Source of the DNA: a virus
Length of the DNA stretch: 64,000 bases
Strand: one strand, 5' to 3'
Virus record (IMG/VR): IMGVR_UViG_3300024260_000002
Location: 1-64,000 of that record
Below are positions 1-64,000 of the stretch, in pieces. How positions within the stretch are numbered: position 1 is the first letter of the stretch; each line of letters opens with the position of its first letter. Both the position numbers and the translations under genes were made by a program. The notes under the pieces were generated by a model. That model made no database searches. It was not told the DNA's origin and saw only the letters and a list, made by a program, of their open reading frames with translations.

Positions 1-1
1 T

Positions 2-76
2 CCTGTTGCACCTGCTGCTCCTGCTGCTCCTGTTGCACCTGCTGCTCCTGCTGCTCCTGCTGCTCCTGTTGCACCA
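2..76 (+). repeat. 9-bp tandem coding repeat (CCTGCTGCT-like)
   Basis: Near-identical 9-bp units, CCTGCTGCT alternating with CCTGTTGCA, run from the window edge to the stop codon. Such arrays change length easily by slippage, so the tail length probably varies between isolates. Confidence 0.7.
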
Positions 77-79
77 TAA
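2..79 (+). CDS. C-terminal tail of a Pro/Ala/Val-rich protein (partial)
   Basis: One open frame enters from the left edge and ends at TAA 77-79. It encodes only Pro, Ala and Val in PAA and PVA triplets, from a 9-bp DNA repeat of the CCTGCTGCT type. It is the low-complexity tail of a protein whose body lies outside the window. The composition resembles the linker of the SSB-like protein at 26826-27674. The function cannot be judged from the tail alone. Confidence 0.55.
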   Translation, partial: PVAPAAPAAPVAPAAPAAPAAPVAP

Positions 80-81
80 TT

Positions 82-103
82 ATTAGAAACTTCGGTTTCT
101 AAT
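82..103 (+). terminator. CUUCGG-loop hairpin
   Basis: ATTAGAAAC and GTTTCTAAT form a 9-bp stem around a TTCG loop closed by C-G, the very stable tetraloop common in T4 mRNAs. No strong T-tract follows. It could end or stabilise the upstream transcript, and it sits just before the start codon at 106, where it may also limit translation of the endonuclease. Confidence 0.55.
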
Positions 104-105
104 TC

Positions 106-576
106 ATGTATTATAATTATATTTTTCTTGATTTAAGAAAACCTGGTAAATATCAATTTGATAATTTAAATTTTAGTTTACTATTTGAACCATTTTATGT
201 TGGAAAAGGTACAAAGGAAAGATGGAAACATCATAAATATAATAAAAATATATCACATAAAGATAAATTAATAAATTTATTATTATGTGATTATGAATTA
301 AAAGAATTGGTTATTTTATTTAATTATAATAAATTAAGTAAAATAACAGAAGATAAAGAAATTTTACTTATATCTGATATGGGTAGATTATTCAACAATT
401 CTGGAATACTTACAAATATTTTACCGGGTGGGGAAGGAATGTCTTCACAATATATGATTGATAATAATCCAATGATAAATATATCACATGATGAGCATTC
501 AAAGAAAATAAAAGAAGCTCAATGGTCAGGTGATATAGGAAAAAAAGAAAAAAAGAATTATCAAAAAAAGTTTTAG
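106..576 (+). CDS. GIY-YIG homing endonuclease (catalytic part)
   Basis: The protein starts with a GIY-YIG nuclease domain of the phage Seg type: a YIFLDLRKPG strand, then FEPFYVGKG followed by R and H residues, within the first 50 residues. These enzymes cut DNA at specific sites and spread their own genes. The zero frame stops at TAG 574-576, but the usual DNA-binding tail continues in the -1 frame to 809. The ATG has no clear ribosome binding site and lies directly behind a stable hairpin. The gene interrupts the space before a QueD-like gene. It is either a frameshifted, decaying element or is expressed by -1 frameshifting. Confidence 0.75.
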   Translation: MYYNYIFLDLRKPGKYQFDNLNFSLLFEPFYVGKGTKERWKHHKYNKNISHKDKLINLLLCDYELKELVILFNYNKLSKITEDKEILLISDMGRLFNNSGILTNILPGGEGMSSQYMIDNNPMINISHDEHSKKIKEAQWSGDIGKKEKKNYQKKF

Positions 577-809
577 GAAGTAATAATCCTTCAGCTAAAA
601 GGTATAAAATAATATTTCCAAATGGAGATATTAATGAAATAAAAGGTTTAAAAAATTATTGCCGAGATAATAATTTTTCTTATTCATTACTTAGAAAATG
701 GATAAATAAAGGAAAAATAACAAAATCAACGGATAAAGATAATAGTTTTGAAATCTTTGAATCAAAAAGAAAATTAAAAAATTTTGAAATATTGGAGTTA
801 TATGGCTAA
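555..809 (+). pseudogene. -1 frame continuation of the GIY-YIG endonuclease (DNA-binding tail)
   Basis: Reading on in the -1 frame from the A-rich stretch gives KKVLGSNNPSAKRYKIIF and then a helix-rich segment containing KNYCRDNNFSYSLLRKWI. That is the style of the NUMOD-like DNA-binding tails in phage Seg-type endonucleases. The frame stops at TAA 807-809, inside the next start codon region. Two A-AAA-AAG heptamers lie in the zero frame at 549-555 and 564-570, just before the zero-frame stop, so slippage at either joins both parts. An ordinary indel in a poly-A run is the simpler explanation. Confidence 0.6.
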
Positions 810-1377
810 ATGGATAATTGATAAAATTGTAGGCGAGTTTGACTATGGTCACAATGTTTGGGTTCAGCATCTTGATGAAGTATTAAGTTGTGGTTCAAAA
901 CCAAAATGTTTACATAGACATGGTCACAGAGGAAAGGTGGTTGCTTATTTAACAGCTGGCGAATTAACAGCTGCTTCAAAAAATATGGTTATTGATTTTA
1001 ATGATATGAAAATTATGACTAAGTTTATAGATGATACATTAGATCATAAATATTTAATTGATATTTCAGATCCTGCTAATTATGATACATTTCATCACTT
1101 TTGGGATCCTGATAATAATAGTTTTAAAGATGATATTCTAGAACTTAAAGAAGAAGGACATTGGATTATAAAAGAAGAATTATATAATAATATGCCTCAA
1201 TCTATGATTGATAAATATAGTTCATATGTTATTTTACCTTTTGTTCCTACATCAGAAAATCTTTCAAAATGGATGTATGATATAATGACTTCTAAAATGG
1301 CTGATACTGGAGTAAAAGTTCATAAAATTGAATGGTATGAAACACCGAAATCTCGAGCAACATTTTACGGTGACTAA
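802..1377 (+). CDS. queD: 6-pyruvoyl-tetrahydropterin synthase / QueD-like enzyme
   Basis: QueD makes 6-carboxy-tetrahydropterin, an early step to preQ0 for queuosine or for 7-deazaguanine DNA modification. Visible features with the ATG at 802 are a zinc-ligand His in YGHNVWVQ (His17), the C-x3-HGH motif CLHRHGH (Cys36, His40, His42), an Asp-His pair in LDHKYLI and a TSEN segment near the end. At 191 residues it is longer than the usual 120-140, with extra sequence after the DHKY motif. The ATG at 802 follows GGAG and is preferred to a TTG at 784. No other preQ0 gene is in the window. Confidence 0.85.
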   Translation: MAKWIIDKIVGEFDYGHNVWVQHLDEVLSCGSKPKCLHRHGHRGKVVAYLTAGELTAASKNMVIDFNDMKIMTKFIDDTLDHKYLIDISDPANYDTFHHFWDPDNNSFKDDILELKEEGHWIIKEELYNNMPQSMIDKYSSYVILPFVPTSENLSKWMYDIMTSKMADTGVKVHKIEWYETPKSRATFYGD

Positions 1378-1386
1378 AAAGTAGAA

Positions 1387-1416
1387 GCTTAATTATCATT
1401 ATAGGGATAATTAAGC
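1387..1416 (+). terminator. 11-bp stem hairpin after the QueD-like gene
   Basis: GCTTAATTATC pairs with GATAATTAAGC around an 8-base loop. It is the first of two successive hairpins behind the gene. It lacks a T-tract of its own. Confidence 0.55.
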
Positions 1417-1431
1417 ATATAAACCGCATAT

Positions 1432-1466
1432 AACTACTCGTATACGAGTAGTTATTCTTGTCTTTG
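1432..1466 (+). terminator. Perfect 22-bp palindrome with TTCTTGTCTTT tail
   Basis: AACTACTCGTA and its exact complement form an uninterrupted palindrome at 1432-1453, followed by TATTCTTGTCTTT. The same T-rich tail with CTTGTC follows the hairpins at 38592 and 49501, so this is probably the phage's standard terminator form. Confidence 0.7.
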
Positions 1467-1524
1467 ATTTCATATAAGCTTATGGATTAAAAGACGTTAT
1501 TTCTATGTTAAAAGGAGTTCTTAG

Positions 1525-1776
1525 ATGAAGCATAAAGGTTTCAATACAGAAATTTCAATCGGGAAACAACAATTTAGATTCATTGAAAATGATTCCGAAT
1601 ATGTTGTGGGCATAGTAAAAACTGGATATGTATTAATTCAATTCACAGATGGTGTTGAAGTTGATAGACATACAAAGATGCACTTAGACAAATTAAATAA
1701 ACTGATGCCTGATAATTTTCAATTATCAAAAGATCAAATTATTTATATATTAACAGCTGATCACGATACTGATTAG
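1525..1776 (+). CDS. Hypothetical protein (83 aa)
   Basis: The family was not recognised. The start follows a good AAAGGAG site and is the first gene behind the double terminator, so it probably begins a new transcript. The sequence looks like a small beta-rich protein (GYVLIQFTDGVEVDRHTK) with a short helical end. Confidence 0.7.
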   Translation: MKHKGFNTEISIGKQQFRFIENDSEYVVGIVKTGYVLIQFTDGVEVDRHTKMHLDKLNKLMPDNFQLSKDQIIYILTADHDTD

Positions 1777-1826
1777 TTTGTTTAAATTAAAAGCATATTA
1801 TTATGCAAAATTTTAAAAGGAAAAAA

Positions 1827-2159
1827 ATGAGACAAAAGTTAATATTAAAGTTTGATGTAAAAGAATCTAATTTACGTTTAGATTTATACAAAGTTGAGTC
1901 TATTCGTGTTTCGGGTAGATGCAAAGTGGTATTTAAAGAAGATGCGAGTAAAGGTAGTTTATATCATATAATTAATGATTTAATTATGCAGATGGATAGT
2001 GAATTTGAAGTTGGTTTTAAAAAGAATAATTTAAAATCTATTAAGGCTTGGATTGTTTCAAATATATTCAAGATCTATATCCGTAAAGATGTACCGTCTG
2101 ATATTTCAGAAGCAATCATTAAACTTATTAGTGACAAATGTATAATTATTAGAGATTAA
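1827..2159 (+). CDS. Hypothetical protein (110 aa)
   Basis: The family was not recognised. An ATG at 1803 is in frame, but the ATG at 1827 directly follows AAAAGG and is the likelier start. The protein is mixed alpha/beta and basic, with no signal peptide or membrane segment. It ends one base before the next gene, which suggests coupled translation. Confidence 0.65.
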   Translation: MRQKLILKFDVKESNLRLDLYKVESIRVSGRCKVVFKEDASKGSLYHIINDLIMQMDSEFEVGFKKNNLKSIKAWIVSNIFKIYIRKDVPSDISEAIIKLISDKCIIIRD

Positions 2160-2160
2160 T

Positions 2161-2601
2161 ATGTATTTTAATGATGTAAAAGTTGATGATGAAATATATT
2201 CTATTATATATGGTAAAGGTGTTGTAACTTCAGTGTTACCAAAAAAGAAGAGAATTTCAGGATTCTATATGATGCAAGTTCAATATAAAAAACAAACAGT
2301 TCATTATACAGAAGACGGTATTCCAAATTGGTGTCCACTTGCGGGTTGTTCTCAAACAGCGTTCTATGTTGAACACATAGACTTATCAAAAGAAGATTTT
2401 TCTCCAATAACTAAAATATTATCATATGATAAAATTTTAAAATTGATAGATAAAGATCAATTAGAGATGAGATGCCCTTCTGGTTTATGGAGAGATGTTG
2501 CGGAATGTCCTTCTATTTTAGTTCAGAAGAATATTAAAAAATCAAAACTTCATTTATTTAAAAAACTTGAATATACTGGTAATGATAGACGCAAGGATTA
2601 A
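2161..2601 (+). CDS. Hypothetical protein with SH3/KOW-like start (146 aa)
   Basis: The N-terminus (VDDEIYSIIYGKGVVTSV, then a V-Y strand and YTEDG) looks like a small SH3-like barrel, as seen in many uncharacterised phage proteins. The family itself was not recognised. The gene lies between two phage genes with almost no spacing and probably belongs to the operon leading into the polymerase fragment. Confidence 0.65.
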   Translation: MYFNDVKVDDEIYSIIYGKGVVTSVLPKKKRISGFYMMQVQYKKQTVHYTEDGIPNWCPLAGCSQTAFYVEHIDLSKEDFSPITKILSYDKILKLIDKDQLEMRCPSGLWRDVAECPSILVQKNIKKSKLHLFKKLEYTGNDRRKD

Positions 2602-2603
2602 AC

Positions 2604-3854
2604 ATGAAAGAATATAAAATAAAAGATATAAAAGATTTAGCTGCTCATTTAAAAACAATGGGCGCTTATGTTCAACAACCTAATCCACAAATTGTTGGTT
2701 TATCTAATACACAAGTAGTAGGTTCACAAGATGCCAAATCTTTATATCCAACGATAATGGTTCTTTTAAATATTGGATATGATACTCTTCGTGGAAGAAT
2801 TTATGATTATGCAATCGTTGGCAAAGTACTTGAAATGTTTGATACTATCTTTGAAATGAGAGGTACATCAGAACAAGATATCATTGAAATTGGACTTAAT
2901 AATTTTAAATCTGCTTTTAGAAATCTTGCTCGTGATTATACAACTCGTGAAAAGCTTAAAAACTCTAAAGCAGAATTCATAGAATTTACAACTGATTTTT
3001 ATGGTGAATGTTTTAGAAAGATAGTTAATTATCAAGGAGCACTTGATGATATTTATACACCAAAAACTGATGAACAATACTATTTATTGAAGAGTGCATT
3101 GTATCCTTTATTAGAAGCGATGACATGGATACATCAAAAAAATAAAGGTTATAGTTCAATTGTAATCGATCATGTATTTTATAATGATGGTTTTAATGAG
3201 AAATATCAAGATAAGAAATTTGTAATCTTTAATGAAATTAATTCATCTAAGACACATGTTAAGATTTTAAATCTTGATCAATTTCATGATCAAATTTCAT
3301 CAAAGTATATTTTAAATCCATATGGCACATATTTTGATAAACATGATAATAATAAATCTTTCGAAGTTGATTTAATTTTGAAAGGTATGTCTGATCGTGG
3401 TTATGTAAAAAATCAGATGCTTATAATTGAAGCGATTGTTGAAAACTGGGGAAAACTTTCTCAAGCTCAACAGATTGCTTTTGTTTTAGATGGTCAACAT
3501 TTAGATCCGACAATAGCAGAACAAGTAGTAGACCTAGTTGGTGATTCAGATCCAGGTACAAAAGCTTGGCAATTGAAAAATCTAAAAGGTATTAAATTTG
3601 ATACTATTGTAACAGAAGAGAAGTTAAATTCTCGATTAGGATTAGCTGCATCGCAGAGAAATTCTAAAAGTAACGGTATTAAGGTAACACTTAACTCCGG
3701 TTATGGTATTTATGGTATGGCTACGTGGAACTATGGTAATAATTTAATTGCCAATAGCATTACATCAGGTGGTAAAATTTATGGAATTAAATTATTCCAG
3801 CAAATTGCATCTAATAAACTTAGAGTTGAAAGAGATAAAATAAAAGGACAGTAA
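2604..3854 (+). CDS. DNA polymerase family B, palm fragment (gp43-like, motifs A and B only)
   Basis: Motif A is DAKSLYPTI at residues 43-51 and motif B is KVTLNSGYG at 360-368, matching the T4 gp43 order. The leading GAYVQQPNPQ also fits the residues that precede motif A in gp43. The 3'-5' exonuclease part (about 400 residues in T4) is absent upstream. Motif C (GDTDS) and the thumb are absent downstream, since the frame stops about 50 residues after motif B. The spacing between A and B is about twice that of T4, with extra sequence right after motif A. The other parts must be encoded elsewhere if the enzyme is active. Confidence 0.85.
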   Translation: MKEYKIKDIKDLAAHLKTMGAYVQQPNPQIVGLSNTQVVGSQDAKSLYPTIMVLLNIGYDTLRGRIYDYAIVGKVLEMFDTIFEMRGTSEQDIIEIGLNNFKSAFRNLARDYTTREKLKNSKAEFIEFTTDFYGECFRKIVNYQGALDDIYTPKTDEQYYLLKSALYPLLEAMTWIHQKNKGYSSIVIDHVFYNDGFNEKYQDKKFVIFNEINSSKTHVKILNLDQFHDQISSKYILNPYGTYFDKHDNNKSFEVDLILKGMSDRGYVKNQMLIIEAIVENWGKLSQAQQIAFVLDGQHLDPTIAEQVVDLVGDSDPGTKAWQLKNLKGIKFDTIVTEEKLNSRLGLAASQRNSKSNGIKVTLNSGYGIYGMATWNYGNNLIANSITSGGKIYGIKLFQQIASNKLRVERDKIKGQ

Positions 3855-4025
3855 ATGTATGATTATGAGTTAGATGAACATATAGAATTAATGATACGTG
3901 ACCAAATCGATAAGACTTGTAAAAATAAGCATAAAATATTAAGTGAAGAATTTATCGCAACGATAATAGATTCACTTAATGAGGCATATAACATTGAAAT
4001 GGAATACTTAATGGACCAACGATAA
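3855..4025 (+). CDS. Small acidic helical protein (56 aa)
   Basis: The ATG immediately follows the polymerase stop codon, and the preceding AAAAGGA lies inside the end of the polymerase gene. The product is acidic and helical (MYDYELDEHIELMIRD at its start). The family was not recognised. Its stop overlaps the next start, as in a translationally coupled chain. Confidence 0.6.
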   Translation: MYDYELDEHIELMIRDQIDKTCKNKHKILSEEFIATIIDSLNEAYNIEMEYLMDQR

Positions 4026-4102
4026 TGTGGTTATGTAGAAAATGTTATACTATGAACTTATCTCAAGCTAAAGAGTGTATTGTTTGTAGAAGAGAGAAGT
4101 AG
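4025..4102 (+). CDS. RanBP2-type zinc-finger microprotein (25 aa)
   Basis: The start overlaps the previous stop (TAATG). The 25 residues contain W-L-C-R-K-C-Y-T-M-N-L-S-Q-A-K-E-C-I-V-C, an exact fit to W-x-C-x2-C-x3-N-x6-C-x2-C, the RanBP2-type zinc-finger pattern. Such fingers bind single-stranded RNA or ubiquitin in eukaryotes. The role here is unknown. The whole protein is just one finger, so it is either an RNA or protein adaptor or a chance fit in a short ORF. The exact spacing argues for a real gene. Confidence 0.6.
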   Translation: MWLCRKCYTMNLSQAKECIVCRREK

Positions 4103-4173
4103 TGGACACTAATTGGGATCTTTTAAAAGAAGATATTGAAAAATATGGAATTAGACATATACATGTTTTAACG

Positions 4174-4192
4174 GAGCCTCCCTTAGAGGCTC
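4174..4192 (+). terminator. GC-rich hairpin
   Basis: GAGCCTC and GAGGCTC pair around CCTTA, followed by ATTCT. It is unusually GC-rich for this genome and marks the end of the polymerase group before the micro-gene cluster. Without a proper T-tract its termination strength is uncertain. Confidence 0.5.
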
Positions 4193-4266
4193 ATTCTAGA
4201 GTGGTGTGAGTGGTGTCAACCCTGACCTGGCAAAAACAATATATTATAAAACACAAAGGAAAGTAA

Positions 4267-4494
4267 ATGAGTAAATTAGAAGAGTATCAAACAAAAAAAG
4301 TAGCACTTGCCTCTGAATTAGAGCAAGTGAATCGAGACTGTATTTTAACAGAGCAATCTGTTAAACAACAAGAAGAGTTATTTATGCAGCAGTTTCAAAC
4401 AACTGATATATCTGAGCTTCAAAAAATTGCGACTCAATATCAAGATGCTATTGTTGCAAAAGAAGCTGAATTAGCTGCGTTAGAACAGGCTTAA
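4267..4494 (+). CDS. Small coiled-coil protein (75 aa)
   Basis: Nearly the whole sequence is predicted helix with heptad spacing and many Glu, Gln and Lys residues, so a coiled coil. No family was recognised. The start follows AAAGGAAAGTAA, a good ribosome binding site. It is the first gene after the hairpin at 4174 and heads the chain of small genes. Confidence 0.65.
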   Translation: MSKLEEYQTKKVALASELEQVNRDCILTEQSVKQQEELFMQQFQTTDISELQKIATQYQDAIVAKEAELAALEQA

Positions 4495-4538
4495 TTATAA
4501 AGTTGGAGATACGAGTACTTCGAGTGTAAAGGATAAAT

Positions 4539-4667
4539 ATGAAATTCAAGATACTAAAACACAAGTTAGATAAGTGGTATATAACACACGAAAAGGAAGT
4601 TATATATGGAATGCTACTAGTTGTAGTTATAGCGGTATGTAGTTTAAACTACATAACTAAAGGATAG
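4539..4667 (+). CDS. Single-span membrane microprotein (42 aa)
   Basis: A basic N-terminus is followed by one hydrophobic helix (GMLLVVVIAVCSLNYI) and the ending TKG. It is probably an inner-membrane peptide. AAAGGAT precedes the ATG by a normal distance. The last codons ACT-AAA-GGA-TAG themselves form the ribosome binding site of the following gene. Confidence 0.6.
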   Translation: MKFKILKHKLDKWYITHEKEVIYGMLLVVVIAVCSLNYITKG

Positions 4668-4670
4668 GTG

Positions 4671-4799
4671 ATGACTAATCTTATAGCTGATGGGTTCATA
4701 GATAGTCTTAGAACTAAGTGTCTAGTAGAATCAGTATCTAACATTGATATTATTGAATTAGATTCACTAGCTATAGAAATTATTAGTGGAGATATGTAA
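4671..4799 (+). CDS. Hypothetical small protein (42 aa)
   Basis: The ATG follows AAAGGATAGGTG, and the TAA overlaps the next ATG. The short acidic product is not recognised. The support is the ribosome binding site and the tight fit between neighbours. Confidence 0.5.
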   Translation: MTNLIADGFIDSLRTKCLVESVSNIDIIELDSLAIEIISGDM

Positions 4800-5023
4800 T
4801 GAGCAAGAGAAATGATGAAGAAATGGCTGAGTTTAGACAGGAAATGTTAGGTGATGCTAGAGCTGATGAATTGCATGAGATTAAACTACATGGTGATTAT
4901 GACTATGCTTTAGAGCAACATGAAGATGATATACAAGATGCTATAGATATACTTCATATGGTAACAGTAAAGCTTGCATCATATGGTTGGGAAGTAACGA
5001 TTAAAGACCTTGTAGATGTCTAA
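4799..5023 (+). CDS. Hypothetical acidic protein (74 aa)
   Basis: An acidic helical protein rich in Asp, Glu and His (for example YALEQHEDDIQDAIDIL). The family was not recognised. Its start overlaps the preceding stop and its last codons overlap the next start, so it is part of the coupled chain. Confidence 0.6.
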   Translation: MSKRNDEEMAEFRQEMLGDARADELHEIKLHGDYDYALEQHEDDIQDAIDILHMVTVKLASYGWEVTIKDLVDV

Positions 5024-5105
5024 ACAAGATATGCTTACTTATATAGCATGGGTAGTAGTTTTAGCTGTAATAGCTATTGGAGCATTGATAATAACGAAAG
5101 GGTAG
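5016..5105 (+). CDS. Single-span membrane microprotein (29 aa)
   Basis: The ATG lies inside the end of the previous gene. The product has one hydrophobic helix (YIAWVVVLAVIAIGALII) and ends TKG, like the 42-aa membrane peptide at 4539. The two may be relatives or simply similar in design. It is an inner-membrane peptide of unknown role. Confidence 0.55.
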   Translation: MSKQDMLTYIAWVVVLAVIAIGALIITKG

Positions 5106-5152
5106 AGATACCTAGTGTAAGAGTAAGAACTTGTGTCATAAAGGAGATATAT

Positions 5153-5389
5153 ATGAAACTAGAATTAGATGAGATACAGTTTATGAAGATTGCTATAAAT
5201 AATTCAGACCCGTTCTGTTCAGTAAAAGAAGCTAAGTCCAGAGTATATAGAACATCACAAAGTATAGCTGACTTAGGAAAACAGCTAGTTTTAGATAAGA
5301 AGCACTTAGCACAACTAGAAGCTAGGGACAATATGGTCGAGAAGCTTAAAGACAAGCTGTCAGTAGAGTTAGAAAAAAATGAAACATGA
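5153..5389 (+). CDS. Small coiled-coil protein (78 aa)
   Basis: The longer frame from 5048 overlaps the membrane peptide and lacks a ribosome binding site. The ATG at 5153 follows AAAGGAG and is preferred. The product is helical with a charged C-terminal coiled coil. No family was recognised. Confidence 0.65.
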   Translation: MKLELDEIQFMKIAINNSDPFCSVKEAKSRVYRTSQSIADLGKQLVLDKKHLAQLEARDNMVEKLKDKLSVELEKNET

Positions 5390-5417
5390 TATAGCAATAT
5401 GTGTAACTAAAGGATAA

Positions 5418-5615
5418 ATGATGAATAAGAATAAAATAATTAATGAGTTAGAAGCTAAACTAAACATAGCAAACAACACTGTACATAGACAAATGAACCA
5501 TATTGAGATGTTAAATAAGCAACTAGACCAGCAAGACAAAGCTATAGAACGAAAAGATAGACAGTTCTTGGGTCTTAGGTGTGCATACCAAGATGAGATA
5601 ATAAACAAAGGATAA
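5418..5615 (+). CDS. Small coiled-coil protein (65 aa)
   Basis: The sequence is mostly a heptad-type helix (IINELEAKLNIANNTV, then MLNKQLDQQDKAIE). The start follows ACTAAAGGATAA. The C-terminus reads NKG-stop, whose DNA AAAGGATAA serves as the next gene's ribosome binding site. The function is unknown. Confidence 0.6.
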   Translation: MMNKNKIINELEAKLNIANNTVHRQMNHIEMLNKQLDQQDKAIERKDRQFLGLRCAYQDEIINKG

Positions 5616-5618
5616 GTA

Positions 5619-5942
5619 ATGTATGACCATAGTAAATATATATTAGATAACATAAAAGTAGATGAATCAAAGCTTAAAGTGGGTGATTGGGTAAGAGATA
5701 ACAAGAATAAATCCTGTCATATCTTTTGTATGGATGAACTATCTATTAATCATAAAGTAGATGACTTTGACACTAGGTTTAAACTATGGAAACCAACAGA
5801 AGGTGAGATGGTTTTCTATGAGATAAGTGAAACAGAGTTTACACTATTAGTATATACACCAGATGAGTGGCTGCAAGAGTTTGTATCTAAGACTAAGTTC
5901 TACCCGCTAGAATTTGCTATGACATTAAAGGATAAACAATGA
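5619..5942 (+). CDS. Hypothetical protein (107 aa)
   Basis: Not recognised. It is a mixed alpha/beta cytoplasmic protein with a KVGDWVRD segment that resembles small barrel domains in other phage proteins. Its ribosome binding site is the AAAGGATAA at the end of the previous gene. It overlaps the next gene by 4 bases, so both are probably made from one transcript. Confidence 0.65.
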   Translation: MYDHSKYILDNIKVDESKLKVGDWVRDNKNKSCHIFCMDELSINHKVDDFDTRFKLWKPTEGEMVFYEISETEFTLLVYTPDEWLQEFVSKTKFYPLEFAMTLKDKQ

Positions 5943-6298
5943 ATGAAATAACAATAGATGGAATAACATACGATATGGTAAAGAGAGATAGGCACCCTTG
6001 GCGAATGCCAAACATAAAAGAGCTACTAAGTGCAGTAGACTATGAGAAATGTGACCCTGCTACAAGTATGGAAGGATTTACTTCTAGGTTTTATTGGTCT
6101 TCTTCATCAAATGTTTCGGATTATAAGTATGCTTGGGGTGTAAACTTTAAGTATGGCTATTCCAGCTACTACCATAAGGCAAATGAGAATTATGTCTGGT
6201 GTGTTAGAACAGATGAAAATGGTACTCTTGTTTGGGGTAAATCAAGTGATTACCTAATGACTTGGGAAGATGCTCAAGAATGGTGTAAAAAACAATAA
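5939..6298 (+). CDS. DUF1566 / Lcl C-terminal-like domain protein (119 aa)
   Basis: The order WRMPNIKELLSAVDY, then RFYWSSSS, YAWGVNF and YVWCVRT is the DUF1566 pattern, a C-type-lectin-like fold. There is no signal peptide, so it is cytoplasmic or a virion part. The final segment MTWEDAQEWCKKQ normally stands before the WR-P-I-EL motif in this family, so the domain looks cut at an unusual point or is the remnant of a second repeat. Binding of a surface ligand or sugar is possible, but nothing here proves it. Confidence 0.7.
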   Translation: MNEITIDGITYDMVKRDRHPWRMPNIKELLSAVDYEKCDPATSMEGFTSRFYWSSSSNVSDYKYAWGVNFKYGYSSYYHKANENYVWCVRTDENGTLVWGKSSDYLMTWEDAQEWCKKQ

Positions 6299-6389
6299 AC
6301 AAAAGGTAAGTAATGCATAAACAAGATTTCTGGAAGATTATAAGATGAGTCATGGTCATTGTATCATGAGCAAATACTAAGGAGCAGAA

Positions 6390-7655
6390 ATGAAAAAGAT
6401 GCTAATCTTTGTCGATGCAAAAGGCAATAAAAATAAGTTCTATCAATTAGAAATGATTGGTGATACTGTTGAAGTTGAATATGGCCGAGTTGGTAGTAAT
6501 CCACAAAAACGATCATATTCTGGTGGTGAACGTACATTCAATAAAAAAATGAATGAGAAACTTAAAAAGGGTTATACCGAAAGTAAAGTTAACTTAGAAG
6601 TTATTGAAGAGATTACTGGAAGTAAAGGAAATATGTTAGATATTGCTATGGAGCAAATAACAACAGATGATATTTCTAAATTACTTATAGCTGAATTAGT
6701 AAAACAAAATATTCACAATATTACAAGTAATACAAAAATTAAATATGATATTGATACTGGTTATTTTAAAACAGCTCTTGGAATCATTACCCAAGAAGGT
6801 GTTGAAGAGGCGATTGAATTATTAACCGAAATTGAAACTTTTCAAGACAAAATGGGTAAACATTCAGATGCTGAGTACGATAAGTTTGTAAAACTTAATG
6901 AAAAGTATTTCAGTATAATTCCAACAAAAATTCAAAATCTTAGAGATTATAAAAACTTACTTATTACAAATGAGAAAGTGGAATCTCAGATGGATATTTG
7001 TACCGCTCTTTTAAATTCTTTGGATATTATTGAAGATGAGAAAGCTAAGATTAAAGCTAAAGATTCAGGAGAAACCATTATTTATGAGAAAGTATTTGAA
7101 GCAAGTGTTTTACATTTAACAGATAAAGTTGAATATAAAAGATTAGAAGATTATTTTCATGATTCTAAAAATAGAAGACATGGACATGGATCTTATAAGA
7201 TTAGTAATATTTTTAGAATAAGTCTTGGAGAAGAAGAAAAAAATTATAGAAATGATCTTGATAATCAAGAAGAACTTTTTCATGGTACGAAGGTTTCTAA
7301 TCTTTTAAGTATTCTTAAAAGTGGTTTACTGATGCCTAAATATTCCCCTGGTCAATCAACAGGTTATATGTTTGGTCAAGGTTTATACTTTGCTAGTCAA
7401 AGTACCAAAAGCTTAAATTATTGTGATGGTATGTATTGGAATAATTCTAAATCACAAGATAAGATTTATATGTTTGTTGCTGATATTGCAATGGGTAATT
7501 ATCAAGTACCAAGTTCAAGTCGAAGTAGAAAACCTGATGCAGGTTATGATTCATATTGGGCAAAACCTGGTAAATCCGGTATATCAAACGATGAAATGAT
7601 TATTTTTGAAAACAATCAAATTAAATTAAAGTATATTTTAGAGATTACAAAATGA
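6390..7655 (+). CDS. Poly(ADP-ribose) polymerase-like protein with WGR domain
   Basis: The first 75 residues form a WGR domain (motif YGRVG at 31-35, Tyr in place of Trp). A helical PARP regulatory domain and the ADP-ribosyltransferase domain follow. The catalytic triad is visible: His298 in LFHGT, Tyr333 in GLYFA and Glu402 in SNDEMIIF, the last matching the polymer-forming Glu of PARP1. It should transfer ADP-ribose from NAD+ to a protein or nucleic acid, and the WGR domain suggests activation by DNA ends. It has its own start after AAGGAG and stands before a gp47-like nuclease and recombination genes. Targets could be host or phage factors. Confidence 0.9.
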   Translation: MKKMLIFVDAKGNKNKFYQLEMIGDTVEVEYGRVGSNPQKRSYSGGERTFNKKMNEKLKKGYTESKVNLEVIEEITGSKGNMLDIAMEQITTDDISKLLIAELVKQNIHNITSNTKIKYDIDTGYFKTALGIITQEGVEEAIELLTEIETFQDKMGKHSDAEYDKFVKLNEKYFSIIPTKIQNLRDYKNLLITNEKVESQMDICTALLNSLDIIEDEKAKIKAKDSGETIIYEKVFEASVLHLTDKVEYKRLEDYFHDSKNRRHGHGSYKISNIFRISLGEEEKNYRNDLDNQEELFHGTKVSNLLSILKSGLLMPKYSPGQSTGYMFGQGLYFASQSTKSLNYCDGMYWNNSKSQDKIYMFVADIAMGNYQVPSSSRSRKPDAGYDSYWAKPGKSGISNDEMIIFENNQIKLKYILEITK

Positions 7656-7729
7656 TAAGTAAAATAGTATTTATTATACTTATTATAATCGGTTATTTAA
7701 ATTATGAAACGGGTTATTATGGGTTTTAG
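7652..7729 (+). CDS. Membrane microprotein (25 aa)
   Basis: An ATGA overlap joins it to the PARP gene. Most of its residues form one hydrophobic helix (KIVFIILIIIGYL). The overlap and composition support a real gene, but 25 residues is too short to be sure. Confidence 0.4.
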   Translation: MISKIVFIILIIIGYLNYETGYYGF

Positions 7730-7805
7730 AAACAATGCGCAATTTAGAAAAAGAAACAAAGTTGATTCAACAGAATCTACTCAAACACAAAATAAAGGAA
7801 ATATA

Positions 7806-9023
7806 ATGAATAAAGAAATCACAGGAATTGATGCTAACTTACCAGATGGTGTAGTAAAAGAATTATACAAAAGAATTGACAAGTATATTGAATATTTACC
7901 AGAAGATGAAAGATATTTTGCTAAGCAATTAATTATTTGGATTAGTGGTGATAACAGTGGAACAAGTTCTGTTAATACTGCAATCATTGAAAAGAGAAGT
8001 ATGTTTATGATCTTTATGGCAATTGGTAAAAGAAAACAATTTAATGTTGATAGTGATCCAAAATACATTATGTTATATAAAAAATATCAAACACATATGG
8101 AAGTAAAATATAGTTTACAGATTCCTTCTTGGCAAGAATTATCAGACTTTTATTCATATCCTGCAATGACTGCTGATATTTTTAAGGTTGAGATTAAAAA
8201 ACATGATGATGATATTCAAAGATTTGTGAAAGCAAGTCAGGTGGAAAAAGAGATTAATGATGTTCCTGACGCAGTATCTTTTATTCCAACACAAACAGAT
8301 GTTGATCGTCTTGGTAAAGTAAAGGACCGTGTAGTGAAAAATATTAGTGAAAATTATGAAAAATGTATAGAAGCAGCTGTTGATTTAGATATGGATACTT
8401 TTGGTTTTATGAAACCTGTTATTGAAGAATTTAAAGGTGATAAAGGCACCATGAATACTTTTCTAAAAGCATTAGATAATAAGAATCCTTTAAAGCTTTT
8501 CGAAGCGGCTACAAAACGTAAACCAAAAAGTGAAAAACTTAAAACTATTTTAGAGCAATATGTAGAATTTATTGATGATATGAAAAAAACTGATGAGGCG
8601 GCTGCACATACAGCTACTGATGAAGTTGCTGTTGATGTGTTTAAGGTGTTTAATGACGCTTCAAAATCACAATGTCATACTACACCTGATGTAGGTGCAA
8701 CTCGTGGAGATACTCAAAAAGTTCCTTTCGTTGCAAAAGAACTATTAATGTTAAATAAAGTAGAAATTGTTCAACATATTGATCAGATGATGTTAAAAAT
8801 TATAAATGATACTGTTTCAACATTTGGTGTTGAATTTGAGAGTTTCAATGATTATGAAAATGAAATTTTTAATGAAGCAATTGTTTCGTTGAAAAAACGT
8901 CACCAATTTGAAATATATGGTAGATGTCAATCTCTTCGTGAGATGATTGCACTATTAGATATTTATGTTAATAGACGCGGACATAATATGTTATCACATG
9001 TTATTGAAACTTACGAAGCTTAA
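7806..9023 (+). CDS. Hypothetical protein (405 aa)
   Basis: The family was not recognised. The frame is open from 7704, but the ATG at 7806 follows AAAGGA at good distance and avoids overlapping the membrane peptide. The protein is hydrophilic and helical, with no signal or membrane segment. It lies directly before the gp47-like nuclease gene, so a role in DNA replication or recombination is an inference from position only. Confidence 0.65.
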   Translation: MNKEITGIDANLPDGVVKELYKRIDKYIEYLPEDERYFAKQLIIWISGDNSGTSSVNTAIIEKRSMFMIFMAIGKRKQFNVDSDPKYIMLYKKYQTHMEVKYSLQIPSWQELSDFYSYPAMTADIFKVEIKKHDDDIQRFVKASQVEKEINDVPDAVSFIPTQTDVDRLGKVKDRVVKNISENYEKCIEAAVDLDMDTFGFMKPVIEEFKGDKGTMNTFLKALDNKNPLKLFEAATKRKPKSEKLKTILEQYVEFIDDMKKTDEAAAHTATDEVAVDVFKVFNDASKSQCHTTPDVGATRGDTQKVPFVAKELLMLNKVEIVQHIDQMMLKIINDTVSTFGVEFESFNDYENEIFNEAIVSLKKRHQFEIYGRCQSLREMIALLDIYVNRRGHNMLSHVIETYEA

Positions 9024-9032
9024 AGGGTAAAA

Positions 9033-10067
9033 ATGTTATTAGAATTCGTCACAATGAAAGATCCACATCTTTCATTTGGTTTTCAAAATAGAATTCGAAA
9101 GAACTATGAGAAACATATTAGTCAAAAGTTAGAGTTTGTTAGAGGTTATGCTTTATCAAATAATATAGATACTGTTGTTTTTACAGGTGATGTTTTTGAT
9201 TCTAGTACAGAAGATAAATGGTCATTTAAAAAATACAGAAAGAATAAAAGAGCACTTGAAGAATTTAAAGGTTCAGAATTAAAGCTTTATTCAAATGTTG
9301 GTAACCATGATATGTTTCATGGTTATGAAGAATCTGAAGATACTATCTTCGGTGAAATGGTTCATGATAATATTTTAATAAACTTAACTAAAAATCCTTT
9401 AGTTCATATGGAAAATACATCTGTTATAAAAGTTCAAGGTGTTGATTATTCAAATGAAAATAATATTGTTCTTGAGAACATTAGAGTTTTTGATGAAGAA
9501 GCATATCCTGGATATGATGTATTTAAAGTTTGTGTGTTACATTCTAATGTAACACCGAATGAAGTAAAAAGAGTTACAGACTTTACTTATAAATCATTAG
9601 CTGAAAAATTTCCAGATATTGATGTTTTTATATTAGGTCATTACCATGTTGGTTATGATACTACTACTATGAAACGAGAAGGTGGTAAAGATATAACTTT
9701 TATAAACAATTGGAACTTTACTCGTGTAGTAAGAGATTATGAAGTTGAATTAGATGAACATTCTCCTGAGTTTGAACATGTATCAATTCAATTTGATAAT
9801 ATTACTAAACAGTTTAATTTGGAAACTAAAACTATTAAGGTACCATTCGTTACTTACAATGAAGCTTTTTCTGCAAAAGATATTGATATATTAAAGAAGA
9901 GTAAAAAAGAAATTTTTAACTTTTTTGAAGATATAAATTTTGAAGATATAAAAGTAGATAGTAAAAAAGATGATGATACTTTAATTACAAAAATAGTTGA
10001 AGAAAATGAATATACTGAGGGTGCTATGAATTGCGCCCTCGAGTATTTAAATAATGCACAAGGATAA
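9033..10067 (+). CDS. Recombination nuclease subunit, SbcD/Mre11 family (gp47-like)
   Basis: The metallophosphoesterase motifs occur in order: D-x-H in KDPHLS near residue 10, GDVFD near 53, GNHD near 90, LHS near 170 and GHYH near 205. The length (344 aa) matches T4 gp47 (339). With its Rad50-like partner it resects DNA ends for recombination-dependent replication. The partner is the SMC-like gene at 14478, separated by the two rII-like genes; in T4 genes 46 and 47 are close together. Confidence 0.9.
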   Translation: MLLEFVTMKDPHLSFGFQNRIRKNYEKHISQKLEFVRGYALSNNIDTVVFTGDVFDSSTEDKWSFKKYRKNKRALEEFKGSELKLYSNVGNHDMFHGYEESEDTIFGEMVHDNILINLTKNPLVHMENTSVIKVQGVDYSNENNIVLENIRVFDEEAYPGYDVFKVCVLHSNVTPNEVKRVTDFTYKSLAEKFPDIDVFILGHYHVGYDTTTMKREGGKDITFINNWNFTRVVRDYEVELDEHSPEFEHVSIQFDNITKQFNLETKTIKVPFVTYNEAFSAKDIDILKKSKKEIFNFFEDINFEDIKVDSKKDDDTLITKIVEENEYTEGAMNCALEYLNNAQG

Positions 10068-10069
10068 AC

Positions 10070-11713
10070 ATGCAAGGTACAAATAGACCCTCAATATTAC
10101 AATTAAGCATAATGAAAATATTTGCAACAGATACAAAAACATCAAAATATTTAGAAAAACGTTTTGAGTTAGATGATGAAGCATTTATTGATGCTGCTAA
10201 AAAGCAACGTCCGAAAAATAGAAAGTTGATTGATTTTTTAGATGAACGTAGAGTTCATTTAGAAAATACAGTTCCACCTGAAGTCGAAGAAGAAGTTGCT
10301 GAGACTGAACCTGAGACTGAACCTGAGACTGAACCTGAGATTAGTAAAGATGATCAAATTCTTTTACAACTAAGAGAAATCTTTGCAAAAGATTCTGGTA
10401 CACTAAAAAGAATTAATCGTAATTATGTGCAAGGTGTCGTCGGTGAAGCATTAGTTGTTATTGCTTTAAAGGCTAGACCTAAAAATGCTAAAACTTTAGC
10501 AATATTACATGAGATCAGATTTGGTCCTAAACGTGTTGTAGAAGAAGAAGATGTTGTAGATGATACATGGTCTAAAGAAGTTGCTGATAAAGTGTCTAAA
10601 GAAGATGATGAAGTAAAAGTTACAACAGCTGCTGGTAAATATGATAATGTTGTAGTAGGCAAAATAAAAGGTAAAGTTGAAAAAATTGGTAAAGTTTCAC
10701 ATGTAGCTGAAGGTTTTGATGTTCGTGCTAAACTATTAGTTGCATTCTCAACAGATACTGGCACTTTAAAAGCAATCAATAAAAAGATTGGTAAGAATAT
10801 TGGTGATGATGATTTAATTGAAATGTGTTTAAGTCGTCGTCCTAAGAATGCAAAACTTAAAGCAATAATGAAAGACTTATCAGATTTTAGAGAATCAGAA
10901 GATGATGTTCGAGAATTTGAAGGTGATGACTCAATCGTAGGTGATTACGAAATTAAAGCACAGATGAAAGTTGATAATATTCCATATGTTCAAAATGATG
11001 ATAAAAATTTAACTATGTTTATTAATGGTGAGATGGAAGTAATTAATAATGAACATCCAAATTTTAAAAAGATAGTAAAATGTCTTGAAGAAGAAAAATG
11101 GAATGATATTATACCAATGCTTGATATTCGTTGTAGTGTTGCAAATTTAGTTTATAAGCAATTGGAGTTTAAAAATGATACTCTTTATCATGAAGGTAAA
11201 GAATTAGATGGAGCACTTATTGATTTCATTTTAGCAATGGTGGAATCAGGTGAAAATGATATTCAACCATTTATGAGATTCTTACATAAGTTATTAAAGA
11301 ATCCAAGTAAACGAGCACAAAAAGAACTTTATAGTTTTCTAGCATCAGGTAAGATTCCAATTAATGAGAGAGGCAATATTCTAACTTATAAACGTATTAA
11401 TGAAAACTGGACTGATTGTCATTCTGGTAGTATTAGTAATAAAGTTGGTGAAACTGTTTCAATGGAAAGAGGTAAAGTTGATGATAGAAGTACTGTAACT
11501 TGTTCTCAAGGTTTACATGTTTGTTCATATAGTTATCTTTCATCATTCGGTGGAGGTAGAACAGTTATATGTGAAGTTAATCCTTTAGATGTTGTTTCAA
11601 TTCCTTCAGATTATCGGAATGCGAAAATGAGATGTTGTAAATATACAATTCTTAAAGAAATTAAGAATAACGAAGCAGATGTACTTTCAGAAAGTCCTAT
11701 CTACTTTAAATAA
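10070..11713 (+). CDS. rIIB-like protein with three N-terminal RPKN repeats
   Basis: The C-terminal half (about residues 310-547) resembles T4 rIIB, with LTYKRINENWTDCHSG, then TCSQGLHVCSYSYL, GGGRTVICEVNP and SDYRNAKMRCCKY. The N-terminal half is unlike T4: three modules of about 45 residues each end in a P-K-N core (QRPKNRKL, ARPKNAKT, RRPKNAKL), joined by acidic linkers including EPETEPETEPE. The modules may bind DNA. It is followed by the rIIA-like gene, the reverse-order pair of T4. rII proteins affect membrane and exclusion phenotypes, but their biochemical role is unsettled. Confidence 0.8.
   Translation: MQGTNRPSILQLSIMKIFATDTKTSKYLEKRFELDDEAFIDAAKKQRPKNRKLIDFLDERRVHLENTVPPEVEEEVAETEPETEPETEPEISKDDQILLQLREIFAKDSGTLKRINRNYVQGVVGEALVVIALKARPKNAKTLAILHEIRFGPKRVVEEEDVVDDTWSKEVADKVSKEDDEVKVTTAAGKYDNVVVGKIKGKVEKIGKVSHVAEGFDVRAKLLVAFSTDTGTLKAINKKIGKNIGDDDLIEMCLSRRPKNAKLKAIMKDLSDFRESEDDVREFEGDDSIVGDYEIKAQMKVDNIPYVQNDDKNLTMFINGEMEVINNEHPNFKKIVKCLEEEKWNDIIPMLDIRCSVANLVYKQLEFKNDTLYHEGKELDGALIDFILAMVESGENDIQPFMRFLHKLLKNPSKRAQKELYSFLASGKIPINERGNILTYKRINENWTDCHSGSISNKVGETVSMERGKVDDRSTVTCSQGLHVCSYSYLSSFGGGRTVICEVNPLDVVSIPSDYRNAKMRCCKYTILKEIKNNEADVLSESPIYFK
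10304..10339 (+). repeat. 12-bp tandem coding repeat (GAGACTGAACCT x3)
   Basis: Three exact copies of GAGACTGAACCT encode the acidic ETEP linker of the rIIB-like protein. It is a probable slippage site. Confidence 0.75.
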
Positions 11714-11719
11714 AAAACG

Positions 11720-11747
11720 ATCTTTAAAGATTTCGATCTTTAAAGAT
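11720..11747 (+). repeat. Two copies of palindrome ATCTTTAAAGAT
   Basis: Copies at 11720-11731 and 11736-11747 lie in the gap between the rIIB-like and rIIA-like genes. The same 12-bp palindrome forms the arrays at 19489-19631 and 49600-49791. It may be an operator, an RNA hairpin or part of a replication or partition site. Confidence 0.75.
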
Positions 11748-11802
11748 CATAATGTCATGTGATATAACCACAAATAAAAATAAAATTATATAAGGAAAAA
11801 AA

Positions 11803-14466
11803 ATGATAATTCAAGATGAAAAATCAATAGTAAAAATGAACGGAGCACTTGAAACTGCTGACTTTGAAATTAAAACAGATGATGGAAAAATGTTTCACAT
11901 TCTTTCAAATCTTTATTCTAATCCATTAGGCGCAGTAGTAAGAGAATTAAGTACAAACTGTGGAGATGGTCATAAAATTGCAGGAAGTGAAGAATTACCT
12001 TTTGATATTATTCTACCTGGTAGAATGGATAGCGGTAACTTTATTACTTTTCGTGATTATGGTCCTGGTATGCCACATGATGTGGTTATGAGTATTTTTA
12101 CTACATTTGGTCAAAGTACTAAATCTGGTTCAAATACAGAAACTGGTTGTTTAGGTTTAGGGAGTAAATCTCCTTTAGCTATTACTGATTCATTTACGGT
12201 TACAAGTGTTAATGATGGTTTTAAAACAACATATTCCGTATCAAAAGATGCTCAAAGAAAACCAGTACTTGCTAAATTTGGAAGTATTGAAACAGAAGAA
12301 GAAAATGGTTTAAGTGTAACTGTTCCTTTATCAAGTACACATCAAAATAATGTTATGAATGAAATTATTTCACAACTAGAATTCTTTAAAGTTAAACCAA
12401 ATGTTTATAATGGTGATAAAGAAATTAATATGAATTGGAATGATAATTCAAGATTCTTTTCTTTAACTGATGAGATATTTATTAAAGAAAAAAGATATGA
12501 TAAGGATTCTAGAATCATTCAAGGTGAGATTGGTTATTCATTTAACAGTTCAACTTTAATTAATACGTTTGTTATTGATGATAAAGATCAACATAAATTA
12601 GAATTTTTGGAAGTTAAAGATCAACATATTTCTAGAGAAACTTTTGAGATATTAAATAAATTTTTTAATAGACATGAGTTGCAGATTTATATGCCAATGG
12701 GTACTGTAACATTTGCTCCTTCGCGTGAAGAGCTAATTTATGATATATTAACTTGTCATAATATTATGGAACAACTATTAAAAAGTATTCAACTTATTGG
12801 TCATAAATATAAAGATATTTATGACCTTGTTGAAAACACTTATCAGTATAGACAAATCAGACAAGGTTATTCTAGTTCAAGTGAATATATTGCTGGTCTA
12901 GATGATAAAATGAAACGATTTATGTCTATTATTGGATGGGGTTTTGAAAATTCATTTCGTACTAAATGGAAATTATTAGATGGTACAGACGCTAATATAA
13001 ACATAGGTCCAATTAAAAGTTTTCCTAAGTTTAATCAATTTATTGAGCTTCGTCATATGACATATAATCCTTGGTCTTTCCAGATTCAAACGAAAAATAT
13101 GATTACAAAAAAGAAAGACCGTTGGTCAAGTCCAGATGAAGTTACAATCTCATCCGGTCCAATTTATGATTTCGTTGATAAAGTGAATTATAAAAATATC
13201 AAGTTTGTTCTTGTAGCTAAAGATGAAAAGTTTCATAAGAAGCACATCAATAATTATTTAACTTCTGTTAATACAGGTAAAAATGGTTTAGGTGATACAA
13301 TAGATGTTGTTATGATTAAGACTTTAGATATACATGCAACAGATGAGATGCAAAAAGAGTTTATAAAGTATTGTGGATTATCTCCTGAAAATGCTTTACA
13401 TTATGAGAAAGTTCTTGAAATTTCTCAAGAGTTAATTGATTCAGGTAAGGCACCTGTTAAAGCATATGAAAGCAAACCTAAAACTTTACGATACGCTTAC
13501 TTAAAAAACGTTTCTAGAGATAATAGAAATTGGAGTACTGCGGAAGTAACATCAAAAACAATTAAAGAAGATTTGATTGGTTTATATATCCCAACTTTCA
13601 ATAATAAGATTATTTTTAAAAATTCAACAAAAGAGTTGTATCCTGAGTTATGGAGCATAGTTGAAAGACCAAGAACAAAAGAAGATGGTTTAAGTTATCT
13701 TTTAAAATTTTTAAACACTTTTGGTCATAAGATTAATTTTGATATTAAGCTTTATAGTGGTCATGAAAATAATTTTAAAACTACCCAACTAGTTCACCTT
13801 GAAGATTTTATAAATGCTGTTGTTGCTAAATCTAGATATCAAAATGCTTGGCATGCTTTAAATCGTACACAAAAAACATTCAATGGTAATATTACACAAG
13901 TGGATTCTGTTTCTACTTTTGTAAATAATATTGATTTTTATAGTGGAATATATGATGGTAAAATATCTGATAGACATAAAACTTTATTAGCTAAAATACA
14001 AAAAGAAATGAAACCATTAAAGGATTGGTTTTTTAAAGATGAACATCCAATTATAGCATTATATGAAAAGTGTAAAAAGTATAATGTTCGAAATGATTAT
14101 ATGGGTATACTTCAAAATACAAATCTAATTAATTATCCGGAAGAATTAAAAATTATAGGCGGTTATTTAGATGTTAAATTTGATTTTGTTAACTTAGATG
14201 TTGATTTTGTTAAGGTTGATGATATGTATAACTTAGGTGAATTTAGAAGTTCAAATAATTTTAAATATGGTTACAATCAGGTTTCTGATATGTTTACACG
14301 ATTAGAAAATACATTATATTCAATCAATAAGCAAGACTTTATGGAAGAATTTGCACCAGGCTTAAATACATTTGGAAGAATTCCAGTAGTTATTGATGAC
14401 GAAGAAGAACAAGATAGTGCTATTAATAAGCATGATTCTACCGAGGTAGAATTGGTAGCTGAATAA
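11803..14466 (+). CDS. rIIA-like GHKL ATPase-domain protein
   Basis: The N-terminal 200 residues form a GHKL ATP-binding fold: the N-box VVRELSTNCGDGH, the G1 box FRDYGPGMP and the G2 loop GCLGLGSKSPLA. This is the arrangement of T4 rIIA. The length is 887 residues against 725 in T4, the extra sequence being in the poorly conserved middle and end. It follows the rIIB-like gene and starts after AAGGAAA behind the palindrome pair at 11720. Like rIIA it is expected to work with the rIIB-like protein at the membrane. ATP binding is inferred from the motifs. Confidence 0.85.
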   Translation: MIIQDEKSIVKMNGALETADFEIKTDDGKMFHILSNLYSNPLGAVVRELSTNCGDGHKIAGSEELPFDIILPGRMDSGNFITFRDYGPGMPHDVVMSIFTTFGQSTKSGSNTETGCLGLGSKSPLAITDSFTVTSVNDGFKTTYSVSKDAQRKPVLAKFGSIETEEENGLSVTVPLSSTHQNNVMNEIISQLEFFKVKPNVYNGDKEINMNWNDNSRFFSLTDEIFIKEKRYDKDSRIIQGEIGYSFNSSTLINTFVIDDKDQHKLEFLEVKDQHISRETFEILNKFFNRHELQIYMPMGTVTFAPSREELIYDILTCHNIMEQLLKSIQLIGHKYKDIYDLVENTYQYRQIRQGYSSSSEYIAGLDDKMKRFMSIIGWGFENSFRTKWKLLDGTDANINIGPIKSFPKFNQFIELRHMTYNPWSFQIQTKNMITKKKDRWSSPDEVTISSGPIYDFVDKVNYKNIKFVLVAKDEKFHKKHINNYLTSVNTGKNGLGDTIDVVMIKTLDIHATDEMQKEFIKYCGLSPENALHYEKVLEISQELIDSGKAPVKAYESKPKTLRYAYLKNVSRDNRNWSTAEVTSKTIKEDLIGLYIPTFNNKIIFKNSTKELYPELWSIVERPRTKEDGLSYLLKFLNTFGHKINFDIKLYSGHENNFKTTQLVHLEDFINAVVAKSRYQNAWHALNRTQKTFNGNITQVDSVSTFVNNIDFYSGIYDGKISDRHKTLLAKIQKEMKPLKDWFFKDEHPIIALYEKCKKYNVRNDYMGILQNTNLINYPEELKIIGGYLDVKFDFVNLDVDFVKVDDMYNLGEFRSSNNFKYGYNQVSDMFTRLENTLYSINKQDFMEEFAPGLNTFGRIPVVIDDEEEQDSAINKHDSTEVELVAE

Positions 14467-14477
14467 AAGGAGATACG

Positions 14478-16466
14478 TTGGAAGAAACATTTGATGTTGT
14501 AAAATTCAAAATGAATAGTCATAAACAGAACATCGATACATTATCGCAAAAGATAACACAAGATGAAGCTGAGTTATTAACTGTTCAACAAAAGATGAAA
14601 GATTTAGGTGATGCAAAAAGTATCTTAACAATTCTAAAAAATTATAAGATGGAATCTAAAAAAGATTTCATTCTTAAAACAATTAACACCGCACTCGAAG
14701 ATGTATTTGATCAAAACCTTAGAGTAGATATTGAAGCAATGTCTGCAACAAGTACTGGTAAAATTAACATGAAGTATGATATTGTTCTTTATCAGAATGA
14801 TATTGAAATGGCTCGTAATGAAAAACTTTTAGGTAATAATGGTGGTGGGGTATTAAGTTTTATTAGTATTCTATTTAAAGTTCTTGTTGGTTATATTTAC
14901 TCTGATAATAAATTCTTTTTATTTGATGAAAGTATAGCTCAAGTTAGTCCTTTGTATCGTCCTAGGTTAGCACAATTCTTAAGAAAGTTTTGTGAAGAAT
15001 ATAAATTTACTTTAGTTCTTATTAGTCAGACAGATGATATAGATGAATATGCCCATGTTGGTTATTATCTTGATGGAGAATTTGATGAAAATAATGTTCC
15101 TCTTTTAAAGATTGATCATGTCATGGGTGAATATCCTACTGATAAATATGTCTACACTAAGATTGAAAATTTTCAAAGTATAGTTAAACTTGAATTTCGG
15201 TATAAAGGTTTTACTGTTATTCGTGGAAATAATAATATTGGTAAGAGTGCATCTTTTAGAGCTGTTAATGCAATTCTATTTAATACATTTGATGTAAAAG
15301 ATCATCCTAGAAAACTTAGACCTCGTGGTGCAGAATCTAAAATCTTATTTGGTTTCTATGATTCCGAAGCAGAAGAAGATAATAGAAGTATTAGTTTAAA
15401 ATACAAATCAAATAAAGTTGTATATGAATTTGATGGTAATACATTCTCTGGTAAAAGTTTAGCTTTTGATAAAGTTAAAGAGAAGGTTGAAAGTATTGGA
15501 TTTAAATATGTTGACTTAAAAGAAACATATAAGAATTTTAAAGGTAATTTAAAAGATCAAACTGAAAGATTAGCAATGACTTCTCAGCATGATGGTTTTT
15601 ATCTTGTTGGCAATAAAGCTTCTGAAACAGAAAAGGTTTTTAACTTTCTATTTGATAGCACTGAAGTAGCTAATGCTATATCATCTGTTACTATTGATAT
15701 AAATATTAATCATAATATATTTAATGCTCTAAATGATGCTGTTGTTTTAAATAAAGGTAATCTAGAGAAAGAAAAAATTAATTATGATATATATGTTTAT
15801 AAATATTATGTTAGTATGATTACAACGCATATAACTAACGCATACGCCCTAGAACATAAGGCTCATATCAAAGTAACTGTTGAGGATTTAATTGCAAATA
15901 TCGATACTTATATGATGATTACACTAGGTATTGATAGTTTAGTAGAGAATAGAAATATTCTAATACAATTACAAAATACTAATGTAAAAAATAGAGAAAC
16001 TATAGTAGATGAATTAATTGAATATAGTACTTATTTAGATAAGCTTTATACGTATTTTAATGATCATGAAAAGCATAAGATTGCAAATGATAAAATGCTA
16101 GTTGTTGAAGCTGGTATTTTAAAGTACTCGAAGTTGGAAGTTATTGCAAATGATATATACAGTCTCGAATACTATATAAATTCAATTAGTAAATATAATG
16201 ATGATTTGGTAAGATTAGATTCTTTAAAACATAATAATGCTAGTTTACGATTTAGTGTTTTAAATGAATTGATTGATAGTGAACCACATTACCAATCATT
16301 AACTAATGCTATAACTCAGTATCAAAGAAATCTAGATAAAGTAGAAACATTAAAAGATAAAGATTATAGTATCTTAAATTCTATGTCTAATCTAGATAAA
16401 GAATTTGGTATAGCGATTTGTGGTACGTGTGGAGGTTCCGGTCATATATTCGGAGAAGGACATTAA
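14478..16466 (+). CDS. Circularly permuted SMC/Rad50-like ATPase (gp46/SbcC-type)
   Basis: The two halves of an SMC/Rad50 ATPase occur in reversed order. First come a coiled coil (residues 10-45) and the C-terminal lobe: signature LGNNGGGVLS (118-127), Walker B KFFLFDES (145-152) and a switch LISQTDD (181-187, Gln instead of His). Then comes the N-terminal lobe with ENFQSI and Walker A GNNNIGKSA (250-258), another coiled coil, and a CGTCGG hook-like motif at the very end (Cys648, Cys651). In ordinary Rad50/SbcC/gp46 proteins Walker A is at the N-terminus and Walker B at the C-terminus. The TTG start is chosen because AAGGAG stands five bases before it. It is the likely partner of the gp47-like nuclease. 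Confidence 0.85.
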   Translation: MEETFDVVKFKMNSHKQNIDTLSQKITQDEAELLTVQQKMKDLGDAKSILTILKNYKMESKKDFILKTINTALEDVFDQNLRVDIEAMSATSTGKINMKYDIVLYQNDIEMARNEKLLGNNGGGVLSFISILFKVLVGYIYSDNKFFLFDESIAQVSPLYRPRLAQFLRKFCEEYKFTLVLISQTDDIDEYAHVGYYLDGEFDENNVPLLKIDHVMGEYPTDKYVYTKIENFQSIVKLEFRYKGFTVIRGNNNIGKSASFRAVNAILFNTFDVKDHPRKLRPRGAESKILFGFYDSEAEEDNRSISLKYKSNKVVYEFDGNTFSGKSLAFDKVKEKVESIGFKYVDLKETYKNFKGNLKDQTERLAMTSQHDGFYLVGNKASETEKVFNFLFDSTEVANAISSVTIDININHNIFNALNDAVVLNKGNLEKEKINYDIYVYKYYVSMITTHITNAYALEHKAHIKVTVEDLIANIDTYMMITLGIDSLVENRNILIQLQNTNVKNRETIVDELIEYSTYLDKLYTYFNDHEKHKIANDKMLVVEAGILKYSKLEVIANDIYSLEYYINSISKYNDDLVRLDSLKHNNASLRFSVLNELIDSEPHYQSLTNAITQYQRNLDKVETLKDKDYSILNSMSNLDKEFGIAICGTCGGSGHIFGEGH

Positions 16467-17098
16467 TGAAAAATGTATTATTTATTCTAGCACATATGGA
16501 CGATGAATCATTCAGTGCTGGAACAATTAAGAAAATGGTTGATAAAGGAATAATTGTTACAACACTAATTGTATGTGGTAATGGATATGTTTTATCTGAT
16601 GATAGACGAGCAATCATAGAAAAGAATTTAAAACTATTGGGTGTTGTTGGTTTTACATTACAATATTTTGATTTATCTCTTAGTGATTTAAAACAAGATG
16701 TTTATGGTGAAATTAAAGAGTCTATTCAAAAATTAATTATGAGCACAAGAGCTGATACAGTCTTTACTAATAACAGTGGCGATTTGCATCCTGATCATAA
16801 AATTATTAGTAATTTGGTAAGGACAGTTTGTCGTCCAAGTTCAACAACTGTTAAATCACTATATGAATGTTATATTCCTGGTAGCACTGAATACGGAGAA
16901 GGTATTAATGCTTTTACGACTGTTGTTGATGTATCAGAATATCTTTCTGTAAAGATGAAATGTCTTGAAAATTATGGTACAAGTTTAAAAGCTGCAACAA
17001 GTGTTGATAGTGCTTTAAATGCTAGTTCATATTTTGGAAGTATGAATGGTTATAAATATGCTGAAATATTTAAACCAATCTTTACTGAACTACTATGA
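16466..17098 (+). CDS. PIG-L / LmbE-type deacetylase
   Basis: The AHMDDE motif near the start and the HPDH motif near residue 108 are the metal-binding signatures of GlcNAc-PI de-N-acetylase and LmbE enzymes, which remove acetyl groups from N-acetyl sugars. The ATG at 16466 overlaps the SMC-like stop. An upstream in-frame start at 16418 would lie inside that gene. The 210-aa length fits the family. In a phage it could change a sugar on phage DNA, on the capsid or on the host surface. The substrate cannot be told from sequence. Confidence 0.85.
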   Translation: MKNVLFILAHMDDESFSAGTIKKMVDKGIIVTTLIVCGNGYVLSDDRRAIIEKNLKLLGVVGFTLQYFDLSLSDLKQDVYGEIKESIQKLIMSTRADTVFTNNSGDLHPDHKIISNLVRTVCRPSSTTVKSLYECYIPGSTEYGEGINAFTTVVDVSEYLSVKMKCLENYGTSLKAATSVDSALNASSYFGSMNGYKYAEIFKPIFTELL

Positions 17099-17398
17099 AT
17101 TTAAAACAAACTAAATTAGAGTCTGGTATTGAGCAAGTTGCAAATATGGGTTCGGGTTTCTTTACTTAGTGTATTTGCAACTCAACCTTTAGCATTAGGT
17201 ACTAAAACTTTCTTTACTTTACATAATTTTAGAAACATTAATCATATTTATATTGGTGAATCAAAAATAGTACCATATACTGATGGATTAGAATATTTTA
17301 ATGTTGCAGATTTTTTTAGTAGAACTGATAATATTATAAATAGGTTAAATGAACTTTTAAACCTAAAATTATATAAGGAACCAAATGAAATTAGATAA
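17095..17398 (+). pseudogene. Small gene, apparently frameshifted
   Basis: An ATG overlapping the previous stop opens a 24-residue peptide (ESGIEQVANMGSGFF) ending at TAG 17167-17169. Coding-like sequence continues to 17398 in the +1 frame, where no ATG is near its beginning, so the two parts look like one broken gene. The first part resembles the start of small phage membrane proteins of the ESxIE...GSGF type. The second part is not recognised. Confidence 0.4.
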
Positions 17399-18437
17399 TA
17401 GAGATACTATGGTGACATGGTTTTGTCAAAATTATAAACCTTTAGTTGATGGAATGAAAGAGATTTCACATTTTCCATCTCACAGAACGAATCATCCATT
17501 TCATGGTGAAGGTCCTGTATGGACTCATGTGTTAATGGTAATGACTCATATACAATGTGATGAAACTTTAAGCTCAACCAATAAACAAGTTTTATTAACT
17601 GTTGGTTTGCTTCATGATATTGGTAAAGTTAGTGCTCATCAAGTAAAAGATGATGGTGAAAAATATTCATTTGAGGGACATGAAGGACTTAGCTTTTTTA
17701 AAGCATTAGATATCCTTGATCACATGGAAAAAGAGGATGATTTCTATAGTAACTTTATGAAACTTACGATTGCAAGAATGGTAAGTTTACATGGAACTGG
17801 AATTATTTTTGATGAAGGAAGTACTGATTATTATTTAGCTCATCGTTTTAGAAAAGCAGATAAAGAAGGTGCAATTAGAAATATTGATGAAAATATATTT
17901 GCACAATATCCAAAAAGAAAAATATCATCAAGAGCTAAAGTTGAAAAAGATAAACATGTTATACTTATGTGTGGATTACCTGGTTCAGGAAAAACTACAG
18001 TTGTGGGCGAATATAATGGATACTATATTGTATCAAGAGATAATTATATGGAAAAATATTATTATTTATATAATGAAAAAGGTTTAGAAACATCCAATGA
18101 TATATATCATTGGATTTATTCTGAAGAAAATTTGCCAAATTTTAATATGGATTTTGATAGATATTTAAATAAAGTAGCAAAAGAACAAGATAAAGTTATA
18201 GTTGATATGACATTATTGACTGCAGGTAAAAGACGAAACATGTTAAATAGATTTTCAAAATTTAATGCAACATGTGTATGTTTACTAACTGGAGAAAAAG
18301 AATTTCATAGAATTAATGACCAGCGTGAATTAGAAGGTAGTGGACTTTCTAAAGAACGTTTTAGAGAATTAAAAAAGAAGTTTATATTTCCAATCGAAGC
18401 GGAAGGCTTTGAACAGATACATGTTAGGACTCGATGA
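17385..18437 (+). CDS. HD-Pnk: HD phosphohydrolase fused to polynucleotide kinase
   Basis: The N-terminal half is an HD domain: WTHVL (His48), LLHDIGK (His77-Asp78) and a later conserved His. The C-terminal half is a P-loop kinase with GLPGSGKTT (197-205), a D-N pair in VSRDNY and an Arg-rich lid near 310. This is the architecture of HD-Pnk end-healing enzymes described in Runella, with an HD phosphatase in place of the HAD phosphatase of T4 Pnkp. It should remove 2',3'-cyclic or 3' phosphates and add 5' phosphates, readying cut RNA or DNA for ligation. No ligase is in the window. Starts after AAGGA. Confidence 0.85.
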   Translation: MKLDNRDTMVTWFCQNYKPLVDGMKEISHFPSHRTNHPFHGEGPVWTHVLMVMTHIQCDETLSSTNKQVLLTVGLLHDIGKVSAHQVKDDGEKYSFEGHEGLSFFKALDILDHMEKEDDFYSNFMKLTIARMVSLHGTGIIFDEGSTDYYLAHRFRKADKEGAIRNIDENIFAQYPKRKISSRAKVEKDKHVILMCGLPGSGKTTVVGEYNGYYIVSRDNYMEKYYYLYNEKGLETSNDIYHWIYSEENLPNFNMDFDRYLNKVAKEQDKVIVDMTLLTAGKRRNMLNRFSKFNATCVCLLTGEKEFHRINDQRELEGSGLSKERFRELKKKFIFPIEAEGFEQIHVRTR

Positions 18438-18438
18438 T

Positions 18439-18603
18439 ATGAGTTTTATAAGCTCTGTTGGTTCTATTGGTGGGTCTATGGGTTCTAATATACACAAAAA
18501 GTTAAATCCAAATCATGATTCTACAAAATTTAATAGGATTGTAGATAAATTAATAAAAAAGGGAAATAAAATAAAAGGTTTTAAAAAAAGTTCCAGATCA
18601 TAA
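18439..18603 (+). CDS. Small Gly/Ser and Lys-rich protein (54 aa)
   Basis: It starts right behind the HD-Pnk gene; an in-frame ATG at 18421 would overlap that gene. The N-terminus is Gly/Ser-rich (SSVGSIGGSMGS) and the C-terminus is strongly basic (KKGNKIKGFKKSSRS). It is not recognised and may bind nucleic acid. Confidence 0.45.
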   Translation: MSFISSVGSIGGSMGSNIHKKLNPNHDSTKFNRIVDKLIKKGNKIKGFKKSSRS

Positions 18604-18734
18604 AGTGCAAAAATTTGATGACTTTCTCACATCAAGTGGAGAGGAATTTTGAAGGCTCCATTAGAAACATGGAGGAATTAATTAAAGAAGTAGAAATTAG
18701 AAGCAGAAGAAGTTTCTAAATAAAAAGGTTTTAT

Positions 18735-19244
18735 ATGCGAATTAATACGATTGATGTAAAATTTTTAGCCGATCAACATTTATTAGCTGAATGGGTAGAA
18801 ATTTTAATGTTGAAACCATATATTAAACGTTCTATTAATTCTAAAAATGGTTTAGAATTACCAATGGAAAAAACTACTATTTATATTCTTGGAACAGGAC
18901 ATGCTAAATTCTTTTATGATAAATTATTGTATGTCCAGAAAAGATATGAAGAAATAGAAGTAGAATTAAAAAAACGTAAATATAATACGAATCCAACATT
19001 AGATTTTTCAGACTTACCTCTTGAATTATTTAATGATTGGGAACCAACAAGAGAAGATAAAATTTTAAACTTGAATAGAATAATCTCTCGAATTTTATTA
19101 AAACCTTTATGGTATACATATAAAAAGAGAAATGTAGATTGGATAGAATTTTATGAACACACAATGAATCATAGTTATATACACGATGATTCATATATAG
19201 GAAATTTTGGTAATAATGTTCAAGCTAAAAAGATAAAACAATAA
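18735..19244 (+). CDS. denV: DenV-type pyrimidine-dimer glycosylase family protein
   Basis: The sequence follows T4 endonuclease V: RINTIDVKFLADQHLLAEW at the start, ILGTGHAKFFYDKL in the middle and PLWYTYKKR near the end. T4 DenV excises UV pyrimidine dimers using the amine of Thr2 and Glu23. Here Glu22 matches Glu23, but the residue after Met is Arg, so the Thr2 nucleophile is missing. Relatives with MRIN starts occur in other phages as I recall. Activity may use another amine or differ. The 169-aa length exceeds the 138 of T4, with extra sequence before the GTGH motif and at the C-terminus. Confidence 0.85.
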   Translation: MRINTIDVKFLADQHLLAEWVEILMLKPYIKRSINSKNGLELPMEKTTIYILGTGHAKFFYDKLLYVQKRYEEIEVELKKRKYNTNPTLDFSDLPLELFNDWEPTREDKILNLNRIISRILLKPLWYTYKKRNVDWIEFYEHTMNHSYIHDDSYIGNFGNNVQAKKIKQ

Positions 19245-19253
19245 GGAGTAATT

Positions 19254-19496
19254 ATGAAACCAGAAGATCAAAGATCTTATAAAGGTAGTGGACATAAAGT
19301 TGATTATCATGTGAGAGAAAATGGTAAGCCTATTGGTAATTGGTGGGAAGATGTTGCTTCCCCTCACAGTAAAAGTAAATTAGTAATGGGTTTAGAAAAT
19401 GAGATACATCAAGGTATCGAAGAATTTGAGCATCAACGAGCAGAAGATTCAGAAGAACATAGAAAACTTATTATAGAAGGAATTTCTGATCTTTAA
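19254..19496 (+). CDS. Hypothetical hydrophilic protein (80 aa)
   Basis: Not recognised. It is a charged protein rich in His and Glu, with NWWEDV in the middle and a helical end. It starts after AAGGAG. Its last two codons and stop (GAT-CTT-TAA) form part of the first ATCTTTAAAGAT palindrome, so the repeat overlaps the gene end. Confidence 0.6.
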   Translation: MKPEDQRSYKGSGHKVDYHVRENGKPIGNWWEDVASPHSKSKLVMGLENEIHQGIEEFEHQRAEDSEEHRKLIIEGISDL

Positions 19497-19631
19497 AGAT
19501 AGAAAATAAATGATCTTTAAAGATCATTTTAGTCAAAAAAAAGCGATCTTTAAAGATAGAAAAATTTTACAATTATAGTCAATAAATTTATTAACTATAA
19601 TTTAAAAAAACAATAAACGATCTTTAAAGAT
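19489..19631 (+). repeat. Four dispersed copies of ATCTTTAAAGAT
   Basis: Exact copies start at 19489, 19513, 19546 and 19620, in very AT-rich sequence between two genes. Spacing is irregular, unlike the fixed 23-bp period at 49665. The region also holds poly-A and AAAATTTT tracts. Its role is unknown. Confidence 0.8.
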
Positions 19632-19654
19632 AGAAATTTAAATAAGGAATGAAA

Positions 19655-19765
19655 ATGAGATTAAAATATTTTAAAAAATATTTGCATAATATTATAAAAG
19701 ATCTGTATTTTAAAAAATATAGTTCTTTGGGTATAGATAAAAAAATTATAGATGCGAATTATTAG
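19655..19765 (+). CDS. Possible small basic protein (36 aa)
   Basis: An ATG follows AAGGAATGAAA and opens 36 codons rich in Lys, Tyr and Ile. Its end and stop lie within the left arm of the palindrome at 19754. It is not recognised, and in such AT-rich sequence it may not be real. Confidence 0.35.
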   Translation: MRLKYFKKYLHNIIKDLYFKKYSSLGIDKKIIDANY

Positions 19766-19803
19766 GAGAAGTTAAATTAATTTAACTTCTCCTAATAATT
19801 CGC
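19754..19803. repeat. 50-bp perfect palindrome
   Basis: Two 25-base arms, beginning GCGAATTATTAGGAGAAG, are exact reverse complements with no spacer (centre between 19778 and 19779). The transcript would form a near-perfect 25-bp hairpin, and the DNA could form a cruciform. The left arm contains AGGAG. It lies just ahead of the tRNA nucleotidyltransferase gene and may control it, or may be the scar of template switching. Confidence 0.9.
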
Positions 19804-19829
19804 AATCAGCTGCTCTTTCTAATCTAATT

Positions 19830-20567
19830 ATGGATTATCATAAATTAGATTTAGAGGTAGAACCATATTTTCAATCTGATGGTTTACGTGAAATTGTAAT
19901 GCTTCATACTATTGCAGATGAATCAATGGAAATAGCTGCAAAACATTTTGATGACGTAACAAAAGAAGTTATTAATATTCTTAAAATGTTTAGCTCAGAA
20001 AGTTGTTTAGTTGGTGGAGCAGTTAGAGATATAATTGCAGGATATGAAGAAAATGATTATGATTTTGTAACTGATACAGGTTATGATATTTTAACTGAAG
20101 TATTTGAAATGAATGGTTTTAAATGTATAGAGACAGGACTACAATTTTTAGTTCTAAATATTAGTAAGGATGGTATGAAGTATGAGATTGCAAATTTTAG
20201 AAAAGATGGAACATATACAGATGGTAGACGGCCTGATAGTGTTTCAATCGGGACTATTGATGACGATGCTAATAGGAGAGATTTCTCAATTGGCGCATTG
20301 TATTATAATCTTAAAACAGGTCATGTCTTAGACCCTACTGGTTTAGGTCTTTTAGATTTATCTAATAAGACCTTATGTTTTGTTGGTAACCCGGAAAACC
20401 GTTTAAATGAAGACCTTTTAAGAGTTTATAGATTTTATAGATTCATATGCAAAGGTTTTAAACCTGAAAGTAATTCATTAACTGCTGTTAGACGACACTT
20501 TAAATGTGCACAAAAAACGGTTGCACCTGAAAGAGTTAAAGATGAACTTGAGAAAATGGTTTTATGA
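19830..20567 (+). CDS. tRNA nucleotidyltransferase / CCA-adding enzyme (class II, head domains)
   Basis: Class II nucleotidyltransferase motifs are visible: CLVGGAVRD, the metal-binding DYDFVT, RRDFSIGALYYN, NEDLLRVYRFYRF and ERVKDELEKM. It adds CCA to tRNA 3' ends, or repairs them. At 245 residues it contains head and neck but lacks the long body and tail of bacterial enzymes. The ATG at 19830 has no ribosome binding site. The open frame reaches back to 19776, where an ATT follows AGGAG inside the palindrome, so the true start is uncertain. A phage CCA enzyme suggests phage tRNAs elsewhere or defence against tRNA cleavage. Confidence 0.85.
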   Translation: MDYHKLDLEVEPYFQSDGLREIVMLHTIADESMEIAAKHFDDVTKEVINILKMFSSESCLVGGAVRDIIAGYEENDYDFVTDTGYDILTEVFEMNGFKCIETGLQFLVLNISKDGMKYEIANFRKDGTYTDGRRPDSVSIGTIDDDANRRDFSIGALYYNLKTGHVLDPTGLGLLDLSNKTLCFVGNPENRLNEDLLRVYRFYRFICKGFKPESNSLTAVRRHFKCAQKTVAPERVKDELEKMVL

Positions 20568-20758
20568 AAGATGTAAAATATCTGGATTCTCCTTATCCAG
20601 AAACTTTTAAAAAAATATGTGAAAGCGCATTTAAAGATGGGTATGTTCCATGTACTGATCAACCAACTGTAAATTTTGGAACAAGCACTTTTTCTGATCA
20701 ACATATATTATTAGTTGAAAAAGAAATTAAAGAAGAAATTATAAAAAAAGGATTTTAA
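20564..20758 (+). CDS. Hypothetical protein (64 aa)
   Basis: Not recognised. It overlaps the preceding gene by 4 bases (ATGA) and abuts the next. It is a soluble protein with a helical end. Confidence 0.6.
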   Translation: MKDVKYLDSPYPETFKKICESAFKDGYVPCTDQPTVNFGTSTFSDQHILLVEKEIKEEIIKKGF

Positions 20759-20968
20759 ATGGCAAAAAGAGCGGTAAAATTAAAGCCTCAAACGGAGGCA
20801 AAGTTAAAAGAATTATTACATAAAATGCAAACATATAAAACAAAAGCTATGTCAAGTCTACAATCAGGTGACTTAGGTAAAGCAAGTTTAATGTTTAATT
20901 TAGATGCTAGAAATTCTGATGAAATAAGTGAATTGCTTAAAAAGGAAAATGATGGTAGTAACGGTTAA
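20759..20968 (+). CDS. Small helical basic protein (69 aa)
   Basis: Predicted all-helical with a basic N-terminal half (MAKRAVKLKPQTEAKLKELL). Not recognised. It follows AAAAAGGATTTTAA, which ends the previous gene. Confidence 0.6.
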   Translation: MAKRAVKLKPQTEAKLKELLHKMQTYKTKAMSSLQSGDLGKASLMFNLDARNSDEISELLKKENDGSNG

Positions 20969-21224
20969 ATATAAATGGAATAAAAATGAGATTACATTTA
21001 AAGCTTTTTCAAATGAAGTATCTGCTTTTAAATTTATGGATAAGATAGCAAATGATACATCATATTCAGAAGTTGCACCTTTAGTAGACTATTCAAATGT
21101 TGCAATATATAAAGAAAAATTTGAATTATTATTTCAAAGATTATTAGACCAAGCAGATAATGTTGCTAATGTAAATGTTAAAAGCAAAATCGAAAAAGAA
21201 GAACCAACAAAGAAAACATTTTAA
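20952..21224 (+). CDS. Hypothetical protein (90 aa)
   Basis: Two adjacent ATGs (20949, 20952) follow AAAGGA, and the second has the better spacing. The start lies inside the end of the previous gene. It is mixed alpha/beta with a charged C-terminus. Not recognised. Confidence 0.6.
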   Translation: MVVTVKYKWNKNEITFKAFSNEVSAFKFMDKIANDTSYSEVAPLVDYSNVAIYKEKFELLFQRLLDQADNVANVNVKSKIEKEEPTKKTF

Positions 21225-21234
21225 AGGAATTAAT

Positions 21235-21456
21235 ATGGTATTAAAGAACGTAAGTGAAGCAGAATATGAATTATATTACTGGCAATTTAGTGATGGTGAT
21301 AATTTTAGTACAAGATTATTTCAAGCAATATCAAAAGCTGATACAAGTAATTTGAATAAACTTGCTAAGGGTTTCCCAGAAGAAGTTGCAGTATATAGAA
21401 GATATGCAAATGACGATGGTTATTGGGATGATGTTCAAAAAAGAATCAAAGAGTAA
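21235..21456 (+). CDS. Hypothetical protein (73 aa)
   Basis: The ATG at 21235 follows AAAGGAATT and is preferred to the upstream frame start at 21175, which overlaps the previous gene. It is a small acidic protein with aromatic residues (YELYYWQFSDGDNF). Not recognised. Confidence 0.6.
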   Translation: MVLKNVSEAEYELYYWQFSDGDNFSTRLFQAISKADTSNLNKLAKGFPEEVAVYRRYANDDGYWDDVQKRIKE

Positions 21457-21458
21457 TT

Positions 21459-21608
21459 ATGAAAGCTATGGGAACAGATGAACAAGTGTTTGATAATAAA
21501 TACTATGATTGGACGGGTAACCAAGCGAGGCGTTCTCAAAGACTTCGTAATAAAAAATCGAAGAAAACAATTAGAAGATTAAAGGATAATAATGAAATTT
21601 ACATTTAA
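21459..21608 (+). CDS. Small basic protein (49 aa)
   Basis: The ATG directly follows the previous stop. The C-terminal half is strongly basic (ARRSQRLRNKKSKKTIRR), suggesting nucleic-acid binding. The gene overlaps the next by 17 bases and contains that gene's ribosome binding site. Confidence 0.5.
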   Translation: MKAMGTDEQVFDNKYYDWTGNQARRSQRLRNKKSKKTIRRLKDNNEIYI

Positions 21609-22974
21609 TAAAACAGAGTATACATTAATACTCTTAAATGTTGCAGGTAGTAGATTATATGGAAATGCAACTGAAAAATCTGATTACGATTACAGAGGTG
21701 TCTTTATAGCTGATAAGTCTATGCATATTTCATTAAATGAAAACGTAGAACAATTAGGTGGTAAGACTGGAAAAGGTGCATCAGGTGAACAATTATGTCA
21801 AGCACTTTTAGACGCTGGTATTAATATGAAATTTACAGATGATGTTGTTCTATATGAGATTAGAAGATTTATGGAGTTAGGATTGGATGCTAATCCTAAC
21901 ATAATGGATAGTATAAATTTTAATTATACAAATAAAGAGAATTGTATTTATATTAACGATGCAGGTCAAAAACTATTAGATAATCAAAGTTTGTTTATGA
22001 GTAAGAAACTCAAACATACATTCTCAGGTTATGCATTTGCACAATTAAAAAAGATTCAAAGTCATAATAAATGGATTACTGAATTTCCTGATACTAGTAA
22101 AGTTATCAAAATTTTAGAAGATGCTTTACATATAGACAAAGCAATTGATTTTGATTTTATTGTTCAAAACTTTGGTGGCCCTTTAGCAGAAGAAATTACA
22201 GGAGAAACAGCTCAAGAACATACTTCAATTAATGATAGTTATAGTTGGGACAATTTTGTTTTAAGTTATGAAACAATAGATTTTGATTTAAATAAATATA
22301 GACTTCCAAGACTTTATGATTATACAAAAGCTTTTGATTTAAAGGCTAAGCCTTTAAATAAAGATAAAAGTATTACATTAATAAATAGTTCTACTATAGT
22401 ACATACAACATCTACACCAAAAGAGTTATTGATGAGTACTGGTGGTTTTCGTGCAATTGGTGGTAGTATATATACTATTTTTGATATGATTGCAAATAAA
22501 CCTTTAGGTGGTGTTTATGATTTAAATGGAAACGTTAAAACTCATCCTCCAAAAGAAGTAGGGGATTTTAGATTCATTGCAATTTTTGATAAAAATGAAT
22601 ACAAGAAACATACTGATCATATTAATAATATGTGGCATTGGAAAATTAAGCGTAATAAATCAAGAGCTGTACTCGAAGATGAATTTGGTTATGATACCAA
22701 ACATGCTAGCCATTTAGTACGATTACTTTTAAGTGCGATGGACTTAATACAAACAGGTAAATTTGTACCTGAACTTAGTGGAGACACTTTGCAAATTGTA
22801 AAAGATACGAGAGCTGGTCTTTATACTTATGAAACTGTTTTAACAATGGCTAATGAGTATGAAACTAAATTGAATGATTATTATGCATCTAAAGATTGTC
22901 CTTTACCTGATAAGCCAAATAGAGTTGCAGCTGATAAATTATTGATTGATATGATAAATGAAAATAATAGATAA
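21592..22974 (+). CDS. Predicted nucleotidyltransferase (YcgL/COG3541-like)
   Basis: The N-terminal motif GSRLYGNATEKSDYDYRGVF is the G-S...D-x-D active site of DNA-polymerase-beta-type nucleotidyltransferases of the YcgL group. A long helical region follows. These proteins may transfer a nucleotide to an unknown acceptor; no substrate is established. The gene is close to the CCA-type nucleotidyltransferase and the HD-Pnk gene, suggesting a cluster for RNA end processing, but this is inference. The start follows AAAGGATAATA. Confidence 0.8.
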   Translation: MKFTFNKTEYTLILLNVAGSRLYGNATEKSDYDYRGVFIADKSMHISLNENVEQLGGKTGKGASGEQLCQALLDAGINMKFTDDVVLYEIRRFMELGLDANPNIMDSINFNYTNKENCIYINDAGQKLLDNQSLFMSKKLKHTFSGYAFAQLKKIQSHNKWITEFPDTSKVIKILEDALHIDKAIDFDFIVQNFGGPLAEEITGETAQEHTSINDSYSWDNFVLSYETIDFDLNKYRLPRLYDYTKAFDLKAKPLNKDKSITLINSSTIVHTTSTPKELLMSTGGFRAIGGSIYTIFDMIANKPLGGVYDLNGNVKTHPPKEVGDFRFIAIFDKNEYKKHTDHINNMWHWKIKRNKSRAVLEDEFGYDTKHASHLVRLLLSAMDLIQTGKFVPELSGDTLQIVKDTRAGLYTYETVLTMANEYETKLNDYYASKDCPLPDKPNRVAADKLLIDMINENNR

Positions 22975-23191
22975 ATCTTCATTATTTATTGAGCCAGGAC
23001 TTTATGATATTACTTATACTCGATCAAACAATCATTCACATATAATTACGATTGAAATTGATAGTGAAATTACACATGGTGAATTATTTAAATCTTTAAA
23101 GAATGATAGAAATATAAGACTTTACAAAATGAATTCTATAAAGAAGCTTGAAAATTTATCAAGTACTACATATATAAAAAAAGCATTATAA
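22958..23191 (+). CDS. Hypothetical protein (77 aa), paralogue A
   Basis: It begins inside the end of the nucleotidyltransferase gene. The pattern FIEPGLYDITYTRSNNHS is shared with the next gene (FYKPGLVKITYELSNSNN), so the two are tandem paralogues. Small beta-rich start, helical end. Function unknown. Confidence 0.6.
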   Translation: MKIIDKSSLFIEPGLYDITYTRSNNHSHIITIEIDSEITHGELFKSLKNDRNIRLYKMNSIKKLENLSSTTYIKKAL

Positions 23192-23433
23192 TGTTTAATA
23201 TTGTAGAATCAAAAGATAAGTTTTATAAACCTGGTCTAGTAAAAATCACTTATGAATTGTCAAATAGTAATAATCAAATTGAAAAAGAATTATATGCAGA
23301 TGATTATTATACAAAGGAACAATTGGTTGAATATTTAAAGGGAATAATTCCAAATATTGATACAAATTTAAAGAGAATTCAACTAAATGTTGAATCTGTT
23401 TATAAGCACAAAAATAGATTAGGAACATTTTAA
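23191..23433 (+). CDS. Hypothetical protein (80 aa), paralogue B
   Basis: It overlaps its paralogue by one base (TAATG). It shares the F-x-PGL-x2-ITY-x2-SN core and similar length. A tandem duplication followed by divergence is likely. Function unknown. Confidence 0.6.
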   Translation: MFNIVESKDKFYKPGLVKITYELSNSNNQIEKELYADDYYTKEQLVEYLKGIIPNIDTNLKRIQLNVESVYKHKNRLGTF

Positions 23434-23442
23434 GGAGAATAA

Positions 23443-24762
23443 ATGACAAACGGAAATGAAAGACAACAGATAATATTTGCTGACTTTATTAAAAATGTTA
23501 AAGCATTAATGGATGAAGCTGAAACGCTTCCACATTTAGTTTATAGTTTAATAGGTTCTGCTGGAACAGGTAAGACTTGGCTAACTGCTGAAATTATCAA
23601 AGCTATTAGAGATGAAGGTATTGATGTTGCTATGACAACACCTACACATAAAGCTCTTGGTGTTATCACTGAGATGCTAGAAAAGAATAAAATATCAGAA
23701 GATGTAACAAAAGCAACTATTCACTCATTCTTAAATCTAAAATTAGATTATGGTTTTGGTGAAGATGGTAATTCTGATAATGTTACAACTAAGCCTAAGT
23801 TAAAGGTTAATAAATTTAATGAATGTATCCAACATACAGATATCCTTATCCTGGATGAGAGTTCAATGGTATCAGAAGAGCTTTATAATTTAACGCTAAG
23901 TATTCTTGGTGATCGATGTAAAATGATTCTTTTTGTTGGAGATCAATTTCAATTAAAGCCTATTGAGGGTGGTGAAAATATTATTTATAATCATCCTGAT
24001 ATTGTACATTATGAACTTATAGAAACTGTTAGACAAAAAGAAGGTAGTTCTGTGATTGCTAAGGCTAATGAGATTAGAGATTATATTAAGTATCAAAACT
24101 ATCCTCCAAATATTTATGATTTATTTGAAGAGACAGATGAGATTAAATTATTAACAGATGGTGAATTTCTTCCTATTTATTTTCAAGATGAAAGTAAAAA
24201 GATGGTTGGAAGTTATACAAATGCTATGGTTGATCAATATAATAAATATGTTAGATATGTTGAAACAAAAGAACTTGAATACCTTTGTGATCAAGATGAG
24301 GTTGTATTTCAAAAACCTTATACAAATTCAATGGGCGAAGTTATATTCCAAAATGGAGAACAAGTTGCAATACAAAGTACTAAACTAGTTCAAGATTTAC
24401 CAACTGGTTTTTGGTATTGGAGATGTAAGGGTAATGGGCGAATGTTTAATATCTTAGATCCTCAAAGTGAAGTTCTTTTTAAAACAAAGATGGCAGACTT
24501 AGCGGAAGTAGCAAAGAGCTCTTCTGGTTTTAATAAAACCAAAGCTTGGAAAAGTTTCTTTAAATTACAATCAAAGTTTGGTCAAGTAAAATATTCATAT
24601 GCAAGTACTCTACATAAACTTCAGGGTTCAACCTATGAAGCAATGTATTTTGATATGAGAGATCTAGGTAAATTCTATAGAAGAGACCCAGATAACATTC
24701 TTAGATTGATTTATGTTGCGATTACAAGAACGTCAGATAAGCTATATATCTTAAATGATTAA
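23443..24762 (+). CDS. dda: SF1B DNA helicase, Dda/RecD2-like
   Basis: Helicase motifs occur in order: Walker A GSAGTGKTW near residue 39, Ia TTPTHKAL, Walker B ILDESSM near 145, motif III VGDQFQLKP, motif IV with the Arg in ETVRQ, a motif V-like YSYASTLHKLQGSTY and VI YVAITRTSDKL. The 439-aa length equals T4 Dda. It unwinds DNA 5'-3' and helps start replication and move past bound proteins. The start follows AAGGAG. Confidence 0.9.
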   Translation: MTNGNERQQIIFADFIKNVKALMDEAETLPHLVYSLIGSAGTGKTWLTAEIIKAIRDEGIDVAMTTPTHKALGVITEMLEKNKISEDVTKATIHSFLNLKLDYGFGEDGNSDNVTTKPKLKVNKFNECIQHTDILILDESSMVSEELYNLTLSILGDRCKMILFVGDQFQLKPIEGGENIIYNHPDIVHYELIETVRQKEGSSVIAKANEIRDYIKYQNYPPNIYDLFEETDEIKLLTDGEFLPIYFQDESKKMVGSYTNAMVDQYNKYVRYVETKELEYLCDQDEVVFQKPYTNSMGEVIFQNGEQVAIQSTKLVQDLPTGFWYWRCKGNGRMFNILDPQSEVLFKTKMADLAEVAKSSSGFNKTKAWKSFFKLQSKFGQVKYSYASTLHKLQGSTYEAMYFDMRDLGKFYRRDPDNILRLIYVAITRTSDKLYILND

Positions 24763-24787
24763 ATACAAATAAAAGGGGACAATTATA

Positions 24788-24949
24788 ATGTTAACACAAA
24801 GAGAAATATACGACAGCATATACAAAGCAAAGGTTTTTGAATTTAAACTTTCACATTCGGATGATAAGTCATCGCGATTAGCAAACATGTATGCTATAAA
24901 ACATACATGGGAGTTATTTAATGAGCAACGCCGACAAAAAAACTGCTAA
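24788..24949 (+). CDS. Hypothetical protein (53 aa)
   Basis: The ATG follows a strong AAAAGGGGA site. A helical, basic product. Not recognised. It overlaps the next gene by 29 bases. Confidence 0.55.
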   Translation: MLTQREIYDSIYKAKVFEFKLSHSDDKSSRLANMYAIKHTWELFNEQRRQKNC

Positions 24950-25319
24950 TTATAGATTCACCGGTGAATTAGAAAAGAGAAATTCTTCTCAAATTCATAT
25001 GCATGGTCATGTAAAAATTCTTTTAAGAAATGTTCGTTTAAATGGTAATTTATTATTTCGAGATCATGTGTGGATAAAAGATTCTAAGATTTTTAATAAA
25101 ATAAAAATTGGCGATGTTTTATGCTTCACAGGAAAGTTGGAATATTATATGAATGGTGATACTCAGAAAAAAGATAAATTAGGCATTGTTGGAATTAGGA
25201 ATTTAAAAGTACTAAAAAACAATAAAAGATTTATTCGAAATGATGAGCCATATATCTTGAATAAATGGATGAAAATTTTAAAGACTAAGTATGACACCAA
25301 AAGAAATTCTAAAAAATAA
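24921..25319 (+). CDS. Hypothetical protein, possible OB-fold (132 aa)
   Basis: The middle looks like a small beta-barrel (VKILLRNVRLNG, then KIGDVLCFTGKLEYY), as in OB-fold nucleic-acid-binding proteins. The C-terminus is basic. The assignment is weak. It overlaps both neighbours and stands behind the Dda-like helicase gene, so a replication role is plausible. Confidence 0.55.
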   Translation: MSNADKKTANYRFTGELEKRNSSQIHMHGHVKILLRNVRLNGNLLFRDHVWIKDSKIFNKIKIGDVLCFTGKLEYYMNGDTQKKDKLGIVGIRNLKVLKNNKRFIRNDEPYILNKWMKILKTKYDTKRNSKK

Positions 25320-25563
25320 GATGACACTCATCACAACACTTGTAAAAGATATGTTCTTAGATGATTGGTATTATGTTTATAATGATAGACGAAAGTATGG
25401 TAGAAGAATTAAAATTGTTAATCGAAGATTTACATTTTCTAAACAAGATGAAATTCGATTAAATAAAGAGTTGGTTAAATATGATTATGTAATTTTAAAA
25501 CATGGTTTTGTTAAATCTAAAAATTATAAAGATTATTATGCTATACATTTAAAAGATCTTTAA
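25291..25563 (+). CDS. Hypothetical basic protein (90 aa)
   Basis: Not recognised. Basic, with many Tyr, Lys and Arg residues (YNDRRKYGRRIKIVNRRF). The ATG at 25291 lies within the previous gene; an ATG at 25321 in the same frame is possible. Probably nucleic-acid binding by composition. Confidence 0.55.
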   Translation: MTPKEILKNKMTLITTLVKDMFLDDWYYVYNDRRKYGRRIKIVNRRFTFSKQDEIRLNKELVKYDYVILKHGFVKSKNYKDYYAIHLKDL

Positions 25564-25619
25564 TGATCGTTTTAGATAGTATAGAAATAATACTTAAACA
25601 AGATTACGAAGGAATATAA
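25563..25619 (+). CDS. Possible 18-aa leader peptide before thyX
   Basis: The ATG overlaps the previous stop (TAATG) and the frame ends just before the thyX start. Its last codons GAA-GGA-ATA include the thyX ribosome binding site, so its main effect could be coupling of translation. It is very short and may be chance. Confidence 0.25.
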   Translation: MIVLDSIEIILKQDYEGI

Positions 25620-26531
25620 ATGAGCTTTTATATAGAAAAATTAGACGAAGAACAAAATGTTTTTGGCGATGAAATAGCTAAAGTTGAGCTATGGGATTTT
25701 AGTAGAGCAAATACTAATGATGAATCTCGAATTGAAGCGATTACAACTGTAGCCTCAATATGTTATGATAACCCAAATGTAATTGGGAAAGAGAATCTAT
25801 ATAATAGATTGAAAGCTGAAGCAATGGGTCTACCAAGTTCAAGTTTTGAATTTGTACCTATCCTTTTAGATAATGATGAATTTGATACAATTGTTATGTT
25901 CTATGTAGCTGCATTTAGAGACGATGATGGAAATGATGATAGATTCATTTTAAACATTGAAAAGTATGGTCAATGGATTATAGAAGATGGTGTTGAATAT
26001 CTTCTTACTAATTATCGTGCACTATTAGCTGATCATGAAAGAATTAAAAATGTTTATCAATATCAAGATATTACTCAATTTTATAATGATGAAGCAGATT
26101 GTAAAGTTATAGAAAAATACTCAAAGACATTTTTATATAAAATGGACATCAGTACAAGTAAACAACATAATCGTCACCGTGTTTCTCTTCAAGAACTTAG
26201 TCGTCGTTACGTTTCAGGGAAGAAGACTAAATTTGAATTTTACCATTCAACTGGATTAAAAGTAGTTGAGAGTACAAATAAAAATAATCCTAGTGTAACT
26301 ACAGAGTCATTAACAGATATGATGATTGATCATTATTTTGCTGCATTGGATGCTGGTGTTAAAGCGCAAGAAGCTAGACGCATATTACCTCAATCAATGT
26401 ACACAACTATTTGGTCAAGTTTCTTACCTTTCCAATTAGACAATTATTTAGCGTTACGCGATGATTTACATGCACAACAAGAAATAATGTGGTTATCGCA
26501 AGCTATGAAGAGATTACTAAAGGTCGCGTAA
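25620..26531 (+). CDS. thyX: Flavin-dependent thymidylate synthase ThyX
   Basis: The ThyX signature RHRxxSxxExSxRY is present as RHRVSLQELSRRY at residues 185-197. The C-terminal AQEARRILPQSMYT and the final LRDDLHAQQEI match the family. It makes dTMP from dUMP using methylene-tetrahydrofolate, FAD and NADPH. It supplies thymidylate together with the dNMP kinase, dUTPase and ribonucleotide reductase genes downstream. The start follows AAGGAATATAA. Confidence 0.95.
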   Translation: MSFYIEKLDEEQNVFGDEIAKVELWDFSRANTNDESRIEAITTVASICYDNPNVIGKENLYNRLKAEAMGLPSSSFEFVPILLDNDEFDTIVMFYVAAFRDDDGNDDRFILNIEKYGQWIIEDGVEYLLTNYRALLADHERIKNVYQYQDITQFYNDEADCKVIEKYSKTFLYKMDISTSKQHNRHRVSLQELSRRYVSGKKTKFEFYHSTGLKVVESTNKNNPSVTTESLTDMMIDHYFAALDAGVKAQEARRILPQSMYTTIWSSFLPFQLDNYLALRDDLHAQQEIMWLSQAMKRLLKVA

Positions 26532-26833
26532 TGGAATTTAAAACATATACTGATTCAAATACTTTAATTATGTCATTTGAATCAGGTGAACCATTTAATG
26601 CTAATATTTTAATAGATGCTGAAAAGTGTTTTAAAGAATTAGATAATGATAAAGACATTAGTGTTCAATTGTTAGGTAATATACCATTTGAAATATTAGC
26701 TTATGTTTTAGAAGTATCGATGTTCTGTCAAATGAATATTTTGATTCCTGATGATGAAAGAGGCTATAATTTCTTAATTGATTTAAAAGATAAGAAAAAA
26801 TTAAAAACAAAAATAAGGAGAGATTATGGCTAA
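26531..26833 (+). CDS. Hypothetical protein (100 aa)
   Basis: The ATG overlaps the thyX stop, and the earlier frame start at 26489 lies within thyX. It is a small alpha/beta protein with a basic end (KKKLKTKIRRDYG). Not recognised. It overlaps the SSB-like gene by 8 bases and may be made with it. Confidence 0.6.
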   Translation: MEFKTYTDSNTLIMSFESGEPFNANILIDAEKCFKELDNDKDISVQLLGNIPFEILAYVLEVSMFCQMNILIPDDERGYNFLIDLKDKKKLKTKIRRDYG

Positions 26834-27674
26834 TGCAGTACCATTAGAAATATATAGAGGTATTATGACATATAATACAATTGCGTTATACTCAAACGGC
26901 ACCAAAAAAAGATTTACTGGTTTTATTATTGTTGCTGATGAACATGGAAATGAAACATCTTATAAGATTAATTCATTTCGTAGTCAAGTAATAATACAAT
27001 CAGAAACTTTAGGTGAACGTGGAATGAAAGGTATGCATTGTACTGTTCATGGTAACTTTAAAGAAAATACTTGGAATGGTGAAACCAAGTGGGAACTTAT
27101 GGCGGAGAAGATTATTCTCGATGGTCAAGAACAGTTAGCAGCAGATGCTGAAGCAGCTGTTCGTCCTATGCCAACAGCACCCCCTGGCACATTACCTAGT
27201 TCGCCTGGGGCATCACCAATGGTTCCTCAAACGGCTACACCGATACCTGTGCAGCCTATATATAATATGCCTGCTGCACCTGCTGCGATTCCAGGAACAG
27301 TTGCTGGATCTATGGCTCCTGTTGCTGCACCTAATATTCCAGCTCCAACCGCAAATGCCGGTTATATTTATAATCCAGCAGTATCAGCACCTCAGGCAAT
27401 GAATCCTGTAGCTGCTGCTCCTGCTGCTATTCCTGTTGTTGCAGGCGGTTATGTTTATAATCCAGCCGCACATGTTGCACCTGCACAAGCAGCTTATGTT
27501 ACACCACCTGCTATAACAACACCGATGGCCGCACCAGCAGTTCCTCAAACACCTTTGGCTCCTAATGTAGCAGCACCAGCTGTTCCTCAGACTCCTCTTA
27601 ATAAAGCGGAAGTTACAAGAAAGACTAAAGTCGTAGAAGAAGAGGAGTTGCCTGATGCACCTGATCCAATTTAG
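26826..27674 (+). CDS. SSB-like OB-fold protein with long Pro/Ala linker and acidic tip
   Basis: Residues 1-100 look like an OB fold (NTIALYSNGTKKRFTGFI, then GMKGMHCTVHGNFKEN and WELMAEKIIL). Residues 110-260 are Pro/Ala/Val-rich low-complexity sequence with repeats of the type APAVPQTPL and GYxYNPA. The protein ends in a short acidic tail, VVEEEELPDAPDPI. OB fold, flexible linker and acidic tip is the design of bacterial SSB. Binding to ssDNA and partner recruitment are inferred. It ends directly at a strong terminator and closes the operon. Confidence 0.65.
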   Translation: MANAVPLEIYRGIMTYNTIALYSNGTKKRFTGFIIVADEHGNETSYKINSFRSQVIIQSETLGERGMKGMHCTVHGNFKENTWNGETKWELMAEKIILDGQEQLAADAEAAVRPMPTAPPGTLPSSPGASPMVPQTATPIPVQPIYNMPAAPAAIPGTVAGSMAPVAAPNIPAPTANAGYIYNPAVSAPQAMNPVAAAPAAIPVVAGGYVYNPAAHVAPAQAAYVTPPAITTPMAAPAVPQTPLAPNVAAPAVPQTPLNKAEVTRKTKVVEEEELPDAPDPI

Positions 27675-27697
27675 AGCTCCTCGGAGCTCTATTTTTT
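27672..27697 (+). terminator. Rho-independent terminator
   Basis: TAGAGCTC and GAGCTCTA pair around CTCG and are followed by T6 at 27692-27697. The stop codon of the SSB-like gene is part of the stem. This is the clearest intrinsic terminator in the window. Confidence 0.9.
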
Positions 27698-27733
27698 ATT
27701 GCTTTAAAAAATGATTTTGCATAGTTTATGCAT

Positions 27734-27772
27734 TTGACAAAGTTAATAGCGTATACTCGAGATACTCGAGAT
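27734..27772 (+). promoter_or_regulatory. Possible promoter with a 9-bp direct repeat
   Basis: TTGACA (27734-27739) and TATACT (27752-27757) lie between the terminator and the dNMP kinase gene. Their 12-base spacing is too short for a standard sigma-70 promoter. ACTCGAGAT is repeated exactly at 27755-27763 and 27764-27772 and could be an operator. Position after a terminator supports a promoter near here. Confidence 0.35.
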
Positions 27773-27793
27773 ATGAGTGAATTAAGGATATAT

Positions 27794-28483
27794 ATGAGAA
27801 AAATAATTATGGTAAACGGTAAGAAGAGATCTGGAAAAGATTATACTTCTGATATGTTTGTCGATAAAGGTTTTATAAAACTTTCTATCGCAATGGGATT
27901 AAAAGATAGAGCTTGCAAAATCGCAGGAATTGATTTTGATACAATGGAAGAATTAAAAAATGAGGAATTATCATTTGAAGCAGATGATGGTTTCAAAGAA
28001 AGATTTAAAGATTCTTTATATTTAATGAATAATGATATTTATAATTCTGATGATTCTGAACATAGAATTGACATTTTAAATGTTGGGTCAATTCCTTTTT
28101 GGAATTCGGATGGAACTGTTGATGCTCGAAAGTTTCTTCAGAATATGAATGTATTTAAAGATGTATTTAAAGATGATAATATTTGGATTAATCTTTTAAT
28201 TCATGAAATTAAAGTACATCATAAAGGTGATATTATTATTGCTGACTTTAGATTTCCGAATGAACATACATCAATGGTCGAAGCATTCGGAAAGATAACT
28301 ACAATGAAAGTAATAGGTAAGAATTATTATGATGTTGATAAATATGATAATCACTCAAGTGAAACATCTTTAAATGATTGGAAATTTGATTATCATTTTA
28401 ATAATACTATTTGGCACAGTGGAGTAGTATTTTGGCAAGTTCAAGGTCTTTTACAAACATTAGATATAGAAGAGGGAAAATAA
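27794..28483 (+). CDS. Deoxynucleoside monophosphate kinase (T4 gp1-like)
   Basis: The P-loop is NGKKRSGKDY near the start. The body has RKFLQNMNVFKDVF and IIIADFRFPNEHTSM, as in phage dNMP kinases, which phosphorylate dGMP, dTMP and modified dCMP. The ATG at 27794 follows TAAGGATAT and is preferred to the in-frame ATG at 27728, which overlaps the probable promoter. It is the first gene of the nucleotide-synthesis block and abuts the dUTPase gene. Confidence 0.85.
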   Translation: MRKIIMVNGKKRSGKDYTSDMFVDKGFIKLSIAMGLKDRACKIAGIDFDTMEELKNEELSFEADDGFKERFKDSLYLMNNDIYNSDDSEHRIDILNVGSIPFWNSDGTVDARKFLQNMNVFKDVFKDDNIWINLLIHEIKVHHKGDIIIADFRFPNEHTSMVEAFGKITTMKVIGKNYYDVDKYDNHSSETSLNDWKFDYHFNNTIWHSGVVFWQVQGLLQTLDIEEGK

Positions 28484-28484
28484 A

Positions 28485-29366
28485 ATGGATTTGAATAATT
28501 TAAATAATTTAAATTTTAGTATGCCATCAGAAGGTGATATCAGTGATGCACATAGAGCTGCTATCTTAGATGCTACTGGTTTTGATATGTCAATTTTTCA
28601 AGAAATTCTTGAATTGCAAAATACATTAAATGAAAGAGTTAATATTGATTGGAAAACTGCTAATCAAGATTGGGATTTTGCTATACTATTAGAATCAAAT
28701 GAATTATTAGATTCATTTGATTGGAAATGGTGGAGAGCAGGAATAACTGATTGGGCTAATATTGAAATTGAAATGATTGATTTGTTTCATTTTTTAATTG
28801 CAAAGAGTATTGAAAAAAATCAAACTACTATGTTTGCAAGTTTTATAATTGCTGTTGAAGCAGAAAATAAAAATAAAGAAGCTCCGGCTAAAGATAAAGA
28901 TTTAGAAGAAAAGATAAAGAAAATCTTTACTGGAAAATTTATCCCAAATTTATCAACTGGTAATTTAGTTGGTAATTTAATGGCGTGGTTAGAAGTTTGG
29001 TATTTAATAGGTAAAGATATTAATGATATATTTTTATCTTATAAAATGAAATATGCTTTAAATATGTTTAGACAAGATAATGGTTACAGCACGGGCGAAT
29101 ATATGAAAATATGGAATGGTGTTGAAGATAATGTTGTTGCTCAAAGATTAATAAAAAATATTCCAAATGATAAACAATTTATTGAAACATTACAAATTGG
29201 TCTCAAGAAAGAGTATTCAGAGCTTGTAAAACCAAAAGATAAGAATTTAGAAGATTTTATAAAAAATGATCCTAAATGGTCTCAATTTATAACATTAGTA
29301 CCTGAGGATTCTAAAAAGGTTATGATTAATCTAGCAGAAGACTTTCAAAAATATCTTGAGAAATAA
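28485..29366 (+). CDS. dut: Dimeric dUTPase (MazG-like fold)
   Basis: The all-helical dUTPase features are ILELQNTLNERV near residue 45, ESNELLDSFDWKWWR near 70 and IEIEMIDLFHFLIA near 90, giving the ExxE and ExxD metal-binding sets. This dimeric type occurs in Campylobacter and several phages, unlike the trimeric T4-era enzymes. It converts dUTP to dUMP, protecting DNA from uracil and feeding ThyX. The C-terminal half is longer than usual (293 aa). Confidence 0.85.
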   Translation: MDLNNLNNLNFSMPSEGDISDAHRAAILDATGFDMSIFQEILELQNTLNERVNIDWKTANQDWDFAILLESNELLDSFDWKWWRAGITDWANIEIEMIDLFHFLIAKSIEKNQTTMFASFIIAVEAENKNKEAPAKDKDLEEKIKKIFTGKFIPNLSTGNLVGNLMAWLEVWYLIGKDINDIFLSYKMKYALNMFRQDNGYSTGEYMKIWNGVEDNVVAQRLIKNIPNDKQFIETLQIGLKKEYSELVKPKDKNLEDFIKNDPKWSQFITLVPEDSKKVMINLAEDFQKYLEK

Positions 29367-29367
29367 A

Positions 29368-29459
29368 TAATTTAACATAGAAATATACTAAATTATCCAT
29401 AGAGATAAAAAAATTTAACATAGAAATAAAAAATATAATATAAAATTAAGGAAATAGTT
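29368..29459 (+). promoter_or_regulatory. AT-rich gap with repeated TTTAACATAGAAATA
   Basis: The gap between dut and the next gene holds two exact copies of TTTAACATAGAAATA about 40 bases apart, plus several TATA-like stretches. A promoter for the ribonucleotide reductase genes is plausible here, but no standard -35/-10 pair can be assigned. Confidence 0.35.
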
Positions 29460-29894
29460 ATGAAAGAACAAACAAAAGAAATTGAAGATTTGGCTGCAGC
29501 ACAAGAAGCAGCAGGAGATATTGTACCTTTAAAATTAGATGAAAGTGCTATTGATATCATTGGATTAGATGTATTCAGATTAAATAAATCTGTTTCTACA
29601 GTAGAAGAAGCAAATGCTGCAATTGAAAAATTCTCAACAACTACTGTTGGTATTGTTGAAATCGCAGGCAGTACTTTTGTTATTCGTGCTACACTAGCTA
29701 AATTAAATGAATTAAATGCTATGGACCCAAGTGATATGGAAACACATGAAGCTATTCCTGTTCAAGTAAAAATTGCTGAACTATTACAAGAAGCGGGTCT
29801 CAATGTTGGTGTTAATCAAGAAATGAAAGATATCATTGAAAAAGAAATCGATAACATCAAAGAAGAATCAACGGTTGATAGCTGTTCAGCATAA
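29460..29894 (+). CDS. Hypothetical protein (144 aa)
   Basis: Not recognised. It is an acidic soluble protein with mixed helix and strand; no thioredoxin or glutaredoxin CxxC is seen, although it ends in CSA. It lies directly before nrdB with a shared spacing of 9 bases, so co-expression with ribonucleotide reductase is likely. Confidence 0.65.
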   Translation: MKEQTKEIEDLAAAQEAAGDIVPLKLDESAIDIIGLDVFRLNKSVSTVEEANAAIEKFSTTTVGIVEIAGSTFVIRATLAKLNELNAMDPSDMETHEAIPVQVKIAELLQEAGLNVGVNQEMKDIIEKEIDNIKEESTVDSCSA

Positions 29895-29903
29895 AGGTAA
29901 ATC

Positions 29904-32150
29904 ATGAGTAATGAATTAGAAAGAGAATTTACTTACCCAGGAAAAGAACTTAAAGAGATTGAGAAAACAGAAGAGCTTACTCGATTAGAGAAGTTCTTAT
30001 ATGATTCAAATGCAAGTTCTCTTTATATGGATGATGTTATTGATTTTAAACATGAACCAATGTTCCTCGGAACAGGTAAAAATACTCAAAGATTTGATGA
30101 TCCCAAATATGCATTTTTTGATAAATCAAATGATAAACAACAAGGTAATGATTGGAAACATAATGAAGTACCACTTGTTCAAGATCAAGCAGATTTTAAA
30201 ACATCATTAACTGATGCACAAAGATTTATAACTAGAGTTGATCATCAAAAATTAATATTTTTAGATTCAATTCAAGGTCGTGGACCATTATTAATTTTTG
30301 GACAAATCACAACTTTGCCTGAACTTGAAAATGTTATTCTTACATGGGAATATTTTGAAGGTGCAAAACATTCAAGAACTTACACGGAACATCTTAGAGC
30401 ATTCTATGATAAACCAGATGAGGTATTTGATGAAGCATTTCAACTTCCAGAGTTAAAAAAACTAGCTAAGAAGATTGGTGTAGTTTATGACATTGCTTAT
30501 TATAATGTAATTAATTATGTTTATAAAGATCAACGTGGTTTAGAATACACTCAACAAGAATACAAAGACTTAAAAGAAAGTATTGTTATGTTATGGGTTG
30601 AGATTAATATACTTGAAGGTATAAGATTTTATCCTGGTTTTGCTAGTATTTGGGGAATGACTGAATCAAAAAATATTTTTAGAGGTGTTTCTGAAAATTT
30701 ACAATTTATTTGTATGCATCCAGAAACTGACATATTGACAGATAAAGGTTGGAAAAAAGTAGAATTTTTATCATTAGATGATAATATTGCACAACAAGAT
30801 TTAGATACAGGTTTAGTGTCATTTGCTAAACCAACTAGAAAGATATGGAGAGAATATAAAGGAAAGATGCATAAAATCATAGATGCAACTGGAAAAACTA
30901 TTCAACATTTAACAGAAGATCATGAAATAGTTGTTAGTAGAAGAAATTCAAAAACAAAAGAATTAACAACAAAAAAAGTTAAAGTTCAAGATACAAAATT
31001 TAATAATTCAACATATTACCCACAAGGTGGAAAATTAGAAATCTCAAATGATGAATTTGCATTAAATACTTTAGAACAATTTAGAATCATGACAGCGGCT
31101 GATGGATATATTAATCCTCGCAGTAATGGTAAACAAACAGGATTTCAAGCAGTTAATTTTTCATTAAAAAAAGAACGAAAAATAGAATTATTCTTTCAAT
31201 ATTGTAATGAATTAGATTATAAAATAGTTGAAACAAAATCAATTAATGATGTTAGAATGTTTATAGTAAGTGTTCCTGTTGAAATTAATATATCTAAATC
31301 TTTAAATTGGATATGTTTAAATTCAAGCACTGATTATATAGATAGTATTTTAATGGAGTTAATTAAATGGGATGGTTCAGATAAAACAGAAGCTTCAAAT
31401 AATAAATATGCTTTTTTTACAAGCGATAAAGAAGTTGCTGATCAGGTAATTGCGTTAATTACTTTAAGTTCATATAAATCATTTAATTACAAACAAGTTA
31501 ATAAATCACAAGGACATTATAAAGATTCGTATAAAATATATTTTAGAGATGATGAAAAAATTATAAATACTCAAAAATATATTGATGATGTATATGATTA
31601 TGATGGAATGATTGGATGTGTGACTATGCCAAAAGGTACTATTATAACTAAATCGGTTGATAATAAGGTAACTACAACTGGAAACTGTCGCGATGAAAAT
31701 GAACATTTAGCATTAACTCAATTTATGTTAAAACTTCTAAAAAAAGAAAAAGAAGAAGGTTTTGTTGAAGTTTATAAAGAACTTGAACCTCGTATTGAAG
31801 CGAGATTTTATGAAGCTTATCATGAAGAATGTGATTGGATAGATTTTAAATTTAGTAAAGGTTCATACACTGGTATGAATGCTGCTATCCAAAAAATGTA
31901 TTTAAATTATATTACTATTCGTAGAATGCGTGCTGTTGGTTTAAATCCAACAAAAGAACGTCTTGGTGATATGTATATTATAAAGAATCCAATTCCATGG
32001 GTTGATAAATTTATCAACATGGACAAAAATGAAAAACTTCCACAGGAAGAAAAAGTTCTAAATTATATAACAGGTGCTGTTGAACAAGATGTTGCAAAAC
32101 ATAGCGAACTTGCTTGTGTTAAACGACTACTAAAACAATTTATAAAATAA
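29904..32150 (+). CDS. nrdB: Ribonucleotide reductase beta subunit NrdB with intein
   Basis: The extein parts make about 423 residues of a class I small subunit. Metal ligands are visible in LTWEYFEGAKHS (E and H), WVEINILEGIRFYPGF and RDENEHLAL (E and H). It houses the metal cofactor that oxidises NrdA for deoxynucleotide synthesis. An intein of 325 residues (270-594) interrupts it between QFI and CRDENEH, in the iron-ligand helix. Splicing is needed for activity. The nrdB gene precedes nrdA, the reverse of many operons. Confidence 0.9.
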   Translation: MSNELEREFTYPGKELKEIEKTEELTRLEKFLYDSNASSLYMDDVIDFKHEPMFLGTGKNTQRFDDPKYAFFDKSNDKQQGNDWKHNEVPLVQDQADFKTSLTDAQRFITRVDHQKLIFLDSIQGRGPLLIFGQITTLPELENVILTWEYFEGAKHSRTYTEHLRAFYDKPDEVFDEAFQLPELKKLAKKIGVVYDIAYYNVINYVYKDQRGLEYTQQEYKDLKESIVMLWVEINILEGIRFYPGFASIWGMTESKNIFRGVSENLQFICMHPETDILTDKGWKKVEFLSLDDNIAQQDLDTGLVSFAKPTRKIWREYKGKMHKIIDATGKTIQHLTEDHEIVVSRRNSKTKELTTKKVKVQDTKFNNSTYYPQGGKLEISNDEFALNTLEQFRIMTAADGYINPRSNGKQTGFQAVNFSLKKERKIELFFQYCNELDYKIVETKSINDVRMFIVSVPVEINISKSLNWICLNSSTDYIDSILMELIKWDGSDKTEASNNKYAFFTSDKEVADQVIALITLSSYKSFNYKQVNKSQGHYKDSYKIYFRDDEKIINTQKYIDDVYDYDGMIGCVTMPKGTIITKSVDNKVTTTGNCRDENEHLALTQFMLKLLKKEKEEGFVEVYKELEPRIEARFYEAYHEECDWIDFKFSKGSYTGMNAAIQKMYLNYITIRRMRAVGLNPTKERLGDMYIIKNPIPWVDKFINMDKNEKLPQEEKVLNYITGAVEQDVAKHSELACVKRLLKQFIK
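30711..31685 (+). mobile_element. Intein in NrdB
   Basis: The intein begins with Cys270 (block A CMHPETDILTDKGWKKV), has a block B-like HLTEDHEIVVS, and ends VTTTGN before extein Cys595. These are the required splice residues: Cys1, terminal Asn and Cys+1. The middle has MTAADGYIN and LIKWDGSD, weak LAGLIDADG-like motifs, so the homing nuclease may be degenerate while splicing is kept. The insertion lies within the metal-ligand segment, a conserved site typical for inteins. Confidence 0.9.
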
Positions 32151-32152
32151 TA

Positions 32153-32172
32153 GGTTAGAATCATTTCTAACC
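32153..32172 (+). terminator. Hairpin between nrdB and nrdA
   Basis: GGTTAGAA and TTCTAACC form an 8-bp stem around TCAT. No T-tract follows and the nrdA ribosome binding site is near, so it is more likely an mRNA-processing or translational element than a terminator. Confidence 0.45.
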
Positions 32173-32186
32173 CTAAAAGGAAATTA

Positions 32187-35100
32187 ATGATTAATATCAT
32201 AAAAGATGATGGTTCTAAAGAGGAATATAAGCCCGAGAAATCACAACAGCATTTAGGTTATGCTGTTGAAGGACTATCTAGGGTATCAATTTCAGAAATT
32301 GAAATGAGAGCTTCTCTTTCAATCGAAGATGGAACAACGTCAAAAGAAATTCAACAAGCATTGATTAAATCTTGTGCTGATCACATTAGTGAAGATGAAG
32401 ATGAATATCAAATTGCAGCTGCTAGATTGTTAAATCAAGATATTCGTAAAGATGTTTACAAGCAATATACTCCAAAATCATTTATTGAAATGATTGATAA
32501 AGGGTGCGATGCTGGTTATTATGATTCTGAATATTTATGGAAATATTACACAAGAGATGAAATTATTACTTATGGTAAATTAATTGATTATGACCGTGAT
32601 GACAATTTTGTATATTCAGGTTTAAAGAAAACAAAAGATTCTTATCTAGTTAAACAATTTGGTAAAATTCAAGAAACTCCTCAAGAGATGTTTCTATTAA
32701 TTAACATATTTGCATTTGCAAAGTACAAAGGTGCTTTAAGAGACAAATGGGTTAAAAATGGTTATGATATTTTATCTAACTTTGAAGCTAGTCTTCCTAC
32801 TCCTGTTATGATTCAAGTTCGATCGATGTTCAGAAAATATATTTCATGTTTTAGAGGAAATACTAAAATACGCATAGCTAATTTAGATTTTAAACTTATA
32901 CAGGACATTGTTATTGGTGATAAAGTTCAAACAATTCAAGGAAATCTTAAAGAAGTTGTTGCTATAAATATAAAAGAACATACAGATGAATTTATAACAA
33001 TTAATTCATCATATGGATTAAATGATGAATTTACATCAACTGATAATCATCCAATAAAAAGCATTTTATTTGATGATATAAAATGTATTAGAAACCAAAC
33101 TCCTAGTAATACTAAACCAATTTGCATAACTTCTCAAACTAAAGCAAAACATTGTTTAAAATCTAAAAATCATTATAAAAATGATTGTGAATTATTAAAT
33201 ACTGACTGGTCAACTATATCAAAATTTGTAGAAGCAAAAGATTTATCAATACATGATTATATCGCCATTCCTTTTGATAATAAGATAATATGCGATAATT
33301 TATTTGATATGAAAGATTTTATAAATGATGATAAATACAAATTAATAAATGGATATATAACAAAAGAGCATATTAAAGTTTTTAATTTAAATCGGTTAAT
33401 TAAAGTTGATGCAGATTTTATGTATATTCTTGGTTGGTTTGCTGCTGAAGGGTGTGTTGTAAATAATCATTTAAATTTCTCACTAAATATAAATGAGATG
33501 GATTATTTAATAGATATTAAAGATAAGATAAAACGAGTCTTTAATATAGAAGGTAAAATATATGATAATGGTGATAATTCCGTATCGTTGCAGGTTTCTC
33601 ATAAAATACTAGCAAATTTCTTTAATATTATATTAAATAATGCTAAGGAGAAAAGAGAAGGTTCTGTAATTCATGAAAAGATATTATACGCTGATTATGA
33701 ATCACAAAAATATTTTCTCAAAGGAATATTTCTAGGAGATGGGTTTTTAGCAAGTAATTATTTAGGATTAGATATTGTTGATAAGAGATTCATTGATTTT
33801 ACAAATCATTGTTTACTTAGAAATGGTTTTATTTCACAAAATAGTAAATATATAAATGCTGCTAACACTCAATGTTATAGAATTAATATTCGTTTTGGTT
33901 TAAATGCAGAATTTATAAAATTTGTAGATAAACGAACAGAAAATTTTAAAATTATTAAACAATTAGAAAATATTAATAATATAAAGTCTCCTAAAAATAT
34001 AGGATTTTTTCAAGAGAATATATTATATAGTAAAATTATTAATATTAAAAAATTTAAAGAGGTTGTTGAAGTCTATGATATTGAAGTTCAAGATGATCAT
34101 ACTTTTATAGCAAATGATTATGGTGTACATAATTGTAACTTAATTCATCCAGGCGATAGTAATACTACATTAGCAGAAGCTTCTAAAATTATTATGAAAC
34201 TTGTTGCTGCTGGTGCTGGTCTAGGAATCGGTAATACTGTTCGTGGATTAGATGCTGATATTGATAATGGTCGTTTATCACATACTGGTTGTTTACCAAT
34301 TTATAAGGGTTATGAAAAATTGACTAAAGCTTTTGTTCAACCATCACGAGATGGTTCAAGTACTGTTTACCATCCTTTCTTCCATGTTGAAATAGAATCA
34401 ATGATGGTATGGGGAAATGCTAAAGGTACTGAAGAAACACGTATTCGTGAGATGGATCATGCTATTACATTTAGTGCTCTCTTTTGGGAACGTTATGCTA
34501 ATGGTGAAGATATTACATTATTCTATTTAAATGATGTTAAAGATCTTGTTAACTTTATGGGTGATGATGAAAAATTCAAAGAGCTTTATGAAGGTTATGA
34601 GAAATCTGTTCCGGCTGAACGTAGAACAACTATTACAGCTGAAAGTATATTTGATACATTTGTAGATGAAAGACATTTACAATCTAGAGAATATACTGCT
34701 TTCTTGGATAATATTGGTAAACAAGGAATGTACAAAGTTCCTATTTTTATTAGTAATTTATGTACTGAAATAACTCAACCAATTTATCCTGTTCATGAAC
34801 AAGGACATAAAAGAAATATTAAATTCAATGATGCGGCTTCTGAAGAGAAGTATTGGGATCTACGAACTGAAGCATATTTCTATCCAGATAATGATGTTAA
34901 GCGTACAAGCTTTATGCGTCAAATGTCTGAGTTATATACTTTTGTTGATGCTGATCCTTTTGCGGAAGTAGATGAAGATAAAGTATATGATTACTTTACT
35001 AATCGTGGATTTCCAAACCTAGCAGAAGTTGGTGTTTGTATTCTAGGTGGTGTAAATATGGGTCATACTACTGATAAGCGTTTACCAATTGTAAGTGAAT

Positions 35101-35930
35101 ACTTAGTTCGTTTCTTAGAAGAGTTAATTGATATGGGGACATATGATGTACCTGAAGTTGAAAAAGCTGCTAAGATGCGTAGAACATTAGGTATTGGTTT
35201 CAGTGATATATTCCATTTAATGGCAATCAATAAAGTATTTTATAATACTAGAGAAGGTCGTCAATTTATTGCAAATAGAATTGAATTATGTACATATCAT
35301 ATGACAAGAACTTCTATGGAACTTGCGAAAGAGCGTGGAGCATGTTTACTATTTAAAGACACTAAGTACTCTGATGGTCTATTACCAATAGATACTTATA
35401 ACAAACATGTTGATGAACTTATTGGTAAAAATACCGAATTTGATATTGATTGGCCTTGGCTTCGTGAGCAAATTTTGAAATATGGAATGAGACATTCTAC
35501 ATTGACAGCTAATGCTCCATTTGGAAGTTCTTCAATGGTTTCAAATTCAACTCCAGGGATTGAACCTCCAAGAGGTTTACAAGTTTCTAAAAAAGGTGTT
35601 ACTAAATTAGTACCTGATATTAGAAGATTTGGTAAATATTATACAACTGCATGGAGTGATGATTTTAACAATATTGATTATTTTAAATTTATTGCTGTTG
35701 TTCAGAAATTTATGGATCAAACATTAAGTGTTAATCAATATCATAATATGATTAAAACTGATGGTAAGAAAAAGAAATCATTATTAATAGAAGAAATTTT
35801 AGTTGCTTGGTATTATGGTTTAAAAACATTATACTATTCAAATATTAGAAGTACTGATCAAGCTGATGGTGATGATGAAATTGAAGAAGAAGAAGATGAT
35901 GGTTGCGCAGGCGGCGGTTGTAAAGTATAG
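32187..35930 (+). CDS. nrdA: Ribonucleotide reductase alpha subunit NrdA with intein
   Basis: It has an N-terminal ATP-cone region and class I catalytic motifs: extein Cys650 (NLIHPGDS context, like E. coli Cys225), FISNLCTEITQ (Asn, Cys and Glu of the active site), NAPFGSSSMVSNSTPGIEP and the redox tail GCAGGGCKV. Extein length is about 818. A 429-residue intein (221-649) sits immediately before the active-site cysteine, so no activity is possible without splicing. With NrdB it reduces ribonucleotides to deoxyribonucleotides for phage DNA synthesis. Confidence 0.93.
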   Translation: MINIIKDDGSKEEYKPEKSQQHLGYAVEGLSRVSISEIEMRASLSIEDGTTSKEIQQALIKSCADHISEDEDEYQIAAARLLNQDIRKDVYKQYTPKSFIEMIDKGCDAGYYDSEYLWKYYTRDEIITYGKLIDYDRDDNFVYSGLKKTKDSYLVKQFGKIQETPQEMFLLINIFAFAKYKGALRDKWVKNGYDILSNFEASLPTPVMIQVRSMFRKYISCFRGNTKIRIANLDFKLIQDIVIGDKVQTIQGNLKEVVAINIKEHTDEFITINSSYGLNDEFTSTDNHPIKSILFDDIKCIRNQTPSNTKPICITSQTKAKHCLKSKNHYKNDCELLNTDWSTISKFVEAKDLSIHDYIAIPFDNKIICDNLFDMKDFINDDKYKLINGYITKEHIKVFNLNRLIKVDADFMYILGWFAAEGCVVNNHLNFSLNINEMDYLIDIKDKIKRVFNIEGKIYDNGDNSVSLQVSHKILANFFNIILNNAKEKREGSVIHEKILYADYESQKYFLKGIFLGDGFLASNYLGLDIVDKRFIDFTNHCLLRNGFISQNSKYINAANTQCYRINIRFGLNAEFIKFVDKRTENFKIIKQLENINNIKSPKNIGFFQENILYSKIINIKKFKEVVEVYDIEVQDDHTFIANDYGVHNCNLIHPGDSNTTLAEASKIIMKLVAAGAGLGIGNTVRGLDADIDNGRLSHTGCLPIYKGYEKLTKAFVQPSRDGSSTVYHPFFHVEIESMMVWGNAKGTEETRIREMDHAITFSALFWERYANGEDITLFYLNDVKDLVNFMGDDEKFKELYEGYEKSVPAERRTTITAESIFDTFVDERHLQSREYTAFLDNIGKQGMYKVPIFISNLCTEITQPIYPVHEQGHKRNIKFNDAASEEKYWDLRTEAYFYPDNDVKRTSFMRQMSELYTFVDADPFAEVDEDKVYDYFTNRGFPNLAEVGVCILGGVNMGHTTDKRLPIVSEYLVRFLEELIDMGTYDVPEVEKAAKMRRTLGIGFSDIFHLMAINKVFYNTREGRQFIANRIELCTYHMTRTSMELAKERGACLLFKDTKYSDGLLPIDTYNKHVDELIGKNTEFDIDWPWLREQILKYGMRHSTLTANAPFGSSSMVSNSTPGIEPPRGLQVSKKGVTKLVPDIRRFGKYYTTAWSDDFNNIDYFKFIAVVQKFMDQTLSVNQYHNMIKTDGKKKKSLLIEEILVAWYYGLKTLYYSNIRSTDQADGDDEIEEEEDDGCAGGGCKV
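32847..34133 (+). mobile_element. Homing intein in NrdA
   Basis: It starts at Cys221 (CFRGNTKIRI, then GDKVQTIQG) and ends FIANDYGVHN before extein Cys650. Block F reads VYDIEVQDDHTF. The two LAGLIDADG helices are YILGWFAAEGCV and FLKGIFLGDGFL, each with an acidic residue in place, so the endonuclease could be active. At 429 residues it is a full-size intein with DOD homing nuclease. Confidence 0.93.
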
Positions 35931-35945
35931 TACCTTCGGGTACTA
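35928..35945 (+). terminator. CUUCGG hairpin after nrdA
   Basis: TAGTACC and GGTACTA form a 7-bp stem closed on TTCG, including the nrdA stop codon. No T-tract follows. It is the same stable loop as at 82-103 and likely protects or pauses the transcript. Confidence 0.6.
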
Positions 35946-35962
35946 ATAAAAAAGGAAAAAAG

Positions 35963-36544
35963 ATGAAAAAAATTGATGAAAACTTTAATAAAGTATTTGA
36001 AGGCATGAGTGATGTATTTGATGAAATGTTCACTAAAATTGACAAAGAATTAAATAAAGAAGATAATGATGGTAAAGTACATTTGGATTACAAGAATATT
36101 CAGACTCATATCAATAATGCTAGTGAAGTTATTAGCGATGAGTTTGATACTATTTTATGTATTACTCGTGGGGGTCTCGTACCTGCTGGATTGCTTGCCT
36201 ACCAATTAGGCATTAAAAATATTGTTAATATTAATATTTCTTCATATGAAGATGATAATTCTCAAGGTACAATTGATTTAGAAAAATTATCTAAAAAAGA
36301 GATTAAGATTCTAAGTAAAGCAAAAGGTATTTTAATTGTTGATGATATTATTGATACAGGTGATACTGTTCAAGCTCTTGCTATTTATTTAAATGAATTA
36401 CAAGTAGCTGGTAAGATTGTTTGTAACAATATTGAGATGTTTGCTTTAGTTACAAAACAAGTTGACAAGTGTAGTTATTATGTATATAACATGGAAGGTG
36501 ATGACCGATGGATTGAATTCCCGTGGAGTATTGGAATGTCGTGA
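35963..36544 (+). CDS. Phosphoribosyltransferase (Gpt/Hpt-like)
   Basis: The PRPP-binding motif ILIVDDIIDTGDTVQAL and the earlier ILCITRGGLVPAGLLAYQLG define a type I phosphoribosyltransferase. The end MEGDDRWIEFPWS resembles xanthine-guanine enzymes. It probably salvages purine bases to nucleotides. The first 35 residues form a helical extension. It follows nrdA closely, consistent with nucleotide supply. Confidence 0.85.
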   Translation: MKKIDENFNKVFEGMSDVFDEMFTKIDKELNKEDNDGKVHLDYKNIQTHINNASEVISDEFDTILCITRGGLVPAGLLAYQLGIKNIVNINISSYEDDNSQGTIDLEKLSKKEIKILSKAKGILIVDDIIDTGDTVQALAIYLNELQVAGKIVCNNIEMFALVTKQVDKCSYYVYNMEGDDRWIEFPWSIGMS

Positions 36545-36563
36545 TTAATAAATCTGACATGAC

Positions 36564-37217
36564 ATGACAAAAGAATTTATCATCAATAATTTTATTGATG
36601 ATAATGGCCAGTTAGATAGACAAGCTTTTTTAAAATATTATGATTGTGATTCAACTTCTATTTATAAATTGTTAAAAATATTAAATAATAAAATATTAAA
36701 TTATGAATATTGGAACAATAGAGAATATATAATTAATAATTTTCTTGATAAAAATAACATAATAGATAGAAAAATTATTGAATCTTTTTTTGGATGTGAA
36801 AGAACATCGATAGATAGACAGCTTAAAAAATTAAAAATAGATTATAATTATAAAAGAAAACAATTTAAAAGATCCAATAAAAGTAAATATGAATATAAAA
36901 TTATTAATATTTTAAAAAAACTCAACCCAAATATAAAAATAACACATTCAACTTATAATATTATATCTCCATTAGAACTTGATATTTTTCTACCTGAATA
37001 TAATATAGCTATTGAGTTTAATGGTCTATATTGGCATAGTTATTCTAAAAATAATAATGTTTCAAAAAGACAAGGAAATTTAGAATTTCATAATGGTGAA
37101 ATATTAAAAGATGAAAATTATATGTGGGAAAATACTATATTACATTTAGGTCAAAAAATTTTAAATGGTAGAATACTGTATAATGCTGGAAAAATAATAT
37201 ATAAAAGGAAAAATTAA
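36564..37217 (+). CDS. Vsr/EDxHD-like putative homing endonuclease
   Basis: The C-terminal part contains ELDIFLPEYNIAIEFNGLYW, the strand pair of the Vsr-like EDxHD homing nucleases. The usual following segment with Lys, Cys and a second strand is missing or changed, so activity is uncertain. The N-terminal part has two copies of a DNA-binding unit: IINNFIDDNGQLDR, then IINNFLDKNNIIDR, each followed by a helix with TSI. It is wedged between a nucleotide gene and a large hypothetical, overlapping the latter by one base, as homing genes often are. Confidence 0.65.
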   Translation: MTKEFIINNFIDDNGQLDRQAFLKYYDCDSTSIYKLLKILNNKILNYEYWNNREYIINNFLDKNNIIDRKIIESFFGCERTSIDRQLKKLKIDYNYKRKQFKRSNKSKYEYKIINILKKLNPNIKITHSTYNIISPLELDIFLPEYNIAIEFNGLYWHSYSKNNNVSKRQGNLEFHNGEILKDENYMWENTILHLGQKILNGRILYNAGKIIYKRKN

Positions 37218-38608
37218 TGGCTAAAGAAATTGGCGATAAAAGAGAACGGAAATTAAAAATTAGTGTAGAAGAGGTTGAAATAACTATTAAGCAATTATTA
37301 GTTGATTTTGATCTAGATTACAAAATTGAAAGATTCATTGACTCCAAATTGGACGTAATGTTAAATGAAACTCAAATATTAAAAAATAATGAATTAAAGA
37401 ATAATAGAAACTATAAATATCAATTTGATAATGATTTATTTGTTGAAATTTATGATTTTATATATCCATTAATTAAAGAAACAACTCAAAAAGATATTGC
37501 AAACTCTGCTAATGATGAAAACTATGAACGTAAAATTGAAATTTATGATAATATATTTCAAGTAGTAGATTTAACAATGTACAAGATTGGAATCTCTAAA
37601 ATTAAGTTGGTAACTTTCCATTATTTATTAAAAATGTTAGAAAAGAAAGCTGATGTAATAATGCAGCAAAGAAAGATTAAAATTATTCGTGGATATAAAA
37701 CTTCAATTGAAATATTTTCGCATGAGCTTTTAACTATCATTGCACAGAATCCTGATTTAGAAAAATTTACTTTAACTTTAAGAAGTTTAATTGAACAGTG
37801 GCTTATAAAGTATAATAACCGCACTAAAATTGGTCAATTTTATTACAGCATACTAATGATCAACCAAGAGCAAGTTATTGAGAAAATCTTGAGATATATG
37901 ATGTTTACAGCTATTAAAAATATGAACCCTATTTACTTACGAGCTATCTTTAGTACATATGTAACATTAATTCATAAAAACATATTTTCATTTTATGCTT
38001 TAAAGCTTAGTAATGTTAAAGTTGGATATTTTAAACAACTAGAATCTCTTTTCGAAGATTCTTTGACAAATAATGTTCAAACAATTCAAGTAAATGAAAT
38101 GATTGTTCAAAATCGGATAATGTCATACGCTATGAAAAATAAAAAGTATTTTAAACACAATTATGAGTTTCTAATGGATGAATATAGTTCTAGTTTTATG
38201 GATTTAAACTATTTTGACTTACTTTATAGTTATGATAAGAATATACCTATATTAGATTATTTCTTTTATTATTCGAAATTTTTAAAGCTTACACGAAACA
38301 GCTTTAGAAGTCAAAGTAAACTATATAAAATAAATTCTGATTTTTTTAAATCAAATAATAAGAAGACTTTAAAAATCTATATTAATGATTTAATACATGA
38401 AAGATTTTATGAATATTTTTATGAAATATTTAAAGATAAAGACACTATTGATACTATATGTGAGACAATTGGTAATAACCTTCTAAAGAAAATTAATCAA
38501 AACAATTTTGTGACTAGTGATTTTAATAAATTACTATTAACATTTGATGATTATTTAAATCAATTAGGTCAACTGATTTCATCTATGCAAAAACTTATGA
38601 ACGAATAG
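37217..38608 (+). CDS. Hypothetical protein (463 aa)
   Basis: The family was not recognised. It is a long, mostly helical, Lys/Asn/Ile-rich protein without signal peptide or clear membrane span. It closes the operon at a terminator and directly precedes the tail-spike genes, so it could be either a late regulator or a virion protein; neither is shown. Confidence 0.65.
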   Translation: MAKEIGDKRERKLKISVEEVEITIKQLLVDFDLDYKIERFIDSKLDVMLNETQILKNNELKNNRNYKYQFDNDLFVEIYDFIYPLIKETTQKDIANSANDENYERKIEIYDNIFQVVDLTMYKIGISKIKLVTFHYLLKMLEKKADVIMQQRKIKIIRGYKTSIEIFSHELLTIIAQNPDLEKFTLTLRSLIEQWLIKYNNRTKIGQFYYSILMINQEQVIEKILRYMMFTAIKNMNPIYLRAIFSTYVTLIHKNIFSFYALKLSNVKVGYFKQLESLFEDSLTNNVQTIQVNEMIVQNRIMSYAMKNKKYFKHNYEFLMDEYSSSFMDLNYFDLLYSYDKNIPILDYFFYYSKFLKLTRNSFRSQSKLYKINSDFFKSNNKKTLKIYINDLIHERFYEYFYEIFKDKDTIDTICETIGNNLLKKINQNNFVTSDFNKLLLTFDDYLNQLGQLISSMQKLMNE

Positions 38609-38630
38609 TTCATAGGTTTTCTTGTCCTTT
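38592..38630 (+). terminator. Terminator with TTTTCTTGTCCTTT tail
   Basis: AACTTATGAAC and GTTCATAGGTT pair (one G-T pair) around GAATA and are followed by TTTTCTTGTCCTTT. The stop codon of the upstream gene is in the loop. It separates the hypothetical gene from the spike operon. Confidence 0.8.
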
Positions 38631-38674
38631 ATTCATAGTTCCTTGAACAAATATTAAAACTAGAAGGAGTACAC

Positions 38675-40048
38675 ATGGATTATTCAGCAGGTACTATGAG
38701 AAGTGCATTAGTAGGAAACACACAAAGTATTATAATTGAAAAATCATATATAGGTGTAATCAAAGAAGGTGTTAGTAAAGAACTTGATGGAAAATATTTA
38801 GTTCATATTCGAGAACTTATGGGTTTGGATGGAGCGCTTAAACCTATATGGGTAAAAAATGAAGTACTTGGAAACAGATTTTCTAGATGGTTAGATTTAG
38901 AATCAAAAGATACAAAATCTTCTGGTTCATATTTTCCATTGCAACCAGGTATGATGGTCAATGTTAGGTTCCGTGGTTATACAATGGAATCTGGATATAT
39001 TTCAAATGTTGTTTCATATTTACCACTTGTTGATAAACCAGGTGCAAGAGATACTTTTTATTTATTAAATAAGACTGTTAAAAATTCTTGGATTTACCAA
39101 GATGATGCTAGAAATTTAACACATATTATGCAGAGTGGGGGTAAGAGTAATATTACTTTAGATGATAATGGTATTACACTTCAAACTGGTGGTAAAGTCA
39201 AGACTAATGGTTTTGAAGTTTCAAAAACCGGTACAAGATTTGAATTTGGAAATGCTTCTATTTCTTTAGATAGTTCAGGTATTACTTTTAAAGTTGGAGA
39301 CACTACTTTAACGATGTCGGAGACAGGTATTAATGTTAATACTCAAGGTGCTCTTGATATTGAATCAGGTAAGATGGCTAGGATAAAAGCTAGACGTTTA
39401 GAACTTGGTGCAAGTGAAGAAATGACATTACACTCTAATGTTCTAAGAGTAACTGGTTCAACTCAATGTTCTCTTGCCTCAAATGTAGTAAATATTAATA
39501 GTGTTATACATACTAATATTGAGTCACAAGCTCAAGTTAATATTGCTGGATTAATGAAAACTAAAATTGCTGCTCCTGTATTAGATATAACAAGTTTAAC
39601 TAATATCAATATTGCTGGACCAGTTATTACACTTTCAGGTCAAAATACAAATATTGATGGAACTGCTGCGCTTAATATATCAAGTGCTAGTATAGCAATG
39701 GATGGTATGCTATCACATGGTTTAGGTTTAGCTACTTCTACTAATACATCAATGGCTGCTACAAATTTAGCTCTTGGTCTTTCAACAGATGCTGCAAATA
39801 TTGCTTTAGTTACTGGTTTAGGTTTATCCAATCCAGTATCAGCTATTGTTAATTCAACTATGGTTCAAGCTATTCCAGGTTCATGTGCTCCAGTTGGTGA
39901 GATATTAAAACCTGTAATAACATCAGCGAAAGTTGGTAGCTCAACGACTGAAAAATTACAATACATTGCATCATCAAATGATAGTTATAATATAGCACTA
40001 AAAGATCAATTTGATGGATTAAGGAATACACATGAAATACGCGTCTAG
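38675..40048 (+). CDS. Baseplate central spike protein (gp5/VgrG-like)
   Basis: An N-terminal OB-like domain (YFPLQPGMMVNVRFRGYTME, SGYISNVVSYLP) is followed by a long series of short beta-strand repeats (ITLDDNGITLQTGG, MTLHSNVLRVTGS and similar), as in the triple-stranded beta-helix of T4 gp5 and VgrG. No lysozyme domain is seen between them, unlike T4 gp5. It probably forms the membrane-piercing needle. It heads the tail operon behind a terminator and starts after AAGGAG. A PAAR tip protein is encoded nearby. Confidence 0.8.
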   Translation: MDYSAGTMRSALVGNTQSIIIEKSYIGVIKEGVSKELDGKYLVHIRELMGLDGALKPIWVKNEVLGNRFSRWLDLESKDTKSSGSYFPLQPGMMVNVRFRGYTMESGYISNVVSYLPLVDKPGARDTFYLLNKTVKNSWIYQDDARNLTHIMQSGGKSNITLDDNGITLQTGGKVKTNGFEVSKTGTRFEFGNASISLDSSGITFKVGDTTLTMSETGINVNTQGALDIESGKMARIKARRLELGASEEMTLHSNVLRVTGSTQCSLASNVVNINSVIHTNIESQAQVNIAGLMKTKIAAPVLDITSLTNINIAGPVITLSGQNTNIDGTAALNISSASIAMDGMLSHGLGLATSTNTSMAATNLALGLSTDAANIALVTGLGLSNPVSAIVNSTMVQAIPGSCAPVGEILKPVITSAKVGSSTTEKLQYIASSNDSYNIALKDQFDGLRNTHEIRV

Positions 40049-43000
40049 TTTTGAAGATGTTTTTACAAACGGATATACTTCAGAGTCTCGTTCTCTTTTG
40101 GAGGCTGAAACTATAAATTCAATAAATAATAACATGGACGATGCTACCGGAACGATTCTACCACCATGTCATTTGGATTTTGGAAACTTTGGAAATATAG
40201 AATTTCCTTGGATGGATATTAAAGCTGCTCCTGTTAATTATAAATTATTTAATAAACTTCATCAATTATCAAATGTTATTCGATCTATTAATGATGCGTT
40301 TATATCTTTAATTTTAGAGTTTCAATGTTGTGGAATTGCTGAGCTTTATAATAATAGTATTATTCCTATTTTCGAATGGGTACTTAAAGATTTTATTGGT
40401 GTTTTAACTGATATTGCTAGTGGATTAATTCAAGGCAATCAAGCGTTTAAAGTTTTAGTTTGTGCTGTAAAACCGGTTCCGGCTAACCCTTGGTTAGGTA
40501 TAGGGGGCGTGGATTATTTAAGTACAGTATATTCATATTTAAATGGTTTTGAAGCTATTTATAATTGGATTATGGATGGGAATCCAGTAGATTTAATTTT
40601 AAATCCGGTTCAAGATTTTTATAATAAAATTAGTTCTTGTACTCCAATTAATGCCCCAGTAACGGAAGTTAACCTTGAATTAGGAAGTGAAAGATTAAAA
40701 GAATTATTATCAAGTTATAAAAATTCAGATAAGACCAGCCCAGAAGCAATTACTTCTGTTCAACAAACATTTAATGATTTTAAATCATATGAGAAAGATA
40801 AATTCGTAATACATAGAAAGATTACAGATTTAAAAAATCAAAAAATTATTTTAAGTTATGCTCCAGAAGAATTATATGCTATATTAAGAACTTTTGATAT
40901 TGATGAAGAATTAAAAACTTTAAATGATGAAGTTAAACAATTGAATACTGACAACGCTGAAACTATTAAAGCTTATAATGCTTATCAAGATGAAGAAATT
41001 GCAAGTACAATCATTGAGAGTACAAAATTATTATCAAGTGATAGATTAGTATCAAAAAATATTGATCAATTGTTAGTTGACAAATTTAATCCTACATGTT
41101 CATGTTTGACAAATATTATAGGAATTAGTGCTTATAATTTACCCACTTATAGAACTATTCGAACTTGGGCTGATGTTGATAATCTTTCAAGTGAAGTTCA
41201 TTGGGGAAGTAGAGAAATTTGGAAAACTGCTTTAGAAAAAATTGATGATGGTTTATCTTTAGATACTGATATTGTTAACAATATCTTTATCAGTAGAAAA
41301 AATATACAAAAATTATATGATGATAATAATAGTAGTATTGATCGTGATAATAAAGTAACTCTTGAAGTTAATTCTTATAATTTTGGAAATAGTATATCTG
41401 GAAGTGACATAGATTATAATTATATTGATGGTAATGGTGTTAGAGAAGATGAATCTTTTGATGTTTCAGTTGTTTCAAATCTTCCTTTTATAACTTGGGA
41501 TACACAAAAGCTTTATTTATATAGTGATGTGTATGCTCATTCTGATTCTGATGTTAGAACTATTTTTGATATTAATGCAGAAAGATACGACGAAAAAAAT
41601 AGATTATTAAAAGACATGGCTATTGTTACAAGTAGAAAAATTCAAATAGAATATAGAATGGAAGAAATTTGGAATAATCTCCGTAGAGCTGCTATTGATA
41701 AAATGAATTTTGAAAAATTCTATGAAGCAACTAAAGATACAGATGAATCATTTTTAGATTTAGATATATTTCATGCTACAAGTTATAGCACTGGTTTTGA
41801 AAGTAGTTTAGATTTTCTATCAGGTGCAAACATGTTATCTAAACTTGGTGCTGGTTTTGATATGAATAAGTTTTTATTAGAATTTCAAATTACAGATTTT
41901 ACATTTGATGAAGCTGAAACTGATATGGAAAACTTTGAATTTCTTAAAATTGAATGGATTGAACTTTCAAAAAGTGCTGGTCAGTATGACGGTTTAATTA
42001 CTAGAATCGATAGTGTTATTAAAATTGATAATGTTGTAGTTGAAATTATTGATCAAAGTATTCAAGATTGTGGATGTGATATACTTTGTAAATTACTTCA
42101 ATGGGTTTTAGATATTATTTTAAGTACTGTTAATTCACTTATTGAGATGATAATTGCTAAAATTTTAAAGATGGTATTAAACGAACATGTTGCTTATATA
42201 ATAAAAGTTATTTTACAATATGCTCAATGTATTGCGGATATTGCGGCATTCAGTGATAATATAAGTGATATTAAAGCCAGAGCTTCTGCTATGAATGATG
42301 AAACATCTGGAGAAAATGCTGGACTAAATCTTATGAAAGATCCTGCTTATTGTGATGCTCAGGCAACTGTTTTTAATACTTTAGATAAATTATTAATAGA
42401 AGATGAGATTCATGTTTCTCATGGTGATGCAAATGATTTAGATGATGATGATACTATTATATATCCTGATCCTAGTTTTGGTGTAATTGATACAGATAAT
42501 ACTCCAAATCCTGGAAACATTCTTATTAATAATGGAACAACAGTTAAAGGTGATATTAAAGCAGGTAAATCAATACCTGAAGTAGAAATAATTTGTGCTG
42601 AGGATTTAAAACCTAGCTTAACTGCTGTTTTAGATCCAGTAAATCAATATGAAGTTCTACTTGTGTTTAAACCTAGTGATTATATAAATTCTGCACCTGT
42701 GGTTGAAGTGGAACAAGGTGATATTGTTACACCTGATGCATTAGATATAGATGGGAATATTATAAACACCAGTGAAGTAACAAGTCAAGTTCAATCACTT
42801 AGTGATCTTTTAAAAGTTGCAGAACAACAAGTACAAGAAGCTTTAAATGCTCCTGTGTATTTAGATACGGATTGCGAAATACATGCTACGCCAAATACAA
42901 TGACATTATGTAGTACTGATAATTTATTTATTGAAAGTACTTATATTATTGATGATGTGGGTGAAGAAGTTGTAGATTTTGATACATATGGTGAGCTATC

Positions 43001-44918
43001 TGCGAACGCAAATATAACTGTAGATGTTAAATATGAATATTTCCCTGAAGATGATAATGCTGATGAAAATGGTATGGTTCAGATTCCAGAAAACGAAACA
43101 TATAGAACATATACAATACCTGATGGAACGATTACTGTTAATCCTCCTGTTGTTAATACGTGGGTTGAGATAGTTGATATTGATACTCCACAAATAGACG
43201 ATTTTTCTTCTTCAACTGAAACAGTTATAGAAAATTTTGAAACACTAAGTACATTAATTGAATTACAAACTAGTTTTAATTTAAACGGAGATATACTTGA
43301 GAAGCATTATGAAGAAACAAGAACATTAACAGTTGATGCCCCATTTCGATTTATTGATTTAGAAATTTTAGTTACTTTTAAAAATTTAGTAAATAGTCTT
43401 GATGTTCGATTTGTTTTAGATGTTCTTGGTTCAGGTGAAGTATCATCTCCCTCATTATATGATGCAAATGTTAGATATAGAAATGTTGTTGATATAGGTT
43501 TTTTACAATCTACTAATGGGGTCGTTTATCATATTAGTGATAGGCGATTATTATTTCTTTCACAAACGTTATTAAAAGATAATAGTCTTATAAAGGATCC
43601 TAGAGCAGTTGCGGAAGAAGCAGAAACTCAAAAGAATGCTGGTAATACTGAACTTGATAAATGTTTATTACCTGAAAATCAACAAGAAGTTGTTCAAGTA
43701 CAACAAGGAATAACTGAAAATATTACAGCTGCTATTGATTCATTTAATAAAAGCACAGCGGCTTTAATTCCAGAAGTTGTTGAGATAGAACCAATTGATT
43801 ATAATCCTATTCAATTGGATACTTTAAAATATTCAATTCCATTAATAGTATTAAATCAAGAACATAATATTATACTACAAATTGTTGACAAGAAGATATT
43901 TCTTCAGTTCAAATCTAATTCCTTGGTGATGTCTGCTCCTTTAATTATTGACCATGAGTTGGTACCTGATGATACTTATATGTTAGTTTTTGGTACAAAT
44001 AATCTGATGGTTGATTTAAAATTAATTACTCAGGATAAAATCGTACATGAAATTAGAGGTATTAATTCATCTGGTGTTTCTTTACTTCCTACTATTATTG
44101 GTGGTAATGCTGATGGTACGGAATCATTCTGTGGTGCCACTCTTTTAGATTTAATATTTTCAAAAGGTGGTGGATTATCAGATGATTATTATAATAGATC
44201 TGTAATGTCATATATTCCTAGAACAGCTGCTGTTGTATTTGACTTTAGTGTAAGTCAAGGTTCAAGAGTATTTAACACTATTAATAAAGCAGGTGCTGTT
44301 TTTATTAAAGATCAAACTGTACTAGATAGATTTAATAATCCTATTGAAGTGGCTGCTCAAAAAGCAGATTACTATGGTGATATTTTATCAAATAATTATT
44401 ATCAAGTTCTAAATGGATACATGGATAATTTCTTTTGTAGAGAGAATTTACAAAATAAAGATTTTACTGTTTCATTATGGTTAAATAAAATAGACACTGT
44501 TGAGAGTACACGACATATAATTTTAGCAGATGATATTAATCAGAATTATATTTATTATGATTCTGTTGCTAATAGAATAATTTTGGATATTTATTTAGAA
44601 GAGATTCAATTTGTATTTATACAGTTGACAACTTGGACACATATAACATTTAAACATAATTATTACAGTAATCGTTTTGTTTTAGATATTCATGAATTGG
44701 ATGGTGCTTCACACACTCTAGCTATTAACTCAAGAATTCAATTTTCACTTATGAGTATTTTTGCTGAGTATAGTTATGACACTAAAAAATATATTAATGA
44801 ATTCGGCGGATTATTAAGTACAGTATCAATATTCTTTACAGATATTGATTCACTAACTTATAATACTTTGCACAATGAACAGAGTATTTTAGTTAGAGGT
44901 ATGGAGAATTTATTATGA
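40032..44918 (+). CDS. Very large tail/baseplate structural protein (1628 aa)
   Basis: It overlaps the spike gene by 17 bases and the PAAR gene by 4, so it is part of the spike operon. The first 250 residues are helical with hydrophobic patches. The middle contains long helices. The last 220 residues look like a concanavalin/LamG-type beta sandwich (FTVSLWLNKIDT, then TWTHITFKHNYYSNRFVLDI). No signal peptide. A structural component of baseplate or hub with a possible glycan-binding end is inferred. The exact T4 counterpart is not recognised. Confidence 0.7.
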   Translation: MKYASSFEDVFTNGYTSESRSLLEAETINSINNNMDDATGTILPPCHLDFGNFGNIEFPWMDIKAAPVNYKLFNKLHQLSNVIRSINDAFISLILEFQCCGIAELYNNSIIPIFEWVLKDFIGVLTDIASGLIQGNQAFKVLVCAVKPVPANPWLGIGGVDYLSTVYSYLNGFEAIYNWIMDGNPVDLILNPVQDFYNKISSCTPINAPVTEVNLELGSERLKELLSSYKNSDKTSPEAITSVQQTFNDFKSYEKDKFVIHRKITDLKNQKIILSYAPEELYAILRTFDIDEELKTLNDEVKQLNTDNAETIKAYNAYQDEEIASTIIESTKLLSSDRLVSKNIDQLLVDKFNPTCSCLTNIIGISAYNLPTYRTIRTWADVDNLSSEVHWGSREIWKTALEKIDDGLSLDTDIVNNIFISRKNIQKLYDDNNSSIDRDNKVTLEVNSYNFGNSISGSDIDYNYIDGNGVREDESFDVSVVSNLPFITWDTQKLYLYSDVYAHSDSDVRTIFDINAERYDEKNRLLKDMAIVTSRKIQIEYRMEEIWNNLRRAAIDKMNFEKFYEATKDTDESFLDLDIFHATSYSTGFESSLDFLSGANMLSKLGAGFDMNKFLLEFQITDFTFDEAETDMENFEFLKIEWIELSKSAGQYDGLITRIDSVIKIDNVVVEIIDQSIQDCGCDILCKLLQWVLDIILSTVNSLIEMIIAKILKMVLNEHVAYIIKVILQYAQCIADIAAFSDNISDIKARASAMNDETSGENAGLNLMKDPAYCDAQATVFNTLDKLLIEDEIHVSHGDANDLDDDDTIIYPDPSFGVIDTDNTPNPGNILINNGTTVKGDIKAGKSIPEVEIICAEDLKPSLTAVLDPVNQYEVLLVFKPSDYINSAPVVEVEQGDIVTPDALDIDGNIINTSEVTSQVQSLSDLLKVAEQQVQEALNAPVYLDTDCEIHATPNTMTLCSTDNLFIESTYIIDDVGEEVVDFDTYGELSANANITVDVKYEYFPEDDNADENGMVQIPENETYRTYTIPDGTITVNPPVVNTWVEIVDIDTPQIDDFSSSTETVIENFETLSTLIELQTSFNLNGDILEKHYEETRTLTVDAPFRFIDLEILVTFKNLVNSLDVRFVLDVLGSGEVSSPSLYDANVRYRNVVDIGFLQSTNGVVYHISDRRLLFLSQTLLKDNSLIKDPRAVAEEAETQKNAGNTELDKCLLPENQQEVVQVQQGITENITAAIDSFNKSTAALIPEVVEIEPIDYNPIQLDTLKYSIPLIVLNQEHNIILQIVDKKIFLQFKSNSLVMSAPLIIDHELVPDDTYMLVFGTNNLMVDLKLITQDKIVHEIRGINSSGVSLLPTIIGGNADGTESFCGATLLDLIFSKGGGLSDDYYNRSVMSYIPRTAAVVFDFSVSQGSRVFNTINKAGAVFIKDQTVLDRFNNPIEVAAQKADYYGDILSNNYYQVLNGYMDNFFCRENLQNKDFTVSLWLNKIDTVESTRHIILADDINQNYIYYDSVANRIILDIYLEEIQFVFIQLTTWTHITFKHNYYSNRFVLDIHELDGASHTLAINSRIQFSLMSIFAEYSYDTKKYINEFGGLLSTVSIFFTDIDSLTYNTLHNEQSILVRGMENLL

Positions 44919-45199
44919 TAGTTGCTAAAGTAGGAGATGTTGCCCCAGGCATGTGTATGTGTGTTCCGTACCCACCTGGACCTTATCCTGCAACTGGTGT
45001 TGTAATGACTGGTTCAGCTTTAGTGTCAACTACTGGTATACCAATAGCTGACGCTTCAAGTATAGTAATGTACCCTTGTGGTACTAGTGTTATAATAGCA
45101 ACAGGTGTTAATCTATTGATGGCTGCTAGAACAGGAGATGTTGTTACTGGGTGTGGAGTAGGAACACTTACAGGAACAAGTACAATAACAAGTTTATAA
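44915..45199 (+). CDS. PAAR-like spike tip protein
   Basis: A short Gly/Thr/Val-rich protein with VVMTGSALVSTTGIPIADAS and MAARTGDVVTGCG, matching the PAAR pattern. PAAR proteins form the metal-bound cone at the tip of gp5/VgrG spikes (gp5.4 in T4) and help pierce the outer membrane. It overlaps the large structural gene by 4 bases and lies two genes behind the spike. Confidence 0.8.
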   Translation: MIVAKVGDVAPGMCMCVPYPPGPYPATGVVMTGSALVSTTGIPIADASSIVMYPCGTSVIIATGVNLLMAARTGDVVTGCGVGTLTGTSTITSL

Positions 45200-45208
45200 A
45201 GGATATAA

Positions 45209-47293
45209 ATGAACACAGCAATTCAGAGATTGATAACTGATACGGCAGCGCTAAAGATTACTTTAGATGAAAAGATTGTCGAAACAAACACCGTAGTTGA
45301 TAATATTAATTCAACTAAAGATGTTGATGCAACAACTATTATTTTAAATAATTTAAATACTGATTTAATAACAACTGGAGTTTTAAACTTTACGGGTGAT
45401 TCAACTACAGGAGCAAATGCTTTATCTGATAGATTAATACTAAGAGGTAAAGATTTATTATTAATAGCTGACCAAACTGATCAGTTTATTTGTATAGCAA
45501 CTGATTCATTAACTAGAGTTATTGATGTATTTTTACATATAAATGCTAAACGTTTTAATTTTACTCTTTTGGATATTTTAGAATTAGTAATATTAAAACA
45601 AGTAGAACTTTTAGATTATTTAGAATCAAGAGCTTTAAACTTAACAGCAGCAGAAGTGCTTATAACATCTACAACTGCTAATGCTTTAAATAATGAAAAG
45701 ATTGCTTTATTGAATTCATTTTCTTCAACTACTGGAGACTTTAAAAATATAATTGATGAATCAATGAATGTTTTAGATATCTTCCAAAAAATATTAGCGG
45801 TTAATTCGTCAGTTGGTGTTGCATTGAGTGTTACAAAACAAGCATGGTCTGAATTAGCCATTATGAATACTTTACAATATGAGGTAGAAGAAGAAGTTTT
45901 AGCTCCAGTTAATGAAGTCGAAACAGTAAATGTTTTATCTGATAGTTTTTTACTAAATAGTAAAGGATTGGGAACATTACATTTAAAATTCTTAAAATAT
46001 ATTCCGCAATTATTTTTAAACTCTGGAATATATAAATCTGGTTTATATAGTTATGTTGTTCTTAATGAACAAGATTCCTCGCCTTTAATTCCAACTATTC
46101 CAACTGAGTTTGAAAAATTATTAGTAGGAGACATTAATCTTTTACCTAGAAATTTACCTATTCAATTAGAAGAAATTTTTGGATATATGAGTTTTGTTCA
46201 AAATTTAGATACAAGTGATGTTGCTCTTGAAACTTATTATGATACTTTAATATCTCCTATAATTAGCTTAATTGATTTTAAAGCTTTATTTGTATCTGAT
46301 GATTATTTAAGTTTTATTAATGGTTTATCTAATGGTTTAGATAGTACTAGCATTCCTGAATTTATTGAACAATATCATAATAGATTAAATGTTACAAAAT
46401 TAAATAATGTTTTAGATGATAAAAATATTTCTAGGAATGTTGAATTTCAAGAAGAAATGTTTTTACATGCTTCTTTATTTGATGGTACTAATACATTTTT
46501 TAATGCAGAACTTGTAACTTTTATTCAAGATGCCTTTAATTCTTATAATGGTAGTTTTGATTACTTAACTGATATTGAAGACTATAAGGTGCAGTATAGA
46601 GTTGCTCATTTAGATGATACATTAAGAATCAAAAATAATTCTGGTAAAATAAAAATAAAAGAATTTATTGATGATAAACTTACTGTAAATATATCTGATC
46701 TTCCTTATAAATATATCACATATAGTGACGATCTTCAAATATATTATGCTGAGGTTCAATTTGGTGATATGACTTTTGTAATCAAAGGTGATACTTTAAG
46801 ATTAGTATATGTTATTGATTATGAGGGACCTGGTGTTGAAACTATTTTACTTGAGAAGAGAACTTTAATTGTAGATTATAAAATTAGTGGTTATTTAATA
46901 AACTCTAATGATATACATTCACTAATATTAAATACATTAATAGAAAATAATATACAAAAAGAATCTGACTTAGTTGCTGGATTAGAAGCTAATAATGTTA
47001 TAGATATTTCATTATTATATGATGATGTTTTAGATGAATATAATATTGTCAAAGATAAAGAATCAATTGAAACAACAACTACTTATATTTCTGAGGATGC
47101 TGTTGATAGAATATCAACTAACGTAACGAATGCTTATAGACAACAATTGATCGATGGGAATATTGATTATTCTCAAGCTAGAACAAGAAGTATTATTAGT
47201 GCTTTACGACATTTGAAATATCGACAAACATTGGAAGATTTTATTGATCTGACTTGGACGTCTGGTATTCCACACCCAACAAGGTTATTATAA
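45209..47293 (+). CDS. Tail-associated structural protein (694 aa)
   Basis: Not recognised. Acidic and rich in Leu, Ile, Asp, Ser and Thr, with long helical segments and a beta-rich part near residues 500-580. It begins nine bases after the PAAR gene and ends directly at the next start, so it belongs to the spike/baseplate operon. A virion role is inferred from position and composition. Confidence 0.65.
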   Translation: MNTAIQRLITDTAALKITLDEKIVETNTVVDNINSTKDVDATTIILNNLNTDLITTGVLNFTGDSTTGANALSDRLILRGKDLLLIADQTDQFICIATDSLTRVIDVFLHINAKRFNFTLLDILELVILKQVELLDYLESRALNLTAAEVLITSTTANALNNEKIALLNSFSSTTGDFKNIIDESMNVLDIFQKILAVNSSVGVALSVTKQAWSELAIMNTLQYEVEEEVLAPVNEVETVNVLSDSFLLNSKGLGTLHLKFLKYIPQLFLNSGIYKSGLYSYVVLNEQDSSPLIPTIPTEFEKLLVGDINLLPRNLPIQLEEIFGYMSFVQNLDTSDVALETYYDTLISPIISLIDFKALFVSDDYLSFINGLSNGLDSTSIPEFIEQYHNRLNVTKLNNVLDDKNISRNVEFQEEMFLHASLFDGTNTFFNAELVTFIQDAFNSYNGSFDYLTDIEDYKVQYRVAHLDDTLRIKNNSGKIKIKEFIDDKLTVNISDLPYKYITYSDDLQIYYAEVQFGDMTFVIKGDTLRLVYVIDYEGPGVETILLEKRTLIVDYKISGYLINSNDIHSLILNTLIENNIQKESDLVAGLEANNVIDISLLYDDVLDEYNIVKDKESIETTTTYISEDAVDRISTNVTNAYRQQLIDGNIDYSQARTRSIISALRHLKYRQTLEDFIDLTWTSGIPHPTRLL

Positions 47294-47800
47294 ATGAAAT
47301 ATAAATACGACATTTCAGCTGAGAAAGAATTTAAAAGAGTTGCCACATTTAAAAGACCACCAAAAGGTTTTATTATCTTTGATAGTTATAACAATGAATG
47401 GTTTCCTCTTAAATTAGTAACAGTTGATAAGGTAGATTTTAATCTACGAATTTTAAAAGACGAATTTCACCGAACATTTGGTGGTAGTGCGATGCAAGAA
47501 ATTTTTATGCCTTGGCATTATACAGTAGAACTTATTTCAAAAAATTATTATTGTATGAATACAAGACCAATTGCTTATAAAAGTTTAATACCTGGATATG
47601 AAGATTATATATCCATTTGTGTTGTAGGTGATAGTAATTTAGATATTTATTCACCTGAATTCTATAAAGTTATTGCTCACACAGTTATGAATCCAATTCA
47701 TTATCTTCCAGGTTGGCGTTTAAATCCTGATGGTAATACAACTTTTCATAATCTGGGAAGTGGTTTTAAAGAAAATAGTTTAGAAAAGAATTTTAGATAA
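47294..47800 (+). CDS. Amidase-like or structural protein (168 aa)
   Basis: The core (PWHYTVEL, YCMNTRPIAYKS, DYISICVVGDSN) resembles N-acetylmuramoyl-L-alanine amidase folds of the T7-lysozyme type, which read H-Y, then R, then SIGICLVGD. The usual zinc ligands are not all evident, so it may be a tail-bound cell-wall-binding or inactive relative. It ends the spike operon and could aid peptidoglycan penetration in place of the missing gp5 lysozyme. The call is weak. Confidence 0.45.
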   Translation: MKYKYDISAEKEFKRVATFKRPPKGFIIFDSYNNEWFPLKLVTVDKVDFNLRILKDEFHRTFGGSAMQEIFMPWHYTVELISKNYYCMNTRPIAYKSLIPGYEDYISICVVGDSNLDIYSPEFYKVIAHTVMNPIHYLPGWRLNPDGNTTFHNLGSGFKENSLEKNFR

Positions 47801-47828
47801 GGAGATATAATGTATAGTTGGGAAAATA

Positions 47829-47972
47829 ATGATTAATCAGTTAGAAAAATTAAAAAAATTAGATTTAACTGAAAAGGAAGTAGAAGAGCTTGGAATTATT
47901 ATTGAAGTATTTGATGATTATCCGATAAAAGAAGAAGGAACTTTAGATGAGTTTAAATATAAAAATTTTTAA
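47829..47972 (+). CDS. Small acidic protein (47 aa)
   Basis: A short frame (LEKLKKLDLTEKEVEELGII) with acidic helical composition. No clear ribosome binding site is visible, only an AGGAGAT further up that serves an eight-codon frame. It overlaps the next gene by 26 bases. The function is unknown. Confidence 0.4.
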   Translation: MINQLEKLKKLDLTEKEVEELGIIIEVFDDYPIKEEGTLDEFKYKNF

Positions 47973-48645
47973 AGATCGATCTATATTGCTTCATAATGAT
48001 CGATATATTTACGATAAAGTAATTTATAAAAATTTGAAAACAAAAGTTGATATAATTTGCAAAGATCATGGATTATATCAACAATTACCAATTGTACATT
48101 TGCGGGGAAGCGGATGTTCCAAATGTAGTAAAGTTTATAAATATTCAACATTAAGTTTTATAGAAAAAGCTCAGATAATTCATCAAAATAAATACACTTA
48201 TAAAAAAACAAAATATGTAAACAATTCTAAACATTTAATAATAACATGTCCTCATCATGGTGATTTTAAACAAAACGCTAAAGGACATTTAAATAATAAA
48301 AATGGTTGTCCTATTTGTAAAATACCAAAAGGTGAATTAAAAATTAGAAAATTATTATTGGAAAATAATATAGAATTTACACATCATCAAAAATTTAAAG
48401 ATTGTGCTTATAAAAATAAATTATCGTTTGATTTTTATTTACCCAATTTGAATATGTGTATAGAATATGATGGTATTCAGCATTTTGAACCAGTTGAATA
48501 TTTTGGTGGAGATAAAGTGTTTAAATTACAAATTAAAAAAGATTTAATTAAAACACAATATTGTGAAAAGAATAATATAAAATTAGTTAGAATAAAATAT
48601 AATGATAATATATTAAAAGTATTGATAGGAGAACATATAATATGA
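47947..48645 (+). CDS. Vsr/DUF559-like homing endonuclease with zinc-ribbon repeats
   Basis: The N-terminal part has two repeats with the form YKNLKTKVDIICKDHG...GCSKC and YVNNSKHLIITCPHHG...GCPIC, phage DNA-binding zinc-finger units. The C-terminal part has LSFDFYLPNLNMCIEYDG followed by IQHF and YCEKNNIKLVRI, the PD-(D/E)xK fold of Vsr/DUF559 nucleases. It is probably an intact free-standing homing endonuclease inserted at the end of the tail operon. It overlaps the following gene by 4 bases. Confidence 0.8.
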   Translation: MSLNIKIFKDRSILLHNDRYIYDKVIYKNLKTKVDIICKDHGLYQQLPIVHLRGSGCSKCSKVYKYSTLSFIEKAQIIHQNKYTYKKTKYVNNSKHLIITCPHHGDFKQNAKGHLNNKNGCPICKIPKGELKIRKLLLENNIEFTHHQKFKDCAYKNKLSFDFYLPNLNMCIEYDGIQHFEPVEYFGGDKVFKLQIKKDLIKTQYCEKNNIKLVRIKYNDNILKVLIGEHII

Positions 48646-49130
48646 TTAATCCATTAGAAAAAGTTAGACCTCGAGTTAATCATTTTAATTATAAAGATCA
48701 TTCTCATTATGTTTACGTTTATCTTAATCCTTTTAGGGAAGTTCAGTCTAAGTATAGATTACCTGGACAATTTATAGAATTTGCATATGAACCTATTTAT
48801 GTAGGTAAGGGAACAAGTGGTAAGGGTTATCGTTTAAATCAGCATATTGCTGAATATTTAAAGAATGGTGAAGAAACAAGAAATCATCAAACAATACATA
48901 ATGAAACAAAAAAGAATGCTTTTAAAGAACTTGAGAAAAATATGAAAACATTTGGTCATACGAATGTTAAGTATCCTCGAGATTGGGAAGAGTATCAAAA
49001 AGATTGGGTTATAGTTATTAAAGCTCTTAATAATCCAGATGCGTTATCTAGATTTGAAAGTACATTAATTAAAACGATTGGAACAGTTCGAAGAGGTACT
49101 GGTCCGTTGGTAAATGCCCTACTGGGTTAA
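48642..49130 (+). CDS. GIY-YIG nuclease family protein
   Basis: The GIY-YIG core is YVYVYLNPF, then YEPIYVGKG and YRLNQH, with Glu in RFESTLIKTIG. The end is short and without an obvious DNA-binding tail. The domain is similar to that of the endonuclease at 106. It is either a homing nuclease lacking its tail or a resident phage nuclease. The 4-base overlap with the preceding nuclease suggests joint expression. Confidence 0.8.
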   Translation: MINPLEKVRPRVNHFNYKDHSHYVYVYLNPFREVQSKYRLPGQFIEFAYEPIYVGKGTSGKGYRLNQHIAEYLKNGEETRNHQTIHNETKKNAFKELEKNMKTFGHTNVKYPRDWEEYQKDWVIVIKALNNPDALSRFESTLIKTIGTVRRGTGPLVNALLG

Positions 49131-49147
49131 ATAAAAAGGAAAAAAAA

Positions 49148-49519
49148 ATGAAAGAAAGATTACAGTCTGGTAAGATGACTATAAATTGGAACAACATGGA
49201 TTATGTTGAAGTAGAGAAAGATGTTGATTGTTACATAGTACATTATATGTTTCGTCCTAAAATAAAAACAGAAAAGTTAAAGATTCTAAAAGAATTTAAA
49301 ACTGTTACTTTAATGAGAGACTTTTTTCAGAAGATGAATTTCTTTGAAGTTGGAAATTATTTTGTAAATGCAAATAACTTTTCAGTTATAACTGATGATT
49401 CTTATAATGAAAAATCAAAAAAGAATACTGTTACATGTTATATGAAAAATACTGCTCCTTTAGAAATAGAAATTACTAGAGACCAATGGACATCAATTAA
49501 AAATACTAAGCTACTGTAG
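49148..49519 (+). CDS. Hypothetical protein (123 aa)
   Basis: Not recognised. Basic, mixed alpha/beta protein without membrane segment. It is the last rightward gene; its final codons lie in the terminator stem. Starts after AAAAGGAAAAAAA. Confidence 0.65.
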   Translation: MKERLQSGKMTINWNNMDYVEVEKDVDCYIVHYMFRPKIKTEKLKILKEFKTVTLMRDFFQKMNFFEVGNYFVNANNFSVITDDSYNEKSKKNTVTCYMKNTAPLEIEITRDQWTSIKNTKLL

Positions 49520-49540
49520 CTTAGTATTTTTCTTGTCTTT
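49501..49540. terminator. Terminator of the rightward arm
   Basis: AAATACTAAGCTAC pairs with GTAGCTTAGTATTT and is followed by TTCTTGTCTTT. It ends the rightward transcription arm. The stem is symmetrical, so it may act in both directions. Confidence 0.85.
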
Positions 49541-49599
49541 AAATTCAAAGAACTAGAAATCTATAAAAAATAAAAAATTTACAGATTTTTGAAAAAACG

Positions 49600-49611
49600 A
49601 TCTTTAAAGAT
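49600..49611. repeat. Single copy of ATCTTTAAAGAT
   Basis: An isolated exact copy lies 53 bases before the regular array and is preceded by AAAAAACG as at 11720. Confidence 0.7.
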
Positions 49612-49664
49612 AATAACCATGTAAAATTATATATTAGTTGTTTATTTCGTTATCTAATTTTTCT

Positions 49665-49791
49665 ATCTTTAAAGATCGAAAAATTTTATCTTTAAAGATC
49701 GAAAAATTTTATCTTTAAAGATCGAAAAATTTTATCTTTAAAGATCGAAAAATTTTATCTTTAAAGATCGAAAAATTTTATCTTTAAAGAT
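49665..49791. repeat. Six tandem 23-bp palindromic units
   Basis: ATCTTTAAAGAT occurs at 49665, 49688, 49711, 49734, 49757 and 49780, always separated by CGAAAAATTTT. Each unit has a 12-bp perfect palindrome plus an A/T tract, like iterons or parS/centromere arrays. The period of 23 bp is roughly two helical turns. A protein that binds it is not identified. Confidence 0.9.
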
Positions 49792-49823
49792 AAATATTCC
49801 TCTGAACTGAGCCACAAGAAATT

Positions 49824-49850
49824 ATTGCATATACTTTGAGTATATGCAAT
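49824..49850 (-). terminator. Hairpin ending the leftward arm
   Basis: ATTGCATATACT and AGTATATGCAAT form a 12-bp stem around TTG. In the leftward direction it is followed by TAATTTCTTGTGG, similar to the TTCTTGTC tails of the rightward terminators. It lies behind the last leftward gene. Confidence 0.7.
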
Positions 49851-49930
49851 TTATTTTATTGTTCGATGATTTGTATTACCTTCGATATAAAACCTTGTAA
49901 ACCTATAGATATGTGAAGATTACCCTATAT

Positions 49931-51268
49931 TTAAAATACTCTCCAATCTCCGTTTACATATAGAATTGTACTAACACTATCATTTACTGTTAGATTATAA
50001 TCAGTACTTGAACCCATAATAAGAACAGGTGAAGTTAGTATAACATTCTTGATATTAAAATTACTTTTAATATCAAGAATTTGAATTGATTCATTGTCAG
50101 CTAAGGGAGTTCCTAATGTGACTATAATTGATCCATCTTTGTTTGGTACTAAATTAGTAATCGTAGCATCTGAACTTGTCATGGTAAATGCTACACCGGG
50201 CACATCTGCCGTAACTATAATAGCTTGACCAATAACTACTGCAGTGACAACACTACCAACATTGGTATTAATAATATCTTTAATTCCAATTAAAATAGAA
50301 GTTTCACTTGAGTTTTGATTATTAATAATTATTGTAGATGTAAATGTTCCTGCTGTAACCCCTAATGTAAATGGAGTACCACCAACGTTAGCATCTACTG
50401 TAATAGAGGTTGCATTATTTGTAATAGTAACTGGTTGAGCTGCAGCATTTAATGAAATAACAAGACCATCAATAATTTCAACAAGTGTAGTAAGATGATT
50501 TGGTGTTGTTATTGTTGCTGTCATTGTACCAGTTGTAACAACTGCAATATGAGATGTACCAGCAACATCCGATGTCACTGTAAAAGTTCCTAGTAAATCG
50601 GTTGCTGTTACACTAGTGTTTATAAGTACTTCATTATTAATAGCTAAAACTAATCCTGCTGTAATTTCTTCAATTGTTGCGCCTACACCTGAAGTAAAAC
50701 CTATTAACGTACCATTGATTGTAACCTCATATAACGTGCTATCTACAGCTGTTATCGTATCAATCGTAGTAACCTGTGCATCTGTTGTTAAACTCGTATA
50801 ACTCGCAGCTATGCCATTTAGAGTAGCTGTATATAATGTTGAGTCCGTTACAACAAAATTTTCTAATACGTTTTGTTGAGCAACTGTAACACTAGTATGT
50901 AAACATGGAGTACCATTAATAGTAACAGTATAAGGTGCATTGTCCAAAACAGCTATAGCGGAAATTTCATTTTTTTGTGCTGTAGTAACAGTTGTATCAC
51001 ATAATAAAAATTCATTATCCTTAGAAGTATAATCATCTGTTACTGTTACATAATCTGGTGTAGTTGGTGTATCTATAATTTTCTTTAAATTGAAATTGAT
51101 TTTATCAACCATTCTATCATCACCTTCAGGAATAAAATATATTCCTGAAGCTTCTGGTGTGTCTGGACTAAAATCAAAAGTTCCATTATCATAATCTAAT
51201 TGGTCCGCGGCTTCTCTTGCAATTTTATTTGCATCCGCTGCGGCGAATAAGTCATTTAATTCTGGCAT
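49931..51268 (-). CDS. Tail fibre / adhesin-like protein with beta repeats (445 aa)
   Basis: After a helical N-terminus, residues 85-170 carry repeated strands of the type YTVTINGTPC, YTATLNGIAA and YEVTINGTLI. Thr/Val/Ile-rich beta structure continues to the end LYVNGDWRVF, typical of fibre or Ig-like virion domains. It may form part of the fibre or baseplate periphery. It is the promoter-distal gene of the leftward arm, starting after AAAGGAAAAT. Confidence 0.7.
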   Translation of the reverse strand: MPELNDLFAAADANKIAREAADQLDYDNGTFDFSPDTPEASGIYFIPEGDDRMVDKINFNLKKIIDTPTTPDYVTVTDDYTSKDNEFLLCDTTVTTAQKNEISAIAVLDNAPYTVTINGTPCLHTSVTVAQQNVLENFVVTDSTLYTATLNGIAASYTSLTTDAQVTTIDTITAVDSTLYEVTINGTLIGFTSGVGATIEEITAGLVLAINNEVLINTSVTATDLLGTFTVTSDVAGTSHIAVVTTGTMTATITTPNHLTTLVEIIDGLVISLNAAAQPVTITNNATSITVDANVGGTPFTLGVTAGTFTSTIIINNQNSSETSILIGIKDIINTNVGSVVTAVVIGQAIIVTADVPGVAFTMTSSDATITNLVPNKDGSIIVTLGTPLADNESIQILDIKSNFNIKNVILTSPVLIMGSSTDYNLTVNDSVSTILYVNGDWRVF

Positions 51269-51286
51269 AATTTTCCTTTGTTTATT

Positions 51287-53641
51287 TTATGTTAATTTAA
51301 CTTCATTAACTTTGTGTTGTCCAAAAATATCAGTTGTACCGAATTTAAGAACAATTGTTGCATTATCACCTAATAAATCAAGTACGTCTTCGCCAATTAA
51401 ATCATTCTCATCTACAAATACTTTAGAAGCAATTTGATCTGTATAAATACCTTGATCATAACCAACAGTAATATCATTTAATTCAATTGGAGCACCCATA
51501 CCATCAGCAACTCTAATGATTTCACCAATAGGGCCGGCTGAACCATTAGGATCTAAATTAGAGAATTTTAAATCAGAATCTAATTTAAGAGAAATATCAA
51601 ATGTTGAATTAGGAACATTAAGATATATAACATAATCAATATTATTAATTGTGCCAGCAAGTACTTGAACTTTATCAATTACTGTAGAGAATACTGTATC
51701 AATATCTGCATCTGTAAGTGAACCAGGATTATTTACATATTTAAACATCTTCTGTAAGAATGGTAAAATAGTATCATAACGAACCATTTCAACCTGCAAC
51801 TCTTCTGTTTGTTGAGCTAGTGCTTCATTAGAATCAGTATTTGCTGTGGCAACATTATCAATTTGTGTTTGAAGATTAGCAATGCTACCAATTTGTAAAG
51901 AAGTATCATAATCTAGGATTTTTTTATCAGTTGAACCCTCAACTGTATCATCTCCATTTATAATAGTTATTGAACCGGTAGTTGCGTTGTTTAATGTATT
52001 ATCTAAAACATCTACTGCCGTTTTTACTGTATGACTTACTGAACCGGCAGTACCTATATTACCATTTAATAATAATAGTGCATCTTTATTTAAATTGATT
52101 TGTGTCATTGGCCAATTTGTTGCCAAATATGTTGCTATATGCCCATCTGTTAATAATTTAAATCCTGTTGTGGATGCATCTGCAATCCAAGCTTGTAAGT
52201 TTAAATCCCCTACTTCAGATGCAGTTACTCCTGTAGCTGAAGTACCAAAATATGTTACAAATCTATCCATTATATCATTTGCAAATGCTTTATCTGTTTC
52301 GATTTTCATATCATAAAGAACTGTAGGTGTAAATACTGTTGTAGTTGCTCCTACATATGTTAGTGTATCATCTACTATTGTAGATGATATATTAGCAATT
52401 GCAAGTTCAACTGTATCTACATCTGTTTCAAGTGTAGATATTTTAGAATCTTGTACTACATCAATTGCTTCTGTTGCAGATATTCTAACTATATTAGAAT
52501 TTACAACAGCTGTTAAATCAATTACTGTTTGATTTGATGAGGCACTTGATGCTGTAGCAGATGCTTCTAATGCATCGATATCAGCACGTAGTTGAATTGT
52601 ATAATCAATAAGACCATTTCCACTAGCATATATAGAATCATATATACTTTGAGGATTTAAATTTTCAATTGTAGTTAAACGAAGTTGTAATCCTAATGTA
52701 TCATTAAGTCCTACAATATCTGATAATGTATTATGTAAGCCAGTTAAAACTTTTACATCACCAATCAAACCTGAGTCATTATTTATATCTAAATTTCCAA
52801 GTCTTTGTTCTAAGTAATTTACTTTGGGATTTACAAATGCAATTTGTGCATTTAAACTAGTTCTTGTTGTTTGTGCAAAGAATGTTAATCCACTTACATT
52901 ATCCCCAACGAGTGATAAAAGTCCTTCATATGTACCATCACCAAAAATCATATCTTTATTTAATTTATTATCTTTAACTAGTCCACTACCAACATCACCA
53001 ATTATTGTTTGAACCTCTGCTAATCTTGGAACAAGACCAGTACCAGCTGCTGATGTAATAACTTGTTGATCAATTATATCATCTTGAGCGGCTGCAAGTT
53101 CTGTTGCTGTTTGTGTAACAATATCTGATATGCCTGTGAATTGTTGTAGTAAACCGCCTGTACCTGTAATACCAACAGCATCTTCTAATACATCAATCTG
53201 TTTTACCATACCTGTATTAGAGTCACCTATAATATCAACAAGTGCTACTGTATCTGCTACAATACCACCATTTCCATCAACGCCTTCTAATTGTATTCGA
53301 AATGCTTCTAAACTATCAACTGTAGTTGTTAATGCTTCATCTGTTAATTGTACGATTTTAGCAAAAATTGCATCATTAAATAAATTTATTCTTGAATCGA
53401 TTTCTGCTTGTGCAGTTGCAATTAAAGCATCTAAGTCAAAAGTTACAGCACTTAATCCACCATCTTGCATTGCTTTGATATCATCAACTATATTAGCTAA
53501 ATTTTGTGACATTACAGAATGGTAGCTAAAATGTGAATAACCAATTAGGTTTATATTTAAATATGGTACAGTTGTCGCCACAGGAACAATTACTTCACCT
53601 GTAGTTGTTTGTACAATGTATGATTCATTGCTTAATGCCAT
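51287..53641 (-). CDS. Long coiled-coil tail fibre-like protein (784 aa)
   Basis: A globular start (SYIVQTTTGEVIVPVATTVP) is followed by several hundred residues of helical, Ala/Thr/Asp/Ile-rich sequence with recurring G-D-x-x-G-L turns (for example IGDSNTGMVKQIDVLED, VGDVGSGLV-like). This suggests a trimeric rod. The last 100 residues form a beta-rich tip. It is probably a tail or baseplate fibre. It lies between two other structural genes with very short gaps. Confidence 0.7.
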   Translation of the reverse strand: MALSNESYIVQTTTGEVIVPVATTVPYLNINLIGYSHFSYHSVMSQNLANIVDDIKAMQDGGLSAVTFDLDALIATAQAEIDSRINLFNDAIFAKIVQLTDEALTTTVDSLEAFRIQLEGVDGNGGIVADTVALVDIIGDSNTGMVKQIDVLEDAVGITGTGGLLQQFTGISDIVTQTATELAAAQDDIIDQQVITSAAGTGLVPRLAEVQTIIGDVGSGLVKDNKLNKDMIFGDGTYEGLLSLVGDNVSGLTFFAQTTRTSLNAQIAFVNPKVNYLEQRLGNLDINNDSGLIGDVKVLTGLHNTLSDIVGLNDTLGLQLRLTTIENLNPQSIYDSIYASGNGLIDYTIQLRADIDALEASATASSASSNQTVIDLTAVVNSNIVRISATEAIDVVQDSKISTLETDVDTVELAIANISSTIVDDTLTYVGATTTVFTPTVLYDMKIETDKAFANDIMDRFVTYFGTSATGVTASEVGDLNLQAWIADASTTGFKLLTDGHIATYLATNWPMTQINLNKDALLLLNGNIGTAGSVSHTVKTAVDVLDNTLNNATTGSITIINGDDTVEGSTDKKILDYDTSLQIGSIANLQTQIDNVATANTDSNEALAQQTEELQVEMVRYDTILPFLQKMFKYVNNPGSLTDADIDTVFSTVIDKVQVLAGTINNIDYVIYLNVPNSTFDISLKLDSDLKFSNLDPNGSAGPIGEIIRVADGMGAPIELNDITVGYDQGIYTDQIASKVFVDENDLIGEDVLDLLGDNATIVLKFGTTDIFGQHKVNEVKLT

Positions 53642-53644
53642 TCG

Positions 53645-54835
53645 TTATCCTTTGTTTATTTCATTTAATATCCAACTATTAACTGTTATTGCAGTTACTG
53701 TTGGAAAATTTGTATCGAGGTAGCTAATTACTTGTGCTTCAATAAGGCCATTATAATTAACATCAAACATTTCTGCTTTTAAAGTGTCAAAATATCCAGT
53801 TACGATATTAAGTAAATCTATATTAATAAAATCATCTTTAAATGTAGTAAATGCTTCATCTATAAATTGTCTCATTATTGTATTGTACTTAGTAGTTAAA
53901 TATGTATCAACTTGTTGTGCAATTAATGCGTCGTAGTTTGTACCTAGTAGTTCAGCTCTAAGAGTGTCGAACTTGGCATCTATAATTGTATCAAATGAAC
54001 TGTTTAAAAAATCATCTTTAAACGTATTAAACATCTCTTGTACCTTTTCAGGTGTAAGTGATTTTAATAGGAGATTTTTTAACTCAATTTCTTTATCGAG
54101 TATAATTTTTATTTCATTATTTTGATATACTGATGTTATCAAAAAACTATTCGAATCTATTAGCGCTTGAACAGCAGCAATACTTTCATCAGTAACAAAC
54201 GTTATATGACTTTTAACACGTTCTAATAAATTTATTAATTCAGTGCTAGTCAAAATCTGCATAGTATCATTTGTATTTGATAATATAAGTTCTAATTTTT
54301 CAAAAGATATAAATACATTTTCTTCAAGTTTTTGATCTAATATATTTGTTGTGTATTGCTCTACTAGATTTAAATCTATAAGAACTTCAGGATTCAGTTG
54401 AATCACTTTAATAATACTATCAAATAAACCATTAGCTTCTAAATCAGTTATATTAGGAACTCTTGTTACAAAATGTAACTGGCTATATAATAATGCATGT
54501 ATATCATTCATTAGAATTTCGTCATAAACTTTAGTTGCATCACTCATCAATAGGATGATCTGCTCTTCAGTTATATAATAAGCTTCTAATGCTTGTTTAA
54601 ATAGAATTTGTAATTCATACTCGGTAAAAATATTAAGTAAATTATCCGGGTCAGCTATTGCTGATTCAATTTTAGTTCGATCAAGAAGAATATATTCTCT
54701 GTCGAACTTTATACGTTGATCAATAATTAAATTTAAATCATTTTGATTAGCGAATGTAACAGGATCATGTAGGGTACTATCTCTAAGTACAGAATCTGTT
54801 ATAACTTCATAAATAGGGCTAGTGTAACCTGCCAT
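53645..54835 (-). CDS. Helical virion protein with internal repeats (396 aa)
   Basis: Not recognised. Near the C-terminus two repeats of about 65 residues share FKDDF, FDTLRAE or FDTLKAE, NYDALI or NYNGLI and QV...YL. It is acidic and all-helical, probably forming a rod. It lies between the gp6-like wedge gene and the fibre genes, so a connector or fibre-attachment role is a guess. Confidence 0.6.
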   Translation of the reverse strand: MAGYTSPIYEVITDSVLRDSTLHDPVTFANQNDLNLIIDQRIKFDREYILLDRTKIESAIADPDNLLNIFTEYELQILFKQALEAYYITEEQIILLMSDATKVYDEILMNDIHALLYSQLHFVTRVPNITDLEANGLFDSIIKVIQLNPEVLIDLNLVEQYTTNILDQKLEENVFISFEKLELILSNTNDTMQILTSTELINLLERVKSHITFVTDESIAAVQALIDSNSFLITSVYQNNEIKIILDKEIELKNLLLKSLTPEKVQEMFNTFKDDFLNSSFDTIIDAKFDTLRAELLGTNYDALIAQQVDTYLTTKYNTIMRQFIDEAFTTFKDDFINIDLLNIVTGYFDTLKAEMFDVNYNGLIEAQVISYLDTNFPTVTAITVNSWILNEINKG

Positions 54836-54847
54836 TTTTTCTCCTTT

Positions 54848-57208
54848 TTATACTACTTGTATATTTAAATTAATTGAATCATAATCAAAGAAGAAATAAG
54901 GAGGAACAAAATTAACTATATCAAATAGTTTTAAATCTGCTCCACCTAATTTATTATCCATTGCATTATAAATAATTCTGGCGCTGTTTGTTGTAAACAC
55001 TTTGGGACTGATAACATCGACATTTTTAATCATGTCATATATTTTAACAATTTCTTTTTCAAGTAGTGTCTCATAAAATTCAGTTTCAAACCCTTCAGCT
55101 GTTCGAAGAACTTTATATATTGTATCCTTCATATCATATTCAAGTTCTTCAATTGATTCATAATCAGATAAAGAGTATTTATATTTATCGATAATAAGAT
55201 CGATTACAATAATATTTCTAGTAGTAAGAATATCACCATTAGTATTCTTATCAATAATATATTCTCTATATTTAGGTTCAATTGCAATCGTGTTATAAAA
55301 TGATTGTGTTGTTCCTACATTAAAACTAATTGTTTTAATATCTTTTTCCACTCGAAAGAAAGTATCTAGTTTAGTAAAGAACTTTTCTATATTAGAAAGT
55401 TTAAGATAATTTAATTCCAGAAAAGGTAAATGTAATACATATCTAGTTTCATCTTGAGTATTTAATATATCAAGTTCAGTGTAGTAAAAGTGATCTTGTT
55501 TTTTTACTAGTTGATTATATGAACCAACAGAAGTGTAAGTCATTACAAGTAAAGTATCTTGATAAATATCAATTTCAATATCTGATAAATCATCTTCAAA
55601 TAAACAATATTCATCTAGAAATCTTTGGTTGACAATTTGTTTAAATTCATTATGAATAGAAAGTTCCATATCAAATTTATTACTTCTAAGTTTATATGTA
55701 TATAATGTATTGAAATTTTTAAGTTCAAGACGAGTTTTTCTTTCAAAATAATCATATGTTATATAAAGACCTACAGAATTCTGTAACTTAGTAAGTCTAT
55801 CAGTAGAAGTATCTGTTTTCAATTCTACTTTTATATTTGGTTGTACCATATATGCAGTATAATGATTAAATCTTTTCTTATAATAAAAAGGACTAATTAA
55901 ATCGATACCTTCATATGTTTTAGTTGGCATAAACAATTCTGATTGAAATTCTGATTCTTCTATGTTAAATGTATTTGTTGGCACTATACGTTGATTTGTA
56001 TCTCTGATAATATTATATATAAATAAATGATTTTGAGAGTTAAAGAATTTTGGATCCACGAATGGGATACCATCATCCATTGTATACATAATTTCAAAAT
56101 CATTAATTGATGTAATTGAATTTCTTGTACTATTCTTTTTAATCATTTCGGTTTTTATATCTTCAATATCTTTAATATCCATACCAAGTTCACCACCACT
56201 TAAAGAAAGAACTTTTAAGTTGGTTTTAGAAGCAGTACTATAACCACCTTCATCCTCAGATGAAACAATAATATCTTCAAGATTGATCTCAGCAGAGTTT
56301 ACATTACCTCCTGAACCTTTAGTAAGCTTCGTTTCAATAATAATTTGATCACCCGCAAATAGCTTGCGACCATTAATACCATCACCAACTGTAAATATAA
56401 GTTGATTCTCGGCTATCTTCAAATACAAGTTATCATCAAATTGGCTAGCATTAAATTTATTATATTTAATTTGCATTTGAGATAAATCACCATAACCTTT
56501 AATGTTATCAGTATCTAGTAAATATAAATCATCTAATTCAACTTCGGGTTTTTCATTTGCTTCATTTTTAATCCAAGCTTGAATCTCATAAATATCATCT
56601 AAACTAGGAATATCTAAAGAGAATGAAAATGTTTCGCCAATACCATAATCAGGTATGTTAAATTTGTGGAATGATCTTTTATATTGTCTAAGTCCATTAT
56701 ATTCAACCATGTACATATTTAAATCAGCGTTTAACGGATTCTGTACTTTACTTACTTCAAGTACATTAATTTCTGTATCTGAATATCTCTTTGCTGTTAC
56801 AACTGAGTTATTTACAAAGATTTTTACATCTTCTTCTAATGTATAATTTAATCCTGAACCATCAACAAAACTCACATTTCTTTTAATATCATAAGTAATG
56901 ATTTCACTTTCTCTTAATCTGTATTCAGGGATAAGAAATGATATCTGCATTGAAGCAGGTGTACCAAAAGTAATGTTATAGTTTAGAATACTTGCGTGGA
57001 ATAATAATGAACTAAATTCTGTTGCTGTTGCAGGATTCATTTCGCGTAGCAGCTTATTATAATATATTGCATTATCATATTTAATGTTAGCAAATATATT
57101 AACTAATGTTCCAAGTGCTCCTGTTTTTAACAAAGCAGGATTACTAACTTTTAATGTATCACGAACTATATTTTCATAGTCTAAAAGTGTATCAGTAATA
57201 CTTTTCAT
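54848..57208 (-). CDS. Baseplate wedge protein, gp6/J-like
   Basis: The N-terminus (GTLVNIFANIKYDNAIYY, then MNPATATEFSSLLFHASIL) and the middle GDGINGRKLFAGDQIIIET, KGSGGNVNSA are typical of T4 gp6 and phage J-type baseplate proteins. It builds the inner ring of the baseplate with gp7 and gp53. At 786 residues it is longer than T4 gp6 (660). It is the first recognised structural gene downstream of the signalling operon. Confidence 0.85.
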   Translation of the reverse strand: MKSITDTLLDYENIVRDTLKVSNPALLKTGALGTLVNIFANIKYDNAIYYNKLLREMNPATATEFSSLLFHASILNYNITFGTPASMQISFLIPEYRLRESEIITYDIKRNVSFVDGSGLNYTLEEDVKIFVNNSVVTAKRYSDTEINVLEVSKVQNPLNADLNMYMVEYNGLRQYKRSFHKFNIPDYGIGETFSFSLDIPSLDDIYEIQAWIKNEANEKPEVELDDLYLLDTDNIKGYGDLSQMQIKYNKFNASQFDDNLYLKIAENQLIFTVGDGINGRKLFAGDQIIIETKLTKGSGGNVNSAEINLEDIIVSSEDEGGYSTASKTNLKVLSLSGGELGMDIKDIEDIKTEMIKKNSTRNSITSINDFEIMYTMDDGIPFVDPKFFNSQNHLFIYNIIRDTNQRIVPTNTFNIEESEFQSELFMPTKTYEGIDLISPFYYKKRFNHYTAYMVQPNIKVELKTDTSTDRLTKLQNSVGLYITYDYFERKTRLELKNFNTLYTYKLRSNKFDMELSIHNEFKQIVNQRFLDEYCLFEDDLSDIEIDIYQDTLLVMTYTSVGSYNQLVKKQDHFYYTELDILNTQDETRYVLHLPFLELNYLKLSNIEKFFTKLDTFFRVEKDIKTISFNVGTTQSFYNTIAIEPKYREYIIDKNTNGDILTTRNIIVIDLIIDKYKYSLSDYESIEELEYDMKDTIYKVLRTAEGFETEFYETLLEKEIVKIYDMIKNVDVISPKVFTTNSARIIYNAMDNKLGGADLKLFDIVNFVPPYFFFDYDSINLNIQVV

Positions 57209-57266
57209 AAATCTCCTTTTTTTATTTAATATTTGTTGGCTTGTTTGAAATTAACCTCAAGGAAAT

Positions 57267-57294
57267 CTTAGAAAAGAAATTAATCTTTTCTAAG
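57267..57294 (-). terminator. Hairpin behind the small membrane protein gene
   Basis: CTTAGAAAAG and CTTTTCTAAG form a 10-bp stem around an 8-base loop, overlapping the gene end. In the leftward direction ATTTCCTTGAGG follows. It probably reduces read-through from the signalling operon into the wedge gene. Confidence 0.55.
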
Positions 57295-57612
57295 AGAATC
57301 TAGGGCACCACCTGAGAAGTAAAATCCTAAGATGGCTAATATAATCATACCTAAATTAAAAGCCGCTATAATCGCTATAATCGCTTTATAGTCTACACCT
57401 ATAGCATTAGCTGATAATGCTAATGATATTGCTATAACATATATTAACGAGAAGATTAAAGCTATTGAACGTTGCATTAATTTGAACGCTGTGTACTCGC
57501 TAAACATAAAATTAATTTGTTTGGTTTTTGTATCATCTGATATAGGAAGAGAGTTGATGAATTCAACTCTATCTGCTATATATTCTTTTGTTCCAAATAT
57601 TTTTCCTATCAT
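57280..57612 (-). CDS. Two-span membrane protein, holin-like (110 aa)
   Basis: An amphipathic N-terminus is followed by two hydrophobic helices (IALIFSLIYVIAISLALSA and AIIAIIAAFNLGMIILAILG), separated by a short turn, with a charged C-terminus (SLRKD). The size fits a holin or a holin-like 3TM protein, but membrane proteins of this size are not distinctive. It lies behind the outer-membrane barrel gene with a 12-base gap. Confidence 0.55.
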   Translation of the reverse strand: MIGKIFGTKEYIADRVEFINSLPISDDTKTKQINFMFSEYTAFKLMQRSIALIFSLIYVIAISLALSANAIGVDYKAIIAIIAAFNLGMIILAILGFYFSGGALDSLRKD

Positions 57613-57624
57613 TTATTTTCCTTC

Positions 57625-58791
57625 TTAAAATAATATATCTAATCTGATACAATATCTAAATGATTCATCATCTATTGGTGTAACACTGTTACCACCAGAT
57701 AATTTAGCATAATCTATTTGTTCGTATCTTCCGGTTACACCTAGTTTAATCTTTGGTGTAACATATATACCTGTATACACTTTAAAGGTATTTCCTAAAT
57801 TACCCCATGAGTAAGCATTTATATTTTCTAAATCGGTAGCATAACTTATCCAATGTTTAGAAGCATAAAAATACTCTGCACCGAAATAAGAATCTAATCT
57901 AAATATATTAGCATCAAAATCTTTCTTAGCTCCAACAAGAACACTATATCCAGTTCGTTTACCTTCATCGCTAAAGTTGATACCCGGACCTTCTAATGCT
58001 GTGCCAGTTGGTGATATTTCTGTACCATCAAAATCTGTAACAGATACCCCGGCTATACCATAATATACCATTCCTGATGTATCTCGATCATCATACTGAT
58101 AACCAACACCTGCGAAGTATAAATTTCCTAATGATTCTAATGTTTCTTCATCATATATCTTTTCATATATAATATTCGATACTGAAGCATTAATTCTAAA
58201 CGTATGTTTATCAATTACACTCTTTGTAAATAAATATCCTATATCACTTCCATTTCTAGAGTTTTCATATCTATCTTCTGGTAACTGGTAAATGTCATCT
58301 ATTCTGGCACCATAACCAAATTGTATTTTATGATTTTCATTTATATAATGGGTATAAAATACACCAGTCATATTAATATAATAAAATGTCATAAGAGCAT
58401 CGCTAAGTTTTAAACCAGCAGTACTATGTTCACTAAACACACCATTCTTAAAACTAAAATTACCAACGCTGATAATATCATCAGGTGTTATAAATATGTT
58501 TAAATCTAATTCACTAATTTCAAAATAATTCTCAGCTGGACGTATTTTATTATATGAACGAGAATATATCTCTGATCTACTTGTATAATTAATCGTACTA
58601 TTAATAGTAACATATTTATTAAATATGATGTCATTATAAGTATTCAATATTATTCTATGTCCTTCGGCTTCTATATCATTTCCTAGAACTGTTCCACTAC
58701 TACTGCCATACATAAACTCTAGTTTGTTAAAATTTTTAAGTTCTACCGCGTATAAGTTTAAACAGATTACTAATATCATTAAATATTTCAT
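57625..58791 (-). CDS. Outer-membrane beta-barrel protein
   Basis: A signal peptide (MKYLMILVICLNLYA) is followed by alternating amphipathic strands rich in Tyr, Asn and Gly, and the chain ends in LDILF, the terminal Phe recognised by the BAM machinery. At about 370 mature residues it should be a 14-18 strand barrel, perhaps a porin-like or DUF3373-like protein of Campylobacterota; that family match is uncertain. A phage-made barrel could block receptors for competing phages or alter permeability. It overlaps the upstream secreted-protein gene by 4 bases. Confidence 0.8.
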   Translation of the reverse strand: MKYLMILVICLNLYAVELKNFNKLEFMYGSSSGTVLGNDIEAEGHRIILNTYNDIIFNKYVTINSTINYTSRSEIYSRSYNKIRPAENYFEISELDLNIFITPDDIISVGNFSFKNGVFSEHSTAGLKLSDALMTFYYINMTGVFYTHYINENHKIQFGYGARIDDIYQLPEDRYENSRNGSDIGYLFTKSVIDKHTFRINASVSNIIYEKIYDEETLESLGNLYFAGVGYQYDDRDTSGMVYYGIAGVSVTDFDGTEISPTGTALEGPGINFSDEGKRTGYSVLVGAKKDFDANIFRLDSYFGAEYFYASKHWISYATDLENINAYSWGNLGNTFKVYTGIYVTPKIKLGVTGRYEQIDYAKLSGGNSVTPIDDESFRYCIRLDILF

Positions 58792-59057
58792 AATTTATCT
58801 CCTATCTCACGTGAGTGCTTATCAATATCAAACCCTTTTGAAATCAAGCATTGCCCTAAATAAAATTTATCAAAGTCACTTACTTTGCCGTCTGTATACT
58901 CATAAAGTTCATTCTTTTTAACTACCCTTTTCCATCCAGAGATACTTTTTATCTCGGGCGAAATTAGATACTTGTTAAAATATATTTGACAGGATTCAGC
59001 ATACACATGAGAAAATGATAGCATTATAATAATGCATATCTTTTTTATATTTTTCAT
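58788..59057 (-). CDS. Small secreted (periplasmic) protein (89 aa)
   Basis: A signal peptide (MKNIKKICIIIMLSFSHVYA) precedes a 69-residue mature part with two Cys (SCQIYF and GQCLISKG) that could form a disulphide. Not recognised. It starts directly behind the histidine kinase and overlaps the barrel gene, so it may be the sensor's ligand or a barrel partner. Confidence 0.7.
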   Translation of the reverse strand: MKNIKKICIIIMLSFSHVYAESCQIYFNKYLISPEIKSISGWKRVVKKNELYEYTDGKVSDFDKFYLGQCLISKGFDIDKHSREIGDKL

Positions 59058-60398
59058 TTACACTCCTATATATATTGCAGGGAAGATTATTTCGAATACT
59101 GTTCCGTTTCCGGATGTTTCACGAAGTTTTAAATCTCCTGCCTTTTCATTTAGTAACTCTTTATTTAAATAAAGACCTACACCTCTAACATTAACATCAG
59201 TTGGTTTTTTAAATATGTTTGCTAATTTATGTAAAGAGTCTAATATGTATCCTTTAGATTCGCGAATTACAAACTCACCTGATGAATCTTTACTTGAATA
59301 GTATGGTTTAAATATGTCTTCATATTTCTCTTTACTAAGAAGTAGACCAGTTGTTCTATCTCTTAATCCTACACCATTATCTATAATATATAAATGTAAA
59401 TCTTTAGTTACATTATTAAATTTAACTTGTGTGACAATTCTTGATGAGTTTGCTTCTAAAGAATTTCTAAAATGATTAGATACAATATTTAAAAGGTCAC
59501 CATTTTTTAATAGTCCATCTAATTTGTATTTTCCTAAATTGGGATCTATTTTGATATTAAAATTTGATTTTTTATATATGTTCATTGAGTTCACACTGTA
59601 CTCAATTATGTTTTTTAATGTTTTATTTCCCTTACTGTATTTCAAGTTTTTAAAATTACTCATACGCTGGAGAACATTATCTATTTGTTCTATACTAGAA
59701 TATAATTGACCGAAGTCGAAGAAGAATTTTTCATTACACTTACAATCATAAATGGGAGATAATGTGCTTTGCATTTCAATTTCTAACTTTCTAATATTAC
59801 CTTGAATAATAGCAACAGGTGTATTAAGTTCATGATGAATATTCTCCGTTAGGATTTGCATATTCTTTTCTCTTAATGTATTACTTGTACTCATCATATC
59901 TAAAATTTTTCGTTTTCTTAATTTATATTCTAAACCGAAGAAGACAAAGGTGTATATTAAAAATAATATAATATTTATATTTATATACCCCATAAAAATA
60001 TTGTCTATTAAAAGTTGTGTATTTGGAACTATATAAATTTGATAATCAGGAAATTCCATATATAAATTTAAATTATTAGTTAATGATAGTTCTTTACCAC
60101 TAAAAGATAACTCTGGTTTTAAATAGGATTCTCTTTGTAATATATTATTTTCTTGTAGAGTATAAGTTGAATTATTGACAAATCCTATTTCAGAACAAGT
60201 TGTAATAATACATAAATGTTGTAAATCAATTTCATCAAACTCTTCAATAATACTTATAATAGTAGAATTTATTCTATCCTTATATACTACATTTATTGTA
60301 TAAAAATTTTCAAATAGTACAGCATTCATAATAAATATATTTAATAAAAGATATAAACTATAACGTGTACACGTTTTAATATTGTCATGGGTATACAT
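59058..60398 (-). CDS. Membrane sensor histidine kinase
   Basis: Two transmembrane helices (about residues 13-32 and 138-156 of the chosen start) bracket a periplasmic domain with two Cys. The cytoplasmic part has the H-box ENIHHELNTPVA (second His is the expected phospho-acceptor), N-box SNHFRNSLEANS, G1 IDNGVGL and G2 RGVGLYLNKEL. It should autophosphorylate and pass phosphate to the receiver encoded just upstream. The ATG at 60398 overlaps that gene's stop and follows GGAG; an ATG at 60410 is possible. Histidine kinases are rare in phages. Confidence 0.92.
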   Translation of the reverse strand: MYTHDNIKTCTRYSLYLLLNIFIMNAVLFENFYTINVVYKDRINSTIISIIEEFDEIDLQHLCIITTCSEIGFVNNSTYTLQENNILQRESYLKPELSFSGKELSLTNNLNLYMEFPDYQIYIVPNTQLLIDNIFMGYININIILFLIYTFVFFGLEYKLRKRKILDMMSTSNTLREKNMQILTENIHHELNTPVAIIQGNIRKLEIEMQSTLSPIYDCKCNEKFFFDFGQLYSSIEQIDNVLQRMSNFKNLKYSKGNKTLKNIIEYSVNSMNIYKKSNFNIKIDPNLGKYKLDGLLKNGDLLNIVSNHFRNSLEANSSRIVTQVKFNNVTKDLHLYIIDNGVGLRDRTTGLLLSKEKYEDIFKPYYSSKDSSGEFVIRESKGYILDSLHKLANIFKKPTDVNVRGVGLYLNKELLNEKAGDLKLRETSGNGTVFEIIFPAIYIGV

Positions 60399-61069
60399 TA
60401 TATCTCCCATTTTTGCTGAGTGTAATACTCTTCTATTAAATCTCCATACGCTGAAACTCTATTACCATTTTTATTAATAATATGTTTATACATTTCAATC
60501 TCTTCACCTTTGTAAACTAACTTTTTAGTTTCATCTATTGGTGTTTGGAAAAACTCTTCAAATTTTTGAATGAATTCAAAAATTTCAGGATTATATTTAT
60601 TTAATGTGTGCCCTGTTATAAATTTAATTAAGCACTTTGGATTATGTTGTTTTAACATGATGGCTACATCGATGCCATCATATTCAATATTATTAATTAC
60701 ACCACCAAGTGTGATATCTAGAATTCCAACATCTACTGTTTTATCAGGATCTTTAAGATATTTTTCTACTGTAAATCCAGCATAGTTGCCAGTTGCCATC
60801 ATAATATTAAATTCTTTATATACATCACAATATTGAACTCTACTAAGCTCGTCTTTAATTAATTCAGCCATTCCAGTAAAATCATCCATTATAAGAATAT
60901 TTGGATTTCCTTCTATTTCTGGTTGACAGAAAAACATTTCAGGAACTTTGATACTATATTCTGCAGGTTTTAATTCTGCAGGTGTAATATATTCATCATT
61001 GAATTTCATTTTCTTTTTACGTGATTTAAAAGGGTTAATTGTTTGTATTATAGTAAGAATCTTATTCAT
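60398..61069 (-). CDS. Response-regulator receiver protein
   Basis: After a basic N-terminal extension of about 55 residues, a receiver domain follows: NILIMDDFTG (Asp62, Asp63), VDVGILDIT (Asp118 as phospho-acceptor) and KFITGHT (Thr152). The usual Lys-Pro of the last loop appears as QTP (about 175-177), so the Lys may be missing. No helix-turn-helix output domain is seen. The last 40 residues are helical. It is therefore a single-domain or atypical regulator. It overlaps the histidine kinase gene (TAATG) and the upstream membrane gene (ATGA). Confidence 0.88.
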   Translation of the reverse strand: MNKILTIIQTINPFKSRKKKMKFNDEYITPAELKPAEYSIKVPEMFFCQPEIEGNPNILIMDDFTGMAELIKDELSRVQYCDVYKEFNIMMATGNYAGFTVEKYLKDPDKTVDVGILDITLGGVINNIEYDGIDVAIMLKQHNPKCLIKFITGHTLNKYNPEIFEFIQKFEEFFQTPIDETKKLVYKGEEIEMYKHIINKNGNRVSAYGDLIEEYYTQQKWEI

Positions 61070-61533
61070 TTCGTTTCCTTTATAACATCAGCTGTCTCAT
61101 TTATAACTCTGATTAAACTTTCATTAATTGCTCTGTATGCTCCAGGATCAATTTCATAAATAGTAACAAGTACCATTACAATTACTACCCAAGTAAATAA
61201 AACTCGTTTAGCATTTTCCCATGTTAACATTTCATATAATCTTTGTGTCCATGGTAAGTACTTTTTTCTTTCATTAATCATTTTATTAACAGTTGTTGAT
61301 TTAATTGTTAATGCTTTATCTAAAAGAATAAGCATTTGTTTTTTATCTGATTTATTTGTCATATTAAATTCATTATATATTAGTACAAATAATTCATATG
61401 TCTCAGGGGATACTTTTTTTACTTCAAAAAATTTGCCCATAAGATCTTGTTTTTCATCATCAGAATTTTTATAGTTCAGTATATCAATTCTTAATTCTTC
61501 TAATTTATTACTTAATGTAATATAATCTTCCAT
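61066..61533 (-). CDS. One-span membrane protein (155 aa)
   Basis: Residues 1-100 are helical and soluble, then one hydrophobic helix (VLFTWVVIVMVLVTIYEI) and a short outer tail follow. Not recognised. It overlaps the receiver gene by 4 bases, so it belongs to the signalling operon and may anchor the receiver at the membrane. It starts after AAAGGAGAG. Confidence 0.65.
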   Translation of the reverse strand: MEDYITLSNKLEELRIDILNYKNSDDEKQDLMGKFFEVKKVSPETYELFVLIYNEFNMTNKSDKKQMLILLDKALTIKSTTVNKMINERKKYLPWTQRLYEMLTWENAKRVLFTWVVIVMVLVTIYEIDPGAYRAINESLIRVINETADVIKETK

Positions 61534-61557
61534 ACTCTCTCCTTTTTATTCTCGTGT

Positions 61558-62484
61558 TTAATTGTTGTCTAAACTATGTGCTTTTGACATATCTTCTATA
61601 AATTCATCAAATAATGGACCTTTACGGTCAGCATCACTATCATAAAATTTATAAACCATATCATTTGATTTATAACTTTGATTTATTGTTGATATGGCAT
61701 TTTTGCCTCTATCACCAATTATTTGTTTAAATGGTAAATTGATAGGAGATACTCCCATAATTTTAACTAAGCCTCTAATATTGGTTGTGAATGGTGCAAA
61801 TATAACTACCCAAACAGCATTGAAATATGGAACATCTATAAAGTATTTTTTATCAACATTTTCTGGAATGTCTGGTTTAATATAACCTTTCTTTAAAGCA
61901 TCTATATATTTAAACCAACTTTCATGGTATCTAAAAATGTGGTTATTATAGTCGTCAATATAATTTATACTAAAATCACCAGCAAAGTGCAACTTACTTG
62001 CGTAATTAAGATTTCTTGATTTACCTGATATACTTTCATATTCAATATTTAATTGAGGAATATCAATATCAGTTGCAAGTTGACCAAAATCCTTTGCTAC
62101 TTTATTAAAGTGACCTTTATTAAATGTACTTGTATCATTATTAGTAATATAATCTTTTTCATATGAACTAATAACCTCTGTCTCTGTCTCTGCTGTCGTA
62201 GATTTTAAAGTCTGAGCTGTATTAACCCATGAACCATGAACCATTTGAATATAATAATAACCATTAATATGAGGAGCGAAGCTACTATAATCAATAGTTA
62301 CTTTCTCATGCATAATTTGAATAAGTTTATCATATTTAGGATTAGTAGCATTATGTGCGGTATTAAATTTCTTACTAATTTGTTCTTTATATGTGGTGGA
62401 ATCTTCTATTCCACTAATATCAGATGTTATATCCGATTGAGTTACGGGTGTTGCTGTAGTACTATTAAATTCCGTTAATGGCAT
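61558..62484 (-). CDS. Virion protein, possibly tail-tube or cap related (308 aa)
   Basis: Not firmly recognised. The C-terminal half (HESWFKYIDALKKGYI, YFNAVWVVIFAPFTTNIR, MGVSPINLPFKQI) has the style of T4 gp54/gp19 tail-tube-related proteins. The N-terminal 50 residues are Thr/Ser-rich and likely flexible. It lies in the leftward morphogenesis arm directly ahead of the signalling operon. Confidence 0.5.
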   Translation of the reverse strand: MPLTEFNSTTATPVTQSDITSDISGIEDSTTYKEQISKKFNTAHNATNPKYDKLIQIMHEKVTIDYSSFAPHINGYYYIQMVHGSWVNTAQTLKSTTAETETEVISSYEKDYITNNDTSTFNKGHFNKVAKDFGQLATDIDIPQLNIEYESISGKSRNLNYASKLHFAGDFSINYIDDYNNHIFRYHESWFKYIDALKKGYIKPDIPENVDKKYFIDVPYFNAVWVVIFAPFTTNIRGLVKIMGVSPINLPFKQIIGDRGKNAISTINQSYKSNDMVYKFYDSDADRKGPLFDEFIEDMSKAHSLDNN

Positions 62485-62512
62485 TTATTTTTCCTTTTAA
62501 ATTATTAATTTT

Positions 62513-62571
62513 GAAGACTTTATAAATTGAAAAAATTTGAATTTATAAAGTCTTCGAGTCTAAGACTCGAA
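62513..62571 (-). promoter_or_regulatory. Two overlapping, mutually exclusive hairpins
   Basis: One hairpin pairs TTCGAGTC (62553-62560) with GACTCGAA (62564-62571) around TAA. The other pairs a 16-base arm (62513-62528) with 62540-62555 around 11 bases. They share 62553-62555, so their full stems compete. They sit at the end of the 392-aa gene, before the next gene. This could be an attenuator or simply a double terminator. Confidence 0.6.
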
Positions 62572-63738
62572 GTTAGCATCTTTACAAAATGCTTGTTTTG
62601 CTCGTAGTACTATTAATAATAATAGAACCTTTCTAAGTTTTAATCGACTGCTATTGCTACCAGATTTCATAATACCTTTATACATTGTATTTAAAAGAGT
62701 ATCGACATATTTCTTAAGCTTAGCAATTTGAACATTATTACCCTTAGCCGAAGTTATCTTAGACACTGTCTGTAATATATGCATACCACATATTTTTGTA
62801 TCATCAATTTTGATAATATTAAACATCAATTCATAAATATTTTTAAGATCATCTTCTGCATCGTCAGAGTTTAAAAACACTTCTGAATCAGTTAGGAACT
62901 TATTTGAAATTGAATAAGGATCTGCTTTAAGATACCTTCTATCGCTTTCGGATATTTTTTGAGGACGATGCATTAGATTCTTTTGTAGTTTGCTAACGGT
63001 ACTTGCTACCTTAGAACTTTCAATTGAATCAACTTCTGTACCCTTAACATCAGATGTTGCTCCGATAACAGATTTATTACCATCAGCATGTGCTTGATAA
63101 TAATGTTTTTGTATTCCCATGAATACTTGTTCCATTCTTCCCCATGCTTGCATCAATATAACAACTAAACCTAAAGTAGGATGAGCTGGATCTTTTTGAA
63201 CATATGGAAAGTATTTTTCATCTAGAGTTGGTGCAAAGTATTGTGTAATTGCTACAAATGGATTGGGATATTTTTTAAAAGTATGTGACTTACGAAATAT
63301 ACTTTGAATTAAAAATTGTGCAATCTCATCTTGACAGCCATTAGGCATGAACTTATATTGTCTACCATTAAACACTTTAACATATATAAGAGCAATCGAA
63401 ATTGTTCTTAATAAATCATCATCTGCTCTTACCCCAATGTAATATACAAGGCTTAAAGTTTGATAATATAAAGAACTATACATTCTTGAATCAGGATGAA
63501 ATCCAATTTGAGTAAAACTACTAAGCATTTGTCTATCGCTTATGCCAAATATCTTTAATAATTTCTTATCAAGTGTATTAGGTGTTCTAAGTGCATTACA
63601 AAAACTAGAATGACCCATAGAGTCATTGTTTAGTTTTCGAATGATAGCAATTAGTAGATTTTTAATCTCATCATATAGTACTTTATTTTTAAGTATTTTA
63701 TCTGCAACGAACTCTATTTCTTGTGGCATTTTATGCAT
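62560..63738 (-). CDS. Hypothetical virion-arm protein (392 aa)
   Basis: Not recognised. It is helical with hydrophobic patches (LLVYY- and LVVILMQAW-like stretches) but no clear membrane span or signal peptide, and ends in a basic helix (RLKLRKVLLLLIVLRAKQAF). It starts after AAGGAACTCAA. A structural or assembly role is inferred from its place in the leftward arm. Confidence 0.6.
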   Translation of the reverse strand: MHKMPQEIEFVADKILKNKVLYDEIKNLLIAIIRKLNNDSMGHSSFCNALRTPNTLDKKLLKIFGISDRQMLSSFTQIGFHPDSRMYSSLYYQTLSLVYYIGVRADDDLLRTISIALIYVKVFNGRQYKFMPNGCQDEIAQFLIQSIFRKSHTFKKYPNPFVAITQYFAPTLDEKYFPYVQKDPAHPTLGLVVILMQAWGRMEQVFMGIQKHYYQAHADGNKSVIGATSDVKGTEVDSIESSKVASTVSKLQKNLMHRPQKISESDRRYLKADPYSISNKFLTDSEVFLNSDDAEDDLKNIYELMFNIIKIDDTKICGMHILQTVSKITSAKGNNVQIAKLKKYVDTLLNTMYKGIMKSGSNSSRLKLRKVLLLLIVLRAKQAFCKDANFES

Positions 63739-63752
63739 TTGAGTTCCTTAAA

Positions 63753-63989
63753 TTATCTTAGAGCTTTGGAGATTCCTGCGAAATTTTTAACACCTGAATC
63801 CGTAAGACCAGTTGATTCTTCGAATAACTTCGGAGCAAGCATAGCTACCATATTAGTAACAGATTCAGTGATTGTATCATCAAGTGCTTTAGCATTCTTA
63901 GTAAATACATCAAAATATTCAGCATCTTGAACAGCAATAAAACTAGCAGTTCTTTCTTCTAGTATTTTTGGTAAAGCGATTCTACGCAT
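63753..63989 (-). CDS. Hypothetical protein, possibly cut by the window edge
   Basis: The frame stays open to the right edge, and the ATG at 63989 has no ribosome binding site, so the true start may lie outside the window. The visible 78 residues are helical and acidic in the middle. Not recognised. Confidence 0.5.
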   Translation of the reverse strand: MRRIALPKILEERTASFIAVQDAEYFDVFTKNAKALDDTITESVTNMVAMLAPKLFEESTGLTDSGVKNFAGISKALR

Positions 63990-64000
63990 GTTAGTGAATA

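Follow-up and report, generated by a model that had tools for sequence, protein, structure and literature searches.

In the usual teaching, a Rad50 or SMC protein is a single chain running out to a hook or hinge and then back. In the SMC superfamily, the Walker A half of this chain comes first and the Walker B half last (PMC9389158). The initial annotation of the window, a 64,000-nt stretch lying in a virus record of 181,622 bases, had taken the gene at 14478-16466 to encode an SMC/Rad50-type ATPase of circularly permuted order, each motif set occurring once, in the sequence signature, Walker B, Walker A, and CGTC. We asked whether this order is real, what kind of protein it specifies, and how it came about.

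The motif order was confirmed in one open reading frame (ORF), and the core motifs are conserved in a 50-row alignment of relatives. The 662-aa product runs from a short coil through the signature, Walker B, and Walker A to a long arm and a terminal CGTC half-hook, each motif (signature, Walker B, Walker A, and terminal CxxC) being present once. The gene and its parts are as follows.

14478-16466, + strand: permuted Rad50-type ATPase, 662 aa (C-lobe, N-lobe, arm, half-hook); uninterrupted ORF, AlphaFold2 model, homologues of the same order
14467-14472, + strand: ribosome-binding site AAGGAG ahead of the TTG start, read directly from the sequence
14490-14705, + strand: N-terminal coiled-coil helix of the C-lobe, residues 5-76 (DSSP on the AlphaFold2 model)
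14829-14858, + strand: ABC signature LGNNGGGVLS, residues 118-127; G122 invariant in the 15 rows holding a C-lobe
14910-14933, + strand: Walker B KFFLFDES, residues 145-152; D150 and E151 invariant
15084-15146, + strand: C-lobe/N-lobe junction, residues 203-223, the join point relative to the two-gene split relatives (alignments and model)
15225-15248, + strand: Walker A GNNNIGKS, residues 250-257; GK[ST] invariant, PF13476 match
15585-15587, + strand: Q-loop glutamine Q370, kept in all rows holding an N-lobe except one
15660-16403, + strand: long helical arm, residues 395-642 (DSSP; low confidence past about residue 460)
16419-16430, + strand: C-terminal half zinc hook CGTC, residues 648-651; both cysteines invariant, C-terminal profile of the family matches Rad50 hook structures

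Both coil segments claimed earlier are present, but they are unequal in length, with about 72 residues on the C-lobe helix versus about 250 on the N-lobe arm. Repeat units suspected by eye in the arm found no support in a self-comparison. The signature is degenerate (GGG, not SGG), and in the 50-row alignment the H-loop histidine is replaced by glutamine in the three fused phage proteins only, one split relative having glycine there. Because of these two changes, ATP hydrolysis by the phage permuted proteins may be altered.

We then searched the 181,622-base record for a separate conventional gp46. The PF13476 model of the SMC-type N-lobe and the C-lobe family PHROG 15167 each matched a single ORF in the record, that at 14478-16466, and the same PF13476 search detected T4 gp46 at 4e-15 as a positive control. 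A six-frame pattern scan of the 181.6-kb record revealed no other SMC-type ATPase ORF. No conventional gp46/Rad50 was thus found in this possibly incomplete record, and a second, conventional gp46 was rejected, since only one SMC-type gene is there.

Neither scans with single proteins nor a scan with the rIIA neighbor gave close relatives. The same order was found in two jumbo-phage contigs, L047 (272.6 kb; permuted protein of 651 aa) and L123 (281.5 kb; 604 aa), whose proteins run from C-lobe to N-lobe and are 43 to 49% identical in the heads to that at 14478-16466. The divergence among the three phage copies was coding-like, being lowest at codon position 2, higher at position 1, and highest at position 3. 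A plasmid search with the L123 protein, followed by a search with the Vibrio protein, reached homologues on megaplasmids. In a protein of Vibrio plasmids of about 0.9 Mb, annotated as an "AAA family ATPase," the C-lobe spans residues 5-190 and the N-lobe residues 244-386, with CPLC as the terminal motif; by tblastn this protein matched 25 plasmid records, 21 of which had the permuted order through both lobes. Seven permuted megaplasmid proteins were read and verified (two from Vibrio, and those of Pseudomonas FeN3W, pMPPla107, Alteromonas, Bosea, and Rhizobium). The search for homologues with Walker B ahead of Walker A, suggested in the initial annotation, was therefore successful both in phages and in megaplasmids.

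About 52 other phages (counted as distinct split systems in the tree, with Tunturi_5 and Magritte included) carry the Rad50 lobes as separate genes. In nearly all complete cases the N-half ends just past a CPxC-like hook, and the C-half is short. The collected loci covered 10-kb flanks; 41 of them had the N-half only and 6 the C-half only, while in all 60 loci with both halves the N-half lay upstream of the C-half on the same strand, 2.6 to 6.7 kb apart. Tunturiibacter phage Tunturi_5 has gp14 as its C-half and gp181 as its N-half; the latter, with an SbcD nearby, terminates in CGKCG. The C-half and N-half of Microbacterium phage Magritte are gp2 and gp155, respectively. In LR745208 (485 kb) SbcD, a PD-(D/E)XK nuclease, and further genes lie between the two halves.

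L017 (LR745208.1), 3391-13890: recombination/replication cassette of RecA, thymidylate synthase, Rad50 N-half, SbcD, PD-(D/E)XK nuclease, possible sliding clamp, and Rad50 C-half

The protein preceding the C-half in this cassette may be a sliding clamp. No further Rad50 was detected by PF13476 in the isolates Tunturi_5 and Magritte or in LR745208. A 489-aa C-half in L028, considered as another fusion, was rejected, as it looks like an ORF over-extended upstream.

The profile of the C-half family matched the C-lobe of Pyrococcus Rad50 (3qkr_B, 1ii8_B) over nearly its whole length, and that of the N-half family matched the N-lobe of Thermotoga Rad50 (3qf7, 3tho), with its last ca. 60 positions matching the Rad50 zinc-hook structures 6zff and 1l8d. 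The CxxC is conserved and sits at the chain end, and the C-terminal family profile matched Rad50 hooks. PHROG 15167, a C-half family, matched the C-lobe of the 14478-16466 protein at 3.9e-11. The 50-row alignment comprised the three fused proteins, 12 C-halves, and 35 N-halves; with too many C-halves MAFFT placed the half-genes on each other, and the row set was chosen by motif register. The signature glycine, the DE of Walker B, the GK[ST] of Walker A, and both hook cysteines were invariant in the rows covering them. The independent matches of the two half profiles to Rad50 lobes, together with these conserved core motifs, exclude a chance arrangement of motifs.

AlphaFold2 run on the 50 rows gave a model (ma8ea4a2a01f7) with a mean pLDDT of 80.4, which superseded a poor one built from 23 rows (pLDDT of 63). 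It predicts a single-chain head with both lobes mostly at a pLDDT of 80 to 97, a 72-residue N-terminal helix (residues 5-76), and an extended arm helix beginning at residue 395; the arm and hook are of low confidence, falling beyond about residue 460. The best solved matches in Foldseek were Rad50 structures, with 5dac at the top, and the best predicted viral structures were the separate C-half and N-half of one phage, Siphoviridae ctYh54 (219 and 359 aa; BFVD). A sequential structure alignment covered only one lobe of a conventional head at a time, as expected because the chain is permuted. The non-SMC fold that the initial annotation had named as grounds for refutation was not seen, the prediction being that of a Rad50 head. 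The protein thus has an N-lobe with Walker A and Q-loop and a C-lobe with signature (in its GGG form) and Walker B, both homologous to those of Rad50, and the two are predicted by AlphaFold2 to form one ABC head. The order of Walker A half, coil, and Walker B half is reversed. Because this SMC-defining chain order was tested and does not hold here, we name the protein a permuted Rad50-type ATPase and not a conventional member of the family. On the evidence of motifs, lobe homology, and fold prediction, the earlier reading was borne out.

A gp47-like protein had also been noted in the window, and its identity as SbcD/Mre11 was supported by two family models and by intact motifs.

9033-10067, + strand: SbcD/Mre11 (gp47-like) nuclease, likely partner (PF00149 at 6.5e-8; TIGR00619 sbcd at 8.4e-6; alignment)

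Its motifs DPH, GDVFD, GNHD, and GHYH are intact, so that at the gene level a likely Mre11/SbcD partner with active-site motifs is present. The gene lies in the same gene block as the permuted Rad50, from which rIIB-like and rIIA-like genes at 10070-14466 (+) separate it. Also near it, at 6390-7655 (+), is a phage poly(ADP-ribose) polymerase gene with WGR, regulatory, and catalytic domains; a similar gene stands at 7882-9135 in the related contig L003, likewise shortly before its SbcD. In the L123 contig, an SbcD with intact motifs is directly upstream of the permuted gene, and on the Bosea megaplasmid one is directly downstream. The neighbor of the permuted gene on the megaplasmids of Vibrio, Pseudomonas, and Alteromonas encodes an SbcD relative whose metal-binding motifs are lost. 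The SbcD relatives without the usual metal-binding motifs that adjoin a megaplasmid permuted Rad50 are these.

L144, 7629-8501
L148, 4820-5728
L147, 4769-5665
L149, 4710-5486

Since the usual metal-binding motifs are missing, these sequences suggest that the Mre11 relatives in question are nuclease-dead.

Several other genes were observed in the window. At 784-1377 (+) is a QueD-like 6-pyruvoyl-tetrahydropterin synthase gene, which suggests deazaguanine modification of phage DNA or tRNA. The large subunit of ribonucleotide reductase at 29904-35930 (+) is split by an intein with a LAGLIDADG domain, and the small-subunit ORF of this region is apparently interrupted too. On the opposite strand, an outer-membrane-like protein with a DUF3373 match (57625-58791, -) resembles by eye Campylobacterota proteins, which hints at the host, and a histidine-kinase-like gene (59058-61069, -) adjoins a response-regulator-like one.

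How does the protein compare with known systems? Engineered single-chain heads keep the N-C order, with the lobes joined via a shortened coil. The likeness to them drawn in the initial annotation is therefore inverted: in the 14478-16466 protein the join links the native C- and N-termini, leaving the coil open. The protein shares with T4 gp46/gp47 and E. coli SbcC/SbcD (Rad50/Mre11) both ABC lobes, a coiled coil, a CxxC hook motif, and, as partner, a nuclease of the calcineurin type. T4 gp46 and SbcC, however, run N-lobe, coil, hook, coil, C-lobe, whereas the 14478-16466 protein runs C-lobe, N-lobe, arm, hook, and its signature and H-loop have diverged from theirs. T4 gp46 was weakly matched by the N-lobe profile of the permuted/split family (E of 0.003). 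Among NCBIfam models, the N-half scored best with NF045487 (5e-9 for L041 and 3e-7 for L123), a point of likeness to the archaea-specific SMC-related proteins. The same two domains are held as separate genes by PHROG 15167 (C-lobe only, "ATPase") and PHROG 16465/4747/1499 (N-lobe side), to which type the split members Tunturi_5 gp14/gp181, Magritte gp2/gp155, LR745208, and the two BFVD proteins of Siphoviridae ctYh54 belong; the PHROGs annotate these halves only as "ATPase" and "exonuclease," with no pairing assigned. The megaplasmid proteins WP_085762326.1 (Vibrio vulnificus), WP_162305755.1 (pMPPla107), and WP_173049974.1 (Bosea) share the permuted order, a C-terminal CxxC, and an adjoining SbcD-like gene, but identity is about 21%, the partner motifs are often lost, and the annotation is silent on permutation.

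Among published relatives, the archaea-specific SMC-related proteins (ASRP: ClsN/Sph) are also zinc-hook SMC relatives, but their order is conventional, with the hook mid-chain (PMC9389158). Mimivirus R555 and other fusions within the same complex join Mre11 to Rad50, without reported reordering of the Rad50 lobes; only such fusions are described there, and "circularly permuted" refers to the T4 genome (PMC3175470). In giant phages, the SbcC and SbcD genes lie apart from each other, with SbcC internally conventional (PMC5105663). SbcC/SbcD is described as nearly universal in jumbo phages, and the relevant passages of that source do not mention splitting (PMC7824862). The open-access papers searched contained no natural permuted or split Rad50/SbcC. 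The earlier statement that no natural case is described stands to this extent, but the same order does occur in nature, in sister phages and megaplasmids.

We have high confidence in the joint reading of the protein as a permuted Rad50/SbcC-type ATPase with one head and an SbcD partner, acting in DNA-end processing and derived by C-N fusion. According to the model, the C-lobe and N-lobe of one chain would fold into a single head. Two such heads would dimerize on ATP, each presenting its signature to the partner's Walker A. SbcD would bind at the base of the coil, and the CxxC at the chain end would pair via Zn2+ with another arm. By analogy with T4 gp46/gp47, the complex would act on DNA ends in the service of recombination and replication; its possible roles include end resection, replication that depends on recombination, or breakdown of host DNA. 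Because the coil is asymmetric, this protein must either do without whatever the Rad50 return strand provides or obtain it in another way.

The permuted form most likely arose by C-N fusion of separate N-half and C-half genes, the state seen in the majority of related phages. The simplest path would be a break of a conventional gene at the hook, relocation, and C-to-N fusion, because a broken conventional gene leaves N before C, as in every split locus. That a conventional gp46 was instead permuted directly, by tandem duplication and truncation, and that the split genes stem from a later break in a gene of permuted or conventional order, is in our judgment unlikely: the N-before-C arrangement at 60 of 60 split loci fits a conventional gene broken at the hook, and N-halves nearly always stop just past the CPxC. 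The tree leaves this route some room. The three phage permuted proteins form one clade (SH-aLRT of 100) and the megaplasmid ones a separate clade (support of 100), so the permuted order is seen in two clades far apart; their shared origin has a support of 36, with long branches that may attract. The root is uncertain as well, so the fused form could be older, and the tree does not prove a split-then-fuse history.

In a virus contig from a metagenome, such as this record, chimeric assembly or a local rearrangement might have joined two genes. We regard this as exceedingly improbable: two independent phage contigs share the order at the head identity given above, and since the megaplasmids bearing it are complete isolate replicons, metagenome mis-assembly is ruled out as the source of the architecture. 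A nuclease-independent SMC-like machine, e.g., for genome partition or tethering rather than DNA-end processing, would suit the adjacent Vibrio, Pseudomonas, and Alteromonas genes lacking Mre11 metal-binding motifs, but the intact SbcD motifs in the phage studied here, L123, and Bosea make it distinctly improbable. More tentatively, recurrent splitting at the hook and C-to-N rejoining might have produced permuted Rad50 machines with asymmetric arms, an unrecognized class carried by jumbo phages and megaplasmids, of which some would have a nuclease-inactive Mre11 partner and act in tethering or partition; we put this forward as a possibility that we somewhat doubt.

For the family as a whole, the natural permuted and split forms indicate that continuity of the out-and-back path of the Rad50/SMC chain is not required, and they place the break of the chain at the hook. 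They also supply compact constructs, made by nature, with which the function of the coil's return strand can be probed. On well-known megaplasmids such as pMPPla107 these proteins are labeled "AAA family ATPase," and a widespread complex for repair or maintenance thus seems to have escaped notice.

Follow-up and report, generated by a model that had tools for sequence, protein, structure and literature searches.

A tandem palindrome array at the convergence of transcription in a jumbo-type phage and a related dyad upstream of promoter-like boxes

The window, i.e. the whole 64,000-nucleotide stretch analysed here (positions 1 to 64,000 of the 181,622-bp IMG/VR record IMGVR_UViG_3300024260_000002, hereafter G000), switches from plus-strand to minus-strand genes, with rightward genes extending up to 49519 and leftward genes starting from 49931. 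Between these limits, exact copies of the palindrome ATCTTTAAAGAT start at 49600, 49665, 49688, 49711, 49734, 49757 and 49780. The six copies from 49665 on are separated from their neighbours by an invariant 11-base spacer, CGAAAAATTTT, the array being made up of five full 23-bp units and one last palindrome. The first-pass annotation had described this array, the extra copy nearby and their location where rightward and leftward transcription meet, as well as groups of two and four copies elsewhere in the window, and was accurate on all these points. The features concerned are:

49502-49536, plus strand: hairpin AATACTAAGCTA-CTG-TAGCTTAGTATT with a TTCTTGT tail (-15.5 kcal/mol), terminator-like end of the rightward arm
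49600-49611, no strand: seventh ATCTTTAAAGAT copy, 53 bp left of the array and preceded by AAAAAACG
49665-49791, no strand: array of six ATCTTTAAAGAT with spacer CGAAAAATTTT, in exact 23-bp units
49814-49849, minus strand: hairpin TTGCATATAC-N5-GTATATGCAA with a TTCTTGT tail (-13.3 kcal/mol), terminator-like end of the leftward arm
11720-11747, no strand: two ATCTTTAAAGAT copies (11720 and 11736), 7 bp past an rIIB-like gene and ahead of an rIIA-like gene, without the box described below
19489-19631, no strand: four ATCTTTAAAGAT copies, between gene 19254-19496 and the next gene

The palindrome is strongly over-represented: 13 exact copies are found in the window, as compared to 0.03 expected from dinucleotide shuffles, and 21 in the whole G000 record, where the reversed-pattern control gives none. 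The lack of enrichment that the first-pass annotation named as refuting its reading is thereby excluded. Every copy is intergenic or overlaps a stop codon, consistent with the initial description of their placement at gene ends and gaps; the stop codon of gene 19254-19496, for instance, falls within the first copy of the 19489-19631 cluster. Clusters of copies are also present at several ordinary gaps. Outside the array, the spacing of the copies varies (16, 24, 33, 65 and 74 bp), so that the 23-bp period is confined to the array, and flank types are shuffled among copies. The array units are 100% identical, which suggests a recent tandem duplication. Helical phasing of the copies was considered and discarded, as the spacings (16, 23-25 and 32-35 bp) depart from multiples of 10.5 bp. 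Rfam and tRNA scans of the window gave no matches. The hairpin–TTCTTGT form that ends both arms is seen at about 16 sense-strand sites of G000, these two included, at gene ends, and is likely a terminator or processing signal of the phage; the array thus sits in a pocket beyond the terminators of both arms.

The window belongs to a jumbo-type phage that encodes a multisubunit RNA polymerase of its own. G000 codes for rIIA/rIIB-like proteins, the large subunit of a terminase and a beta-like RNA polymerase subunit of the jumbo-phage kind; identity to the phages listed as matches (phiR1-37, Fusobacterium JD-Fnp phages, PBS1 and others) is only 21-29%. A pattern search retrieved an 84,234-bp IMG/VR contig with the same palindrome (IMGVR_UViG_3300026488_000020, hereafter G001), which encodes RNA polymerase subunits, topoisomerase II, primase and ligase. 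We infer that G000 and G001 are probably two parts of one genome of ~266 kb, broken at low-complexity coding repeats, because (i) their orthologs fill largely complementary parts of two long relatives, G002 (281 kb) and G004 (273 kb); (ii) their contig ends have low-complexity coding repeats in common; (iii) a closer relative, G011 (92 kb), passes from orthologs of the G001 end straight into orthologs of the G000 start. They could also come from two very similar phages. The idea that G001 belongs to an unrelated phage with only homing endonucleases in common was dropped after mapping both contigs to G002 and G004. The joined genome would have one main divergence (G001 8574-8881, skew minimum at 8753), which also carries a dyad cluster, and one convergence, the array. 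GC-skew mapping, as proposed in the first-pass annotation, placed the peak of the cumulative skew of G000 at 49370, beside the array, which therefore occupies both the sole convergence and the skew maximum. Searches with the array pattern, rIIA and the protein 54848-57208 returned no close relative covering the array. The phage also has a gene for a partition-family protein (171210-172115), many homing-endonuclease-like genes (G000 82967-84604, 124321-126030 and others; G001 1349-2932), several of which adjoin the modules described below, and, at G001 54541-55056, a gene whose 171-aa product carries a GGDEF (diguanylate cyclase) domain.

The dyad ATC-N6-GAT, or (N)ATC-N6-GAT(N) with its flanking bases, has ATCTTTAAAGAT as its most frequent form. 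A second motif, the box (TTANN)ATAGAAAT, is abundant in the intergenic regions, its core usually taking the form TTACCATAGAAAT, TTAACATAGAAAT or TTAATATAGAAAT, and often lies shortly 5' of a ribosome-binding site and start codon. A dyad occurs 12-16 bp upstream of the intergenic ATAGAAAT, with a mode of 13, both in this phage and in two relatives, as in the following examples from the window:

25556-25588, plus strand: module ATCTTTAATGAT, 13 bp, ATAGAAAT
29395-29427, plus strand: module ATCCATAGAGAT, 8 bp, TTAACATAGAAAT

Relative to expectations based on dyad density in intergenic DNA, dyads at 12-16 bp are about 30-fold in excess in G000 (16 vs 0.50), and likewise far above chance in G001 (7 vs 0.22) and G011 (8 vs 0.33); G010 has one (0.04 expected). 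As copies within one genome are not independent, the significance of these excesses is overstated. When gaps of 11-17 bp are counted, a dyad accompanies 32 of the 80 intergenic boxes, where about one would be expected, so that over half of the boxes (48/80) are without one. The more distant relatives G002 and G004 display neither dyad nor box, with no dyad at 12-16 bp. The exact 12-mer is differently distributed: all four G001 copies lie within modules, as opposed to one of the 21 G000 copies (at 135777). None of the seven copies of the array and 49600 has a box at the right distance, and the 19489-19631 cluster has no complete dyad-box module.

Dyad-less boxes are often preceded by another upstream sequence, approximately TTGAGAAATACAAATAG, directly before TTACCATAGAAAT (G000 161094, 175986, 176404; G001 9647, 9924, 35105; G011 8008, 8448, 36492). 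Boxes are also found in facing pairs, TTACCATAGAAAT-N10/11-ATTTCTATGGTAA, mostly flanked by dyads (G000 135733-135768, 150823-150858, 176249-176284; G001 8704-8740; G010 12029-12065; G011 ~7071-7107), with one such pair at the divergence in each of G001, G010 and G011. The centre of these pairs is always a tandem of 5-6 bases (AAAATAAAAT, ATTTTATTTT, AAAAGAAAAG, CAATTCAATTC, CTTTTACTTTT, CAAATACAAAT).

The dyad is conserved at orthologous places. In a comparison of G001 and G011 based on 57 reciprocal best pairs, dyad and spacing are kept in seven of seven orthologous modules (gap 13-16), three of them before single genes and four in the divergence region. Since hexamer and spacer bases differ between the two genomes at these modules, conservation concerns ATC and GAT, the interval between them and the spacing to the box, rather than the exact 12-mer. 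Conversely, the two box-less G011 palindromes that could be compared are absent from the orthologous places in G001. The expectation of the first-pass annotation that copies recur at the same positions in relatives therefore holds for the promoter-linked dyads, and fails for the promoter-less copies open to comparison.

Over 31 distinct modules, the bases flanking the dyad covary relative to permutations: complementary pairs number 23 vs 13.6 at ±1 (P = 2e-4), 20 vs 13.3 at ±2 (P = 0.008) and 16 vs 10.5 at ±3 (P = 0.015), these P values being optimistic since copies within one genome are related and not independent. The three inner hexamer pairs show no covariation in the same modules. Flanks are paired at ±1 in 22 of the 26 modules with a core other than the self-complementary ATCTTTAAAGAT, and in one of the five exact ones; modules have the capacity to form a stem-loop beside the box. 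Other complementary triplets are in no clear excess upstream of dyad-less boxes, and the possibility that any hairpin suffices was ruled out, enrichment there being restricted to ATC/GAT. Because the flanks covary and other triplets are not enriched, the ATC/GAT bases themselves matter, and the ability to form a stem seems to have been retained. The data fit both a stem-loop whose closing pairs are read by sequence and a dimer site tending to symmetry. As to RNA versus DNA level, the wobble bias (four ATC..GGT vs no ACC..GAT) comes from too few, and related, copies.

Promoter-associated repeats of this kind have reported counterparts. The PeSL (promoter early stem-loop) cassettes of T4-type phages, reportedly described by Arbiol in 2010 and Comeau in 2014, are likewise stem-loop-forming sequences beside a promoter, repeated in gaps and possibly serving as recombination points. 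The present phage is not T4-type, however, and its dyad mostly lacks terminator traits, separate terminators exist, and the spacing to the box is kept while the sequence diverges. In AR9, another phage with a multisubunit RNA polymerase, an AT-rich conserved box also lies in gaps before genes, but its sequence differs and the published consensus has no dyad at a fixed upstream distance (PMC5312081, PMC7598289). By position and analogy, the box described here would be a promoter, probably an early one. AR9 moreover has a separate late motif, AACA-(6N)-TA/G (PMC5312081, PMC7598289), and an AACA-type motif is enriched upstream of genes in G000 (AACAAATA sites) and G002 (AACAAAGA sites). These are probable late promoters, AACAAATA, which resembles the AR9 motif, being that of the present phage. 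In PBS1 (MF360957), CGTATYRAA, which occurs 16 times in the 250 kb searched, precedes 9 of the 42 hits of the early motif by 9-10 bp. This predicted second early-promoter element is different from ours and is not a dyad; it nevertheless means that having an upstream element is not unique to the present phage.

The N4 virion RNA polymerase, a single-subunit enzyme, reads an extruded DNA hairpin centred at -11, which constitutes the core promoter and whose stem combines conserved and variable bases (PMC4496689). The dyad, too, is an inverted repeat in which some stem bases are conserved and others vary, and it has a fixed place in a promoter-like module; stem pairing is kept through covariation at ±1, ±2 and ±3, although not in the inner hexamer; in contrast to N4, the dyad is distinct from the box, which lies ~20 bp downstream, and its extrusion is putative. 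The array itself recalls plasmid and phage iterons in its tandem identical short sites of constant period, but no adjacent initiator or partition gene was found at the array, the convergences of relatives carry no array, and the other copies are scattered with variable spacing.

Several explanations of the array and its scattered relatives have to be weighed. If the array were a set of bidirectional intrinsic terminators, hairpins stopping the converging transcripts, the location of copies at gene ends would be expected, and some copies are indeed flanked by A/T runs (AACG..CGTTTT at G001 31834, -8.1 kcal/mol). The inner array copies, however, fold weakly (about -0.8 kcal/mol), T is no more frequent on the sense 3' side of the 25 copies (95) than on the opposite one (107), and both arms already have a strong hairpin and TTCTTGT outside the array. 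On these three grounds we reject a terminator role for the array, rate this explanation as very unlikely, and agree with the earlier view that RNA hairpins fit the array less well. That view favoured a site for replication, partition or nucleoid-like organisation. A protein bound to the array might start or stop forks or organise the genome, as suggested by the coincidence of the array with the skew maximum and sole convergence, by the dyad cluster at the inferred divergence and by the partition-family gene; yet for the array the evidence is positional only, and the convergences of the distant relatives G002 and G004 have no array. Furthermore, several ordinary gaps have clusters too, promoter-like modules common to G001 and G011 account for the one at the divergence, the copies comparable between species are tied to promoter-like boxes, and no palindrome-binding or other DNA-binding regulator was found by Pfam among the 30 proteins scanned, mostly common to G001 and G011. 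A role of this kind is in our view improbable, although a bound-protein site at the array is possible; as a whole, the original interpretation is partly supported.

The copies could instead be spreading palindromic repeats, and the array a functionless slippage expansion, if copying by recombination or slippage were tolerated in gaps, as for PeSL cassettes or MITE/REP-like repeats. Each long relative has an abundant palindrome of its own (GAGCAATTGCTC, 21 copies in G002, many within ORFs; AAAAGATCTTTT, 17 copies in G004), as does G011 (TTTATCGATAAA, nine copies), which makes repeat spread a real alternative for the box-less copies, array included. The absence of box-less copies from orthologous places, the identity of the array units and the shuffled flank types point the same way. 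What such spreading leaves unexplained is the fixed distance between dyad and box and the conservation of the dyad at orthologous modules whose sequence has changed, so that we regard it as a possible but secondary explanation.

We favour, with moderate confidence, an account in which the dyad family is an upstream promoter element, either operator-like or stem-loop-forming. The dyad would form the 5' half of a promoter-like module in two parts, in the order dyad, about 8 bp, TTANNATAGAAAT box, ribosome-binding site and gene, and is probably read in DNA, whether by a dimeric regulator or, once the stem-loop is extruded, by the polymerase. The array would then be an orphan, promoter-less cluster of this element, grown recently by tandem duplication between two ordinary terminators; if active at all, it might offer extra sites to the dyad's reader, acting by titration or as a roadblock, titration being the simplest guess. 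We are more confident in the modules than in any role of the array, whose function can be inferred only weakly because a single G000 copy of the exact palindrome lies within a module.

A narrower version of the promoter account, which we think unlikely, is that the multisubunit phage RNA polymerase, or a promoter factor, reads an extruded stem-loop NATC-N6-GATN ~20 bp upstream of the AT-rich box. If true, this would be a hairpin-assisted promoter of the sort known until now from the single-subunit N4 enzyme, which is unrelated, and the array would be a promoter-less hairpin cluster at the genome's terminus.

How the sigma-less multisubunit RNA polymerases of jumbo phages recognise their promoters is poorly understood and, to our knowledge, only one AT-rich box has been described in most such phages. 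A dyad at a fixed distance from the box, with covarying flanks and conservation between orthologous modules, would provide a concrete second promoter element, and suggests a route from a promoter part to a spreading repeat and a tandem array.

Follow-up and report, generated by a model that had tools for sequence, protein, structure and literature searches.

A probable dedicated two-component module, found mostly in viral contigs, with a candidate role in envelope sensing

Described systems closest to the module

Most of what is known about how phages time lysis and sense superinfection comes from a handful of them, T4, N4 and a cholera phage included. Among bacterial systems, Detocs is an anti-phage phosphorelay which resembles the module reported here in being tied to phage infection, and which is set apart from it, as generally described, by a different domain make-up. 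The window, which is the whole stretch of DNA analysed (64,000 nt, positions 1 to 64,000 of virus record IMGVR_UViG_3300024260_000002, a viral record of 181,622 bp), contains a histidine kinase gene (HK) whose product shows no match in PADLOC 2.0.0, a release with uncertain coverage of Detocs. Bacterial HisKA-type systems, such as HK853, CpxA, ZraS and FixL with CheY-like receivers, share with the module the DHp-CA architecture, the phospho-His and phospho-Asp residues and the adjacency of the genes. The module differs from them in being virus-borne and in having a receiver (RR) without an output domain, an upstream gene for a tail-anchored partner (TM), and an arm made up of SEC, which is small and exported, and the barrel-like BAR. 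In T4, lysis inhibition involves the holin T, the periplasmic RI and the cytoplasmic RIII (PMC8385771). The module would likewise measure the periplasm and set lysis, whereas T4 uses direct antiholin binding with no phosphotransfer; the phage of the window also has rIIA and rIIB homologs. Predicted histidine kinases of uncultured Caudovirales and giant viruses in BFVD share the kinase fold with HK (E down to 2.7e-11), but they are single annotated proteins whose TM-scores, taken over the query, are low (about 0.24-0.31 in the top 20). Jumbo phages encode cREC, a divergent receiver tied to NAD/ADPr enzymes (PMC7824862). Both cREC and RR are receiver-like proteins of large phages, but RR adjoins a kinase, whereas cREC, according to that paper, is never found in histidine-kinase systems. 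The initial annotation of the window had proposed a candidate undescribed system, and no description of the module was found in the open literature searched.

Gene content and distribution of the module

All five leftward genes first annotated between positions 57625 and 61533 were found as open reading frames on the minus strand, in the order TM-RR-HK-SEC-BAR. The features of the region are:

61066-61533, minus strand: TM, 155 aa, tail-anchored single-span membrane protein
60398-61069, minus strand: RR, 223 aa, stand-alone receiver with an N-terminal extension
59058-60410, minus strand: HK, 450 aa from the first ATG, membrane sensor histidine kinase
58788-59057, minus strand: SEC, 89 aa, small exported protein with a hydrophobic N-terminus and a GW-x-R core
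57625-58791, minus strand: BAR, 388 aa, exported, probable outer-membrane beta-barrel, DUF3373-like, C-terminal Phe
57280-57612, minus strand: two-span membrane protein, 110 aa, phrog_9646 (E 2.7e-11, function unknown), two hydrophobic spans
57266-57295, minus strand: 12-pair terminator-like hairpin at the end of the 110-aa gene

TM and RR overlap by 4 bases, and RR and HK overlap by 13 bases with the first HK ATG or by 1 base with the ATG at 60398. This second ATG is closely preceded by GGGAGA and is the likely start of HK, giving a protein of 446 aa. HK and SEC abut directly, and SEC and BAR overlap by 4 bases. The 110-aa gene begins 12 bases past BAR and perhaps belongs to the same transcription unit, of which the hairpin is a possible end; as a terminator the hairpin is statistically weak, since the scan found one and shuffled sequences average 0.9.

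The window HK exceeds the cut-off for HATPase_c (30.0 bits, cut-off 26.4) and stays under that for HisKA (19.3 bits, cut-off 26.9), and no NCBIfam model is above its cut-off for HK or RR of the window. The H, N, G1 and G2 boxes of HK, formed by H193, N312/N316, D344-N-G-x-G and G410-x-G, are intact, as first annotated. Comparison with PDB kinases gives an E of 1e-15, and the structure model (pLDDT 80.3, pTM 0.54) shows its best Z, 17.0, to solved histidine kinases. The window RR reaches 21.2 bits with Response_reg (PF00072), under the curated cut-off of 30.2, and the RR of two relatives (L009 and L020) show no Response_reg match at E<=0.01. When the RR family profile was compared with PDB, all 11 matches at E<=0.1 were receivers, the best being CheY (E 0.0014). 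RR contains an acidic pair (D62/D63), the phospho-acceptor D118, T152 and K200, and no output or DNA-binding domain was found beyond the receiver of the window RR with Pfam, PHROGs and NCBIfam.

The module was seen in 24 further viral contigs and in a 5.8-kb contig from a bacterial MAG, which together with the window make up the 26 cassettes counted here. Gene order is the same across them: RR lies next to HK in 24 cassettes, and the remaining two are cut by contig ends. By family HMM, TM is present in 21 cassettes, SEC in 11 and BAR in nine, and three more (L005, L026 and L027) have a one-span protein in the place of TM. The relatives are highly diverged, with HK identities to the window protein of 22-49% and receiver lengths of 188-283 aa. 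The phospho-accepting H193 is kept in 24/24 kinases, N312 and N316 in all 23 kinases with sequence there, and G346/G348 in 22/23, the exception being a gap in L010. D62, D63 and D118 are kept in 23/23 receivers, position 152 is T or S in all 23, and K200 is kept in 21. Since the 26 cassettes share gene order and keep the catalytic residues, the operon is not a product of chance. Decay is suspected in L010, because the gap in its G1 box is accompanied by a barrel broken over two frames, and at least this copy of the module may have decayed.

Single-sequence searches with the window proteins (tblastn and pattern scans) gave nothing, nor did tblastn with the tail sheath; the relatives were reached by a tail-sheath pattern scan, which gave one relative, and then by a two-kinase alignment. 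The final two viral scans, with the kinases of L028/L040 and of L022/L023, gave no new contig. HK and RR of the window showed no tblastn match among 50,697 phage records. Searching phages with RR and HK of L009, and plasmids with the L009 RR and the window BAR, gave no match. A pattern scan over 84,980 prokaryote species matched nothing but the MAG contig. The kinase of the relative L003 gave tblastn matches in 14 phage records (best E 3e-4), which were dropped, none of them covering 80% of this kinase; several of these records are titled as Salmonella draft-genome pieces.

The identity of the module as a two-component system is near certain. Judged from its sequences, the conserved adjacent pair, the kept His and Asp and the near-absence outside viruses point to a dedicated, mostly virus-borne module, a conclusion which we hold as very highly probable. 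These counts bear out the initial annotation in its reading of the operon as phage-encoded, with a complete sensor-regulator pair, motif residues kept in relatives and a gene set conserved in related phages. Its placement of the operon inside a morphogenesis arm does not extend to the relatives, whose cassettes have many different surroundings, so that a location among tail genes is no conserved feature.

Putative membrane output and the accessory arm

By hydropathy, TM shows about 110 residues predicted as cytoplasmic, a span at 111-129 and a short C-terminal tail, and no Pfam or PHROG family matches it at E<=0.01. A reading of TM as an HPt protein was dropped because the window protein contains no His. 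Pairwise identities of HK correlate with those of RR (r=0.88, n=21) and of TM (r=0.79, n=17), with 0/2000 permutations as high in each case, and these correlations indicate that HK, RR and TM are co-inherited. The N-termini of RR are richer in aromatic and hydrophobic residues than the remaining long ORFs at these loci (p 9e-6 and 5e-5), and could form a membrane-contacting segment. A uniform amphipathic helix was not brought out in this protein: the hydrophobic moment exceeds the 95% point of other ORFs in just 5/23 receivers and lies at their 48th percentile in the window RR.

Judged from the sequences, the core consists of the tail-anchored TM, the receiver RR, which lacks an output domain, and the membrane kinase HK. 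As expected from the families, HK would pick up a cue on the periplasmic side of the inner membrane, phosphorylate itself at H193 and pass the phosphate to D118 of RR. Less firmly, the output might be contact between proteins at the inner membrane, and this contact might in turn set lysis time, delaying or triggering lysis in response to the state of the envelope or to superinfection. An output at the membrane, and not through transcription, is reasonably probable, as RR lacks a DNA-binding domain and is co-inherited with a membrane protein.

Two other readings bear on the same proteins. Host takeover by cross-talk, in which the pair would supply phosphate to host two-component systems or the flagellar motor, or draw it off (RR acting as a CheY mimic), agrees with a stand-alone RR whose top-scoring solved relatives are CheY proteins; however, HK and RR evolve and travel together, which indicates a private pathway, and nothing in this scheme corresponds to TM. 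We regard cross-talk as unlikely. Virus-borne defence against competing phages would have the kinase pair switch TM, as an effector that damages the membrane, in the way of anti-phage signalling systems. The small membrane protein encoded beside a sensor pair and the different genome positions of the module fit this reading, but HK, SEC, BAR and TM of the window match no PADLOC model at E<=0.1 and the sole PADLOC match of RR is SspD (E 0.0042), and the probability given to defence is lower still than that of cross-talk.

SEC and BAR are, by their distribution (11/26 and 9/26 cassettes), accessory parts, and would form an arm feeding the cue to the membrane kinase in part of the phages. SEC had been annotated as a two-cysteine secreted protein, but the cysteines are not conserved in relatives and the GW-x-R core is, with W42 and R44 invariant (10/10). 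The SEC model is helical (pLDDT 77.1) and shows no match to PDB structures at E<=0.001. BAR has an export-type N-terminus and ends in Phe in 8/9 proteins and in Tyr in one; its strand-alternation score beats 95% of other ORFs in 3/8, and 92% in the window. BAR is a putative outer-membrane beta-barrel. All nine BAR-bearing cassettes also carry SEC. By HMM, 17/26 cassettes are without BAR, some of them cut by contig ends, and since they retain the core, the core works without the barrel.

This distribution also bears on superinfection exclusion, in which BAR and SEC would occupy or alter the outer membrane against other phages and the kinase pair would merely regulate them. That both proteins are exported-type, coupled to HK and found together in every BAR cassette agrees with it; the BAR-less cassettes that keep the core and an RR without a DNA-binding domain to regulate the genes weigh against it, and it is accorded a low probability. 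Auxiliary metabolism would make BAR a porin for a scarce nutrient, sensed by the kinase to prolong host growth. BAR of the window (39.4 bits) and of L006 (27.3 bits) exceed the cut-off of 26.1 for DUF3373 (PF11853), a bacterial family of unknown function, and the other six barrels scanned show no match to it. Against this reading, no fitting transport or metabolic gene was recognised beside the cassettes inspected, a ribonucleotide reductase lying nearby in L008 only, and the core is found without the barrel; we consider it very improbable.

Lysis genes beside the module and significance

Genes for holins or spanins lie directly beside the module in four of the 26 cassettes, in three arrangements: L022 and L023 show an abutting holin of PF11351 (E 3e-14 and 4e-12, respectively), L028 shows Rz-like, Rz1-like and endolysin (E 1e-26) genes behind a two-span protein, abutting the cassette, and L040 shows abutting Rz-like and Rz1-like genes. 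These genes are upstream of the cassette in three and downstream in one. Under an assumed 5% chance per cassette, the probability of at least 4 of 26 is 0.039; the linkage is possibly due to chance, because this value rises to 0.127 when the related L022 and L023 are counted once. No lysis gene was seen near most other cassettes, where most neighbours were judged by eye. The record of the window shows no lysozyme of family PF00959 and no match to PF05838, for which the control was likewise silent. A PF11351-type holin as the identity of the 110-aa neighbour of BAR is unsupported, since hhalign shows no relation to PF11351 holins.

The abutting holin and spanin genes suggest, without proving it, a part in lysis timing, and that the module sets this timing is possible, with the balance leaning against it. 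The uncultured phages that carry the module probably sense through it the envelope state of the infected cell. The explanation as a whole, a virus-borne two-component module with an envelope-cue kinase and a membrane output, most likely directed to lysis timing, remains tentative and falls somewhat short of an even chance. More doubtful is its fullest form, a viral phosphorelay in which a trans-envelope sense organ (the barrel, SEC as periplasmic linker and the membrane kinase) and an RR/TM membrane switch would decide when the cell is lysed, two-component signalling thereby taking the place of the direct antiholin control seen in T4.

RR adds a receiver family not called by the Pfam model, and the operon is small and testable in a laboratory host. 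A conserved sensor kinase system dedicated to viruses would mean that phages carry out signal transduction of their own, and envelope sensing by this module, if true, would be a new way for phages to take decisions.

The kinase-receiver cassette and its relatives

The window shows five leftward genes at 57625-61533, encoding a single-span membrane protein (TM), a receiver (RR), a membrane histidine kinase (HK), a small exported protein (SEC) and a probable outer-membrane barrel (BAR); the genes and the close coupling described in the initial annotation were confirmed as real. The record has 181,622 bp, of which the window covers the first 64 kb, and contains a single receiver of the RR kind (one PF00072 match) and two PF02518 matches, HK and rIIA. 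The window and the following 19 kb contain genes for tail sheath, tail-tube-like and baseplate-like proteins, ribonucleotide reductase, rIIA and rIIB. Family matches of the ribonucleotide reductase subunits (29904-35930; 748 and 1247 aa) are broken into separate segments, as inteins or other inserts would cause. The region 19830-22974 shows tRNA-nucleotidyltransferase-like genes, yet ARAGORN found no tRNAs in the window.

The window HK and RR had no tblastn matches among 50,697 phage records, and single-sequence patterns found no HK relatives among 2.9 million viral contigs. The tail sheath led to one viral contig of 272,602 bp (sheath identity 37%), whose kinase follows a receiver, which in turn follows a one-span protein. 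An alignment of two kinases retrieved 12 loci, this contig among them; a 13-kinase alignment retrieved 22, including the earlier 12, and a receiver alignment retrieved 12, adding two new contigs. The gene set claimed for the window recurs elsewhere, with 26 cassettes in total: the window, 24 other viral contigs and L018. The latter, a 5,790-bp contig of a Cloacimonadota MAG, was the sole match among 84,980 prokaryote species in a pattern scan that relies on short conserved peptides and that distant bacterial relatives would escape. L018 also encodes a viral-family protein (phrog_3668, E 5e-24), so binning may have placed a viral contig in the MAG.

Family HMMs (E<=0.001) found RR and HK in 25 cassettes each, TM in 21, SEC in 11 and BAR in nine. 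Contig L013 ends before RR and L033 before HK; in L005, L026 and L027 a one-span protein unrecognised by the TM HMM takes the TM position, and L019 shows no evident TM. Nine cassettes contain all five genes: the window, L006, L009, L010, L011, L020, L025, L028 and L040. Final-round recoveries are mostly by construction, because these HMMs were built on members found in an earlier round. That round, seeded with the window and L005-L016, recovered as non-seeds TM in L010, L015, L018, L020-L025 and L028 (L024 at E 0.0018 only), RR in L018-L028, SEC in L019, L020, L025 and L028, and BAR in L020, L025 and L028. L033 and L040 are part of no HMM, yet were recovered.

In L008, two more receiver-like proteins (7388-8192; 135 and 143 aa; by eye) directly follow the kinase, replacing SEC and BAR. 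In L012, RR and HK are separated (4584-5541) by a 198-aa protein that is hydrophobic at both ends and by a 101-aa ORF on the opposite strand. L010 has a kinase without the G1 stretch (5986-7194) and a barrel split over two frames (7469-8602), either decay or assembly errors.

Residues and fold of the kinase and receiver

In window numbering, and leaving out L033 and L040, the phospho-acceptor H193 is kept in 24/24 kinases, N312, N316 and D344 in all 23 whose sequence reaches there, and G346 and G348 in 22 of 23, the exception being a gap in L010; D62, D63 and D118 are kept in 23/23 receivers. The HK model from 24 sequences (pLDDT 80.3, pTM 0.54) matches solved histidine kinases (Z 17.0). Judged by these residues and the modelled fold, the module is a two-component system; its domain content indicates that it is not a transcriptional one.

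Two spans are predicted in 20/24 kinases, and the first span of the window HK falls just below threshold (1.53 vs 1.6). The inter-span loop contains a C-x4-C pair in 16/24, and has at least 94 residues in all nine measured cassettes with SEC and 28 to 117 in the 12 measured without it. Cysteine clusters occur in the HK DHp hairpin only (11), the RR N-terminal extension only (seven), both (one) or neither (four; n=23), an avoidance (Fisher p 0.008) calculated post hoc on sequences related to each other. One possible reading is a metal site that has shifted from one partner protein to the other.

Neighbouring genes and the proposed output

The location among tail genes, part of the initial interpretation, is not conserved. 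The relatives' cassettes have varied neighbours, named from reading translations, with only some names tested:

L005: neck and terminase genes
L008: ribonucleotide reductase
L009, L010, L011, L014 (related phages): ClpX-like AAA protein, upstream, divergent, adjoining the cassette (by eye)
L013, L014: DNA polymerase
L012, L024: tail-fibre-like genes
L022, L023: holin, upstream
L028: two-span protein, spanins and endolysin, downstream
L040: spanins, upstream

Near the L033 cassette, two similar ORFs (2182-2748 and 4144-4713) show short leucine-rich-type repeats.

Four cassettes, those of L022, L023, L028 and L040, directly adjoin holin or spanin genes, which lie in three arrangements. The two-span protein adjoining the spanins (104/105 aa; 67% identity between L028 and L040) is, as a guess, a holin. 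L016 shows a weakly matching Rz1-like protein nearby (E 0.014). Family scans covered chosen neighbours of L016, L018, L022, L023, L025 and L028, then L040, and the remaining loci were read by eye. At an assumed rate of 5%, the lysis linkage is borderline against chance, and not significant with L022 and L023 counted once.

A signal most likely arrives at the periplasmic face; HK would then become phosphorylated and pass the phosphate to RR, with output at the membrane. Membrane output is proposed because the output domain is missing, TM is steadily present and the RR N-termini are aromatic-rich. Lysis timing is the favoured output, because of the holin/spanin genes abutting these four cassettes.

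The window HK, TM, SEC and BAR matched no PADLOC models. A phage kinase by itself is no novelty, since kinases are already predicted in uncultured Caudovirales and in giant viruses. In the open literature searched, no description was found of a conserved module that joins receiver and kinase to a membrane partner of its own and to an envelope arm (SEC and BAR). The module shares chemistry residues and fold with bacterial-type two-component systems; what is new is its viral carrier, its partner genes and its probable output.
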